From Sipunculus nudus (Eukaryota > Annelida > Sipuncula > Golfingiida > Sipunculidae), in assembly GCA_026874595.1 (NCBI GenBank), contig CM049309.1, forward strand, positions 39,013,079 to 39,077,078: a stretch of DNA of 64,000 nucleotides, written 5' to 3'. A model generated the notes under the pieces. It was not told where the DNA came from. It worked only from the letters and a program-made list of their open reading frames with translations, and ran no database searches. The translations under genes and the position numbers were made by a program. Within the stretch, counting starts at the first letter, position 1, and each line of letters begins with the position of its first letter. This document shows positions 1 through 64,000 of this stretch, piece by piece.

Positions 1-3000
1 CCCCAAGATCTCCTACCAAGCCGAAAACTGGGTCTTTGTGACTTCGTTCTTTTGGGAAATTAAGGAAAAACCTCAATTTTTTATTAAAATCCTATTTTCA
101 CACTTCAGGACTGCCTAATATCAAAACCACTCATCTGTTTTTCCTCATATTTACCATAAATATTCCTCTATATAGTTCCTATGTACATGCCAGAAATTAA
201 GTCTGTAAAGTATAAATTTTTAGCTCAGCTGACTATAAGTCATCTGAGTTATAGTCGTGGTCCATTGTCCGTCGTCCGTCCGTCTGTCCGTCCGTCCGTC
301 CGTCCGTCCGTAGATGTGGCACGTTTTGAAACCGTAAGACCTAGGAATCCAAAATTCAGCATAATGTTAGATGTCCCCAAGATCTCCTACCAAGCCGAAA
401 ACTGGGTCTTTGCGACTTCGTTCCTTTGAGAAATTAAGGAAAAACCTCAATATCTTATTAAAAACCTATTTTCACACTTCAGGACTGCCTAATATCAAAA
501 CCACTCATCTGTTTTCCCTCATTTTTACCATAAATATTCTTCTATATAGTTCCTATGTACATGCCAGAAATTATGTCTGTATTATATAATTTAAAAAAGT
601 TATGGGCCCAAACATAATGCATTTTGTAAAAAATCAGGAAAGATATTTGATCACTTAACACAAAACTTGTTAAAGCTATGGACTTTTTTCCCAGTAATAT
701 AACTTTAATTTATCAAAATTAAATTATATACCCAAAATTAGATCAAAATCTTTTAAATTTTTTAAAATATTAACAAAAATAAAAAATCAGTACCTTAAAT
801 TTTGCCCAACTTTGATCATGGCACGTTTTTTTACTGTAAGTACTGTGGATTTAATTTTCTCAGCATGTTTTTGTTAGCATTTTGTCTGTTAACACCAAAA
901 ATTTGAAACCAGTTGATCAAAAACTGTAGATTTTATTCAAGTTTTCAAGCACCATGTAACAAATTGTTTACATCAAGCTAGTGTTATGCAGTTTGCAAGA
1001 GCTCAGCTCCCCAGCTTCAGCTCTCAGTTCCTAAAATTTGGCATACAATTAGATGTCTCCAAAATTCCCTACCATGCCAAGAATTTGGTCACTAGGACTT
1101 AATACCTTCGAGATATTAATGAAAAACTTCATTTTTCCATTAAAAACCCATTGTTACACTTCAAGACTGCCTAATATCAAAACCACTGATGTGACTTTAA
1201 TCATATATAATATACATATTTTTCTATACATTCTCTATGCATATGCCAGAAATGATGTCAGTATTGCGTAATTGTTTTAAGTTATGGGCCCAAACATAAT
1301 GCACTATGTAAAGAAATATATTTACTCCCTTAACAAGGGGATTGCTGAAGCTAGAGTTTTTTTGCCAGGGATGTAACATTATTTAATTAAGATTCAATTG
1401 AATACCCCAAATTAGTCCTGAATTTTTCAAATTTTATATGTTATTAGTATAAATATAAAATTAGTACCTTAAATTTTGCCCAACTTTGACCATGGCACAT
1501 TTGTTTCCTGTGAGCACGGTTGATATAATTTTCATATCATGCACACAAGGATTTCAGCTTTTTAGTTTAGAAAGCTGAAAGAAATTGGCCAAAAATTGTA
1601 GCTTTTATTAATGTTTTTATGAGACCATGTCAGACCTTAACTCTCTCCAGCCCCTCTTGAGTCACCTGTATGTTGACCTTGTTGAACTTTCAGCAAATTA
1701 TGCATGCTTGAGGCGAGCCATACACTGTTGCAGGTAGGCAGCTTATGGCCAGCCACAGTTGATCCAGGTGTCCAACCCAACTCATCTAGTAGTTTTAACC
1801 AACAACATAACAATTAACAATAAATTAATAAATTTTTATTGTTTTTTAATAACAAATTAAAGAAAAATAAAAAAGAATTTGTTAGTTTATAATAACAGGA
1901 AATCAACTTGCAGTAACTGATGATAAAAGAATCTTGTATCGATGGATAGAATGTCACGTACTCCAAATAACACCATGCAGTCACCTATGGTATTTTTCAG
2001 TTCAATTTTAATGATAAAAAAGTAAATCATATTATTCATTACTAATCATAAGGGATCATATGAAGGAAATTAATGATAGACAAAGATGCAGTTGATATTA
2101 TTAATCTGGATTCCTACTGTGTCTAGTGTGTACATTGATGTGAAATTAGTCTAGAATGAATATATTACATTTTTTTTTTAATATAAATAAAAGCCATAAA
2201 ACCAGGTACTTTTGATCATAATTTAAATGTGGGAATTTTGTATATTCTGGATTCTCAACATAATTGTTTGGTGAAAACTGAATAAATGCCAGTAATGGTG
2301 GGAAAACTTTGCAATTGTATTTAAATACGAATATGAATATGTACTCCATTATAAAATGTCTTGCATAAAGAATTGGAATTCAGGTAAAAATGAAAGTATA
2401 TGAATACCAGTGCAAATACTTTCAAAATGTATTCATGAATGCATTCATGAATATATTCTTTAATATTATTTTAATAATCATTTCAGTTATATTTCATTTT
2501 AAAAAATCATAAGATTCTCTTATTATTTTTAATAAAAATTATATTTGGGACAATATTTGTAATTTCTTTTTAATAAATAGTTAAACTCTTATATCATATG
2601 TTCTGCTTATAAGTTATATGGCCAAGTCAAAATCTGTGTGACAATAGTACTCCATTTGTTAATAAAATAAATGAAATCAATCCTCTTCCCTGTCTCCAAA
2701 GATAATATCATAATCATACATAAGCTAAACACCAACAACTCATAATAAAGCTTATATTTATTACCACACCAAACCAGCATATGCCTCATTCCTAAATCAT
2801 ATTTTTTAATCATATATAACAGCTGAGCGCCGTGACCCATAGGTCCCTTGTTTAAGTTATGGGCCCAAACATAATGGACTTTGTAAAAAATCAGGAAAAA
2901 TAATAACTCACTTAACATGACAAATTTTGAAACTAGAGTCTATTTTCATAAGTATATAACTATGTTTAATTAAGATTCAATTGTTTACCCAAAATTAGAT

Positions 3001-4451
3001 ATGAATTTTGTAAATTTTTTAAGTTATTAGCATAAAAAAAAATCAGTACCTAAAATTTTGCCCAACTTTGACCATGGCACGTTTTTTTCCTGTAAGCACC
3101 ATTGATTTAATTTTCACAGCATGTAAACATAAATATTTAGTTTGTCTAAATCTGAAATTTGAAAATAAGAGCTTGAAAATTAAGCTAGTTATTGATTTTT
3201 TTTTCTGTAGTCACTTGCTTTGATTACAGATGCAGGGTCCCACTCCAGGTCACTGGAAGTCAGCTATGCCAGGGTTTCTGATTTGTTACAGTCACATGGG
3301 GAGATCCCCTGCTGTGACAGGTGTACAGTTATTCTCATATCACCACCCCAATCCCCCCCCCCCCCCCACAAACCCAACCCACCAAGTGTTATGCAGTAAT
3401 TGTTATTGTTTTCACTGTATCTCCTTAATTGTAATGCTGTTTCCACTCCGATATGCAAAAACTTTCCTTGAAAAAATAATTCAAGGTGTAATCCAGAAGA
3501 TGCAATGTTGTGTAATGTAGCATTTTTAAAGAAATCAATTTTCTTTTAAATGATTTTAACAAATATAAATGAACCCATCAGTATGCTTAAATTATTATAA
3601 AATATGAAGCACATTATGGATAAATAAAGACACTATTAAAAATTGTGAAATCTAAATCAAGTATTATTTTTAGATATTTATTGTTTTGCAGTTTTAAAAG
3701 ATATATTTTTGTGGTAAAAAATAAATAAACATTTGTATGCATGATGTGGTATTATCTGACAAGATTGAGATTTATGATGATGCAATTGAGAATTATGAAT
3801 CAACTTTTATATTCAGATATATATGTTAAATTGGAAATGTATAGAAATATAAAGTTAAATTAGAAAATAATTGATGTGATAAAAAAATCAGGATTTAATA
3901 CAAACATTTGTTCATTATTTTCCTGCCTCAGCAGAATTTGAGATCAGGCTTTGTTTGCCCTGTTTTATGTTGTTAATTAGCTATAATTCAACTGTATACA
4001 TTTCATAAAAAAAATACATATATATTTAATAATATATATTATACAAAAAAATAGATGCAATTGAACAAATGTGTAAACTACTGAAATGTCAACAGTTAAT
4101 CAAAAAACCAACTAATGATCATGGTAATAGTACAGATCATTTGTTCACAAACTGCTCATATGCTTTAGTTTCAACATTAGGAAACACATGGTCAGGTCAC
4201 AGAATATTTTTTGCAACAATTTCTTGCCTATCAATACAAACCAATCATATAAACCAACCATGGCCTTTATTACCTCTTCCTCTTACACTTTATCTCCATT
4301 AGATATTATTTTAGATTTTTACCTTCAAGGTTAACGTCAGCTGAGCACAGTGACCCATAGGTCCCTTGTTTTCAAAATTACAATAATTTTTCCTTAGTCT
4401 GTAAATATTATTAATAATCCTGATAATAAATAAAAAAAATTGTGATTACAG
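1..4451. repeat. Dispersed-repeat block, left edge
   Basis: No coding sequence accepted. A ~110-bp segment around GCCTAATATCAAAACCACT occurs near 100-210 and 475-590 and, diverged, at 1150-1260. A second segment (TTATGGGCCCAAACATAATG) occurs at 600, 1280 and 2855, and a third (TTTTGCCCAACTTTGA) at 800, 1470 and 3055. An element head (GCTCAGCTGACTATAAG then GTCCGTCGTCCGTCC) lies at 222-310; matching tails (GACCCATAGGTCCCTTGTTT) end at 2853 and 4371. A C tract lies at about 3353-3367. The rest, 1600-2750 and 3380-4330, is AT-rich without visible features. Confidence 0.7.
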
Positions 4452-4558
4452 ATGGTTCAAATGACCCATCACAGATGCACAAGTTCTCCAATATTTATAA
4501 CTTCATGTCATATCGACCTGGAGATCATGTGACAGAGATAATGAGAATGCATTTTGAG
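4452..4558 (+). CDS. Gene 1, first exon seen (internal exon)
   Basis: Acceptor TGTGATTACAG, donor GAG|GTAGGT. Two leading bases complete a codon from an unseen upstream exon; then GSNDPSQMHKF...PGDHVTEIMRMHFE. Only this frame is open across the exon, and it continues in phase 0 into the next exon. The other frames stop within four codons or give no sensible join. Confidence 0.6.
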
Positions 4559-7500
4559 GTAGGTCACTTGCAAGTTTAGAACTCATTAACATTGATCCTT
4601 ATGTTAAAAATTATGTTTGCATGTTCTGACCAATCTGATCCTCAGCTTAACCTTCAGAACTAAAGATATTCAGACCACAGCTGAATCAAATTTATCCGTT
4701 AAACTGTAAGACAGTTTCTGTAAGGGGGAAAAGATATTTGACTCTGGTCCACAATGTGAAACAAATTATTTGAAAAAAAAATGTTGAGACTTATAATTTA
4801 AAATTCTAAATCAAACCAAAACATTTCTAGCGGGGAGTTGTTGCATTGTCTGTTTATTGTCCCCTGCTTCCTTGGAACAGGGGATTTTGATTTCAGTTTG
4901 TTAGTCTGTCTGTCCATCTGTCAGGTTTTAGTTTCTGTGTGATAAATTTCCTAGATATTATCCGATTTCATTCAAATTTAGGTCAGTGATTGCTCTCATG
5001 CATACTTTGGTTGGAATTGGTTTTGGAGTGTCTTTTTATTTATCACCAGCTCTAAAACAAACAAAAATTTTCCCTTTGGTTCACAATTCATAACCAAATT
5101 TATGACATGTAGAGACATCTTCAGGGGACAAAGAAAACTTAAACACAGGCACTATGAAATGTCGAGACATCTTCAGGGGAAAATAAAAACTAAAACATGT
5201 TGAGATAGCAAAAAGGGGACAACTAGAGGCTAAAGCGGGGACATAAATTCCACAAATTTTGATTAGTTACTCTGCATACAGACTTACAACTTCCGCAATA
5301 ACTTACCGGGGCTTTGATGGATTTTCACGAAACTCACCATAACTACTTACCAATAGATTATCTCACCCGAGTTATTAATATGTTCAACATCCACACATAT
5401 ATTATTAATAAGGTCACAAGTCACTAGGCTACTTTGTGGTGTCGCCCAAAAATTATGAAGAATATGAAGGATTTTGAAAAATAAATTTATCTCTTAAATC
5501 ATTTTAGCTTAAATAAGTTTATCTTTGACTTGCCCTACTTGAAATTTTACTTGCCTGCCTAAAACCAGTAATTGAATTGTTCTGTTGCTTGATTTTTGCA
5601 TATTAGACAACAGACATGTTCAAATGTTTGTTATTCATATTTCTCTTTAGTATTACCTATTTGTACAGGTAAATGGGTAGGTAATTTAAGATAAAGAAGT
5701 ATTATCAATATGATTTCATTTCTCCATAAAAAAAAATGGCTAACTGAAGATCAGTTTAGATTCAGGCCTTACGGTGAAGATTTATGTTAAACCCAATCAT
5801 CCAAGTAGGAATGCACTTTAGGTTGCCCTACCACCATTTTCTGGAACTTTACTTTCCTCAGGCAAGCTGTTAATCATAATGGTCAAGCCCTGAATTTTTT
5901 TAGTGAAAAATATGTGTTTGTTTGTTTCAGATCCCAAGGGGAGTTATTTGTGACCGTGCTGCACCTATTAATAAAACTGTACCCAAATTACCTGATCAGT
6001 TTCGCACAGATATTGAAGTCATACACCAAGACAGTAAAAAGGTTGCAATCATAAAGGTGAGCTTCATAGATGTACACTATACAGGTAGTAAATAATGCAA
6101 TTATCACACCAGATATATATCAGAATAATTCTTCAATATGAGTACTGTTGTAAATTCTGTTCTATTGACAATACTAAAGTTTGGGATATGTATATCTTTA
6201 TTAATTTCAAATTTAAAAAAAAAACATTAAAGGTGATGTACTACCCAGAACACTGTGGATTCATAGTAAGATGTTATTACATACTGTGGATGCCTTTTTG
6301 TTTGCGAGGGTTTTACTTTCACGATATTCGCGAATGGGATATAATCGCGAATATGAAACTCAAGTGCTCAAGTGCATTAGATCTGCCCAGTATTCAATAT
6401 TAAGGATACCTTTTTATTGCAAAACATAAATTTTTAGAAATTTAACCAGTTCTGCTACCTTAATGGTTATGTACTTCGATTTCATAAATCTGGTGCAATT
6501 GCGAAAATGAAACCCTCACAAAACTTTCAAAATGAAGAAATTAGGGAAATTTTGGGAATTTTTCGAATATCGAAGTCAACCAGAGTATACATGCATGATG
6601 TCATTACAGAGATACTATGACCATGCCAACCAGTTGTCTCGCAAAGATTTCACTCCTGACCCTCGGTACCATGCGTCATTCATCCAGCACCATGGATCAG
6701 ACCCTGTCAGGATGATCCACGATTATAACACAGGTCAGCTTATTTCAAAGTGCACTTGATGTTTTAATTCATTCATGCTGATTCTTTGGAATAGATCTTT
6801 GTCCTTTGTTGAAGTTTGTTCTTTGGTCTGTATTTAAAGGTTCAGCTTGATATCCAGATAATCTCATGGGATACCAGAAATTAGGAAATTGTTTATAATA
6901 TTTGCTAGCTATAGGCCCAGAGATATGATTATTAGCATGAATGAAAAATCAAATTTGCCACAGTGCTTAAGTTAGCTAAACAAACATGTTCCAATGTATT
7001 ATTAAACTGTAAATATGTGCCACATTAACACATAAATATCAAATCACCATGCACACTTGGAAGAAAATCATTTCAACAGTTCATTATTGCCAAATATACC
7101 TGCTACTGTAAAGTTCTCAACAGAATACGGCCTCATTAGCATACTCGCCCAGTTATGGCTCAGAATGTTTTGTCAATGATACACATGTACTGCTTATGCT
7201 AAAGTCCCTAACATAATACTCACCCAAATCTAGCTCAAATCTGCCCCAATCTCCTACCTTAAATGATAAAATTCATCCAAAAATCTTATATTACAATGTA
7301 TAAACATACAACAAAAAGTAAATGCTTGTATTTTTTTATTCTTTTTACAAAATATTTAGCATACTGATGAATGATAAAATGGTTAAGGATGTGCTCACGC
7401 CAGGCAGCAGCGGGCGGGTGCTACCGGCAGCTTTTCCTGTCGTCCAGCACATGACTTGAATGTTTCAATGCACGCCTGCCAGTATTTTTTAAGCTGTGAA

Positions 7501-10500
7501 AAAAATACACGTGTTTACGTATATATCTTGGGGTATTTTACATGTATTTTTATTCATGACCCCTGTCGGATATATCTGAAGGGTATATGTACCAAGCTAG
7601 AAGACATCCAGTGGGGCCCAAATCAATATTTAAATGGAGGTACTCTTTCACAATGTTCCGTATTAAGTTAATGTTATTGAATAAAATTTGCTACCAACAG
7701 TAATGAATGTAGGTGCAAGGGTAGTGCCACCTGGTGTCTGTCTAAAAGACTAACACTGATATTACAAACCAAGCGGATTGTGATTTGCTAGTGATGATAA
7801 GATAATCATATATTACAAATTATATACAATTATTATACAAAAATATACAAACACTGTTTTAGCTATAAATAGAAATTAGAATGACATTTGCAAGAAAATA
7901 CTGTGAATTTCAGAATGCAAACAACTTCCCGTAAATGCCCCTATTATCTCTCACTCTTAGTCATGTTTCACAGCACTCTGGATAAGATTCATAGTGATGC
8001 CCCAAATATAAGACGCAGGTGGAGTTCATACAAAATTCCCAAATTTATTTATGACGTGGTCCTAATACGATACACATTTTCTATTGAGAATTTTAAGGTA
8101 CTTTACTTTCTGGTGTCATGATATGTGTATAACGAAATCCAAAACTTAGTCTACAGTGCTGCTGAAACCAATCATGGCAGAATATTTTGTGAAATATTCT
8201 CATTGAAAACTCCTGTTCCTATAATTACAAGGAAGTACTTTAAACCTGCATTTGGATTTCAAATCAGGTGTTCTCATACTTAAATATTAATGTTAATTAG
8301 GGCCCAACTTAGAAAAAGTGGTGACCTATAGTGATCACCATGTCCGTCCTTCATGCCGTCCTTCTGCCCGTCATTGATGCTATCTTTCGTGCGCAGAGAA
8401 TACGATGGATCTTTCTCAAATCCACAGGGATGATTGGTGCTTAGTAGGGCTCTGTCCCTGTCGAATTTCAGACCCACCAAATATACAATATGGCTGCCAG
8501 AGCACAATCGATGATTTTGTTTCCTGCCTGATATCCCAAAGAGGATACAATGGATCTTTCTCAAATCGACAGGAGGGCTCTGTCCCTATTGAATTCCAGA
8601 CCAACAAAAAAATCAATATGGCTGCAAGAACACAATCAGTGATTTTCTTTTATACACTATATCCCAAAGAGAATACAGTTGATCGTTCTTAAATCCACAG
8701 GGATTATTGTTGCCAAGGATGGCTCCATTAAACCCACAAATAATCTACTATGGCTGCCAGAGCACAATGGATAATTTTCTTTAGTGTGTCATATCCCTAA
8801 GAGAATATGTTTCAGCTTTCACAGGTATGATTGAACAAGTTTCACTAGATACACCAATTCACTCTGTGGGGCCCTCTAAGGCCCATCATTTGATTACATC
8901 TGGTTTAGAAATAATATTGGCATAACAATATGCAAATACAGTAATTTCTTATGCTAATTAGGCCATATACACACTAGCAAATAAGCCAGATGGTGAATCA
9001 GTTTTCTCTGTCTGTATTTGGACCTTAGGGGGAGCTCCTTTGAGTGACCTTGCAAACTCAGGGTGCGGCTATAAATAGATGTGCGGCGATAAAAACAGGA
9101 CTTACTATAACCCACTAATCCACATCAGTTTGGTTTACTGTAGTCTGCTTGAAAGGCAGTCTACAACAGTCCTGTTTTCTTTAGTCCTGTTCACAGTAAA
9201 CCAGTTTCTAGTATGTACAGGCAAATTCGCTTCTAGTCAGAATGAGTCTAGTTTCACAGAACTGCCTGGACTACTACTGTTGCATGAGGGAGTGTTTTTT
9301 TCAGTTGCAGAGTCAGATGATGATCCAAGTGCAGACAGCAAACTCACAATATGTTTAATAAATTGGTTTAGGCTTTCGTAAAGTGAAATACAGAGCAGAT
9401 GAAAATGGACTGCTTGGAGACTATAGTAAACTTGTGTATTATAATCCAGTTAAGATGTGAACAAAATGCGGATACGGTCTTAAACGCACAATTGTCATTA
9501 GATAAAGTGTCATAACAGCTCTACTTATAACCTTGTGTGTTTCATGTTGCTCCATTATGCCTTCTTTTCAGGTGTGCAGTACCTGGTTCGTCAGACTGAC
9601 AGCCGCTGTGAAATAAATAGAATCCCCAACAGTGCAGACGATGGCACTACTAAAGACCCAGACCACCCAGACCACATCTACATGGAGCACGGAAATCAGC
9701 TCATGAACCTTGATCAGGTGCACTTCCAGTATCAGGGACAAGTCAGTATTCTTTTTTTTCTTACAAGGCAGACTGATTCATACATATAATACATTTGAAG
9801 AAATACTTTCATATTTAAAAGGATAAAAAAAAAGCCTTTCTCCCATACTTGTTATTGATGTTTTTAACAGATTTTCTGCGTATAATTTGTTGTTTAGAGT
9901 GATATCCTTTTGAATCTTCAAAGAAACAGCATACTAAGTACTATTTCGTTCTTTTACCTTAATGTTGCCTAAGCAGTTGCATTATATCTGAACTTTTTTA
10001 GATGTTTCATAGAAAAAAACAAGAACAGTGAGATTGAAGTTTCCATAGGGTCAAAGTTCATATGGCCACAAAGATATTTAACAAATATACCTTTTATACA
10101 AAGTAATTTGCTTATTGTACTCAATAAACTTATTCCTGTGTTAATGAGAGGAGGAGAACCAAATGTGATGCCAGGGTCAGAGTGATAATGTGGCTAGGGA
10201 TTGAAGCATTCTCAAGCTGAGAGCCGTAAGTCATTTGATGAGTGGTTATTCATATAAACAGTGTGGATCTCTATCTCTCAGAGACTGGTGAGAAAGATTC
10301 CATGTGACGTGTGGGCGGGACAGAGGAATGACTACCCACAGCAGGGAGACATGTCTACTATAGAGCTGTATCATGCTCAGGTAAAGACCCTAAAGACACA
10401 GTGTATACTAGGGCTGGGTATCAGTCAGCCTGTTCAAGTACAATCCCAGGACCATTCTAAAAAATTTGTCCGTCATCGTTCACATGTGCGAGCTTGTCAT

Positions 10501-13500
10501 GGAAGCACTGACCAATGTATATACATTCACCATCTTATTAATCATATGACAATACGTGTCTCTTATTTAATTCTTAAAAAGCCAATATAAGAAATATAAA
10601 GTATCTTAAGCTTTATCAATAGTTCAGTATTTATTTTAGGTTACACTTATATCTATAATTTTCAGCATTAATTGTGTTTCATCGATTAGACGATACAGTA
10701 TGCAAAGCGTATCAATAACCGTATCAATGTGCTATATAGATATATATCGATATATCAGTATATACTGAGGTTAGTTTCATATTTGCGAGGTGAAAATTTT
10801 GCGAAATTTCTCTTTTTATTGTTTGGCTTTGGTTCCTTATTCATGATCTCACCTTAAGCTAAATTACCCTTCACAGAGTATATCCATTATTATTATATGA
10901 ATTAATTGTGTTAAATAACTTTTATTAAAAAAGTGTGAAAAAATGTATCAACCGGACAGGAGCATAATGGAATATTGAATGACTAGAAATTAATGTTAAT
11001 TACTGACAGATAAGTTTGAAAGATAGGATATCATTAAAATAACAATCATTGATTTAAATAGGCACCATACAAGATCTATAATTATTTATATTATCAGTGT
11101 TTAACCTTTAGACTTTCCTTCCATGATTGGGCCGCTTAATCACAGTGGTTTTATTTTTGCAGTAAGTTTCCTTTCATATATATCACAATTTTGAAACCTG
11201 ACCAAACAAAGAAAGGCCACAGTATTACACAGTTTATATATGTTTTATTATAAGGTAAGGTCCACTGCTTGAGAATCGGCTGGATACAAATAAAAGTAAA
11301 CCTATCATTAGCATTATTTTCATTTGTTACACATCCTTTGTGTCCAAATTCCTAAACATGAGACTAGAAATAATACTGAAGAAGTACTTACCTAGTCATT
11401 TAGACTTTAGAAATAATCTTTGAGGTTATATTTTGAGTTCACCTCACCTTGCCTTGTAGGAATTGAGCCAGACACCAGCCCTGACTTTGTGAAGCTATTT
11501 TAATCTGTATCCTAAATGTCTGTTTCTTTGGCCTGGTGTCTGCCTCCCATTAAGATTCAACATCTTAGAGCCTTCTGATTGATGAGACTTTTATCTTTGG
11601 TTAACTTGGTGGGGGGGGGGGGAGATCTATTGCTAACTTGTAGGTCTCTGTTAAACATTAGATGATTAATGCTTCTCATTTTTGGTGAGAGACATGTTAT
11701 TAGGCAAACTATGTAACATTGTTAACAAACCAACTTGTGTCACGTTGAGTTAATTACTCACATACGTCAGATGTCATCTGTATGTAAGCTGCAAGCTGTA
11801 CAATCATTTTGTACCTGCACGTTGTATTAGGGGTGTGAGATAATTAGGTGCTTTTGTCCACCGTGCTACCCGCCCTTTCCACTGTCTTAACATCAGTGCC
11901 ACTTTTTTCACATACAAAAGAATACATTTGATCTTCCTCAAATTCATAGAGATGATTGGTACTTATGAGTGCTCCAGCCCTATTAAATTATAGACCTACT
12001 GGAATTCAATATGACTTCTAGAGCACAATTGGTTAATTTGTTTGAGCGCAGTATTTCAGAGAGGCTATGTTCGACCTTTCTGAAATTCATGGGGGCAATT
12101 AGGTCCTTATGAGAGCACCAGCCCTTTTGAATGACTGGCCAATCCACAAACCAATATGGCTGCCAGAGCATAATTGGTGATTTTCATTTGCACCAAGTAT
12201 CTCAAAGAATATACAATTGATCTTCCTTAAATTCACAGGGATGATTATTGGTTTTCACAAGAACTCCAGCTCTCAAATTACAGACCTGCCAAAAGTCCAA
12301 CATAGCTGCCACAGAGGAACATTTGGAGGAACTGTCGATAACAGGGCCCTATACCTGTACTGTCATAAACCTCTACTACTAATATATTATGTGAATATTC
12401 TCATTATATTGTATGAAGTAGTGTCCAAGGCTTATTGCATGTACATCAGCATTATAACACAGCATATTGTGCAAGTAAGAGATTTGTAAAAAAAGTAGAG
12501 TGACTCTGTACAGGGTTTATATTGTTTTGTTGTTAAATCAAAACATTATGAACCTTTGTGATTGTGGTACATTTTTGCCTGAGATAAAATACTAATATAG
12601 ACTATTGGCTCCGCAGGCCTTTTTCTAGTATAGTAGTGTCATTACTATGTACTGGCTGAGTGCCTTCACATGCTTCAGCAAGGAACTAACTTTAAGGCTG
12701 TATGAGGATGCAATATTTTCATCTTTTCTGACAAAGCCTTGTGCCCTACAAGTAAGCTGTCACCTGACATGAACCAGACCAATCGCTTGCTTTTTTTGTA
12801 TACTTTCTAACAGTACCTAGCATAAACAAGAAAAATTCTGTTTTAACTCAGCATATTGGTAAATTCCTCCATATGTATACAGGAAAAGACTCGTTACCAT
12901 ATAGACAGAGTTTCAGTTTGGGTTGTGAGTTCACACGTATTCTTTCGTGTTAATTCATCATTCATAGCCTAATGTTAAGGCTGTTAACAAAGATATGAAT
13001 GCAACACGTTGGAAGAGCACTGCAATGCACTCCTCTGTATGGCTTGTATCATGACTCAAGTTAGGTTTACCAGGCCAAATAAGTGCCTTCTGAGTTGTGT
13101 ACTTACGGCTACTTTTACAGCTGCCCTCTGGCTTATATATTAAGGCAGCACCAATCAGAGTGGTTGATTTACATAAGGTGTGTTTTTTTAGGAGGACTGG
13201 CTGTCAGAAGGAGGCAAAGAGGGAACACCGCTACAGCCGATTATCGGAATGTGGATAAGGTCAAAGTGGAAGGTATGTAAATGAGTTCTTTAAGTGATGT
13301 GAATTGGATTATTTGTCGCTCCAAGATCTTTATATCTTTTATGTTTATTATTTTTTCCTGGTTTTCACTAGGATTCTTTAAGGAAAAATTCCTGTGTTTC
13401 ATAGAATTTCAGTGTCACAGGTGAAATAACTATAGGATTTTATTTTCTTAAACCATCATATATAACATTTTAATCCGGCTGAAATGCAGACAAGAAGTGG

Positions 13501-16500
13501 TAGCATATAATATCATAATTCATTCATGAATAAAAGTAATCATGTCTATTATTTTGTATAATTTACATTCCATTACTGCAGTTACTCTAATTTTTATAGA
13601 ATAAAGCAGCTCAACAAGCGTTATATATTATAATTATTTTATTTGATTATATCATGCTTACATTATACAAATAACTCTTCATGAGTTTCATACAGTATAA
13701 CTGAGATGTATTACACTAATTACATCATTAACCTTCAGCATGGATAGATTTAAAGCGTGGAACAGCCATTCCCAAGTAGTATATTTCTGTTACATCTACA
13801 GAATGAAACAGCACCACATGAGTACAAATACCCCATCTACAAGTTTAACAATGTTTATAATTCTGTTACATCTACAGAATGATACAGCACCACATACGTA
13901 CTACTACCACATCTACAAGTTTAACAATGTTTATAATTCTGTTACAGCTACAGAATGATACAGCACCACATGAGTACTACAACCTCATCTTCAAGTTTAA
14001 CAATATTTATAATTCTGTTACATCTACAGAATCATACAGCACCACATGAGTACTACTACCACATCTACAAGTTTAACAATATTTATAATTCTGTTACATC
14101 TACAGAATGATACAGCACCACATGAGTACTACTACCACATCTACAAGTTTAACAATGTTTATAATTCTGTTACATCTACAGAATGATACAGCACCACATG
14201 AGTACTACTACCACATCTACAAGTTTAACAATGTTTATAATTCTGTTACATCTACAGAATGATACAGCACCACATGAGTACTACTACCACATCTACAAGT
14301 TTAACAATGTTTATAATTCTGTTACATCTACAGAATGATACAGCACCACATGAGTACTACTACCACATCTACAAGTTTAACAATGTTTATAATTCTGTTA
14401 CAGCTACAGAATGATACAGCACCACATGAGTACTACAACCTCATCTTCAAGTTTAACAATATTTATAATTCTGTTACATCTACAGAATCATACAGCACCA
14501 CATGAGTACTACTATCACATCTACAAGTTTAACAATATTTATAATTCTGTTACATCTACAGAATCATACAGCACCACATGAGTACTACTACCACATCTAC
14601 AAGTTTAACAATATTTATAATTCTGTTACATCTACAGAATCATACAGCACCACATGAGTACTACTATCACATCTACGAGTTTAACAATGTTTATAATTCT
14701 GTTACATCTACAGAATGATACAGCACCACATGAGTACTACTACCACATCTACAAGTTTAACAATGTTTATAATTCTGTTACATCTACAGAATGATACAGC
14801 ACCACATGAGTACTACTACCCCATCTACAAGTTTAACAATATTTATAATTCTGGTACATCTACAGAATGAAACAACACCACATGAGTACTACTACCGCAT
14901 CTACGAGTTTAACAATATTTATAATTCTGTTACATCTACAGAATGATACAGCACCACATGAGTACTACTACCACATCTACGAGTTTAACAATGTTTATAA
15001 TTCTGTTACATCTACAGAATGATACAGCACCATATGAGTACTACTACCCCATCTACAAGTTTAACAATGTTTATAATTCTGTTACATCTACAGAATGAAA
15101 CAACACCACATGAGTACTACTACCACATCTACGAGTTTAACAATGTTTATAATTCTGTTACATCTACAGAATGATACAGCACCACATGAGTACTACAACC
15201 ACATCTTCAAGTTTAACAATATTTATAATTCTGTTACATCTACAGAATCATACAGCACCACATGAGTACTACTACCACATCTACAAGTTTAACAATGTTT
15301 ATAATTCTGTTACATCTACAGAATGATACAGCACCACATGAGTACTACAACCTCATCTTCAAGTTTAACAATATTTATAATTCTGTTACATCTACAGAAT
15401 CATACAGCACCACATGAGTACTACTACCACATCTACAAGTTTAACAATGTTTATAATTCTGTTACATCTACAGAATGATACAGCACCACATGAGTACTAC
15501 TACCACATCTACGAGTTTAACAATGTTTATAATTCTGTTACATCTACAGAATGATACAGCACCACATGAGTACTACAACCACATCTTCAAGTTTAACAAT
15601 ATTTATAATTCTGTTACATCTACAGAATCATACAGCACCACATGAGTACTACTACCACATCTACAAGTTTAACAATGTTTATAATTCTGTTACATCTACA
15701 GAATGATACAGCACCACATGAGTACTACAACCTCATCTTCAAGTTTAACAATATTTATAATTCTGTTACATCTACAGAATCATACAGCACCACATGAGTA
15801 CTACTACCACATCTACAAGTTTAACAATGTTTATAATTCTGTTACATCTACAGAATGATACAGCACCACATGAGTACTACTACCACATCTACGAGTTTAA
15901 CAATGTTTATAATTCTGTTACAGCTACAGAATGATACAGCACTACATGAGTACTACAACCTCATCTTCAAGTTTAACAATATTTATAATTCTGTTACATC
16001 TACAGAATGAAACAGCACCACATGAGTACTACAACCACATCTACAAGTTTAACAATGTTTATAATTCTGTTACATCTACAGAATGATACAGCACCACATG
16101 AGTACTACAACCTCATCTTCAAGTTTAACAATATTTATAATTCTGTTACATCTACAGAATCATACAGCACCACATGAGTACTACTACCACATCTACAAGT
16201 TTAACAATGTTTATAATTCTGTTACATCTACAGAATGATACAGCACCACATGAGTACTACAACCACATCTTCAAGTTTAACAATATTTATAATTCTGTTA
16301 CATCTACAGAATCATACAGCACCACATGAGTACTACTATCACATCTACAGTTTAAAAAATATGTTTATAATTCTGTTACATCTACAGAATGATACAGCAC
16401 CACATGAGTACTACTACCACATCTACAAGTTTAGCAATGTTTATAATTCTGGTACATCTACAGAATGAAACAACACCACATGAGTACTACTACCACATCT

Positions 16501-19500
16501 ACGAGTTTAACAATGATCCCTCCATGATAAAGGCCTTTGACATTCTGGATTGCTCTAAGAAAGAAGAGAGACTACACCTGGTGTTTCAGCTTGATGGTGA
16601 GAAAAGTTGAATAAACTAATTATTTTCTTAGCCTTAGTGACTCCAAAGTGACTCTAGCATGACATCAGAGTGACTCCAAACTTTTTATTGCCATATACAA
16701 CACACAATAGAATTACAAGAGAGACCATTCGCACATAATTTTAATTGTTTATGTATTATGGGGACTGTGTATGGTGGGATTGGTGGGAGGTTGGCATGGC
16801 TTAAAAGGCCTAAATTTGACAGCAGTGGGCTACCAAAGGTAGATATCCCAAAAAATTAATAAGGGCAACAGAAAAAGGAGAAGGTTGTTTTCAACATAGT
16901 AAAAAAATATTAAAATCCCAACAGCATTTCTAATAATCCTGCTCTTTTACAACAGAGATTGAACAAAATATGCTGATTCAGCATTGTAACATTTAAAATA
17001 TATGATCGAACCTTGCACATGGGGAAAAAAAAGTTTTCCATGCATACTTTCTTATTGGACTGCAAACTGTACTGATATAAGAGCTCAGACCTTTTTATTG
17101 AAAAATATGAACAAGAGCACTGGTAAAATAGAATTTAGATTATTTATTAGTGTCATCTCCCCTGAATTGTTATACAGTGAGCAGTTCTTTAAAACCAAAA
17201 AGAAACAAAAATAAAAACAAAAAAAAGTAAATTTACAGGCCTGAAATAGTTTCAGGTTTACTCAATAGGTGTCACCATGGGTCCTATGACAGCAAGGAAG
17301 GACTTAACTCTAAACATTGGAAGTTAAATCTTACTGGCCTGCTGTATCTTAACATTGGTATCAGGTGCCTGTTTAGACGAATTCTTATGGACATATTTTA
17401 AAACTTTCAGCTTTTATGAACAATTTATTGACAATGTAAGTTCATATGTTGAAGCAAGCGCAGTCATTGGTTTTTATATTACAGGGAAATACTCCACGAT
17501 AGTGAAGAACCGAGAGCAGAATCTGGTTCCCTCCATACGCCGGGCACTGTCACAGACAGCCAATATTACAGGCATCCGAATGACCGACTTTAGTGTGAGT
17601 AATGTTAGGCCAAAAAAATAAAAGGTATGGTTCTCAGGCACCACCAGCATCAATTTAAAACCCCCTGCATCAAAAATTTTTATTTTGATTTTCAATAGAA
17701 ACTTACCAATTTTGAGCTCCAGCCACTCGGACATTTCTTTCAAGATGATAAAATCATACAATTTTGATAAAACTTCCTTTGTAATGTAGTGCTTTTACTT
17801 TTTTAGCAAAATAAATCTGTTATTATCATGCTTTTCTCTTATCATTTGACATTTTTATCGAAACATACAAAAAAATAAAAAATGAAAAAAACGCCTACCC
17901 GCATTGTTTTATGTAAAAAAGTGCCTGAGAGCCAAACCTTCTTTTTTTTGGCCTCACACATTGTTTTATGTTAAAACCAGGGGCCTGTTGCAATAACGTT
18001 ATACTGGACTAAGCTTTCAAAGTTTTTAAGACCCAGAACATTATTAAGGTTGTGTTGCAATGACATAATACTTGAATAAAGCCCAGTAATAGGCCTAAAT
18101 GCAGTTGTTACAAGTGTGACATCATAATGGTTACTATAGTGATGCACAGATGCCACTGGGCTTAAGTCACTTGTCATCTTAGTGCAACACACCCCGGCAT
18201 ATTTCTGAAAATACCAAAAGATTTTAGCCCTTGGGTGTGTGCAGTAAGGTGACTTATGTCATGTTTGTGATGTAAGTCCAGGGAACATCTGTGTATCATG
18301 GTGGTAGAAATTATGATGTCACATTTATAACAATAGTATTTATGCCTGCTACTTTGGAAGTCCAGTATATATTGTTATTGCAGCAAGCCAATGATAACAT
18401 TCTCAATCTTGAACCTTGAAAGCTTATAGACTTCGAATAGAAATAGAAAAAAAGGATGACATTGTGAGTGATCATACTAAGGTTACTACAGTTTTCTTAT
18501 TACACAAATCTTGTATGACAAACTTTTTTTAAATCAACATTTTTTATGAAGTTTACAGTTATCCAAAATTCTGAGAAAGAATCAAACACAGAAAAGCACA
18601 AAATTCAGCTTTAATGTAATTTCCTTATTGGTAAATTTATTATTAGATATAGAGAATGTTAAATGGTGACATTGATGGGTAATTTATCATTGCGTGTAGA
18701 TAATAAAAACTTATGTGTCAGCATTAATTTTCTATTTCAGTTTGCAGTCACCAATGAAAACTATGTTGATGTTTGGTTCACATTACTGCCAAAGCCTGAC
18801 ATCAAGGGTAAGACCATAATTATCTGAGCATCATTTTTTTCATAAACTGCCTGAGTTTAATCATATATATTGCACTTTCTTCTTGTCACAAGTTGTATAT
18901 ATAAACTAGAAATCAGAATTCTAAAGGAACATGAGCCTCCCAAAACCGTCTTTGCATACACTTGTTCAGCCCTTATTCCCAGGTTCATTCTTGCACAAGT
19001 GACCGTACATTTATAAATATCCCTAGATGACGTTCCAGAATCCAGATCATGTGAAAGATCCACACCAAAATCTAATGGCTTCTTCATTGGCAAATTCCCT
19101 AAATGTCTTAAAAATATTTATGAGATTTTATCCATGATTGCACAAGTTTTGTTGTGAACAAGCACACAAACGCACACACAGATTGGGATGAACACATCGC
19201 CTCCTGGCTCAGGCAGTGATATTTACACTAAAATAGGAAACCAAACGGACCATGTGCATGCAGCTTAAATGCAAAAATGTAACTTAGTAGTAGAATCTTA
19301 AAGGTGCCCATTCACCTACCTTTGAAAAAGAATTTATGTGATTTCTGGCTTCTTCTGTGTATATATTATATTAATGATCAAGGGGTAATTTGGGTTATGA
19401 AAAGTTCTTATAAGGCCTTTGTGAAGAACTTGTTTATCAACTTTTTTATCAACAGCATGTTTGTAAACACAACAATGTTGACAAACTGTTGCACTTGTTG

Positions 19501-22500
19501 AATTTGTTTGGATTATTTCAGTGGGCCTCCTCATATTAAAACATGTTGATATTAACAAAACAAGCACCCTGTGTGCAGTGATATTCACATTTTCTGGCCT
19601 ATTGTTTATAAAAGCTCTAAGGGATTACCTTTAGTTTATAAAGGTCAGATAGGTGATTGGGCCCCTTTATATATAATTAAGAATTTACCATCCTCCATCA
19701 AATAAATGAAGTGGTGATTCTTGTTGGTGAAGTTTCACTTTTTCACATTGATTTAATAACGCAATAAATCTGCCTGTGATAGATTTACCTTATTCTGCCT
19801 TGTATCCTGACATTAAAATGGTGACGTGAAATGCCTTGAGGGTCCTTGAGGTTACCAAAGTTCTGATCGGTGGGTGTTTGGTCCTTTTGTAGATCAAATA
19901 TGTATCAGCTTGTTATACACCTAACATATGACGGGAGTATTATGGTATACCCACTGTCTGTCAGTCCATTAACTTTAAGTGTCACTGCAATAACTTACTG
20001 GGGCTTCGATGGATTTTCACCAAACTCACCATAACTCATTACCAAAAGATTATCTCGCCGAAGTTTGATTATGGGCCAAATCCACGCATATTTAATAAGG
20101 TCATGGGTCACTAGGCTACTTTGTAGTGTTGCCACAATAATTTAAGTAGAATATGAAGGATTTTGATAAACTCATCAGAAATGTTAATCAATAAAATATA
20201 TTGCCTAAGTTTGATTTCCACCAAAATCTACCCATATATACTGCAGTCAGAGGTCACCGCACTTTGGTGAATAAACAAAAATCTTATGGATTTTTCATGA
20301 AACTAATTATACATATTTACCAATAGAGTTTCCAACCTCAGTCAAATTCCTCAGCAGATTTCATGCATATTTAATGAGGTCAGATGTCACAGGACAAAAG
20401 ATGGGTGCATTACGCATGTTTGCGGTGCTCTTGTATTCTTTTTCTATCTTTTCATCATCAGGGTGTGCACATGGTATTGGCCATTTCAACACAGGCCATC
20501 AGTCTTCCTCACTGTGAATTTTGAGGCTAATCTTGTCTATAGTCCATTTCACCACCTGCTGTCCACCTGTTTTTATGCCCCCGCCACAAAGTGGCCGGGG
20601 CATATAGTTTTACCCATGTCCGTCATTCCGTCCTTTCGTCATTCCGAAATCAAACAGTTGTACGGACTTTTTTTTTGCAATGCATGCAGATATTGGCCTG
20701 ATTTTTTGTGTGTGGGCAGATATAGACCAGTTACAGATGGAGTTCGCGTTTCGTCCCGGTTGACCTACTTTTGACCGTTTTACGGCTCCTAAACTTAGAA
20801 AATTTCATGAAAAATAGAAATTTCATGACAAAATCACATGTACGGACTTTTTTTCGCAATGCCTGCAGATATTGGCCTGATTTTTGGTGTGTAGGCAGAT
20901 AATGACCAGTTACACATCATGTTCCCGTTTTGTCCCAGTTGACCTACTTTTGACTGTTTTACGGCTCCTAAACTTAGAAAATTTCATGAAAAATAGAAAT
21001 TTTCATGACAAATACACATGTACGGACTTTTTTTCGCAATGCCTGCAGATATTGGCCTGATTTTTTGTGTGTGGGCAGATAATGACCAGTTACAGATCGA
21101 GTTCACGTTTCGTCCCGGTTGACCTACTTTTGAACGTTTTACGCCTCCTTAACTTAGAAAATTTCATGAAAAATAGAAATATTCATGACAGATACACATT
21201 TACGGACTTTTTTTTCGCAATGCATGCATATATTGGCCTGATTTTTGGTGTGTTGGCAGATATTGACCAGTTACAGATAGAGTTCGTGTTTCGTCCCAGT
21301 TAACCTACTTTTGATTGTTTTACGGCTCCTGAACATAGAAACTTTCATGTAAAATATAAATTTTCATGACAAATACACTTGTACAGACTTTTCTTCGCAA
21401 TACCTGCAGATATTGGCCTGATTTTTGGTGTGTGGGCAGATAATGACCAGTTACAGATCGAGTTCACGTTTTGTCCCAGTTAATCTACTTTTGACCAGTT
21501 GACGGTGCTCTAACATAGAAAATTTCATAAAAAAGTGCACATGTATGGACTTTTTTTCGCAGTGCCTGCAGATACTGGCCTGATTTTTGGTGTGTAGGCA
21601 GATAATGACCAGTTACAGATCGAGTTCACGTTTTGTCCCAGTTGACCTACTTTTGACCATTTGACTGCTCCTGAACATAGAAAGTTTCATGAAAAATAGA
21701 AATTTTCATAACAAATCCATATGTACTGACTTTTTTACCTCAATGCCTGCAGATACCACCCTGATTTTTTATGTGTGGGCAGATAATGACAGTTACAGAT
21801 GGAGTTCGCGTTTCGTCCCGGTTGACCTACTTTTGATTGTTTTACGGCTCCTAAACATAGAAAATTTCATGAAAGACAGAAATTTTTATGGAAAATGCAC
21901 ATGTATGGACTTTTTTTCACAATGCCTGCATATACTGGCATGATTTTTGGTGTGTTGCTTGATAATGACCCGTTACAGAGCGAGTTTGCATTTTGCCCTT
22001 GTTGACCTACTTTTGACCATACAACACCTCCTGAACTTAAAAAAAATTTCAAAATTTTACAAATGTTTCTTATTTGCCCCAGGTGGGGCATTCGTGTTGT
22101 TCCGACACATCTAGTTTGTAGATGATTTACTTAAAAGTTTATATTTTTCAATAATTTCCAAGAAAAAAACATATGGAAGGACAACCTAACAGGGCAATTT
22201 AGAATTTTACAATAAATCTCCCGTGTATGTTTCACAACATTTTTGTCTCTTTATCATATCTTTGTTTTAGCTGGTTGTATTTTTTAGAGTGTTTACATGA
22301 GTTCATCCAATCAGCAGCTGTCAGTTGAGGCTGTTTTTGCATGTCACCAATGACCTTGACCGCCATAAGTGGGTCTGATGTGTTGTAAAATGTAGACTGA
22401 TTTCTCATATTTTCAGAAAATTATGTTACTCAAATATGGTATAAGGTAGGAATTTCTGTAATCCTCTCCTCTACACTATAATTGTTTCCCTTGAAATGTA

Positions 22501-25500
22501 CCTAATAAAAATTTTCACAGCAAAAAACAGGTGGACATGAGGGGATGAAATGGACTATAGATAATGTTGAGTTGTGTAACTCTCCTGATATCCTATCTCC
22601 TCCTCAGCACTCTCAATTATTACTCCTTCATCAGGGATGAAGTATTTTGTTTTGATTGTTGGTTAATTTGTTTTTATCTGGTTGCCACTTAGCTTGAACA
22701 GTTATAAACCAGTTTTCATGAAATCATGTGGAACACCATATGGTTTTAGTTTAAAGGATTCAGTATCCAATGTGAGATATGGTTATTAATTTATCCTTGT
22801 TTAGGGCCAGCTCCATTCATTGTGTATTAGGTGCCCCTGTATTCTTCACCTTTGTGATCAAGCATGGTGTTGGTGAACTGTGACACATTTTTCTGTGTAA
22901 CACACAGCAATATTTGATTTTGATCTGGGCAGAGGTATTTATGTCGTCTTTGACTACATTTCTAGAATGTTTGTTTGTTTACTTTATATTCTATTCATGG
23001 TAATTGGCTTTGTTGTTTTAATATTCTAGTATTCATTTTATGATTCATTAATGACCTATTAAGGTCAAGCAAATGTATTCCAAATCTCATTATATTATCA
23101 TATAACATAATTGGTTATGAAAAAAGTATTAATATAGATTTTACATAAAATGAGCCCATTTTTTCTATCTATTTTTTCCACTAAAAACATGAGGTTTGTG
23201 TGATTTGTTCAAAAACTATTGGCACATCTATGAGCACTGTGAACTCGGCAGTGATGTCACACACAGGGAAATCCCCTGTGCCTAAAAATATAGATCTGGG
23301 TGAAAGCACAGTAATTCTGCCACTGTCATTCCCAAATTTTCAGCAGAATAAAACAACATGCATTACTAGATCTAAATGGTTGATAAAATTGTCCATGATG
23401 TCACGTGTACCAGCCAATCAAATCTGGGATCTTTTCACATTAACCTCTACATGTTATGTTTGCAGTACTATGTTATGTTTATATTATTATTATTATTATT
23501 ATTTAGATACACAGGAGTGGATAGTAGAGGTAGACTCAGAGGAAGCATACAAGAGGCTGAAATCCAGCATGAATGAAGAGGGGACCAAAATAGACATCCA
23601 CTATCAAAACTTCAGAGAGGTAATATACTCTAAACATGCTTCATACTCACTGATGCATACTCTAACATACTGAAGATGACTTAATTTCTGCAGGCCAAAA
23701 TATTGTAGTCTGCGTATTTAATTGTGAGTGTAAATTTACCTTTAATTCATAGATTATTCATTAAAGAAGGGAAGATGGAGTTGAAAAAAATGTTGTCTTT
23801 ACAGGACTTCACATGTCACTAATTGATCACTAATTGTCATGATTTTCATGTTAAGAACAACAGACCCAAAAATATCAGTGTGATACTCAGCAGGGCAAAA
23901 TCTTAACCATTGGACTTTCATAAGATGTTCAAACTTGATTATTACTAGACAGGCTAATACATTATCTGTTTGTCATACATTCTAAGATTAGGTCACTTTG
24001 ACCTATTTTATGCTCAGCTGACTGTTAGTCATCTGAGCTATAGCGATCACTCTTTGTCCGTCGTCCGTCCGGCCATCCAGCTATCTGGCTGTCTGTCTGT
24101 TAACAAGGCACAAATAGTAACCACTGGACCTGGAATCTTCTACCTTTACATCCAGAGAGGTCCATGAAAAATCTCCTTGGAAACCTGGAATCAGGTCTCT
24201 GTTACCCATATTCTTCAAGCTATGGGGCTCCAAAGTACCCCCCAGAATAATGAAAAATTTGATACAAAAGCTCAAGTATCTGAACAACTAATGCATTGAT
24301 CACCATGATTCTTAGCATGGATATTGATTATGGAGTGTTTCATCAGTTTCTGCAGACTGGTGGTACCACCTATATTTTATTCAATTATCCGAATTTTTTC
24401 TCTATTTTTGAGATCTTTAAGGTTGCTGTCATCTGTTAAAGTTGCACAAATTGTTACAACTGGACCTAGAATCTTCATTCTTGTAATGCAAGGATGCCAA
24501 AGAAAAGTGTCTGTGGAAACCTGAAATTAGGTCTCTGTTACCCATATCCTTCAAGCTATAGGACTCCGAAGTATCTCTCAGAGTAATGGAAAATTTGATA
24601 CAAAAGCTGAATTATCTAAATAACTAATGCAGAGATCACCATGATTCTTTGCATGGATATTGACCATTAAGTGTTTTTATTAGTTTCTGCAGACTGGTGG
24701 AGCCACCTGTATTTTTATTAAATTTACGCATATTTTCTCTATTTTTGAGATATTTAAATACAGACACAATCTTGGCCTGTTGGTTAATCTGTTTCATGCT
24801 TCAGTTGAATGGGTATATACTACCATTCAGATGATAAAATTTCCTTTTGCGAATCTCTTCCCAGTCAGCTGAGCGTCATGACCCATGGGTCACTTGTTAT
24901 GTGCTGTGACTTGTACTAGCTAAGCATCATGGCCACTGGGCTACTTGTTTCCTTTTAGACTTATGCTTTTCAATAAAGTAAAACATGACAGTACCAGAAT
25001 TCTGTACATAGCAGATTTGTATTTGTTGGAATAATTCAGTTTTCCTGTGTGTCAACTATAAAAGGCATTTTCTGTATCACTTTTATTAGATTTGTTTTTG
25101 GCAAACTATCATGAACAATATAGTGCAGTGTAAATGTAAGATCCCTGGGTCTCTTGTTATTAATTTATGACACATACAGATTACTGTTACCTTCAGAAAG
25201 TAGCAGTTGTGAAAGGAAGTCTGACCCGAGGGAGAGAGGTTCTGGATCCAAGGCGGCACAAAGGAGACTGCACTGTGATACAAGGCTACACCTCAGGTAG
25301 GCTAGCTTGTATTGTGATACAAGGCTACACCTCAGGTAGGCTAGCTTGTCCTGTGATACAAGGCTACACCTCAGGTAGGCTAGCTTGTCCTTTGATACAA
25401 GGCTATACTGCAGGTAGGCTAGCTTGCACTGTGATACAAGGCTACACCTCAGATAGGCTAGCTTGTCCTGTGATAGAAGGCTACACCTCAGGTAGGCTAG

Positions 25501-28500
25501 CTTTTCCTGTGATACAAGCCTACACTGCAAGTAGGCTAGCTTGCACTGTGATACAAGGCTACACCTCAGGTAGGCTAGCTTTTCCTGTGATACAAGCCTA
25601 CACCTCAGGTAGGCTAGCTTGCACTGTGATACAAGGCTACACCTCAGGTAGGCTAGCTTGTCCTGTGATACAAGGCTACACCTCAGGTAGGCTAGCTTGT
25701 CCTGTGATACAAGGCTACACCTCAGGTAGGCTAGCTTGTCCTGTGATACAAGGCTACACCTCAGGTAGGCTAGCTTGTCCTGTGATACAAGGCTACACCT
25801 CAGGTAGGCTAGCTTGTCCTTTGGTACAAGGCTACACTGCAGGTAGGCTAGCTTGTCCTAGGATACACCTATCTCAGCTGTCAGGTAGCCGGTTTCGTGT
25901 TGGCCGCAAACCATTCTACCAGGACTGATGGTTGTAACGATCACTCGTTTGGTCAAGGTGTGTTTTGATCCAGCGTATAAATTAATCATCAATGGATTGG
26001 CATTTGAGTATTGTTCCCTGGCCGTTTTCCTCTGTAATTAATTAAAATATTTTGTTAAGGTGAGATGCCTCTGTCTTTCGTGGGCACCTTAGTTTGTATC
26101 TGACTAGCATTCTTATTACATGACATGATATCATGCAGCATCAAAATCAGACTTGAGCTTGTTTGCAGTACAATATTTTTTAAGATACAGATATGCATTT
26201 ATCATAATATATAAACCGCTGAATAGTTCAAAATGGGTGTCCGTGACTAATCAAACCCGTGTACCATTCCTGGTACGCATGTGCGCTGTGTGCAATTCAC
26301 GCAGGATATTTAACAATAAAGATAAAAAATCAAGCAAATTCTACTGATATTAATTATGATTAATATAACATGTTACTTCATGTATTTTTTGGGGGTCCAG
26401 GGAAGCAATAAACATCAACGCCATTACACACTTTTTGCATCAAGTATGCACGGTTGTTTGGTGGAACAACGGTAACATAGTTGAAATGATCATCTTAGTT
26501 AAGCTCGATCAAGTGCAGTTAGCTTTTGGATGGGTGACCACACGCACAAAAGTGTCAGATCGACAACACGGGAGCCAGGGCTATTACTGATCGTACATTT
26601 TTTAACGCGCCTTTACTTTCCTATATTTATTCAGTATTTTGCAAATCAAAGTTATGCAGTTATAATAGCCAGTTATTTTTGATAAAGTCTTCTATATTAC
26701 TTACAGCTGCTTGTCCTTCTGTCCGCCGATATTGCCACCTGGTGGGTAAACTTGAAGAGAACTAGTAGTAATTGAGTTGCCATGTTTCGTCATACCCAGG
26801 CTACATGTAAAGTAGTAATCATTTTGTAATGTGACTGAGCTCAGTTTGATAAATCATTTGCAGACTCCATATAATCCATGTGACGGTAGGAAGCCTGTTT
26901 GAAGGAAGTAATGTAAAGCTAACAAATCAAACTTAAATACCCATATTACCTCTCAATCCATATGAGCAAACAAGTGTCAGAGGGGCTTGGTGTCTGATCT
27001 GGAGAGGGTTATCAAACCAGCTGCCTCTAAAATCTCAACCACTGCAAATTCAGCAGGAAGATAATTTTCAAATATTTAATAAATATATAAATAAATAAAT
27101 AATTTAAAACTATATTTACTCATTTTTACAGTTTATTTTTCGGAATTCCAAGATCGTGATTATTTCTTTCTTTCTGAATTGATTGAGAATGTACGGTACC
27201 AAGAGTGAGTGATATTAGGGAAGTTATGGGAAGTTGTTTGCACTCTGAAATTTACCTATTTCTTACTAAAATCATTCTGATTTCTATATAAAAGGCTAAA
27301 ATTTATTTTTAAACTACTTTAACAGTGTTCTAGTTGGAATTTGTAAAATATATGATTATCGTAGGCCTATTATCACCAGCCAATCACATACCCCTCGGTG
27401 TGTCATATGATTTGTGTCAGCAGTTCAGGGTAAGTCTATTAAACAGACACAAGGTGGCGATACTTTAAGGCTACATTCACTACTTTTAGTTGCCCATTTT
27501 ATTCATTAACTTTAACTGAATATGGCACATTATGAAAGAGTGCCTCCAATTAAATATTCATTCGGGCCTCACACATTGGATGTCTTCTAGCTTGGCATTC
27601 ATAAACATCACATATATCTGATAGGGGTCATGAATAGTGATACAGGTAAAATACTGCAAGATATATATGTACACATGTATTTTTTTCACAGCTAAAAAAT
27701 ATATGAATACATGGTGGTCTAATTTTTGGATAAATTCCATCATATAAGGTAGGAGCTAGTTGGGGGTGGGTTTGAGCTTAATTTAGGTGTGTTAGGAACT
27801 TTAGGGGAACTAGTATGTGTTCATCGATGCAGGCGCAGATCCAGAGGGGGGACCCGTTGAACCCTCCTTGCAAAAATTCCTGCATCTGCGTCTGCAATGA
27901 CTTAACATTCTGAGCAAAAGTGGGGTGCGTATTCTAATGAGGTAGCATATTCTTTTAGGCACTTTACAGTAAACCTTAGCGGTAACTAATGAATTTTGGT
28001 AAAGATGTAAATAAAGAATACTTGAATTTTTTCTTAAGTATGAAATACTATTCCTTTTTGTGGGGTACCCTTTTGATTATTTGCATGGTGAGTTCATTCT
28101 TGTCTGTGATACACTCTGTGTGCCACCCTGGGCCAGGCAGCTTTGGTTCTGTTAATTAATTTGCCACTTTCCTCTTGGTTCTGTCATGCTCCACAGTCCC
28201 CTAGTTATGTTATTGCCATATCACAAATTGCAATCAGCTCCCATTGTGAGGATTTGTTTTACTGACTTAGGTGAACTCCGGCATGGGCTAATGTTTCCTT
28301 TATCAGATTCAAACTCGTACATATTTTTGTGTAGCCAGGACTTTCCTCTGTAGTCTGTTTCATGAATGGTTGCCAACTTAAATTTTCAGGATATTTTCTA
28401 TATATTTGAAGATCAATTCCTTAAAGGTAAGCCATAAGATGAAATGAGGCATAAGCCTATTTAACCAAAATGAAACCAAAACCATTCCTTGCACAATATT

Positions 28501-29005
28501 TTAGTAATTCTGTGAAATCATTATCTGAGAAAACAGTATTTTTTACAACATCTCAACCCCTCAGATGAAGTAAATGGCACATGATCAGATAAAATATGTT
28601 AAAAAATTTTGATAGGTTGTTTAGTGTCATAAATATTCTAAAAAAATGTAATTGTCACAGTGAGGATGGTACCCCATGGCAGAAACTAGTTTACTTGGCC
28701 CCAGGGTTGATTAAGAACCATAGGGTTGCAGAATATAAATGTTGGATTTTGTCATGCAGTTTTTCATCTCATATTAAGCCTTTAGTCCTTATGCAACTTT
28801 GGTCACACTTTGTTTGATCATTTTTAAAAATTTGAAAATGGTGTGATGTGTTGCTTGCATATTTTAGAACTATTTATTTATTCTTTCAGGTTCCATGGGA
28901 GGCCTGGGCTTTGCGATGTTGCTTATTGGTATCATCTTTGGGTTTGTTTCGGCTTGGTGTCTGTGGCGGCGTAAACGTGGCATTCCATACAGTGTACACC
29001 ACTGA
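4452..29005 (+). CDS. Gene 1: metazoan LolA-like, type I membrane protein (3' twelve exons)
   Basis: Twelve exons (4452-4558, 5931-6056, 6610-6733, 9572-9741, 10282-10380, 13192-13272, 16464-16596, 17485-17594, 18741-18807, 23507-23619, 25197-25296, 28890-29005) join with matching phases and GT-AG borders into ~447 residues ending in a stop. Seen: a long soluble part with scattered Cys, the segments IHDYNTG, KIPCDVWAGQ and HEYYYHIYEFNN, then a Gly-rich hydrophobic span (GLGFAMLLIGIIFGFVSAW), a WRRKR stop-transfer patch and about eight tail residues. From memory of the family, the order EYYD / IHDYNTG / CDVW / YYHIY matches uncharacterised metazoan proteins with LolA-like domains. Bacterial LolA carries lipoproteins, but no such role is established here. 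The signal peptide and first exons are not in view. Function unknown; lipid or glycolipid binding at a membrane is only a guess. Two junction-derived tandem arrays lie within the gene. Confidence 0.75.
4559..5930. repeat. Intron with two repeat fragments
   Basis: At 4855-5225 a sequence opens with an imperfect palindrome (GTCCCCTGCTTCC...GGAACAGGGGAT) followed by a GTCTGTCTGTCCATCTGTC head, and repeats a TGTnGAGA(C/T)A...GGGGACAA module several times. At 5260-5465 is one copy of a family headed by GGGGCTTTGATGGATTTTCAC, also present at 19920-20425 and inverted at 42330-42900. The remainder is AT-rich and unremarkable. Confidence 0.6.
5931..6056 (+). CDS. Gene 1, exon 2 seen
   Basis: Acceptor TTTGTTTCAG, donor AAG|GTGAGC, 42 whole codons (phase 0 to 0). 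Encodes IPRGVICDRAAPINK... VPKLPDQFRTDIEVIHQ...KVAIIK, with one Cys and an N-glycosylation site (NKT). The FRTDIEVI and KVAIIK strands start the LolA-like fold that continues in the next exon. Confidence 0.75.
6290..6530. mobile_element. TIR element (MITE-like) in intron
   Basis: Opens with TTTGCGAGGGTTTTACTTTC and closes with the imperfect inverse GCGAAAATGAAACCCTCAC. It also holds an internal palindrome around ATTCGCGAAT...ATCGCGAATAT. No coding capacity. Lies about 80 bp upstream of the exon at 6610. Confidence 0.55.
6610..6733 (+). CDS. Gene 1, exon 3 seen
   Basis: Acceptor ATGTCATTACAG, donor ACAG|GTCAGC, 41 codons plus one base. Encodes RYYDHANQLSRKDFTPDPRY...DPVRMIHDYNTG. The YYD and IHDYNTG segments are the most recognisable part of the metazoan LolA-like family. 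A TIR element ends about 80 bp upstream, in the preceding intron. Confidence 0.8.
7095..7800. repeat. Dispersed element, copy 1 (inverted partner at 27350-27980)
   Basis: Shares, in reverse orientation with 27350-27980, a series of collinear blocks: CCTCATTAGCATACTC, TCTCCTACCTTA, a GTATTTTTT...AGCTGTGAAAAAAATAC block, TTCATGACCCCTGTCGGATAT and CAAGCTAGAAGACATCCA. A short GC-rich patch (7385-7450) lies within. No coding sequence seen. Confidence 0.65.
8310..8830. repeat. Tandem dispersed repeat, ~140-bp units
   Basis: Four degenerate units begin near 8397, 8541, 8671 and 8801 with GA(G)AATACnnTGGATCTTTCTC and contain ATATGGCTGCCAGAGCACAA. A related three-unit copy lies at 11927-12330. The head at 8318-8375 carries a GTGACCTATAGTGATCACC palindrome and a GTCCGTCCTTC run. 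Open frames here on both strands are chance products of the repeat. Confidence 0.65.
8937..9260. repeat. Dispersed element with inverted partner at 38480-38690
   Basis: CACTAATCCACATCAGTTTG, GTTTACTGTAGTC, ACAGTAAACCAGT and CTCTGTCTGTATTTGG recur in inverse order at 38480-38690. Internally the element folds on itself (AGTCCTGTT...AACAGGACT-like arms). The rest of this intron (6734-9571) shows nothing else. Confidence 0.5.
9572..9741 (+). CDS. Gene 1, exon 4 seen
   Basis: Acceptor CTTCTTTTCAG, donor CAA|GTCAGT, 170 nt, phase 1 in and 0 out. Encodes GVQYLVRQTDSRCEINRI... then an acidic/His-rich stretch (KDPDHPDHIYMEHGNQ) and LMNLDQVHFQYQGQ. The Cys in SRCEI probably pairs with a later Cys such as that in IPCDVW (inference). 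Confidence 0.8.
10282..10380 (+). CDS. Gene 1, exon 5 seen
   Basis: Acceptor CTATCTCTCAG, donor CAG|GTAAAG, 33 codons, phase 0 to 0. Encodes RLVRKIPCDVWAGQRNDY...MSTIELYHAQ. The R-x-V-R-x-I-P-C-D-V-W segment is a family hallmark and precedes a strand ending ELYHAQ. Confidence 0.8.
10381..13191. repeat. Intron: repeat copy 11927-12330, G tract
   Basis: Only two things stand out. A G tract lies at 11609-11622. Three units of the ~140-bp family described at 8310-8830 lie at about 11927-12330. Nothing else is recognisable in this intron; an open frame at 12217-12489 is repeat-derived. Confidence 0.5.
13192..13272 (+). CDS. Gene 1, exon 6 seen
   Basis: Acceptor GTGTTTTTTTAG, donor AAG|GTATGT, 27 codons, phase 0 to 0. 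Encodes EDWLSEGGKEGTPLQP...GMWIRSKWK. The next intron holds the 76-bp junction array. Confidence 0.75.
13785..16463 (+). repeat. 76-bp tandem array built from an intron-exon junction (~35 copies)
   Basis: The unit is TTCTGTTACATCTACAG followed by 51 nt (AATGATACAGCACCACATGA ... AAGTTTAACAAT) and then GTTTATAA or ATTTATAA. The array runs without gaps into the real exon at 16464, whose acceptor and first 51 nt are the same sequence. (16464-13802) equals 35 x 76 plus 2; the extra two bases are an indel near 16350. Each unit thus contains an apparent 3' splice site, and its 17 exon codons read NDTAPHEYYYHIYKFNN against NETTPHEYYYHIYEFNN in the exon. Reading on from any copy in exon phase reaches a TGA at the next unit's ACAGAATGA. 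Confidence 0.95.
15161..15920 (+). repeat. Higher-order repeat: two 380-bp (5 x 76) blocks inside the array
   Basis: Unit variants (ACAACCACATCTTC, CATACAGC with ACTACCAC, ACAACCTCATCTTC, CATACAGC, then CTACGAG) follow in the same order in 15161-15540 and 15541-15920. The two blocks look identical base for base where compared, so a five-unit segment was copied recently. Confidence 0.85.
16464..16596 (+). CDS. Gene 1, exon 7 seen; its first 51 nt seeded the upstream array
   Basis: Acceptor GGTACATCTACAG, donor GATG|GTGAGA, 44 codons plus one base. Encodes NETTPHEYYYHIYEFNN, then DPSMIKAFDILDCSKKEERL...VFQLDG. The first 51 nt and the acceptor are the same sequence that is repeated about 35 times immediately upstream. 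The real exon is told apart because it alone continues with GATCCCTCC and an open frame to a good donor, while every array copy continues with (G/A)TTTATAATTC and an in-frame stop. Confidence 0.8.
16597..17484. other. Intron, nothing recognised
   Basis: AT-rich, with short A and T runs (for example AAAAAACAAAAAAAG near 17210). I see no repeat copy, RNA gene or coding sequence apart from the exon boundaries. Confidence 0.5.
17485..17594 (+). CDS. Gene 1, exon 8 seen
   Basis: Acceptor TTTTATATTACAG, donor AGT|GTGAGT, phase 1 in, 0 out. Encodes GKYSTIVKNREQNLVPSIRR... then ALSQTANITGIRMTDFS. The amphipathic NLVPSIRRALSQ helix followed by GIRMTDFS looks like the start of a second small alpha/beta (ferredoxin-like or SEA-like) module; this is inference. 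A short TIR element starts about 35 bp after the donor. Confidence 0.8.
17625..17945. mobile_element. Short TIR element next to an exon
   Basis: The ends are inverse of one another: AAGGTATGGTTCTCAGGCAC at the left and GTGCCTGAGAGCCAAACCTT at the right, about 320 bp apart, with AT-rich non-coding interior. The left end lies about 35 bp after the donor at 17595. Confidence 0.65.
17979..18197. mobile_element. Short TIR element, ~217 bp
   Basis: The left end CCAGGGGCCTGTTGCAATAA and right end (inverse) CCGGGGTGTGTTGCACTAAG pair imperfectly. GTTGCAATGACATAA and GTGACATCATAATGG inside resemble sub-terminal repeats. No coding capacity. Confidence 0.5.
18741..18807 (+). CDS. Gene 1, exon 9 seen
   Basis: Acceptor TTTTCTATTTCAG, donor AAGG|GTAAGA, 22 codons plus one base. 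Encodes FAVTNENYVDVWFTLLPKPDIK, a strand-rich segment that continues the module begun in the previous exon. Confidence 0.75.
19300..19670. mobile_element. TIR element family 'AAAGGGGCCCAATCACCT', copy 1
   Basis: Left end TTAAAGGTGCCCATTCACCTA, right end TAGGTGATTGGGCCCCTTTA, inverse of each other. Relatives lie at 49089-49905 (interrupted by a SINE) and 58721-59180. The interior is AT-rich with no transposase. Confidence 0.65.
19920..20425 (+). repeat. Dispersed family with ~125-bp internal units, copy B
   Basis: Begins near GACGGGAGTATTATGGTATA with a GTCTGTCAGTCC head, then repeats GGGGCTTCGATGGATTTTCA ... TTAATAAGGTCA ... ACTAGGCTACTTTGTAG about three times with decay, ending near a CATGTTTGCGGTGCTCTTG tail. 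Shares units with 5260-5465 and, inverted, 42330-42900. Confidence 0.7.
20537..22562. mobile_element. TIR element interrupted by a Helitron-like element
   Basis: CTATAGTCCATTTCACCACC...GTCCACCTGTTTTT at 20537-20574 is the inverse of AAAAAACAGGTGGACATGAG...GAAATGGACTATAG ending at 22562. Without the insert (20571-22115) the element is about 480 bp. A truncated relative of its right half lies inverted at 39083-39380, sharing CTCAACTGACAGCTGCTGAT and TATGGCGGTCAAGGTCATTG. No transposase frame. Confidence 0.65.
20571..22115 (+). mobile_element. Helitron-like (HINE-type) element with central ~181-bp satellite
   Basis: Starts with a hairpin TATGCCCCCGCCAC-AAA-GTGGCCGGGGCATA and ends with a hairpin GCCCCAGGTGGGGC followed within 25 bp by CATCTAG, resembling the CTRR end of Helitrons. 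Between them, about eight copies of a ~181-bp unit start with ACGGACTTTTTTTCGCAATG near 20662, 20842, 21023, 21203, 21384, 21547, 21727 and 21906. Bivalve pearl/CvE-type elements have this build (family knowledge). No Rep-helicase is present, so it is non-autonomous; short open frames inside are repeat artefacts. Confidence 0.6.
22563..23506. other. Intron remainder with (ATT)n next to the acceptor
   Basis: No repeat family recognised. TCACACACAGGGAAATCCCC near 23258 contains a small palindrome. An ATT microsatellite (23481-23503) immediately precedes the exon at 23507. Confidence 0.45.
23507..23619 (+). CDS. Gene 1, exon 10 seen
   Basis: Acceptor is an ATT-repeat tract ending TTATTTAG; donor GAG|GTAATA. 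Phase 1 in, 0 out. Encodes DTQEWIVEVDSEEAYKRLKS... then EEGTKIDIHYQNFRE, an acidic helix-strand segment. The (ATT)n microsatellite replaces an ordinary polypyrimidine tract just before the acceptor, so its length may affect splicing. Confidence 0.75.
24011..24898 (+). mobile_element. Complete copy of the GCTCAGCTGA...GGTCACTTGTT element
   Basis: Head GCTCAGCTGACTGTTAGTCA then CTTTGTCCGTCGTCCGTCC; tail AGCTGAGCGTCATGACCCAT and GGGTCACTTGTT. The interior is a direct duplication with ~335-bp period (ACTGGACCTGGAATCTTC near 24122 and ACTGGACCTAGAATCTTC near 24459). Tails of the same family occur at 2821-2853, 4339-4371 and inverted at 63905-63945. Non-coding; mechanism unknown. Confidence 0.65.
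25197..25296 (+). CDS. Gene 1, exon 11 seen, with tandem alternative donors
   Basis: Acceptor TTACCTTCAG. The shortest form ends at donor CTCAG|GTAGGC (25297), 33 codons plus one base. Encodes KVAVVKGSLTRGREVLDPRR... CTVIQGYTS. The same donor recurs every 39 nt to 25843 with the reading frame open throughout, so longer forms of this exon would add 13 residues per step. The end given here is the first donor; transcripts are needed to choose. Confidence 0.7.
25271..25858 (+). repeat. 39-bp in-frame tandem array built from an exon-intron junction
   Basis: Unit: GTAGGCTAGCTTGTCCTGTG then ATACAAGGCTACACCTCAG. Every unit ends in CTCAG (or CTGCAG) followed by GTAGGC, a plausible 5' splice site. GT lies at 25297, 25336, 25375, 25414, 25492, 25531, 25570 and every 39 nt to 25843; the copy at 25453 is AT. 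A further TCAG|GTAGCC lies at 25885, also a multiple of three away. Because 39 is 13 codons and no unit contains a stop in gene phase, the frame stays open from exon 25197 to a stop at 25926-25928, reading [GRLACPVIQGYTS]n. Confidence 0.95.
26464..26560 (+). ncRNA. 5S rRNA-derived sequence (pseudogene or 5S-headed SINE)
   Basis: AGTTAAGC (A box of the 5S internal promoter), then GCAGTTAGCTTTTGGATGGG and TGACC match the order and spacing of animal 5S rRNA (GGTTAGTACTTGGATGGG...GACC). TGATCATCTTAGTTAAGC matches the TGATCTCGGAAGCTAAGC region. The 5' quarter and the 3' closing stem are degraded. A T6 run (26598) could serve as a pol III stop. A single isolated copy; function not expected. Confidence 0.6.
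27350..27980. repeat. Dispersed element, copy 2 (inverse of 7095-7800)
   Basis: Contains the inverse of each block listed for 7095-7800 in the same relative order, for example GGATGTCTTCTAGCTTGG, ATATCTGATAGGGGTCATGA and TATTCTAATGAGGTAGCATA. Lies in the last intron of gene 1. The intron's other parts (25930-26450, 26600-27340, 27990-28889) show no further recognisable element. Confidence 0.65.
28890..29005 (+). CDS. Gene 1, last exon: transmembrane segment and stop
   Basis: Acceptor TTATTCTTTCAG; two bases complete the split codon, then SMGGLGFAMLLIGIIFGFVS, AWCLWRRKR, GIPYSVHH and TGA at 29003-29005. A ~20-residue hydrophobic span follows the Gly-rich start; Trp-Arg-Arg-Lys-Arg is a classic cytosolic boundary. 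The cytoplasmic tail is very short. An overlapping frame is open to 29060 but lacks a membrane span and does not match the phase of the preceding exon. Confidence 0.8.
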
Positions 29006-31300
29006 TCTGACATCAAGGAGTACTACTGGCTTAATCCGAACACCCACCTTGTCTGTGTAATTATGTAACCGGATCAGACCTGAAAAAATTATTCTTGTTT
29101 TGTACATTTGAATATGCTCTCATAGACTAACGCTAGAATGGAATAGACTGGTGGCAACTTGTAGTCTTGATACAAAATCAGACTAGCATAAGTTCATTTG
29201 TTGAATATTAAAATATATCTTAATGGACCCTAAGTGCAGAAATTTAGATCGGTACCATCCTCAACAATTTATTTAGATCTACTCTAAAGATGACATGTTT
29301 TAATTTGGTTAAAGAAAATAAGATAAGTAGGAGTTTGAAAAGAGAAATTAATCGGGGTTTTTAACTTTATAACCAAAGAAGAAGCTATCGATAATCATTG
29401 ATATTTTTTAAATCTAATTGGTAGCTGTAAATAGACCGGCAGATTTGCAAGTGCATTTTTATTTGCTACCAATCACCAGGACAATATTTCTTAGTATATA
29501 CAACATATTTCTTCATCAGTAATTACTAATTTAAGGCAAGTTACCATGAAAAATGTATGCTGGTGTTGGTAAATTGATGTTAAATGTTTCAGCTTTGGTG
29601 CCAGGTTGTTGATAATTAAAACTGATCTGGGAAAATTGCTCAAATGATCATATGACTGGTGGTCCCAGATTAATGTGTTTACATGTTAATAAAACACATT
29701 AGAACATGGAAAACTATAAGCTGGAAACAGGCTGTGCAAAATAAAGTAGGTGTAACCTATTTGGATTAGTTTATCGTGTTTTGCAAACTGAAACATTATT
29801 TCATCAAAATCTGTATGGACTGTTTCATATTTGTTATTATGTATACCAGTCCATTTAAAATTTGTGAACATTGCTCACCAGTAATATTTCATATCTTTTT
29901 ATGAAACCTTAATGAATTTTCATGCAAACTGGACACCTGGAAACTCCTGAGATAAAGAAGTACTTTTTCAGATAAATAGTAAATCTTAATAAAGATGTAT
30001 CTCAAGTAATTCTTTCCTATATCTTTGAATCTGACTTACAGAAACTATCAGCATATATTTTTTACAAGTGTAGTCCAAGTAATTGCAGAAAAAAACTAAA
30101 GAAAGCTAGTTGAGTGGCAAAATTTTCCATGAAAGAAAACTGTCTATCGTGTTTTCATCATATTTGAAATATCCTGTCAGAGTGTGTATATATTACAATA
30201 TATATCTGTATGTTACATTCATTGTATATATGCACAAAAATATAAGAATATAGATATTAAATCAGTAAAATGTATATGTCGGCAATATATTTGTACTATG
30301 GAGGTAGAATATGTACTATGGAGGTAGAACAGAAAAGACTTTAGATAACTTTATAAATATTCGATATATTGTCTTCATTGCAAAAATATTCATACATGTC
30401 GAACACAAGGTGTGCTTTAGATAGGTTTAATTACTCTCCAATGTGTGTCAAATTGTAGATAATTCCTTTAAAATAAATAGAACAAATATTGCTTATTATA
30501 CTAACAGGTACCAGTGCTATATATGTGTAATAATATTTGGTTGTGGAGTGACCTGATAATTTTAGTGTTATTTCTGTAATATTTATATGATATAAATCTC
30601 CTATACATCCCCTATATGAAAAATACTCTTTTTATATGTGAGTGAATTGTACATATAAACACGCATATATTCCAGAAATGATCTCTTGGTCACATGACCT
30701 AGATATTTATACTTTATACGCTTTTATCAAGTTATTTATCTGATTTTTTATGTCCTTGTCACCAGGATGTGACCGTGTCACAAGGTGTTTGAATTTTAAT
30801 ATTTTAAATTGTTAAATTTACAGTATATTTGAAGCCAAGCTTGATGATTTTTCATTTGAAATAATATCAGAATGAATCTCAGTCAGGTATTTTGTGACAT
30901 ATTAGAAGATGAGCTACTGTGTATTATTTTTGGATATCATAATCACCTGTTGACTGTAGTCTGTCCCATCATGAATGTAACACCAAATTGGATACCGTAC
31001 AAATGACATGAGATGTCTGCAGATATTTTCTTTCAAATAAGACTTCATTTGCTAGAGAATGTTAGAATGTTTCAAAGTGCCTAAGGTGATAGAGATACAA
31101 GACATTTTGCGATTAGGAGCAAGAGAACAGTAAAAAAACAGTGAAAAAAATATGAGGTTGGGGTTTGGGGGGTTGGAAGAGTCTGTGAATAAAGAAATAC
31201 TGTCTAAAGTATAGAAATTCTGAAATTTTCACCTTACTATTGGTTATATTTGATAATTCACGTTTGAATTTCATCTGCAGCAAAAATGGCAAAAACCATT
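29006..31300 (+). other. Likely 3' UTR of gene 1 with candidate poly(A) signals, then plain sequence
   Basis: After the stop at 29005 the sequence is AT-rich and non-repetitive. AATAAA hexamers lie at 29688, 29740 and 29988, among others further on. Which is used cannot be read from sequence. A near-duplicate TATGTACTATGGAGGTAGAA sits at about 30293-30330. Confidence 0.4.
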
Positions 31301-31317
31301 GTCTAAGTCACCTCCAG

Positions 31318-31785
31318 TGCTGCTTAAATCTGCGTTTCCATAAGTGTGAGAGCAAACTCAGAGGCGAACGCAAATATGAGTCGTGAGCCATTTGCGGGGT
31401 GCGTCTCCATGTAAGCAAGGCGACAAATGATTTCTAGTCATTTCTGCACAATTATATTACAGAAATTTAGAATCATTAGGTGAATTAATTTGAACTAATC
31501 ACAGTGAGTATTCTAGAATTTAAAGGCATGTTCCAATCTAGATAGATCTGAAAATAAGGTGTATGTTGCTTGAAGTATTTAAAGTTACTTTCCTTCTACG
31601 TCCTGCATTTCCATTGTCACACATTGCATACCATTGAAAAGTCATTGTGATAGAGAAGAAGCCATCAAGTAAAATCTCACTTGAGGTGACTCTCACCTAT
31701 GCGCATCTCAAAACTCTCCAGTGTTATTACCATAGAAGCAATTTTTATTGCTTAGCACATATGGAAACGCAGTTTAAAAGATAGT
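31318..31785. mobile_element. TIR element, ~465 bp
   Basis: CTTAAATCTGCGTTTCCATA at the left and TATGGAAACGCAGTTTAAAA at the right are inverse copies. GGTGCGTCTCCATGTAAGCA inside is a related sub-terminal motif. No coding capacity. Confidence 0.6.
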
Positions 31786-34600
31786 GACTGATTGACCTAC
31801 CATGCCTGTACCATTTTCCCTTGAGACAGTAGGATGCCTACTGATACACGTTGAAGGATATATGAATTTGAATCCTGTGAAATGCAAAATAATCACGTTT
31901 CCAAATTTTCTTAATATAAAATCATCTCAACATTGTACATGTGATGTACAAAATTCCCAAGACTTTATTATAAAAAAAAAGAATGATCAGTCATTTGGCT
32001 CCATGTAATAGTTTTATTTGAGGAGTTCATCTGTAAACTCAGAATGTGATTTTGTGCTGTACACCATGGTTGGTTTATAATAAACTGTGCACTCAATAAT
32101 TAAGCCTCATTCTGGTGAAATTTGGAAAAGGGACCAATTGGGTACAGGGTCATAAAAGGAGAAGGCCTTGCCAAGTGAACGAGATCTGTAAATTTGTAAT
32201 TTATTTAATATGCTTTATTCTAGCCAAGTTTGTGACCTGCATGCAGGTCTCTTAAAAGCAGTGGGTATGTTTGTTCTGTTATTGCACTGATCTACTGGTT
32301 GTGATCTGTTTAAAAGCATTTGTTAGTGGTTATCTATTTAATATAAATATATATATATATATATAGTTGACGTTTTATTGCTTGAATATTTGTAACAATA
32401 CTCCAGTAGTTTTGGGGATCTAATCTCAGAGCCTATCTCTTTGTTGGTTGTTTTGTTTATGAGTTGTGTTATGAAGCCAAAGAACCAAAAAATTTTACCT
32501 GTTACATACACTGTTTGATCTTTTTTTCCTGTAGAACTTTAAAAAAAATTAGATATATTTCAAACATATAAGCCAAATCCCTTTCCTTTAGGCCAAAGCA
32601 TTTGTTCAAAGCTTTGTTATTTTGCAAATGATGCACATAGTATTTTTGGGTTTTATTTTATTTAAAAATTTATCGTTACTGATGTTGGTCCAGTTGCCTT
32701 TCATGAGGGCAGTGAAGACGTGACCTGTGTTATCTAAAATACTGCCACTATTCCATGAAATGTAGTATAAAATCTTGCAAGAAAAAGTATAAAGTTGTCT
32801 GAAAAAAAGGGGGAAGAATATTAATCTATCACATGGGTCTTCAGTATTTCATATTTCATGTGAATTTTCTCGAATATTAGCAAAATCACACATTAAGCAT
32901 TTGCTCAATAAAATGCCATCATAATGAAACATTGACAGCATACAGAGAATTCTCTAGTTCTGTTAAAGTCTAGAAATATGTGTGTAAACAGCATAAACCA
33001 CCATCTTGTAGTTATTATTTGAGTAAATAAACTCCAAAAATATATGAAAACCTAAAAAATGTTTAACGAGTAAAACAAAGTAGTCTTTCTTATGGGACCT
33101 TGACAGTTGAGTGGTGAATTGCTCTGCTCTTTTGGTGGGCAACACAGGTTTGATCCCTAGAGATGCCATGAGTGGGTTGTTATGACAGTATAAATACTTT
33201 AATAAAATGTAGAGTGATGGCTTGGAGAGCTATTTTAAATCATAAGCTTATTGAGTATTAAGAAATAGGAGTTAGTTTTAAAATATACATCATTCACAAA
33301 GGAGACTTCTTATGGATACCTTGAATGTGCTAGAATTTTATACATTCAATTTACATCAATGTGGACTAATATTTATACATTTGTTTTTTGTTTGTAAAAT
33401 GCTGGTTGCTTTGATTTTACAAAGTGTTCATCAGGTTCATCATGACGTCAGAAAATGCTGTTAGTGTGACCTGTCTACAGTATCTCCTGGTATTCACTGT
33501 ATGAGTTCTAAAAATAATCTTTACAGTTGACTGATTACAAATAAAGTATGGTTATATTGAGTTTAATTAATTTTGGTTTGAAATATTGAGAAGCAAAAAT
33601 AATGACTAATATGTGAGTAGTCGGTAAATTTTTATTTTAGAGGGTTTTAAAAAAAAACTTCTATTACTATCTTTAATGCATTATATCCAAAATGTTAGTG
33701 TTCAATACTAAAGAGAAATGTATACTTATATAAGATCATAGAGTTTGATAACCAATATATATGATATGTAATGACCAAAACTGGTAATATATAGGCAACA
33801 TTTTGCAACATTTTCTTGGCAAAGTCATCAACATCATGCATATTGTTATGGTGGAAGATAAAAATTTAAGCTGATAAAATTCAACTTAGGAGACACAATG
33901 ACTTTCAAACAACACTATCTTTCATTATATTATTTTTCAAAAAGTATACATCTCCTGTATACAACAGAATATTACTTTTGTTTACAGTTTGCATTAAAAA
34001 TTGAAAAATAAGCCATTTGAAAAAAAAAACCTTTGAAATACCAATTACTGTATGGTTATTCACGTCAGTTTTGGATAAAGCTAAGCTTGATGATGGTTTT
34101 ATTTCTTGCCCATTTCTTGTACCAGTCTTTTACATTGCAGAACAAGTTGACCGCTTGAAATATGTTTACCATTTTTACAGGTGTCTGGTTTTTGGTTATT
34201 AATCAGAAAAACTTATTTTTTATTCAGTAGTAACCCTAGGTTTCTTTTTGTTGAAGGTATTCTGTAATAAACATTGTCAAAATAATGTTTGATTTTGCAG
34301 ATGCTTGGGAATGTGTGAAAGAGTTGATGTCTGCGAGCATTCCTCCGAGAAAAGCATGGTTATTGGTTCTGAAAAGTTATAGAGAGATTCTTCCAGTTTC
34401 TTTATATATGCCCCCGTAAAAAATCTGATTTAAAAATAAACTTTTGCCAAACTGGCAAGATATGGAGAAGGATAAGATGGCTGCCTCTGATTATAAGGTT
34501 CCAGTTATTAGCAAAGTAATCATTTTTGTTTGGACCCTAACATGAATCTTATGGTTTTAAGTCGGGCAATGTTCATTAACAATTTCTACCAGGGAGGTAG
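31786..34600. other. Intergenic, no gene; (AT)n tract and tRNA-like SINE fragment
   Basis: A TA microsatellite lies at about 32347-32364. At 33098-33175 CAGTTGAGTGGTGAATTG...ACAGGTTTGATCCC resembles the A and B boxes of a tRNA-derived SINE head, but no complete element follows. Otherwise AT-rich sequence without coding signal. Confidence 0.4.
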
Positions 34601-34614
34601 GGCACCACTGAGTG

Positions 34615-34885
34615 GTTAAAGCTGTGTTTCAATGTGTGTGTTTTTGCGTGACAAAATAGCTTTTTCTCCATGTATGTGTATATATGTGTGAACTGGTAGA
34701 CATGCATGTATAGTGGTAGTGGATCTAGCAGGTTTTCCTCAAAAAGATGGTGAAGGCATGTCATTTAACAACAAATCCCTGAGTTCAAGCAGAATCTATA
34801 TGCATGAAAATTGCTCCTGTGGTGATTTTCACCCATATATGTGCATATACACTGACACACACATTGAAACACTTCAGGTACAAAA
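34615..34885. mobile_element. Inverted-repeat element, ~260 bp
   Basis: GTGTTTCAATGTGTGTGTTT and CATGTATGTGTATATATGTG near the left end are the inverse of CACATTGAAACACTTCAG and CATATATGTGCATATACACT at the right end. Non-coding. Confidence 0.5.
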
Positions 34886-37800
34886 TCATATGAATATAGG
34901 TGTAGGGCTTTGGAGCTGATAGTCAGACCCAGTTTGGCCTTTGCTGGTTCACTACAAGGAAAATGGTAAAATTGTAGGAAATCATACTGATGTCATAATG
35001 ACAAACTGTGTGTATTGGGGGGGGGGGGGGGATTCAAGGCTAGGCTCCTCATTCTACATATCACATCACCAAAATTCCCAGTCGCCATTAGTATACAAGG
35101 CATCACACCCATCCCTTAACAGGGTTATTGCATCTCTTGGCAAAGCAAATTTAAGACATTTTTAATACCAGCTGACAGAAAATTTGAGACCCTTTTAAAC
35201 ATAGAATTCTTTAATGATCCTATCGTGCTTTAAAACAACTGAAGATCCCAAACTGTGATCACTACAAATTGGGGCTCGTCTCATGGAAGTTTGCGCAAAA
35301 AATCAGTTCTAAGAATCTACAGAGATCTTTCTTTGACGAATAACCACAGCGACTTCTACTAAACTGTCTCAAGCTTACGTTCGATCACCAAAATGTTTGT
35401 GCACATTCATTATATAAGGATGGGTAAAATCAAATTTAAGACCTTTGTCATGATTCCTAGCATTTTTAAGACCTTTTCAAAGCCTTCAAAATGCAAAATG
35501 TTTTAAGGCCCCACGGGAACCCTGCTTAATCAATTAATATGCAACATCATAACAAGAAATGTAATCTGAAATGTTTTATTATTGCACATTTCCCGAATAC
35601 ACAGTCCATCATGGAAGTACAGAAAGGAAGGACAGTTCAGCATTTACAACTCCAGTACTTTAATCCTGCACTGTATGTGATTAATCTCTAAATTCTGCTA
35701 CAGTATAAATATGCTTTGGTATTTCTTGCACACAATACATCTACTTAATATTTTAAAACAAATTTTAATGTAAATAATTCAACTGCTTTAAATTAATCTC
35801 TGGAAAGAATTTCAAACCTTGTTCTTGTATGTGTTCCTTACCCAAATTTTATGGCCAGTACATGAGTGTGGAACAGCTCTATGAATTTCTTCAGTTTAAT
35901 TGTCTGAAAATTCAGAGTTCACACATATGGAACAAAATGAAAGTATGCCACACTGTAAACATCAGAGTTAAAAGTTAACAAAATGAAAGTACTCCACACT
36001 GTAAACTTGAAACATGACTGGACTTGCAATAAGTTCCAGCTGCTTTCACATGTCAATACAAAAATAATAACATTATTAAAAACACAATTATTTAATATTC
36101 CAACATCCTTAAAAAAACAAGAATTATTCCAGGTAATCATGTTGATTAACTACACACTTTTTCAAAAGCAAATTTGACACAGCACATTCATACATCATGT
36201 CTGTACAAGTTTTTTATGTAATTGCATTTGAGCAAAATTAGCCACATATATTATTGCATGTTTGTTCCATGTTTATTTATGGAAACTGATCACTCCAGGC
36301 GAATGACCATAGCAATTATCTTATGACACAAACTATTTAGTGCAACAATTATTTTTTAAAATAAAATATAAAAGGACAAATAGACCTGTGAAACCTTATA
36401 TTACATTACACTCACTTTAGCAGATTATACTGTGTTAAAGACACCCTGTTTTGACCATTAATCGTCAAGATTATTCTTGATAAGAGAGGGCTTTATCATG
36501 TACATGTATTTTCTGTTGGTATCTGTGAACCTATGCAAAAGTGCAAGAGGTTTTGGTCATTTATTTATTCTTAACTGATGTTTGTCATAATGACATTCAT
36601 AAAAGTATGTAAAATTAATCAAATGTTGTGTAATATAACATATATATAAACATATATATAAACTGCTAAATATAAAAAATGTAAAAAACTGAAGTGAATA
36701 ACTGCAGTGAAATCATTTGACTTAAGCTGACTTTTGAACAGATGAAAACACCTTACACATACGAGTCTAGGAACATGTTGACATTAAAAGAGTTCAAATA
36801 ATATATACAAGGGGTGATTGTAGGTTACAAAAGCATAATGTCAAATTGTAGGCAAGAAAATTTTGGAGTTTGAGACCATCAAAAGACCCATTTGAGACTG
36901 AAATGATGGTATCACTGAGACTGAAATTATGGTACCACTGAGACTGAAATTATGGTACCACCAAACCTCTCAATAATGATAAATCTTATGGTTACGAAGC
37001 TAAAGTCCACTGGAGATTTTTATTCCAGAAGCTGCAGCCATGTTTTTTTGTGATTAAATATTAAGAAAACATTTCAGTCATATACAGGCAAAGTTGTGCT
37101 TAATTTACTTAGCTTATTGCTGCATACAACATAAATATCAGCAGCATTTCCAACCCAGGTGCTTAACTTGTTTTGATTTTACTGCCACACACTTTCTCAC
37201 CAATTATGTTATTATCTACACACCAGAGCCCTGAATATTTATTCTAAGTTTTGTGTAACCAATCAAATACTGTAACACATACACTGGATGGATCAGGTAA
37301 CCAATTGGGTACTGTGGCACACTGCAGTTTGCAGAATACAGTACGACCAATAAGATACTGTGACACATCATGTGTATTAGAAATAGCCAATCAGGCGTTC
37401 TGATACAGGAAACCTACCACCTTTTCTGTGCCTGCCCTGTTTTTAATTTACTCATGCTGTGTTAGTTTAAATAAGGGGGTTGGGGGTCTGGTAACATCCC
37501 CCCCCCCGATCCACTTCTGGTATGTTATAAAGACAATGCAGGGCCTATTTTTCAAATGAAAAAAAAAAAGAATCCTACCTTCTCTTTGTTGTGAACATCA
37601 GTGTTGGTGCCTCTGGCCAGGATTTAACTGAATTTTTAAAGTGAATATTGTCTTGGTGGGCCTGAACAAGGCAGACAACTACACATAGTGTGCTTGCTTT
37701 TGGGAAAGGTCAATTGGTTATTTGAATGGCTACAATTTGCTATGCAAATGTGTCCCCAATAGTCGCATGTTGCTGGTGTAGACGCATTAATTTCTGTTTT

Positions 37801-38470
37801 TCTATATACAACTATTGACAATATAGGTGTTATAAATAGCTATGTGTGACTATAGTTAAAACTGTGCCTTGACTAACAGATCAGACTCTACAATAAAAAA
37901 ATTGTACTAAAAAACTATGGTCCCAAGACTATCTGCAGGAGGCAGCTGCAAATATATAACATACACAAAACACCAAGGGCAGTAAAAGAAATACTTTGCC
38001 CAAAAACAAATAATGTAAAACATCTACATATGTTTTTGAAAAAGACATTAAATCAAAGGAATTTTAAATAATGCAAAAAAAACACATGATAAAAATCCAT
38101 CAAATCAGAGCATTAATATTAATAAATATGCAGTGAGGATGAACACATGACAAAATAATGCCGCACCATTATAGTAAGGGTGCATACTATCATTCAGTGT
38201 ACAAGCCCATTACATAATACCATTGAAAAGGAGGTGTGTGGGATACTGTTAGGCAGTATCTGCATCTAAAATGGATCATACTAAAATGGTTTACTTTATT
38301 CTTGAAGAAGTCCACTTTGCATCCGAACTGTAGGTCGCTTTACAAAAGCCTGAATTGGTTTATTCAACACATGAGTAAGCTATCTGCACTTCTTTTGTAA
38401 TCCAATCTGCAGGTCTGCAACGGTGCAATACATTCTTGGGCAGCATCGGGGGTAGTGGTCAAAACCAGTG
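34886..38470. repeat. Intergenic with small tandem repeats and homopolymers
   Basis: No gene seen. A G tract lies at about 35018-35030 and a C tract at 37498-37507. GAGACTGAAATTATGGTACC-ACT repeats three times (23 bp, 36894-36962). Four loosely spaced CCAAT-(A/T)...TACTGTnnCAC modules lie at 37259-37415. The rest is AT-rich unique-looking sequence. Confidence 0.5.
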
Positions 38471-38479
38471 GCTGAAACT

Positions 38480-38690
38480 TAGACTCATTCGGACTAGAAA
38501 TGGATTTGCCTGTATGCACTTTAAACCACTTTACGGTAAACTGGACTAAAGTATACTGGACTAATGTAGAACATCTTTCAAGCTGCTAACAGTAAACCAA
38601 ACTTATGTGGATTAGTGCAGACAGAGTAAACCAATTCATGATCCAGATTGTTTGCTAGTGCAGATACAGCCTTATATTGTGGGTGTATAA
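38480..38690. repeat. Dispersed element, inverse of 8937-9260
   Basis: Contains AACAGTAAACCAAACTTATG, GTGGATTAGTGCAGACAG, AACTGGACTAAAGTATACTG and ATTTGCCTGTATGCAC, which match the inverse of the 8937-9260 copy. Confidence 0.5.
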
Positions 38691-39082
38691 TACCCAAAAT
38701 GCAATTGCTGAACATTGTACTAAACCACAGCATACAGATGTTGGTATGTACAGTAAGTCTGACAATCTGAAGTCGTCAGTGATATCTGACTTTTACATTT
38801 TCCCTTTCTAGTCCTTGACCGTGTTTAACTAGTAGCAGTTTTTCTCAGGAAAATGGGAGCACTCACCATATCTATCAGCAATATAACAGAAGCAGGAAGG
38901 TTATACCACATTTGCTTACCACTACTCAATGAGTGCTGGGTGAAAAGATCACACCTTTGTTGTAAAGACCTTTGCCAGGGGTTTTAGCATGGAGAACCAA
39001 TCCTCTAAATAGGACACAGAACTACAAGCTGGGGCTACTGTCAGCCCCCCCCCCCCCTTACAATCATTACACTACCATGTAG

Positions 39083-39380
39083 TATAGTCCATTTCACCCC
39101 CTCTTGTCCACACATTTTTTCCAGGCTATTAAAAAGAGAAAAAATGGTCACATAGGGTAAAAGATTAATTGATCTAATTTTCAACTTGGTAAATAAATAC
39201 ATTCCTTACACCTTTAAGAAAAAGATTTTTTTTATATGAAATATCAGTCTATATTTTACAACATCAGACTCACTTATGGCGGTCAAGGTCATTGGTCACA
39301 TGCAAAAAAGCCTCAACTGACAGCTGCTGATTGGATGTTATGTAAACTCTCTAAAAAATATAACCAGCCAAAATAAAGTT
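39083..39380 (-). mobile_element. Truncated TIR element, relative of 22115-22562
   Basis: Starts with TATAGTCCATTTCACCCCCT and CTTGTCCACAC, then carries TTATGGCGGTCAAGGTCATT and CTCAACTGACAGCTGCTGAT, all inverse to 22261-22562. The matching far terminus is missing. A C tract lies just before it (39046-39057). Confidence 0.6.
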
Positions 39381-41830
39381 TGCTACTCATGCAGGGACAC
39401 GTTTTATCTGTTAGACCATTGTTGAGTACTATGAATTTTTCTGTACAAGCTTGAATATAAACACTGGTTTGCTGGATCACTATGTGTCAACCCAATGGTT
39501 TACATTCACAATTAAAAATATAAAAAATAAAATCACATCACTTCTCTTAATTTAAATAATTATATTAAGATTTGACTAAACAGCACCAAAATAAAATATA
39601 TTCAGGACATACAGAGGAATAATAAAATATTTACATAAAAATTTTAAGTACAGAGATATTCTTAAGGAATAAAACAGTATGCAACAAAGAAACAATATTT
39701 ATATCATTATAATCATCAGGCATTACATAAAACAGAAACATAATATTCATAACTGGTCCATACACTGGTATCTCCGCAACATGTAAACAAGTCAATGACA
39801 CACTATTTCACTAGTTTAGGTATATTAAATTATATAAATACAAAATAAATTGTAAATAATATCATATGTGAGACCTACAAGAAATGATATCAATAATAAT
39901 GACTAATACAGTGTAATATAACAACTATGATTCAGAGGTTGGTGAACTGCCTCACAATATGCATGATATAATGCTTAATTCAGATAATATATGACAGACA
40001 TCACCATGTTTATTTATTCACCAAAGAAATATTTATTGTTACTGGTTTATGCTAATCAAACATGTATCAAAGTCCATTTTTGCAGATCCCTGCACCCCTG
40101 CACATAATATAAAGTTATGAACCTCTACAAATCTTGGTTTAGTTCAGTTTAAAGCACAGATTGCTGCTTTTTAATCAACACACTGTTCATAAATAACAGA
40201 AACAAACATACACAGAAAATGATAACCCATATGTGAATTAAACTATATGCAGATCCACATTTTCATTCAGCGTGTGAATTGTTTGACACAAATTAATGTA
40301 TATAACAATTTTTAAAGTATCAGGGTACAATGACACATATACACTCTCCAAACAAAACATAGTTTAATTATTTTGGAAAGTTAACTTTTAATAATGAAAA
40401 AATTAATGCAAAAAATTGCATTTTAATGTAATTTTTTTACACAACTCCCTTAAGTTTAACATAAATGATGAGTTTCACAACCTGAAAATGAAAACATCTC
40501 ATTGATAAATATCATGAAATGAAAGGATGTATTTCCATGAAATGAGATACCTTACATATATCCAGTCAATTTTGCAACTGCAACATGGTATATTTGATAA
40601 AGGATATATTGTGTGTGAGTACAATTTGATGTTGACATGCACACAGTTTAACCCATTCATTGTGGAAATCATTTTGTAGAATCATTTTTTAGTATACTTA
40701 AAGCACAGAAGATTAAAACTGTTACAAGGCAGATTCAGGACCAGTATATTAATATGATATCTGACCATCTCCTTTTTTTCTGACTAGCAAGCTTATAACT
40801 CCTCAAGGTTTCTATGACAACTAATGTTCCATTAGTGCAGTCCAGCTGATACTCCTTTCACAGAAACTAAAATATTAATGTGCAAGTATCATGTAGTCTC
40901 ATGCTTATTGCATAATCATTGTATGCTATATTTAACTCATGAAACATGAAGGCTTTATTATGTAGATGCACTGTATTCTCTGATCAGCACTGCCAAAACC
41001 TGAATAATGAATTATTTAAGATTTATGAATGTGTCTCATGACTGTAGTGACTCGAAATTCCAGCAAACATACTGGCACCCTAGGTTAATCTGTACTGATA
41101 TTATGTCAAACAGTACAAGGCGTCACTGTACTGTACACCTGTGTAACACACCTCTGTTGCATCACACTTGTGTCATATGGCACCAAAAATGGAATCTATG
41201 GTCACCATTTCACTGCTCTGGGATACAGCACCAATCTGCTACCTTCCACATGATTACACTCTAAAGCTATTGTACATGTGTTATTGTTTATTTTTGTTTA
41301 TTCAAAGCATAATGTTTGTAAATTAAAGAAACAGAGATATGAAATTAACAGTACCTGTTAACTCACAGCTCAGACTCAAGACACAAAGGAATATGACTCT
41401 GCTGTTTAGGGGATTGTAGGAGTAAACATCTGAAACCCACAATGCACCGGGTCTTCTAAATACACCAGTGATATCTATGTATGAATGTAGTGAAGAGGAC
41501 AATGACTGTTCAAGTGCATTGGATAAGAATCGTGTCAATGCGAACTACATAAATATGTTTTTTTTTTTTAAAAGTTCTTTACAGATCAAGTTATATTTTG
41601 TAATCAAGCACATGTGAAGTCTAAACAGGTGTTTCCTTGAAATGTAACAACTTTTAATTTTGAAGTTTAGACAAGTAGCCCAAGCTGGCCCACAGTGCCA
41701 AAACAGAAGAGGTTCATTTCTAGTTGAAATAACCTCTGGTGGATGTTTTTTTTAATTTTTTTTACTTCACTTACTTAAACGCTTATCCTATGTCAAATTT
41801 ATGTAACTGTTCATTTAATCATTATAATTT
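39381..41830. other. Intergenic, nothing recognised
   Basis: Strongly AT-rich, no repeats or coding signal that I can support. The open frames at 41007-41264 and 41323-41538 show neither splice borders nor a family resemblance. Confidence 0.4.
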
Positions 41831-41839
41831 CATATTACA

Positions 41840-42015
41840 GCTGAACCTGTCTGAAAGACAACCTGTCTAATAAAACCACCTGTCTGTTAAGAACACCCTT
41901 GAGTGAACCGAAAACCTCCACACTGGCTATAGACCTTTCTGATAAGACCACCTGTGAATTATAACCACTTTGGACAGTCCCCTGTTAGTCTTATTACACA
42001 GGTTTCACTGTATTT
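41840..42015. repeat. Short dispersed repeat related to 57640-57820
   Basis: Both copies carry AAGACCACCT, ACCACTTTGG(A/T)CAGTCC and end GGTTTCACTGTAT, about 175 bp long. Non-coding, MITE- or SINE-like. Confidence 0.5.
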
Positions 42016-42329
42016 CAACAGCAAATCACATTGCTGTATACATACATTTTATCTACAGTCTTAAAGTCAATCAGCTCGTAACTCTCTCCAATACAGTGAG
42101 AGGACACAATTTCTCAGTATCATCCTATCTTGAGCATGATACAATTTTTTCACCTGACACTAACACCCCACTGGACTGGGCATATTTAAAGCTTTAGAGA
42201 ATTTGTACACTAATACTGATTTTGTACATACAAGTCCCACAGTGCTGGAGGCAATGCATGATATTCCCAGAGTGTTACCTCTAATGTAAATACAGGTACA
42301 TACCAGATACGTTCAGCATTAAGGGTTGA

Positions 42330-42900
42330 ACAGCTTGTGGAGTTTCTTCTGGGCATAATATGCCAACTCCGAGTCAACCATCACTTCTACCACACCATAG
42401 CAAGAGTACCGCAAATTGTGCATAATATGCCCAACGCATGTCATGTGACCTCTAACATTATTAAATATGCGTGAATTTTGCTGAGCATGTAATTCAGGTG
42501 AGAAACTCTGTTGGTTAATATTTGTAATGAGTTTCATTAAAATCAATCAGACTTTTAGTAAGTCATCACAGTGCCATCAAAGTCTGGTGACCTCTGAACT
42601 CATTATATACACCTGGATTTTGCCAGAAATCAAACTTAGGTGAGATAGCATATTGGTTAATATTTCTGTAGAGTTTTACCAAATTCATCATATTCCTGGT
42701 AAGTTATGGTGGTGACACCAGAAAGTAGCCTAATGACCTCTGACCTTATTAAATTTGTAAGGATTTGCTCATTAACAAACTCAGGTGTGATAATCTTCTG
42801 GTTAGTAGTTATGGTGAGTGTAGTGAAAATCTGTTAAAGCCCTGGTTAGTTACTGTGCCGAAACTAAAAGTTAACATCATAGACCGACATATAAAAATTA
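42330..42900 (-). repeat. Dispersed family with ~125-bp units, inverted copy C
   Basis: TAGCCTAATGACCTCTGACC, TTATTAAATTTGTAAGG, GATAATCTTCTGGTTAGTAG and GTGAAAATCTGTTAAAGCCC are the inverse of the 19920-20425 repeat; about four decayed units. Confidence 0.65.
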
Positions 42901-43208
42901 ACTGATCAAAAGAATTGCAAGCCCGTATTTTCATGGATCTTTCTTTTTTGTGAATGACAACTGAGTGTTTGGTACATATTATTATTGTTAGTTATTCAAG
43001 TGATTGCTGCTTTTGCCTCAATCCCTTACATGTATTGATAATGCAAATTTGTCATTCATAAATGTACCGGTATCACTGTAAATGGATATAACTTAGTGCT
43101 GTTCATATGAACCATTTCCAGAACTGTTGCACATTTATGAATCCTTCCATAAATTGGCATACAAACAAAAATTGCCTGACACATTTTTCTCAAGTGTCTA
43201 TAGAACAA

Positions 43209-43809
43209 TTTATTTTTAGTGTGGCTCTAGTTATAGTTTCTCTCCAGTTTGGTAAAATGACCATGGTTGGAAGCTGATTAGGTACTAGGTCACCCAGTGG
43301 TCACCCAATGAATCCAACTCATCAAATGATAATGGAGTAATGCTTTCCTGCAAACAGTAGTTGTGTATCCAGCCTGTTGGGCTAATGCTATGAATAATTA
43401 GTACGTACCATGTCTGTCAAGTTTTATAACATTTAACTTAATTTGTTATATATGTGTTCAACTGCTCTTCCTTGCGAAAAAGAATTCTGATATACAACAA
43501 AATGAACTTTTTTTAAACTTGTGAGTGTCTCTTCCATTGATTCTTATTACATTCTTGATATGATTTCTACTCTTCCTTTTTAAGTTTCTGTATTTTGACT
43601 TGATAATAATAAGAAAAATCCATTATTTTGCCATATAAAACTCTTAATCTCACTGACCATTCATAATTACCTAATATTACAGTCTTTTCAAGCACATGCT
43701 TGAAGACTGCTAAATTGCAAGCTTTTAAACTGATGATACAAGAAAACATGCACATTTAAGTATCGAGTAACATGATATACTGTAAGACTTGAGTATAATT
43801 ATACATGAG
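43209..43809 (-). other. Likely 3' UTR of the SV2-like gene
   Basis: The minus strand below the stop codon is AT-rich with no further frame. The first AATAAA on that strand that I see lies at 43214-43209, giving a 3' UTR of about 600 nt if used. Tail-to-tail distance to gene 1's stop is 14.8 kb. Confidence 0.35.
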
Positions 43810-43990
43810 TTACATTATCTTATTGGTTGCATCTGGAAGCCTGAAGGACACAAGACCCCCAGTTGCCAAGACAACAGCACAAATAAGCACAGGTATGGCC
43901 TTATCTGTACTGATCAGGCCTGCAAATGTCACGTTTCCGAGGATGGCTGCGATTCTAGCCAGACAGCAGAGAAAACCAACACCAGTGGAC
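43810..43990 (-). CDS. SV2: SV2-like, last exon: spans 11-12 and stop
   Basis: Acceptor TATGTTTCAG on the minus strand; one base completes Arg, then STGVGFLCCLARIAAILGNV, TFAGLISTDKAIPVLICAVV, LATGGLVSFRLPDATNKIM and a TAA at 43812-43810. The ending F-x-L-P-(E/D)-(T/A) close to the C terminus is normal for the family. Confidence 0.88.
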
Positions 43991-46900
43991 CTGAAACATA
44001 AGATTTTGACACAGTTTTTCAGTTTCCAGAAACCACAGATAGATTACACAATTATAAATGGACCAAAATATAATATTCCTTTTAAAAAAACCTGAAAAAG
44101 TTAAATTACAAAATACTTGCAAACATGATTTATTTAGGAGGACTGAAGGCTAAAGGTAAGGTTAGATAATAAACTTTACACTCTCAATATTACACTCTCC
44201 CTAAGTCAACAAACTGAACTAACAAATGACCCATGGGTCATGATGCTAAGCTGCTGACCATGACCTAAGACCATACAACTACAATTAACAACTTTTACTT
44301 ATATTTTTGAAGAAAATGTTTTACCAGTTTTGTTCAAATAATGTAGGAAGTACAGTTAATTGGTGGTCTAAGGCAAACTTTTTTTTTTTAATGAGGAACT
44401 AAACTGAATTTATTTAAGGTTTCCAAAGAGATTTTACCTGAATTTGTCTGGATATTATGCAAGACTGTTCGAGGTCTCACAGTTATGCTTAGTATTCTGC
44501 TAAGCTTCAAGACCAGACAGCCAGGATGAAGAATAACATTTTACAGATCCATGTTCCGGAAATACGAAATAACAAAGAATATAAATTAAATATTTGTTCT
44601 TTACACTACTTAATCTATAGGTGTATTTTGTTCCATTTTAATTTTCTGTCCTACCTGCTTCAATCATGACATACTTTTTCTTACTTGAGAATGTTACTGT
44701 GGAGAATATTTAAAGTACTTACCTGAGAGTTGTAGGGTAGAGCTCTGTAGACAGAATGTCAAGAGCATTCCAGCCGATGATGAAGACTGCTTCAAACACA
44801 GCATTCATTGCAATGATGGCTGGCTCTGTGTTAATAAACCAGATGAAAAAGACGCTGACTGCACTCAATAACATGGTTCCCCCTGTGAACAAACATACAG
44901 GCTCCATAAGTCTTCTGAAACCTTTCACATATCATTTTAACTGTTAGTCTATCAGCCAGACCCTGAAAATAAGGCCTGTCGGTACCAAAAGAGGGGCAAT
45001 TGCTATCATTATTTTTTTTAAAGACATTGATCTATAGATTACAAAAATGCATGATAGCAGTTTGGGAGTGGTAGCTTTCAGTGAAATATGAGCCTGTTTC
45101 CATGGCAAACATGGCTATTTTGGCAGCAATTATGAAATTTTTAAAGAAGGCCATAGCTTTGTAAGTTTTGTATGTACAAGGATGCAATTAACGCCAAAAT
45201 ACTTAGATAAATGTCTTTAAAAAAATTAATGATAGCAATTGCCCCTCTTTTGGTACCGGCGAACCCCTCGGGCTGATAGTGATAGACTATGTAGGAGGCA
45301 GACCTGTTTGAACTCTTCAGTTATCATACTCTTATTCAATTGTTCTTGTTCAATGTTGACATATTGCTTGCGAAAAAATTGTCACTGATAGATAAACACT
45401 TTGGCAGACAGAAAAGGCAATCACTAGAGGCACCACTTTTCAAGCAGGATAAAAGACAGAGAGGTAAAAGTTAATGAATCATGTGACCTACCAATGATCC
45501 GCACTCTACCCAGCCTGTCCACAAGTAGGGCTGAGATGATGGAAGTAGGAAGTGACGCCACCTGGCCGATTAACGTATCCAAATACACCTGACGTGCACT
45601 ATAATTGATATCAAAGTCCACCTGGCAGCCCTCCTGAGTATCCACTATTGTAGAGTTCAGAGTCTGGGTATTCTTGAACTTGTATGCATAAAAATCCGTA
45701 TGATTCATGTAAGACTTTTCTATAACACTGTCCACAAAGAATGTCTTTCTGCTTGTAATATTTTCAAACAGACAATCATAAAAGTAGCACCGTGAAAATT
45801 TGATGTGAGTCAGGAGGAGGTTGGAGAATGTCGTATTGGTGAAGTTTGCGTCTTTATAGTGAATATTATCCAATAATCCAGAGTATCGCTCCTTATCGTA
45901 ACTTCCATTTCTTATAGCTGTGTTGGCGAAATAAGCTTCCTGTTGTATCTTCTTCATGTACTCCGGAAACCAGATAGTTAATCCATAGTACCTGCAAGAG
46001 AATATGAATACTATGAAAATATAAAGTAATCATAGGCCAATACAGTGGGGTTTAACTAGTGTATCTGAAAGTGATAATATAAATTCCCATACATGTGGTA
46101 AATTTGTGTGAAGCCAAAGAGTTAAAATATAGTACCTGCAAGAAATACTGAAGATGAGAATATATAAATACTGAGACTCTGTGATAAACCAGTTCAGTGA
46201 TGTAGTGGATTCCACACCATCTGAGTCCAAGTGCAAGTCCAAGGCCAGGCCACTCCAGTCCAAGTCTGAGTCCAGGCCACTCCAGTCCAAGTCTGAGTCC
46301 AGGCCACTCGAGTCCAAGTCTGAGTCCAGGCCACTCCAGTCCAAGTCTGAGTCCAGGCCACTCGAGTCCAAGTCTGAGTCCAGGCCACTCGAGTCCAAGT
46401 CTGAGTCCAGGCCACTCAAGTCCAAGTCTGAGTCCAGGCCACTCGAGTCCAAGTCCGAGTCCAGGCCACTCAAGTCCAAGTCCAAGGCCAGGCCACTCGA
46501 GTCCAAGTCTGAGTCCAGGCCACTCGAGTCCAAGTCTGAGTCCAGGCCACTCAAGTCCAAGTCTAAGTCCAGGCCACTCAAGTCCAAGTCCAAGGCCGGG
46601 CCACTCCAGTCCAAGTCCAAGGCCAGGCCACTCGAGTCCAAGGCCAGGCCACTCAAGTCCAAGTCTGAGTCCAGGCCACTCGAGTCCAAGTCTGAGTCCA
46701 GGCCACTCAAGTCCAAGTCTGAGTCCAGGCCACTCGAGTCCAAGTCCAAGGCCAGGCCACTCGAGTCCAAGTCCAAGGCCAGGCCACTTGAGTCCAAGTC
46801 TGAGTCCAGGCCACTCAAGTCCAAGTCTGAGTCCAGGCCACTCAAGTCCAAGTCTGAGTCCAGGCCACTCGAGTCCAAGTCTGAGTCCAGGCCACTCAAG

Positions 46901-49900
46901 TCCAAGTCTGAGTCCAGGCCACTCGAGTCCAAGTCCAAGGCCAGGCCACTCTAGTCCAAGTCCAAGGCCAGGCCACTCGAGTCCAAGTCTGAGTCCAGGC
47001 CACTCAAGTCCAAGTCTGAGTCCAGGCCACTCGAGTCCAAGTCCAAGGCCAGGCCACTCGAGTCCAAGTCCAAGGCCAGGCCACTTGAGTCCAAGTCTGA
47101 GTCCAGGCCACTCGAGTACAAGTCTGAGTCCAGGCCACTCGAGTCCAAGTCCCAGGCCAGGCCACTTGAGTCCAAGTCTGAGTCCAGGCCACTCGAGTAC
47201 AAGTCTGAGTCCAGGCCACTCAAGTCCAAGTCTGAGTCCAGGCCACTCGAGTCCAAGTCTGAGTCCAGGCCACTCGAGTCCAAGTCCGAGTCCAGGCCAC
47301 TCGAGTCCAAGTCTGAGTCCAAGGCCAGGCCACTCCAGTCCAAGTCCTAGTCCTTGTGGTTCGCGTCCAAATCCACCATCATTTGGAACTTAAGTCAAAG
47401 CCTAGGTCAAATATAAATCTTCTAATTATAAGAAATTTAAAAGGATATTTGAGATAATAATGCAAATTTTATCTTAGTTTACAAGTGCCCTTTACTTGGA
47501 TGTTTAATTACATTTACCCCCGATGTAGAGTTTAAACTTGGTATGTATAGTCTTATTTTTTGTTTTATTCTTTTGGTATTTCACCCATGTGCACAGTCTT
47601 TATGTAATTTGTTTTTCTTTTCTACTGGACTCCAGATGAACTCAGTGTGATTTCTTGAATCTTTACCTCAGAGTCAAGGACCCTCGAGTCCAAGACCTTA
47701 AAAAAGTGAACTCAAGTCTGGACTGGAGTCAAAGTCCGGACTCCAGTCCTATGTCACTGAATCAGATAGCTAAACCACTGTGTATGCAAGAGATTATAAA
47801 ATATCATATAAATCAAATATTTTCATGACAACTTTGGTGATAACAGCATGAAAAACTTAAAAAGAGTTTTAAGGGTATATATGAAAACAAAAAAGTGAAA
47901 TCAGCAATGATATTTTAGAGCATGTAGCTGTAATAGAGATATCTGTAATTAACTAATTATGGGAAGATTAACAAACTCTGACACTAAAAGATCATATTTA
48001 TGGTTCTGCTCAGAAAAAGACATACTTTTTCTAGCCTAAAGACAGCTGTACAATTTATTTCAGTCATTTACTGCACAGATATGCAATCTTTTATTATTGG
48101 AAGAATTTTGAAATTTCAAAATATGACATTTAATTATATGTATAAAATTTCAACATATGTGTAATAGAATTTATTGAAAGTTAAAAGAAAATGCAGCACT
48201 GTTGTAGTCTCGATTTTTAACATGGTCATCTACTATTAAAACAAAATAATGAATAAAATACTGAATAAACATGAAACATAACTTAATTACTTACGCAAAA
48301 CAGCTGGCAAACCAGACAATGGCGAGCAGGAATGTGATGGCCACCAGGGGAGCTGAGAACAGCTGCAGGAATGACAGCCAGAACTAAAAATACACAACAT
48401 GTGCATTTCAGTCTCCACACGGATTACAATCTCCACACATGGCCTTACAGCTGCCTGTCTTAATCTTATTCTATGGCAGATAAAACTATTCTAAGATTCC
48501 TTGATAAAATATTCAGTGATTCTACATAAAATTTGATGAAGTTTTCAGGCAAGTTAAATTGGGATTTAATCAACTCTTTGCATCTGCAAAAAGCATTTAG
48601 CCAGAAATATTTATCTTTAGTGACTCATCTGCCATCAGAGGGTCATATCAAGGGTAAAAAGGGCCTATATATAGCTAAAATAGCATCCATAATTGGAGAA
48701 ATAGACCATCATTTAATAACTACAAAAAGATGGGAATGTGCCATATGTTATTACCTTTCTCAGTTAATCCCATCATATAAATATTTTTAACACCTATATG
48801 CCCCAATTTTTTACAACTATTAATTGTCTAACTTAATCTCTGTGTCCCCGTGGCCTTATTTTGTGTAACAAAAGGAAAATGTAAAGGCTTAACATACAAA
48901 TTACATTTGTGGATACTGGATCAGCAGTAAAATCCTGCCTTATGATCATGCCTGAAAAAAGACCCCACTAAATAATGCTGATCACTTCAGGTCCTGCTTA
49001 AGTAAATAATAGCCTGTCATAAATATATGTCAAATATGACCTGCATCACTAAGACATCTCCCTTTTGCTGGTCTGTAAAGACAAGGGCTTTAAGGGACCT
49101 TATCATGTGCACAGCATGTTGAATTAACATGAAAAAATTGCATCTTCTCTTTGAAATAAAATCCTACCTGCCAAAATATTGCCTTAAAATTGTTAGCTTA
49201 CTCTTGTACATGAGTGTTAAAAAAATGGACTAGGCATGATCACTGGTGCCAACATAAACGTAGGATGCCCCCTGTATTTTTTAAATTTATTTCATGCTTT
49301 TAACCAGTGTTTCACAACCATGCACAGTCATGTTTGGACACCTCCTGGTTTGGGATATGTCGTGCATGCTAGAATCAGACTTTGTTATCAGAACAAACAC
49401 CTGAGAACCGTGTTTACTCACACTCAGAACCATAACAAGGTGTTAAGCAGCTGAAGGAGAGGTACTGAGACCATGTGCTAGGATGGTTTTGCTAGGAAAC
49501 TTTTGTATAAAGTAAAACTGAACTGCTAAGGGGTAGGACGTAGCCTAGTGGTTAGCCTAGTGGTATTGGATTTTGGAGCTGAAGGTCCCTGGTTTGAACC
49601 CTGCGGTGCCTAAATGGCATAATGTTGCAATCTCAATGAACCTCAGAGATTTGCTCTAAAGTCTTAAAGACAGGTTATCACTTCTGGATTATTCCTAATC
49701 CTATGCATATAAACCTGAAATCCAGAAGGCATAATAATAACATATCATTCTTACTGTATGGAAACCTGCATCCTCATTCAATAGACAATGCCTCCAACAA
49801 GGCCCATGGACCTATCTTTAAAAAAAAAAAGATAAACTGAACTGAACTTATAATGTGAAAGAATAGGCATAATATTGCTGCTGATGATGTCCCTTTTTTG

Positions 49901-52900
49901 AATTAGTGATGGATCTCACATTTTCAAAGCTCCTGACTGCTCGACTACAGAACCCGCCTTCGGGGCTGTCCTCTGCTTCTTTTATCCTTGGACCATTGGG
50001 AAGCTCGATCTCTGGCATCTAGAACAATCACATTCACAGTCAGTTACATTCTCCAGGAAACAAAACTAAGACAATATGAAATATTCCTGTTGGTAAGGGT
50101 AAAATTTTGCATACTGCCAAATAGAACAAAGTGTCACCTACTGGTAATTTTGCTGAATGTAGTCACAAACAGTTGCATAGTTTCCAGTGAGACAGAAACC
50201 TTGTAATTAATTGACTCTCAAGGGTTTCACCAAAACTAGTGAGTTTAAATTAATAAAGTGGGGGCATATAATCACATACCTAGTTAGCGGGCCTTGGGTG
50301 TAGACCCCACCTAATGGCTCCAAGTTAAGTCACTTTGTAGTCAGGGTCTCCACATATAAGGAGATTGAGGAAGTTAAGCACAGGCGAAGTTGAGTAGTCT
50401 GCAACCCTTCATATTTTTAGTAAAGCGCATACCCCATAGACTGGCAGTATGATCAGTTTGGCTTAGTGATAACAACATTCCCAATTAGATGGACCTTTCT
50501 ACCATTTGGTGATTTAAAACTTAATTTGCTGTGACCTGACCTCATACTCTGCCCCTGCCTCCATGTGGTTCCACCTGTAGATTCTCCTATAAACAGAAAG
50601 GGCTTCCAGATCTTTCCCAGCCTGAAATTATAAAAACAAATATTAAATTTAAATATTGTTAACACAGCAGGTTTGCTGAGTAATACATACTGTTCTTGAA
50701 GGTTTCATATTTGTGATATTTGTAAAGGGAAATTATTGTGAAAATAAAGCCCTAGTAAATAAAAACCCCTGACATCAAAGAGCAGTCATAGAGTAAAATA
50801 CTGATAAACATGCATGAATTATAATAATAGATCTTGTATATGTTAGATCATGTATCACAGACTGTTATAATACATTTTATCAAATCTCTCAAATATTTTC
50901 CCAATAAAGAACAAGAATTTCCACTTGTTTGACACTGCCTTGAGTTACCATCCAATTTTTAGCGAACCTGTGAGCTTATGTGATGGTGTGGCGTCGTCCG
51001 TCGTCCGTTGTCTGAACATTAACCCATACTATCTTGAAAACGGCAAGAATTAGCATTACGAAATTTTATGCATTAAATTAGTCATCTAAAAAACTCTATC
51101 GGATTTTGCTTATTTTTTGGCTAACTGCATTTTCTTAGATTTTATAGGGAAAAAGCTAAAAAAGCTTAAAAAATCTTCTTCTCTGAATCTGTTCAGCCAA
51201 ATTGTCCAATATTTTAAAGAAATGATTCCTGAAACAATCTCTCTCAAGTTTGTTCGAATGGTTTAAGTTCGGTGATTTTTGGCCAAGTTACAGGAAGTTG
51301 AACTTAGTCATCTGTCCAAAAAAGCATACTAAAATTACAATCTCAGATATGGCTTGAGCTATCATCACCAAATTTTATGCCAATGTTGGTCACATGAGTC
51401 ATATCTGAAATTGAGGTATTGGTGGCGCCACCTGCATTGGCCTTTTTTGTACGGGGTTCATCAGTGCCCGTATCATACTGACAGCTACAAATAACTTCTT
51501 CTTTGAAACGAAATGGCCAAATTGTTGAATATCGCACAGAAATGATACTAGGGTAGTGCTTTCTGAAGTTTGTTCAAATGGTCTCAGTTCAGTGACTTTT
51601 GGCTAAGTTATGGGAAGCTGAATTTAGTCAAATGCCATAACAGCCCATTTTAGCTAAGTGGCTACAAAAATCTTCTTCTCAAAAACCACTGGGCCAAATT
51701 CTTAAATCTCACATATTAATTATCCTTAGATGTTGATGATTCAAGTTTGTTCAAATGGTCTCAGTTCAGTGACTTTTGGCTGAGTTATTGGAAGCTGAAT
51801 TTAGTCATATGCCATAACAGTCCATGTTAGCTAAGTGGCTACAAAAATCTCCTTCTCAAAAACCACTTGGCCAAATTCTTAAATCTCACATATTAATTAT
51901 CCTTAGATGTTGATATTTCAAGTTTGTTCAAATGGTTTTGATTCAATGATTTTTTGCTGAGTTATGGGAAGCTGAACTTTGCCATTTTGCTGTATTTTCC
52001 CATATGAGTTATAAACCTACAAAACGTTTTTCGACTGATGATTAAACTGAGGCCAATTTGTTTAATATTTTGCAAGAATAATTCCCTGAATCATTCTTAT
52101 AATAATTGTCTTTTATGGTTCCAAAAAATGAATTTTGGCTGAATGGAGTCATTTTATCAAATTTGTTAGCTGTGTGAAGCAGATACATCTAGCCTAGCAC
52201 CAGTTTATATAAATCCATTACATCATGCCTCTAGACATTTAGATTTCAGGTTATCTATGAAAAAATATTGACAAGAATGTTTTTTAAAAGCTTTTAAAAA
52301 ATGTAGATTTATGATATTACAAATCATCTGTACACTAACTCATAATTTTTCAGGAATAGCAGGAGCTACCATCCCCAAATGTTAAGCAATTATCTGTCAC
52401 ATATCAAATGTTGATGGATTCAGCTTATTTTTGCTATCTGAATTTACTTAGATTTTACAAGGAAAAAGCTGAAAAAAACTTTTAAAAGTCTTCTTCTTTT
52501 AAACAGTCCAGCCAAATTGTTCAATATTTTACAGAAATTATCCCAGAGGCGAGCCCTCTCAAGTTTGTTCTAATGGTTTGTGTTGGATAAATTTTAACAG
52601 AGTTACATAACAGGCCAAGATTGTGTATGTTTCTTGAATAGGTTGAGAAACTGCCAACTGTTTCAGATTTGGCAACAGATCAAGAGTTCATTCAGTGCAG
52701 CCAAATATAGGTCAACAGTTCAATCAGTGCAGCCAAGCACAAGGCATGTGATCACCTCATGGGCAGCATGTGATCATCTCATGGGTAGCATGTGATCACC
52801 TCATGAGTATCATGTGATCACCTCATGGGTGTCATGCCCCTCAGGGCTGCATATGGAGCCAATCTGTGAGCTTATGCAATTGTGTGGCTACTATTTCAGA

Positions 52901-55688
52901 TTTGGCAATAGACAAAAAGACAGCCTGGATTTATTTATAGCTTTGGCAGACTGCCAACTGTGTCAGATTATGCAACAGGTCAAGAGTTCACTCAATACAG
53001 CCAGGTACAGGTCAAAAGTTCACTCAGTCTAGCCAGGTGCAGGTCAAGAGTTCACTCAGTGCAGTAGCCTGAGCCAGTAATTTGTCACAGTACACTTGGG
53101 GCAACAGCCTTTCTCACCTAAGCCTGGTCAGCCCCGTGCATCAGACTTAAGGTAAGTTTGATGTATTGGCCTGATATTCTGACCTGTCTATGTGTCTTAA
53201 ATGGCTTTCTCGTTCACAAGACAGGTGTCGCCATCTACAATGACTTTTGCAAAGTGTATTTGCCTGTTTAATTCTACGGAAGAATTTGATATATCAGCCT
53301 GAAATTGGGCATATTTGTACATGTCAAATAGTTTTGTCGTATACAAGACTGGTGGTGCCACCTACAATAATTTTTGTGTTGTGTGCACCCATGCCAGAAT
53401 TTCAGCAGTGATATTTGTGTATTGTTTCTTGTTCAAAATGTTTAGTACTTGCATTGTTCATATATATGAAAAGTGGTGGTTCAGCATTGAAGCATTATAC
53501 CTGGTGTATATCCATATGCACAGGTTCGCATTAGGCCTGTAGGCCTTGTTATGATATCTAATATTATTTTATATAACTAATACAAATTATAATGGATATA
53601 CGCCTTGGTTAGATCACAGAAATGAACCCTCAGAATACAATGACAATTAGAAAATCTCAACATTTAAACTCATTTAGCATTTATGAAGAATGTAATTATG
53701 ATAGGTTTTGCTGGGTTGTACAGTTGACAAGTTTTACCTGAAGCAGATAACGAGGACTCTCTGGCATGATGAGCAAACCAAGGACGGAAAGAACAACAGG
53801 AACAGCACAAATCAGCAAAAACACTCGCCAGCTGACAAATGTGGCCATCCCCATAGTGAACGCCAGCTCTAAAAAGCAGCAAGAGTCAATATCAAAAGAC
53901 AGCACTCAAATACAGGCTGCAATAGTCAATAGTAGAAGTCAGAACTGAAATACAGGCAGGAAGAAAAATATGACAGGTCTGAACTGAAATACAGCAAATT
54001 TAATACTAGAAGTAAGCACTGAATTTAATACTTTTTACATGTTAGTTACTGATTTAATCAGGCAGTGTATACATTTTTTAAGGGTACAGTAATGAACACC
54101 ATAGACCATGGATGAAATACAGATAATAATGGTTGAAGTTGGTGAATCTGATGAATTACAGACTGTGACAGAAATGATAAACTCTTATACTGAAACAGAC
54201 TCACAAGTGCAACTCGGCTTAATCAACTACCTTTCCTGGTAGATTTTTGGGTGCAAAATTTTGATTTTATAGAAAAATTTTAGCAAATGGAATCCATTTG
54301 ACATTTCAGACTACCTGTAGTCCAGAATTGAAGGCAACATGCAGCACTAAAGCGACAAATTCTGTTCTTCCAGCCATCAAATCAATTAAGTCAAAATTCT
54401 GTAATGTTACAGGCTTTACCTTCTTGCAGTGATAGCATGCTTGTCCCTCAACAAAATATCCAGTTTAACCCAGGAAAAGTACATGAACAGTTTAAAAGAT
54501 GAGCGTAAGCATTGCTTCCATTTACAATATTTGGGAGTATTTGATATACAAGGGACAAGCATGATATCTCTGCTGGAAGATATATCATGTTACATTTCAT
54601 AATTCTGATGTCAAATTAGCCTTCCAGTCTGATCTGACAGCTGGTAGAACTGTATGAGTCACTTTCGTGCTGGACACTGATGGGGTGGGGCATTGGGGGT
54701 GGGGTGTTTATGAGGTTTGTCAGCCTCCAGTTATGGAATACTTTCAGACATACTGCATTATGTACAACACTTTTATTCTAATAAAATAAAAAAATATTTA
54801 TATAAATAAATTTCAAATACAGTACCTGGTGCAGGTATTACAAGCCAGCCCACGGCCGACACGAAGATCCCACCGAGAACCCAGAAGGTCATCATAAGAC
54901 CCATGTACAGCCCACGACGACCTCGAATACAAAACTCACCCATGTAGGTGAACACGATGGGGATGGAACCTCCAATTCTGAAATGTCAGAGAAAAGGTCA
55001 CAAAGATCCAGTGCTCACCGGAGCAGATTTTTAACATACAAATAAAAGTAGTGTATTCACAATTAATAATAAAGAGTGAGAAAAACTTTGTATAATGAAT
55101 TTATTGGTATGGATGCGTTACCATATTAACACGTAGAATTTAATGAAAATTTAATGAAATTTAATATAATAGAATTTTTGCCCAAAAATGTTTGAGCTGT
55201 AGTCCAATGATTCAAATGTTGGCTTTCATATTTCATAACTAATATAGCATAAGATTTTTTATACATTTTATGAAAGTCAGTACAGCAACCAAAGAGGAAG
55301 TTTGCAGATGATTTGAACCATTCACAAATGTTTTAAAAGGGACAATTAATGCAGTCATAGCTGTGGCAATACCCATGCAGTATTAATATATATTATAACA
55401 GAATGTTAATTCTTTAAATTATATGATACTTTATAATGATTTCTGTAATATTATAGAGTAAGCAGAATACAATGAAATTTTTATTTTATATTTCAATTTT
55501 AACCTACCCAAACCCTGTAAGGAGACGACACACAAGAAACATCCAGTACTCAGAGGCAAATGCTGCCAGGACAGACGCTATGCTGGCGATGATCATGGCC
55601 GCCAACAAGGTAGTTTTACGTCCTGCTCTGTCAGAGAGGTTCCCCCAGACTGGTCCTCCGACCATCATCCCAGCAAATGCTACAGAGC
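43810..55688 (-). CDS. SV2: Gene 2: SV2-like synaptic vesicle glycoprotein (3' nine exons)
   Basis: Nine exons in order of transcription (55688-55508, 54977-54826, 53868-53738, 50621-50541, 50018-49920, 48383-48295, 45991-45492, 44882-44723, 43990-43810) join in phase into ~523 residues and a stop. The product is a 12-span major facilitator protein from span 2 onward: the GNLSDRAGRK loop motif after span 2, RLLTGFG-IGGSIPIVFTY in span 4, PESPRYLL after span 6, a cytosolic loop, YYGLTIWFP in span 7, a large luminal loop with pentapeptide-like F-x-x-x-x repeats and several N-glycosylation sites, DRLGR after span 8, and WNALDILSTELYPTTLR near span 10. The luminal pentapeptide loop is diagnostic of SV2 as opposed to SVOP or SLC22. 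SV2 proteins sit in synaptic or secretory vesicle membranes; the transported substrate is unsettled. N-terminal exons were not found. Confidence 0.88.
44723..44882 (-). CDS. SV2: SV2-like, exon with spans 9-10
   Basis: Acceptor TTTGTTCACAG, donor CTCAG|GTAAGT on the minus strand; phase 1 in, 2 out. Encodes GTMLLSAVSVFFIWFINTEP, AIIAMNAVFEAVFIIGWNAL and DILSTELYPTTLR. W-N-A-L-D-x-L-x-x-E-L-Y-P is highly characteristic of SV2 proteins. Confidence 0.9.
44946..45287. mobile_element. TIR element with ~75-bp inverted ends in SV2-like intron
   Basis: TAGTCTATCA...GGTACCAAAAGAGGGGCAAT-TGCTATCATT...AAAGACATT at the left is the inverse of AATGTCTTT...AATGATAGCAATTGCCCC-TCTTTTGGTACC...TGATAGACTA at the right. 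The interior (~190 bp) is non-coding. Entirely within the intron between exons 44882 and 45492. Confidence 0.75.
45492..45991 (-). CDS. SV2: SV2-like, large luminal-loop (L4) exon with span 8
   Basis: Acceptor TTCTCTTGCAG, donor CATTG|GTAGGT on the minus strand; 500 nt, phase 2 in, 1 out. Starts YYGLTIWFPEYMKKI, then ~120 luminal residues with pentapeptide-like runs (DANFTNTTFSN, CYFYDCLFENITS, NHTDFYAYKFKN, NSTIVDT), at least five N-x-T/S sites and a paired-looking Cys set, then span 8 and LLVDRLGRVRIIG. The stacked F/L-x-x-x-x pattern predicts a right-handed quadrilateral beta helix as in vertebrate SV2 L4. A degenerate copy of this exon's start lies 144 bp upstream. Confidence 0.9.
46030..46135 (-). 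pseudogene. Degenerate duplicate of the L4 exon's acceptor and 5' end
   Basis: On the minus strand TTTCTTGCAG|GTACTATATTTTAACTCTTT matches the true junction CTCTTGCAG|GTACTATGGATTAACTATCT; 26 of 33 bases around it agree. It reads YYILTLWLHTNLPH against YYGLTIWFPEYMKK, then drifts and stops at 46030. It lies exactly 144 bp upstream of the real acceptor at 45991. Probably an old local duplication and now a decoy or dead exon. Confidence 0.55.
46212..47350. repeat. 27-bp minisatellite in SV2-like intron (~41 units)
   Basis: The unit GAGTCCAAGTCTGAGTCCAG-GCCACTC has variants CCAAGGCCAGG and CACTC(A/C)AG. GAGTCC recurs within the unit, so it grew from a ~9-bp core. Because 27 is nine codons with no stops in several frames, both strands show long Ser/Pro or Leu/Asp/Ser frames; these are artefacts. 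Flanks at 46190 and 47755 carry short inverse motifs (TTCAGTGATGTAG and CTATGTCACTGAA). Confidence 0.95.
47400..48294. other. Intron remainder
   Basis: A decayed GAGTCC-rich stretch (47630-47755) continues the minisatellite theme. Downstream to the donor at 48294 the sequence is AT-rich without recognised features. Confidence 0.4.
48295..48383 (-). CDS. SV2: SV2-like, exon with span 7
   Basis: Acceptor TGTATTTTTAG, donor TTTTGC|GTAAGT on the minus strand; phase 0 in, 2 out. Encodes FWLSFLQLFSAPLVAITFLL AIVWFASCFA, a juxtamembrane helix and span 7, leading into YYGLT in the next exon. Confidence 0.83.
49089..49905 (-). mobile_element. TIR element family 'AAAGGGGCCCAATCACCT', copy 2, split by a SINE
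   Basis: From 49089 (TTTAAGGGACCTTATCATGT) it matches the inverse of 58721-59180 (for example GCCAAAATATTGCCTTAAAA, CTAGGAAACTTTTGTATAAA), breaks at 49525, and resumes at 49845 (ATAATGTGAAAGAATAGGCA) to about 49905. Its end lies ~15 bp from the donor at 49919. Confidence 0.7.
49526..49833 (+). mobile_element. tRNA-derived SINE with 11-bp target duplication
   Basis: GTAGCCTAGTGGTTAG (A box) and GGTCCCTGGTTTGAACCC (B box) form a tRNA-like head; the body is ~230 bp and the tail is A-rich (ATCTTTAAAAAAAAAAAG). AAACTGAACTG occurs at 49515-49525 and again at 49834-49844, on either side of the insert. Removing the insert and one copy restores the host TIR element seen intact at 58721-59180. Confidence 0.8.
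49920..50018 (-). CDS. SV2: SV2-like, cytosolic loop exon b
   Basis: Acceptor ATTGTTCTAG, donor GAAAAT|GTGAGA on the minus strand; 33 codons, phase 0 to 0. Encodes MPEIELPNGPRIKEAEDSPE then GGFCSRAVRSFEN, a hydrophilic acidic segment in the position of the SV2 central loop (P-E-I-E-L-P is the recognisable core). The donor lies about 15 bp from the end of a TIR element that has a SINE inserted in it. Confidence 0.72.
50541..50621 (-). CDS. SV2: SV2-like, cytosolic loop exon a
   Basis: Acceptor TATAATTTCAG, donor GAG|GTCAGG on the minus strand; 27 codons, phase 0 to 0. Encodes AGKDLEALSVYRRIYRWNHM then EAGAEYE. It continues PESPRYLLQ with the usual helix (x-K-x-x-E-A-L-x-V-Y-R-R-I-x-R-x-N) of the central loop. 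Too short to stand out as an ORF; found by phase and motif. Confidence 0.8.
50960..52620 (+). repeat. Dispersed element with ~180-bp internal units
   Basis: Head GTGATGGTGTGGCGTCGTCC-GTCGTCCGTTG. Units with CAAGTTTGTTCAAATGGT, TCAGTGACTTTTGGC and ACCACTTGGCCAAATT(C/G) recur near 51240, 51570, 51752, 51926 and 52560. No coding frame; the AT-rich part between 50622 and 50950 shows nothing. Confidence 0.65.
52676..53075 (+). repeat. Small tandem repeats (22-bp and ~32-bp)
   Basis: CATGTGATCACCTCATGGGC-AG repeats four times at 52744-52835. CAGGTCAAGAGTTCACTCAG-(T/C)nCAGCC repeats two or three times on each side, at 52676-52735 and 52975-53070. Sequence from 53080 to 53737 has further GCCACCTACAA-type dispersed-repeat fragments only. 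Confidence 0.7.
53738..53868 (-). CDS. SV2: SV2-like, exon with span 6 and PESPR motif
   Basis: Acceptor TGCTTTTTAG, donor CTTCAG|GTAAAAC on the minus strand; phase 1 in, 0 out. Encodes ELAFTMGMATFVSWRVFLLI then CAVPVVLSVLGLLIMPESPR and YLLQ. PESPRYLL at the cytosolic end of span 6 is the standard MFS signature. Confidence 0.87.
53869..54825. mobile_element. Intron with a short inverted-repeat element (54430-54575)
   Basis: GATAGCATGCTTGTCCCT near 54432 is the inverse of AGGGACAAGCATGATATC near 54551. Around it lie tandem-looking fragments (AATACAGGC, AGTAGAAGTCAGAACTGAAA) at 53905-54020. The rest is unremarkable. Confidence 0.4.
54826..54977 (-). CDS. SV2: SV2-like, exon with spans 4-5
   Basis: Acceptor TGACATTTCAG, donor CCAG|GTACTG on the minus strand; phase 2 in, 1 out. 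Encodes IGGSIPIVFTYMGEF, the loop CIRGRRGLYMG, then a span (LMMTFWVLGGIFVSAVGWLV). The G-IGGSIP-V segment matches the conserved span 4 of SV2 proteins. Confidence 0.87.
55508..55688 (-). CDS. SV2: SV2-like, exon with spans 2-3 and the MFS loop motif
   Basis: On the minus strand: acceptor ATCTGCTTCAG, donor TTTGG|GTAGGTT; phase 1 in, 2 out. Encodes SVAFAGMMVGGPVWGNLSDR followed by AGRKTTLLAAMIIASIASVL and ...YWMFLVCRLLTGFG. G-x-L-x-D-R-x-G-R-K between two spans is the signature of the major facilitator fold. The preceding exon (span 1 and cytosolic N terminus) is not seen within the remaining 8.3 kb. Confidence 0.85.
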
Positions 55689-55785
55689 CTGAAGCAGATA
55701 TCACATAATATTTACTGAAACCTTCAAACATATAAGTACCGTGGTCAGCTTTTATTTCATGAGGATTTCAAAGTCGTGATATTTG

Positions 55786-56182
55786 GCTTCTGTGGCTCAG
55801 GGGTACAGCACAGGACTCAAAGCTAGGAGATCATAAGTTAAAATTACAGCCGAGGCGGTGAGATTTTTCTCAGTCAGCTCAAATGCAGGGTGAGCACTGG
55901 GGAGGTTTAATGGGAAGGCAGTGCCTAACGGCGGTGTTTCACTCACAAATGAGTGCACCTTTTAGGGGTTCCTTAGTGGTATGACCCAGCAATGGGGCAA
56001 ATTATGCACCCAGGCCCCGCAGGAGCAGTTCTGGAGCTGGCTAACACTAGGATATAAAATGGGAGCAAAAATGTGATGCTGTCCAGTCACATAGTCAAAT
56101 CTAGAATGGAATTCTGCAAATGTACATACACTTAATTAAGTAATAAAAGAATGGAGGTGGTTACCTCCAACAACAAAAAATA
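55786..56182 (+). mobile_element. tRNA-derived SINE, family 2, copy 1
   Basis: GTGGCTCAGGGGTACAGCAC then GATCATAAGTTAAAATTAC are decayed A and B boxes. The body continues GCCGAGGCGGTGAGATTTTT ... GAGTGCACCTTTTAGGGGTT ... GGTATGACCCA and ends in a palindromic GGAGGTGGTTACCTCC and A-rich tail. Nearly collinear with 56818-57192. Confidence 0.75.
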
Positions 56183-56817
56183 TAAAGGAAAGTGAAATTA
56201 TCATGAAAATAAAACCTTCATGAATAATACGCCCATCTACACAGGGGTACATTCATTTAACCTGCAGTCTTACTCACATCTCATGTACATAATATATGCC
56301 TGTAATGCTGTCAGGAAAATACTGACATTATTAACATTAACAGATATCTTTCCTGGTTTTTAAAGAGTGATATTATGAATAATATGATATCTTTAACATT
56401 GTCTGCCTATAACAAACTAGAATTTCCAATTTTTTCAATGTTCCCTTGGTCCTTCTCAAAAAAGATTTTTGCAAGTATATTAAATACTTCATTCAATATA
56501 ACAAGCATTATGTAAAGTTTTCTGTATGGTTAAATCATGAAATTGGAACTCTCGTGACACACAGGAAAAGTAGAAATTGGGAACTTATTACCTTGCAATT
56601 ATGAAGCCAGTATAAACAGTATACATTTACTTAAATTATACTTATAGGGAAATATAAGGAAATAACAGGGAACAGGGCAAATTGGCTCGGTGGTTATATA
56701 TATTATAAGTCTGGATCCACAAGCTGAAGATCTCCACACTGTTATATAGCATTACTAGAAATCTCAAAGTTAAACGTTGAATCTCAACTTATTAAACCAA
56801 TTTGCTCATATGTAAAC

Positions 56818-57192
56818 TGGTTTCTCTGACTCAAGTGGTAGGGCACAGGACTCAATACTGGCAGATCACAAGTTCAAATTTCAGCTGAGGCGGTGAGATT
56901 TTTCACGGTTGGCCAGGGTGAGTGCTATGCAGGCTTCATGGGAAGGCCGTGCCCAATGGTAGAGTTTCACTGACAAATGAGTGCACCTTTTGGGGTTCCT
57001 CAGTGGTATGACCCACAATGGGGTTGATTACACACTCAGGGCCCACAGGTAATACCACGATATCAAATGAGAGGAAGCATGTGATACTGCCAAAATCCAG
57101 AATGGAAATCTGCAGATGTACATATGTATACTTAGTTAAGCTAGCATTACAAAATGGAGGCAGTTACCTCCAACAAAAACATATAAAAAAAA
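56818..57192 (+). mobile_element. tRNA-derived SINE, family 2, copy 2
   Basis: TGACTCAAGTGGTAGGGCAC (A box) and CACAAGTTCAAATTTC (B box) are better preserved than in copy 1. Same body and the GGAGGCAGTTACCTCC tail hairpin, then ACAAAAACATATAAAAAAAA. The two copies lie 1 kb apart in the same orientation. Confidence 0.8.
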
Positions 57193-57639
57193 ATTGTTCT
57201 AATGTATTCATGATAATATATATTCAAGCCCTATAATGAACAAAAAAATGTGAGATCTCTTAATTATGATACATAATGCATAAAACATCCTTTATTTGAT
57301 CCTTTTTATGTAGATGGCCAAGGTCCAATCTTAAAGAACCCATTTGACATACAGCAAAAAATTTATCTAAATTTGCAAGTCTACTGGAAATCCATAAACT
57401 GACCTCCAAGGTTACAAACAAATAGCTAAAAATTATGTCAGGTCATACTCAACAAACAATTTAACCAGTTGAAGAACCACAGAAAAAGTAAAATCAACAG
57501 CAAAAATCAAAAGTGTACCATGTTGCAGTAATAATAGTGAAGCATTAAGTTGCTGAGGAACAGCCCAACAGAAACCTGAAGACAAAACACTTCAGTTCCA
57601 TAAAGAGGGCACAATTATTAATGAATACAGTGGAACCAA

Positions 57640-57820
57640 ACATTACAACCACCCCACATGCAATTAAGACCACCTAACAATTAACTTATACCACTTGTCT
57701 TGGTCCAGAACATATGATCTATGAAATTTAAAATTTCACAAATATGACCAACCCCCAATTTAGACCACTTTGGTCAGTCCTGAAGCAGGTTGTAATTGTG
57801 GGGTTTCACTGTATATTAAA
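57640..57820. repeat. Short dispersed repeat related to 41840-42015
   Basis: Opens CAGTGGAACCAAACATTACA and ends TTGTGGGGTTTCACTGTAT, with ACCACTTTGGTCAGTCC inside. Non-coding. Sequence between 57193 and 57640 shows nothing. Confidence 0.5.
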
Positions 57821-58720
57821 GCCTACATGATATTTCAGTGCCTAGACATTACAGAACATAGATTTAAAAAAAAAACTCAATGTGTTCCTAAAGTGTGCAA
57901 AAGGCTATAATGAATAGTGAGTAGATGGTAGTTGATTCAATTACCAGTAATGCTATTAGTTGTCAATTTATTAATATTAATTTTACATAATTATTATTTT
58001 TAATAGTATAATTTCCTGGAATCTTCACGATTTAGGTTCCATTAACCTGGCCATAAAAACATTTCTCATTAGATGAATTTCCACCAAATCAAGACTGACT
58101 CCTTGATCTAGTAACATATAGTAAACAAAGGTCATAAATACACAGCACTGCATGATAAAAGACCTAAAACAAATAATTAACATTTTGGGAAAAGAATAAG
58201 AGAGATACATTAGCAATATAAAACCAACGCATGAATTATAAAAGAAATAAAGTACCAATGAAGGCATAATGGATTCTGTACACTCTATGCACTAGGGAGC
58301 CTGAAGCAGGTTGTCAACAGGCTTCATGTTTACTGGTCCCTCCTGGTAGATAAGGTAAGCCAGGGTCACATTTCAAGTGCATTTCCAGGACTTTAAAAAA
58401 TGATTTTCCTAGGTACCTCCAGGGCTGATAGCTAAAATGGTTAATTTCCAGGACATTCCAGGGCATCACATGAACCTGTGATGTGGAATAACAAACAACA
58501 CATGCTGACAAACAACTAGGAGGACCCCAGGATCTGCCGACCAGAGTGATGTCATGTGACACCTTAGTGTGTCATGTGACATGCCTTGTTTGTCACTTGC
58601 TGGCTCAATTGAGCCATAACCTATTACTAAACAGACAAGGTATCATGAGATGTAGACTTTGAATTATAAACTGGGTTGGAGTACGTGTATGTATTAGCTT
58701 ATAAATTATAACATAAGTAT

Positions 58721-59180
58721 TTAAAGGGACATAATCGGGAGCTATACTATGCCTATTCTTTCACACTATCAGTTCAGTTTTGCTTTATACAAAAGTTTCC
58801 CAGCAAAACCATCCAAGCACACAGTCTCAGTACCTTGCGTTCAGCTGTTTAACACCTTGTGTTTGTAAACATGTGTGTACAGAAGTCCAATTGTGAGCCA
58901 TGACACCGATGTTTCAGCCAGTGGGAACATGTATAATGTTTAAAGGATCAAGTATGTCCGGGCATCTCATGATTGGCAGGTGTTGTAGCCCTGCGAGTTC
59001 CATCCGCTGTGTTTTATGTTACACCTGTGATCGCACCCAGGCAACTGTTTTTTACACTTGTTTACAGGAGTAAGCAAACTATTTTAAGGCAATATTTTGG
59101 CAGGTACCAATTTATTTTATAGGAAAGAAGCTTCTTTGTATTAATTCAACATGGTTTTTAGGTGATTGGGCCCCTTTAAA
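58721..59180 (+). mobile_element. TIR element family 'AAAGGGGCCCAATCACCT', copy 3 (uninterrupted)
   Basis: Left end TTAAAGGGACATAATCGGGA, right end TTAGGTGATTGGGCCCCTTT. The interior matches the inverse of 49089-49525 plus 49845-49905 and supplies the empty-site reference for the SINE at 49526. Confidence 0.7.
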
Positions 59181-61190
59181 TTTTGAAAGGACATTGTATC
59201 TTGTCTATTTTCACTGTCTTTTAGCTCAATATGAGATGCACTTATGCTTTCTCATAATAAAATGGGGTTGGGCAATATGCATCATCAAATATATATCACA
59301 ATATAGCCCAGTTGACTTAAGATGATCATCTATATATCAAAATATTTAAAAAATGGGCCTATGATTTTAAAAATTTAATCCATTCTCATCTCACTCCTTT
59401 GATTCTCCTGATCCATTCTAATCTCATTGCCTTAATTCTAAACATCTTTTATAATCTCAACCTCTCATTTTTTTTAAAATCAATTACAATCTCACTTCCT
59501 CATTAAATAATCCACAATAATCATGTCACTGCCTTAACTGACAAAGCCTATTATAATCTCATCATCTTGATTTCACTAACCTAACCAAGATTAAAAGCTG
59601 ACTTTATATATCTTGTACTAATTTTTTCCCTTCATACTATATTTACATGTGTAATGGATTTGACATTTAGCTTACAGAAAATCTAAGTCTTATAATGTAG
59701 TCCTTGCAGATCGAGACAGCTGAAACCTCCACTGGCAACCCATTAGCCTTAAAAATGCTGTTGTAGACCCATGTGTTCACATCCAGTTACACCGGGCCTC
59801 ATGGTGTCTGCCGTGGCAGCAATTGACAGGAAACATCAATAATAACTCAATATTTCTGCTCTACATACAGTACTGTGGCACTCCCAATACCAGCACTGGG
59901 AGGTGTGAGCAGGCCAGCCTGCAGGACTGTAACAGCTTGCTTATCAAATTTTGAAGAAACTATAAAATATGAAAAACAAATCATGGGTTGAATATTTGCA
60001 GGAGTGCATGTTAACATCATCATATGCTTATGAATTCACTCATTTGCAGCACACCTCAGTCAGTAGAGTAAAAGATTCAAAGGCTAAGCTGTGTTAGAAT
60101 AATCATTGAGCACTCCTCCTGGTGCTCCAGTTCACGAGACCATTAATGACCTCTCAGTGCTGGTGCAGGCACTGTGTATATTTGGCACAGCCTCACCAGT
60201 AGTCATGGAGAACATCAGCTAACTATATGGCAATATCAACTGTGATGTTATCACATTTCCTACATCTGTTGCATAACTGCATATTTAATTTGACATGATA
60301 ATTATTTTGATAATTTATTGTTTTATATATTTATTGTTAATTGTTTCATGTAATTTTACGGTAATTGTTTTAATAATGATTACCTCAATCTACAAAGTGT
60401 AGGATCAGAGGCTATGTTTTCATTATTATGTGTCTGTATTTATGTCCGTTTGGTTTTTGGTTTCTAATTCGTTTGCATTTGAACAATGAGGATCAATATC
60501 CAAAAATGAGCTGTTGGAGATGTGAGGATTTGAGAAAGCAAAATTTTAGTGCATTTTGGACCTAACCCAGATCAATGTGTGCACACAGTATCATTTTTGC
60601 ATGTGCATAATTTTATACATATGTCTCTCCCAAATTAATTTTAAAAAATGCCACTGGTACTGCCATCTGATGGAAAACATTTACAGACGGATCCACCCTC
60701 CCCCAAAAATAATAATAATAGTTTTATAATTTTAACTGAAAAAAAAAATGTTGGTAAAGGTTAAGTTCTCTGATGACACATGACTGAAAAAAGAAAATTG
60801 TATGCCTGAATTGCCCAATCTGCCACATATGCAAACCTCTGTATCCTGCGTGCCATATCTCAAGTGAGCAAACATACATCCAAGTTGACATTCAAATTAA
60901 TCCAGAACAAAAAAAAGTTCTGGCTCCTATGAAATAAATCATTCAATGTTATGCAGTAAGAGAAAGCATAAGGATTGGAACCTCCCTAAAATATTACTTA
61001 ATTTTGCTCATGTGCATATGGTATGGCCAAGTTATTTAAAATGTAAACCTAAACCCAGTTGTCATGATATGGGGCAATTCACAGCATACTAAGAATGATA
61101 TAATGTTGACCAGAAATTTCTGGCATCAAAGCCATATATAGTATCCCCAGACATTTAAGGCATACCCCCTTCTAAAATAGGCCACCTTCT
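59181..61190. other. No gene recognised
   Basis: AT-rich. 59380-59600 repeats (T)AATCTCA(C/T)nTC(C/A)-type short runs (ATAATCTCA recurs). No minus-strand exon of the SV2-like N terminus (span 1, acidic cytosolic end) could be identified here. Confidence 0.4.
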
Positions 61191-61194
61191 TCAG

Positions 61195-62740
61195 AAGCAT
61201 ATACCGACACTTAACAAGGTAAAGGCCACCAGGGTCAAGGTCACAAATGTTTGAACCTGTCTGATATCTTGGTTGATACAATTAGTGTATCTGACTGACT
61301 GAAGATGATTTTGCTTTATTGAGAAACTACAGGTTGCTGTAGTCTGGGATTTCAGCCCTGCACAAGCCAAGCAGGAAGCCACGAGAGGCCGCTACTATTT
61401 GTCCTTACAGATGGTGACCTGAGAAAGCTACAGCACCCACATCCTCAAAGCAAGAAGGCGGGATACAAACCAGCAGCAATCCCAATAACATGTACCAAGC
61501 CAATCCGGAGAGCGGAATTTGTGCAAACGTTACAACGAGCAATCATTATTTTCTTCATCTGCCAATTTGTGTATCAAATTTGAAGAAAAAATATGCAGGT
61601 ATTAAAAAGCTGAGGTTCACAAAAATCCTTATTTCTTCAAGTTTGACAAATCAACGTCACTGGTCTTGCCAAAAATCCCAGATATTGGTGGAAATATTAT
61701 TTTTTTAAAAATTAAAGGAAACAGATGCGATACTTCAAAAGTTATAGGGTTAACATAAATCCTATTGTTTGAAGATTTGACCTTAAAGACCAAGCCCAAG
61801 GTCACCAGTCTTCAAACATGTCTGAGATCTTTGTGGATATAATTTATTTATCAAAATTGTAGAAAGATATGCTGTTCTTCAAAAGCTATAGGGTTAACAA
61901 AAATCATAGGTTTCTGCAGATTTGACCTTGAACAACAAGGTCAAGGTCACCAGTCTTCAAATATTTCAGAGAATTTGGTGGAAATAATCTGTGTGTCACA
62001 TTTTAAGAAATATGAAAGGGTACTTTAAAAGATAAGGGGTTAAAAAAAACTATATATCAACAGTTTTGGCCTTCAAGGTCTAGGTCACATGTTTTCAAAC
62101 TCTTTCAGCAACTTAACATCTGACATCTTTCATTTGATTTTCAGAAAAATACATATATCCACTTTAGAAACAATGTTTTTGTTTGTTTTTCACCAAATAT
62201 GGATATAATAATGGTCAAGGCAACCCTCATAGTAAAGGTCATGATCCAAATTTACATGGCCTTCATCCTATAACCCATATCTATACATGTGCACAATATG
62301 AAACAAATTTGTCAGTTAGATTTTTTACTCACAGTACTGTCAAGTGGCAATGATGGAGATCTTAAAAGGCATGAAAACAAGAAAAGAAAAATAGGTGGCA
62401 CCACCAGTCTCCCATACAAGATGAAGCTATGCAAGATCTTTTGTCAACTTGATTTTTGGAACAATTCATGCATCCTTTCTTAAGGTATTTAAGATTTTGT
62501 GTGATTTTCACCAAAAATGGATCTATCTAAGGTCTAGGTCACTCTCAAATAAAGGTAATGACCCCATTTTAATTGGCTTCCTCCTCTCACCAATATCTAT
62601 GCACATGTCAAGTTTGATAAAGATCAGTGAAATATTTTTTTTAGTTATCTTGCTCACAAGATTTTTCTGCTGCAGCAGGGGAACCCTGCATTCCCTAACT
62701 TTGTCTGGGGATACAATTACATATGAACCCTATGTTACGT
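61195..62740 (+). repeat. Degenerate tandem repeat of the AAGGTCAAGGTCAC type
   Basis: Units of ~130-150 bp share GGTCAAGGTCACCAGTCTTC, GA(T/G)(A/T)TTTGGTGGAAATAAT and TTCAAAAGCTATAGGGTTAA, at about 61215, 61640, 61790, 61935 and 62070. A looser part follows to 62740. Short open frames are repeat-derived. Confidence 0.65.
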
Positions 62741-63904
62741 AAAAAAAGCAATGCAAACAAAATTTAAAATGCAGATTCCTTATATAGATCTATCATGTAA
62801 CAGAACAGGCCTCTAATAACTCAGGTCATAAAAGCATATGTATTACCCGGTACTGGTACCTTTTTTAAGATCACATAAAAAGCCATAACTAATTTTACTT
62901 ATTTACATTAATATAAATTAACTTCAACAGTAGAAGATATTTTTGTTAACATTACAAGCCTGGAAACGAAATGTTCAATAGAAGCTGTTTTTGTATTTGT
63001 TTTGACTACTGTTGTCATTGATCAATACAGAGACTGGGCTGTAACAGAAAAACAGCAGTTCCTGGTACAGTCACACTCTTTGAAGGAGTACTTGTCACAG
63101 ACTCCAGGCAGAGCTGTAGTTTAAGGTCATCACCGCTGACAAGGACCATCAATGTCTGGAGAATGTTGCTCCAGGACTGGCTGCATAAAACCCATCAATT
63201 AATTATTCATAAGGTAAATCAAGCTAAATGAGGATCAAATGAGACTACTTAAGCTCAAAGTCTGATGAACAGAACATGTTTGGTTATCATAAATGTTTTC
63301 CACATTATATCCACTCTTAATTCTAATCTTTCATAAACAGTTTTTTTTAAACTTGCAATAATTGATTATGTACGTCTGACCAAAGTAAAGGATCATATAA
63401 CTATGTAAAGTATTTAAGTGTGGTATAATACTTATGGTTATGTTGGTTCTTTTAACTCTCAGCTTTCCTTTGATGGAGGCAAATGTGGAAGATTGGACCT
63501 CCGAGGCTGGTCATGCAATATACCTTTTGACTGTCTGGATAATGGATTTTATATTTTATTACAAGCAGATGAGATAAAACCACTGGGTTCAATAGTAAGG
63601 TAGCAGAAAACCAATTAATAAAAAAAGAGAGGTTGCTGTAATATTTTTTCATTTCAACTGGAAGAATTAGAAATGTTTATTTTTTTTTATTTTCAACAGA
63701 TATGTTAGTTGAACATTTTAGATACTGACCTATTTTAGGTGTTCATTAACTGATCTGCACTAATCTAATCTTATGTAAAGTAATACCCTGCCATAGTGAT
63801 CTGCACTAATCTAATCCTTTGGAAAGTAATACCCTGCATTTAATGCATGTAACATGAGACGTGTTATAATTTTGCTTTCACACAAGCTTCAGGTAAAAAA
63901 AAAA
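62741..63904. other. No gene recognised
   Basis: GTGATCTGCACTAATCTAAT-C with TAAAGTAATACCCTGC duplicates at 63752 and 63798 (46-bp direct repeat). A plus-strand frame at 63465-63603 follows a CTCTCAG but has no matching neighbour exon; not called. Confidence 0.35.
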
Positions 63905-64000
63905 TAAACAAGGGACCTATGGGTCACGACGCTCAGCTGTTATATATGATAAAAAAATATTATTTAGAAATTAGGCACATGCTGGTTTTGTGTGGTAATA
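63905..64000 (-). mobile_element. Terminal fragment of the GCTCAGCTGA-type element, cut by window end
   Basis: AACAAGGGACCTATGGGTCA-CGACGCTCAGCTG and the following ~60 bp are the inverse of 2757-2853. The element continues beyond the window. Confidence 0.65.

What the first reader, a model, noticed from the sequence alone, without database searches (positions are those of the whole stretch)
25197..25928. A 5' splice site amplified every 39 nt in frame, predicting a ladder of stalk lengths
The donor CTCAG|GTAGGC at the end of exon 25197-25296 recurs at 39-nt steps to 25843, with only the copy at 25453 mutated away from GT. The reading frame is open through all units. Because the next exon (28890) encodes the transmembrane span, use of donor n would insert n x 13 residues (GRLACPVIQGYTS, one Cys each) just outside the membrane. 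All isoforms remain in frame. This could be a spliced length dial for the juxtamembrane stalk, and unit-number polymorphism would change the maximum length. Preservation of frame and of 14 GTs across the array suggests recent growth or tolerance.
Basis: partly seen in the sequence, partly recalled or inferred. Interest (0 to 1): 0.88.

Follow-up and report, generated by a model that had tools for sequence, protein, structure and literature searches.

The report
Tandem copies of one splice donor
In an animal membrane-protein gene, a short DNA segment spanning the end of an exon has been copied about fifteen times in a row, leaving a row of near-identical splice donors that could give proteins with stalks of different length; nothing in the sequence shows that they are used, and similar repeat-borne splicing ladders are already known.

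Summary
A 39-nt tandem array (25273-25867) starts inside the end of exon 25197-25296 and carries the exon's donor with it. Of 15 steps from 25297 to 25843, 14 have GT and 13 the full CAG|GTAGGC. A weaker GT lies at 25885 (+42 nt, in phase). Spliced in silico to the membrane exon at 28890, all 16 positions stay in frame.

The inference from 'preservation' fails. The 13 distinct unit variants are 10 missense, 3 synonymous and 0 stop, as expected without constraint. Donor columns are not less variable than the rest. The antisense frame is open too, and AlphaFold scores it higher.

Most likely this is a young minisatellite seeded across an exon-intron junction, with the first donor dominant and some stochastic leakage to later ones; a regulated length dial is unproven. 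The kind is known: human UBC gives a spliced ladder from AG|GT at each unit boundary (PMC10809524). Here the regular AGs look like poor acceptors, so this would be a donor-only ladder. No transcripts or relatives were available, and the own-genome search did not complete.

The parts
5931..6056 (+). candidate upstream exon of the same gene (126 nt), tentative
   Evidence: best-ranked exon candidate (acceptor 5.8, donor 6.7); ends in phase 0, so it does not join 9572 directly and an exon between is missing
9572..9741 (+). candidate upstream exon (170 nt), tentative
   Evidence: open frame after a pyrimidine-rich acceptor; donor CAA|GTCAGT read; joins in phase 0 to 10282
10282..10380 (+). candidate upstream exon (99 nt), tentative
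   Evidence: exon candidate (acceptor 4.0, donor 3.9)
17485..17594 (+). exon of the host gene
   Evidence: acceptor 6.6, donor AGT|GTGAGT 2.6, phase-consistent
18741..18807 (+). exon of the host gene
   Evidence: acceptor 3.9, donor 4.7, phase-consistent
23507..23619 (+). exon of the host gene
   Evidence: acceptor 4.3, donor 2.35, phase-consistent
25197..25296 (+). exon whose last 28 nt match the CA-type repeat unit; ends in the first donor, phase 1
25273..25867 (+). 39-nt minisatellite spanning the exon-intron junction, ~15 copies; 8 unit types among 14 complete units
25297..25848 (+). serial donors: first intron bases at 25297+39k, k=0..14; 14 of 15 GT, 13 with CAG|GTAGGC
25885..25890 (+). 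additional weaker donor CAG|GTAGCC (score 0.57), 42 nt after the last regular one, in phase; its AG is the one fair acceptor of the array (2.07)
25926..25928 (+). stop codon reached if no donor is used (form without the membrane exon)
   Evidence: AATAAA at 26315 downstream
28890..29005 (+). last coding exon: hydrophobic span, RRKR, short tail ending ...SVHH, stop
   Evidence: acceptor 9.21 (top 0.05%), phase 1 join; membrane span judged by eye

Best explanation
A 39-nt segment straddling an exon-intron junction (28 nt of exon end plus 11 nt of intron start) was tandemly amplified to about 15 copies by ordinary minisatellite growth, so the 5' splice site was copied with it. Thirteen of the 15 regular copies look like competent U1 sites; the regular copies look like poor 3' splice sites. 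The most likely behaviour (inferred, not shown) is that the first donor, 25297, is used for most transcripts. Reasons: it is transcribed first, it defines a short 100-nt exon, and it is predicted to be the most open donor in nascent RNA, because units pair with one another and cover later donors. Later donors would then be used stochastically at low level, adding n x 13 residues in frame before the membrane span. Shown: anatomy, frame, donor scores, neutral variation. Inferred: which donors are used, and that any longer protein is made.
For: Array begins inside the exon and includes its donor. 13 of 15 donors identical and strong. Four identical adjacent units 25648-25765 and a repeated two-unit pattern (the F-type units 25492 and 25570, 3 columns apart, are each followed by a CA-type unit) suggest recent growth by slippage or unequal exchange. 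Variation without coding or donor constraint. Acceptor scores of the 14 regular AGs -3.72 to -1.30, within the upper 28-51% of all AGs, against 9.21 for 28890. Predicted unpaired probability of internal donors 0.08, against 0.25 +/- 0.11 for arrays of shuffled units (10 of 160 shuffles as low). In nascent RNA the first donor is 0.64 and the sixth 0.09 open, a gap reached by 0 of 160 shuffles. Nascent values at all 16 positions: first 0.64, second 0.34, the other 14 between 0.01 and 0.20.
Against: No transcript was seen. With equal competing donors, the one nearest the 3' splice site is often preferred (recalled: Reed and Maniatis; Cunningham and Eperon), which would favour inclusion of most of the array; in DOK7 the intron-proximal donor is also preferred, though it is the stronger one there (PMC5585400, passages). 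The folding result depends on context. With the fold begun at 25197 the first donor is 0.14 to 0.36 open, and with pairs limited to 80 nt the seventh (25531, weak CAA donor) is more open than the first, 0.42-0.44 against 0.29-0.36. In a first control with 60 plainly shuffled units the real first donor (0.14) was not more open than the controls' (0.21). The nascent first-minus-sixth measure was chosen. The shuffled arrays lacked unit variants, and an array of 14 consensus units gives a nascent first donor of only 0.29, so its openness rests on the two-base variant of unit 1. The 23620 and 17595 donors score lower than the array's and are taken as real, so score does not decide. The splice matrices are human-like and recalled; the species is unknown.
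Confidence: 0.5

Rival explanations
1. True spliced ladder: many of the 13-15 donors are used at comparable rates, giving membrane proteins whose juxtamembrane stalk grows in 13-residue steps from 34 to 216 residues (counted from the exon start to the membrane exon; 230 if 25885 is used). It would be stochastic rather than regulated, as in human UBC.
For: 13 of 15 donors equal in score, all in frame. UBC gives an RT-PCR ladder of bands one repeat unit apart from AG|GT at each unit boundary, with no tissue or feedback regulation found (PMC10809524: abstract, passages and section 7).
Against: No transcripts; most internal donors predicted to be paired; UBC repeats also act as acceptors, whereas the 14 regular AGs here score poorly; no protein-level constraint on the repeat.
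Confidence: 0.25
2. Array wholly exonic: the last strong donor (25843, or 25885) is the main one, the exon is 646-688 nt, and the array codes a constant stalk of 14 x 13 residues; copy-number alleles, not splicing, change its length.
For: Frame open throughout; proximal donors often win among equals (recalled); GC of array 0.50 like the exon 0.52 and unlike the following intron 0.36, though the unit is itself mostly exon-derived.
Against: 12 upstream donors with the same 9-mer (13 if 25885 is used) would have to be ignored; missense variation unconstrained, Cys lost in 2 of 14 units.
Confidence: 0.15
3. [quoted passage not shown] A variant: any donor joins the fair acceptor at 25885.
For: AG|GT at 13 of the 15 regular boundaries. 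The AG before 25885 scores 2.07 as acceptor (top 8.75% of AGs), close to the exon's own acceptor at 25197 (2.97, top 6.03%). Known models (PMC10809524, PMC4974935, passages).
Against: The 14 regular AGs score -3.72 to -1.30 (upper 28-51% of all AGs); introns of 39 nt are very short, and larger ones would need the same weak acceptors. Joining to 25885 leads to the stop at 25928 unless the weak donor at 25885 (0.57) is then used.
Confidence: 0.05
4. Failure to use any donor gives a form without the membrane exon, ending ...GSRFRVGRKPFYQD at 25925 and polyadenylated after AATAAA at 26315; the donor array may act as a stack of U1 sites that suppresses this early poly(A) site.
For: Open frame to 25928 and AATAAA at 26315.
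Against: AATAAA and ATTAAA are common in this AT-rich DNA (15 of the two forms in 25197-30500); U1 suppression is recalled and untested here.
Confidence: 0.05

Closest known systems
Human polyubiquitin UBC (and VCX3A): tandem array of dual-specific AG|GT splice sites (PMC10809524; abstract, passages, section 7)
   Same: A splice signal at a fixed place in every in-frame tandem repeat; products (here only predicted) differ by whole units; the sites show little conservation or constraint; unit variants can tell which sites were used.
   Different: UBC sites act as both donor and acceptor inside the repeat and cut out whole units (228 nt); here the units are 39 nt, their regular AGs look like poor acceptors, and the presumed acceptor is a single strong one about 3 kb downstream.
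Internal tandem repeats at exon-intron boundaries in human segmental-duplication genes (De Grassi and Ciccarelli, PMC2812944; outline and passages)
   Same: Minisatellites of about 30-bp units, some sitting on an exon-intron boundary and altering splicing; often polymorphic.
   Different: Those repeats average 4 copies and the boundary cases were described as forming novel introns; here about 15 copies of the donor itself.
Tandem alternative 5' splice sites (PMC2423196; passages)
   Same: Competing adjacent donors of one exon.
   Different: That work treats a proximal and a distal site, with sites 4 nt apart prominent in the passages seen; here 14 GTs at 39-nt steps.
[quoted passage not shown] passages)
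   Same: Duplication of an AGGT-bearing segment multiplies splice signals; a 24-bp fission-yeast repeat with introns across several copies is cited there.
   Different: Needs one copy as donor and a later copy as acceptor; the acceptor side looks weak here, except at 25885.

Membership tests
UBC-type dual-specific splice-site array | AG|GT at every (or nearly every) unit boundary | tested here: met
   13 of 15 regular boundaries
UBC-type dual-specific splice-site array | unit length a multiple of 3 and frame open | tested here: met
   39 nt, open + frame
UBC-type dual-specific splice-site array | sites usable as 3' splice sites | tested here: inconclusive
   approximate matrix: 14 regular AGs -3.72 to -1.30 (upper 28-51% of all AGs); the extra one at 25885 scores 2.07 (top 8.75%); no functional test
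UBC-type dual-specific splice-site array | transcripts differing by whole units | not testable with these tools
   no transcript data; species unknown
Minisatellite at an exon-intron boundary | tandem array overlapping both the exon end and the intron start | tested here: met
   array 25273-25867 against exon end 25296, given the exon model
Minisatellite at an exon-intron boundary | copy-number polymorphism | not testable with these tools
   one haplotype; the own-genome search did not complete
Regulated stalk-length dial | selection on frame, residues or donors in the array | tested here: not met
   10 missense, 3 synonymous, 0 stop of 13 variants against 8.8, 3.6, 0.67 expected; donor columns 2 of 9 variable against 11 of 30; with so few variants, weak selection would not be seen
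Regulated stalk-length dial | next exon encodes a membrane span | tested here: inconclusive
   hydrophobic stretch followed by RRKR read by eye; no predictor run, no homologue found

The most novel reading that the evidence does not exclude
A donor-only splicing ladder: 13 or more equal 5' splice sites at 39-nt spacing compete for one distant acceptor, giving membrane proteins whose stalk is any multiple of 13 residues longer. The array's own RNA pairing would partly cover the later donors and so set the length distribution, and copy number would set the maximum. It would be a natural version of the duplicated-donor competition experiment.
Probability: 0.2. Interest if true: 0.65.

Novelty: new member of a known kind. 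Interest (0 to 1): 0.38.

Why it matters
If several donors are used, this is a ready-made test of how the spliceosome chooses among many identical 5' splice sites (first transcribed, nearest the acceptor, or most exposed), in one natural gene whose units partly carry their own sequence barcodes. If only one is used, it shows that a strong donor can be copied a dozen times without disturbing splicing. Either way the case is directly testable by RT-PCR. It is not evidence by itself of a new regulatory device.

Tried and rejected
Selection on the repeat: not supported; variants look neutral. Open frame as coding evidence: rejected; antisense open for 230 aa, 53% chance for a shuffled unit in a given frame, 94% chance of at least two of six frames open. 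Structure of the repeat: AlphaFold2 without alignment gave the sense product pLDDT 67.4 and the antisense product 81.1, all listed elements strands in both, so confidence here reflects repetition and not reality. Pfam on the array product listed DUF3378 (9.5e-07, 29.3 bits) and RMF (1.1e-06, 29 bits); both exceed their whole-protein cut-offs (27 and 27.9), but no single stretch passed, so I take them as summed repeat effects. Host-gene identity: Pfam on the spliced membrane-proximal part, on upstream exon peptides and on three-frame pieces (+ strand 1-3000, 3001-12998, 12901-13802, 16601-25198 and 29001-38998; - strand 25901-35898) gave no match reaching its curated cut-off; PDB gave three matches, best E 0.21. 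The other stretches were not scanned in this way. A resemblance of the upstream exon peptides to invertebrate proteins with a LolA-like ectodomain is from memory and untested. Exon candidates that ranked near the adopted ones but were not adopted: among others 13121-13272, 12239-12474, 1651-1733, 16388-16596. Stable local RNA structure: MFE of the unit and of five tandem units not lower than shuffles (z 0.93 and 0.06); only donor accessibility differed. Rfam: 0 matches in the window at gathering cut-offs. The viral and prokaryote collections (search for related loci and the like) were not searched, since the window looks like animal DNA. Literature: ten searches; others found nothing, and the prime sign in 5' blocked some phrases, so no statement of absence from print is made.
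Full report
What is there. The 39-nt array is real: 25273-25867, 15.3 copies, 91% matches, no indels. Its first copy lies in the proposed exon 25197-25296, whose last 28 nt match the CA-type unit. Counting first intron bases at 25297+39k for k=0..14, 14 of 15 are GT, 13 of 15 carry CAG|GTAGGC, 25531 carries CAA|GTAGGC and 25453 is AT. A degenerate last copy adds CAG|GTAGCC at 25885, 42 nt further. With an approximate human-like 9-mer matrix (frequencies recalled, not from a call) the 13 sites score 4.6, in the top 1.07% of 3566 + strand GTs, themselves included; 25531 scores 1.45 and 25885 scores 0.57. The gene's other donors score 2.61, 4.68 and 2.35.

Is the exon real? The chain 17485-17594, 18741-18807, 23507-23619, 25197-25296, 28890-29005 has AG and GT at each of its four junctions, and the joined frame runs without a stop to the TGA at 29003-29005. 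It reads ...HKGDCTVIQGYTS-G-SMGGLGFAMLLIGIIFGFVSAWCLWRRKRGIPYSVHH-stop. I picked these exons by eye from open frames and splice signals, so agreement in phase supports the chain but is not a blind test. The acceptor at 28890 is in the top 0.05% of 3680 AGs; the one at 25197 is modest, top 6.03%. Three candidate exons lie upstream (5931-6056, 9572-9741, 10282-10380). The first two do not join in phase, and I could not bridge 10380 to 17485, so the gene model is incomplete. The Pfam scans of the host peptides gave nothing at cut-off, and PDB nothing better than E 0.21. The protein database was switched off, and the own-genome search did not complete in eight tries. Species and gene identity are therefore open. 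That the window is animal DNA is inferred from its gene structure and from an SV2 luminal domain on the other strand.

Does the array show constraint? Among 14 complete units there are 8 types and 13 distinct variants. In the exon's frame 10 are missense, 3 synonymous, 0 stop. All 117 possible single changes split 79, 32, 6, so 13 random ones would give 8.8, 3.6, 0.67 (arithmetic mine). Donor columns vary in 2 of 9 and other columns in 11 of 30, Fisher p 0.69. The open frame is cheap: 53% for a shuffled unit in a given frame, and the opposite strand is open too. AlphaFold2 scored the antisense product higher than the sense product (81.1 against 67.4). Growth looks recent: units 25648-25765 are four identical copies, equal to the one at 25336, and the F-type units at 25492 and 25570 (3 columns apart) are each followed by a CA-type unit.

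Which donors would be used? All 16 positions lead in frame to the membrane exon, giving 34 to 230 residues from the exon start to the membrane exon (25453 is not a GT). Two considerations oppose each other. From recalled work, equal donors often compete in favour of the one nearest the 3' splice site. Against that, exon length (100 nt against 646) and order of transcription favour the first.

RNA folding adds a hint and no more. In the array with 200-nt flanks, internal donors are 0.08 unpaired, against 0.25 +/- 0.11 for arrays of dinucleotide-shuffled units that keep the donor 9-mer (10 of 160 as low). In nascent RNA the first donor is 0.64 and the sixth 0.09 unpaired, a gap that 0 of 160 shuffles reach. 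Across all 16 positions the nascent values are 0.64, 0.34, then 0.01-0.20; the gene's other three donors, folded in their surroundings, give 0.34, 0.38 and 0.52. Against this: the measure was chosen. The first donor is only 0.14-0.36 open when the fold starts at the exon, and with pairs limited to 80 nt the weak donor 25531 is more open than the first. In a control with 60 plain shuffles the real first donor (0.14) did not exceed the controls (0.21). An array of 14 consensus units gives a nascent first donor of 0.29, so the effect rests on the two-base variant of unit 1. Overall MFE is not unusual. I therefore lean, at about even odds, to a dominant first donor with leakage.

Could units splice to one another? 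AG|GT at each boundary is the signature of the dual-specific array in human UBC, where RT-PCR gave a ladder one ubiquitin unit apart and no regulation was found (PMC10809524; abstract, passages, section 7). Here the 14 regular AGs score -3.72 to -1.30 as acceptors, within the upper 28-51% of all AGs. The AG before 25885 is the exception at 2.07, top 8.75%, not far from the exon's own acceptor. Joining to it would run into the stop at 25928 unless the weak donor there is used next. I rate this reading at 5%. [quoted passage not shown] Boundary minisatellites in human duplicated genes were read as outline and passages (PMC2812944). Tandem 5' sites and two-donor competition were read in passages (PMC2423196, PMC5585400). 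PMC12457776 was seen as outline only.

Verdict. The functional story is possible but has no support beyond frame and donor strength, and its argument from preservation is not borne out. It is best filed as a junction-spanning minisatellite, a new member of a known kind, worth one RT-PCR.

Noticed in passing
45424-46029 (-): Exon-like frame matching the SV2A/B/C luminal domain (PF23894, 4.6e-12, above cut-off; pentapeptide-repeat families below theirs): an SV2-like transporter gene on the other strand.
   Followed up: no
46230-47327: 27-nt tandem array, 40.9 copies, beside the SV2-like exon, with long open frames on both strands.
   Followed up: no
13780-16515: 76-nt tandem array, 36 copies, 94% matches, in the gap between candidate exon 10282-10380 and exon 17485-17594, probably within the same gene.
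   Followed up: no
20659-22018: 180-nt tandem array, 7.7 copies, in the predicted intron between 18807 and 23507 of the same gene.
   Followed up: no
25929-26335: If no donor is used the frame stops at 25928, with AATAAA at 26315: a possible form without the membrane exon.
   Followed up: partly
5931-6056, 9572-9741, 10282-10380 (+): Upstream exon candidates whose joined peptide (...FQYQGQRLVRKIPCDVWAGQRNDYP...) reminds me, from memory only, of invertebrate LolA-like ectodomain proteins; Pfam gave no match at cut-off.
   Followed up: partly
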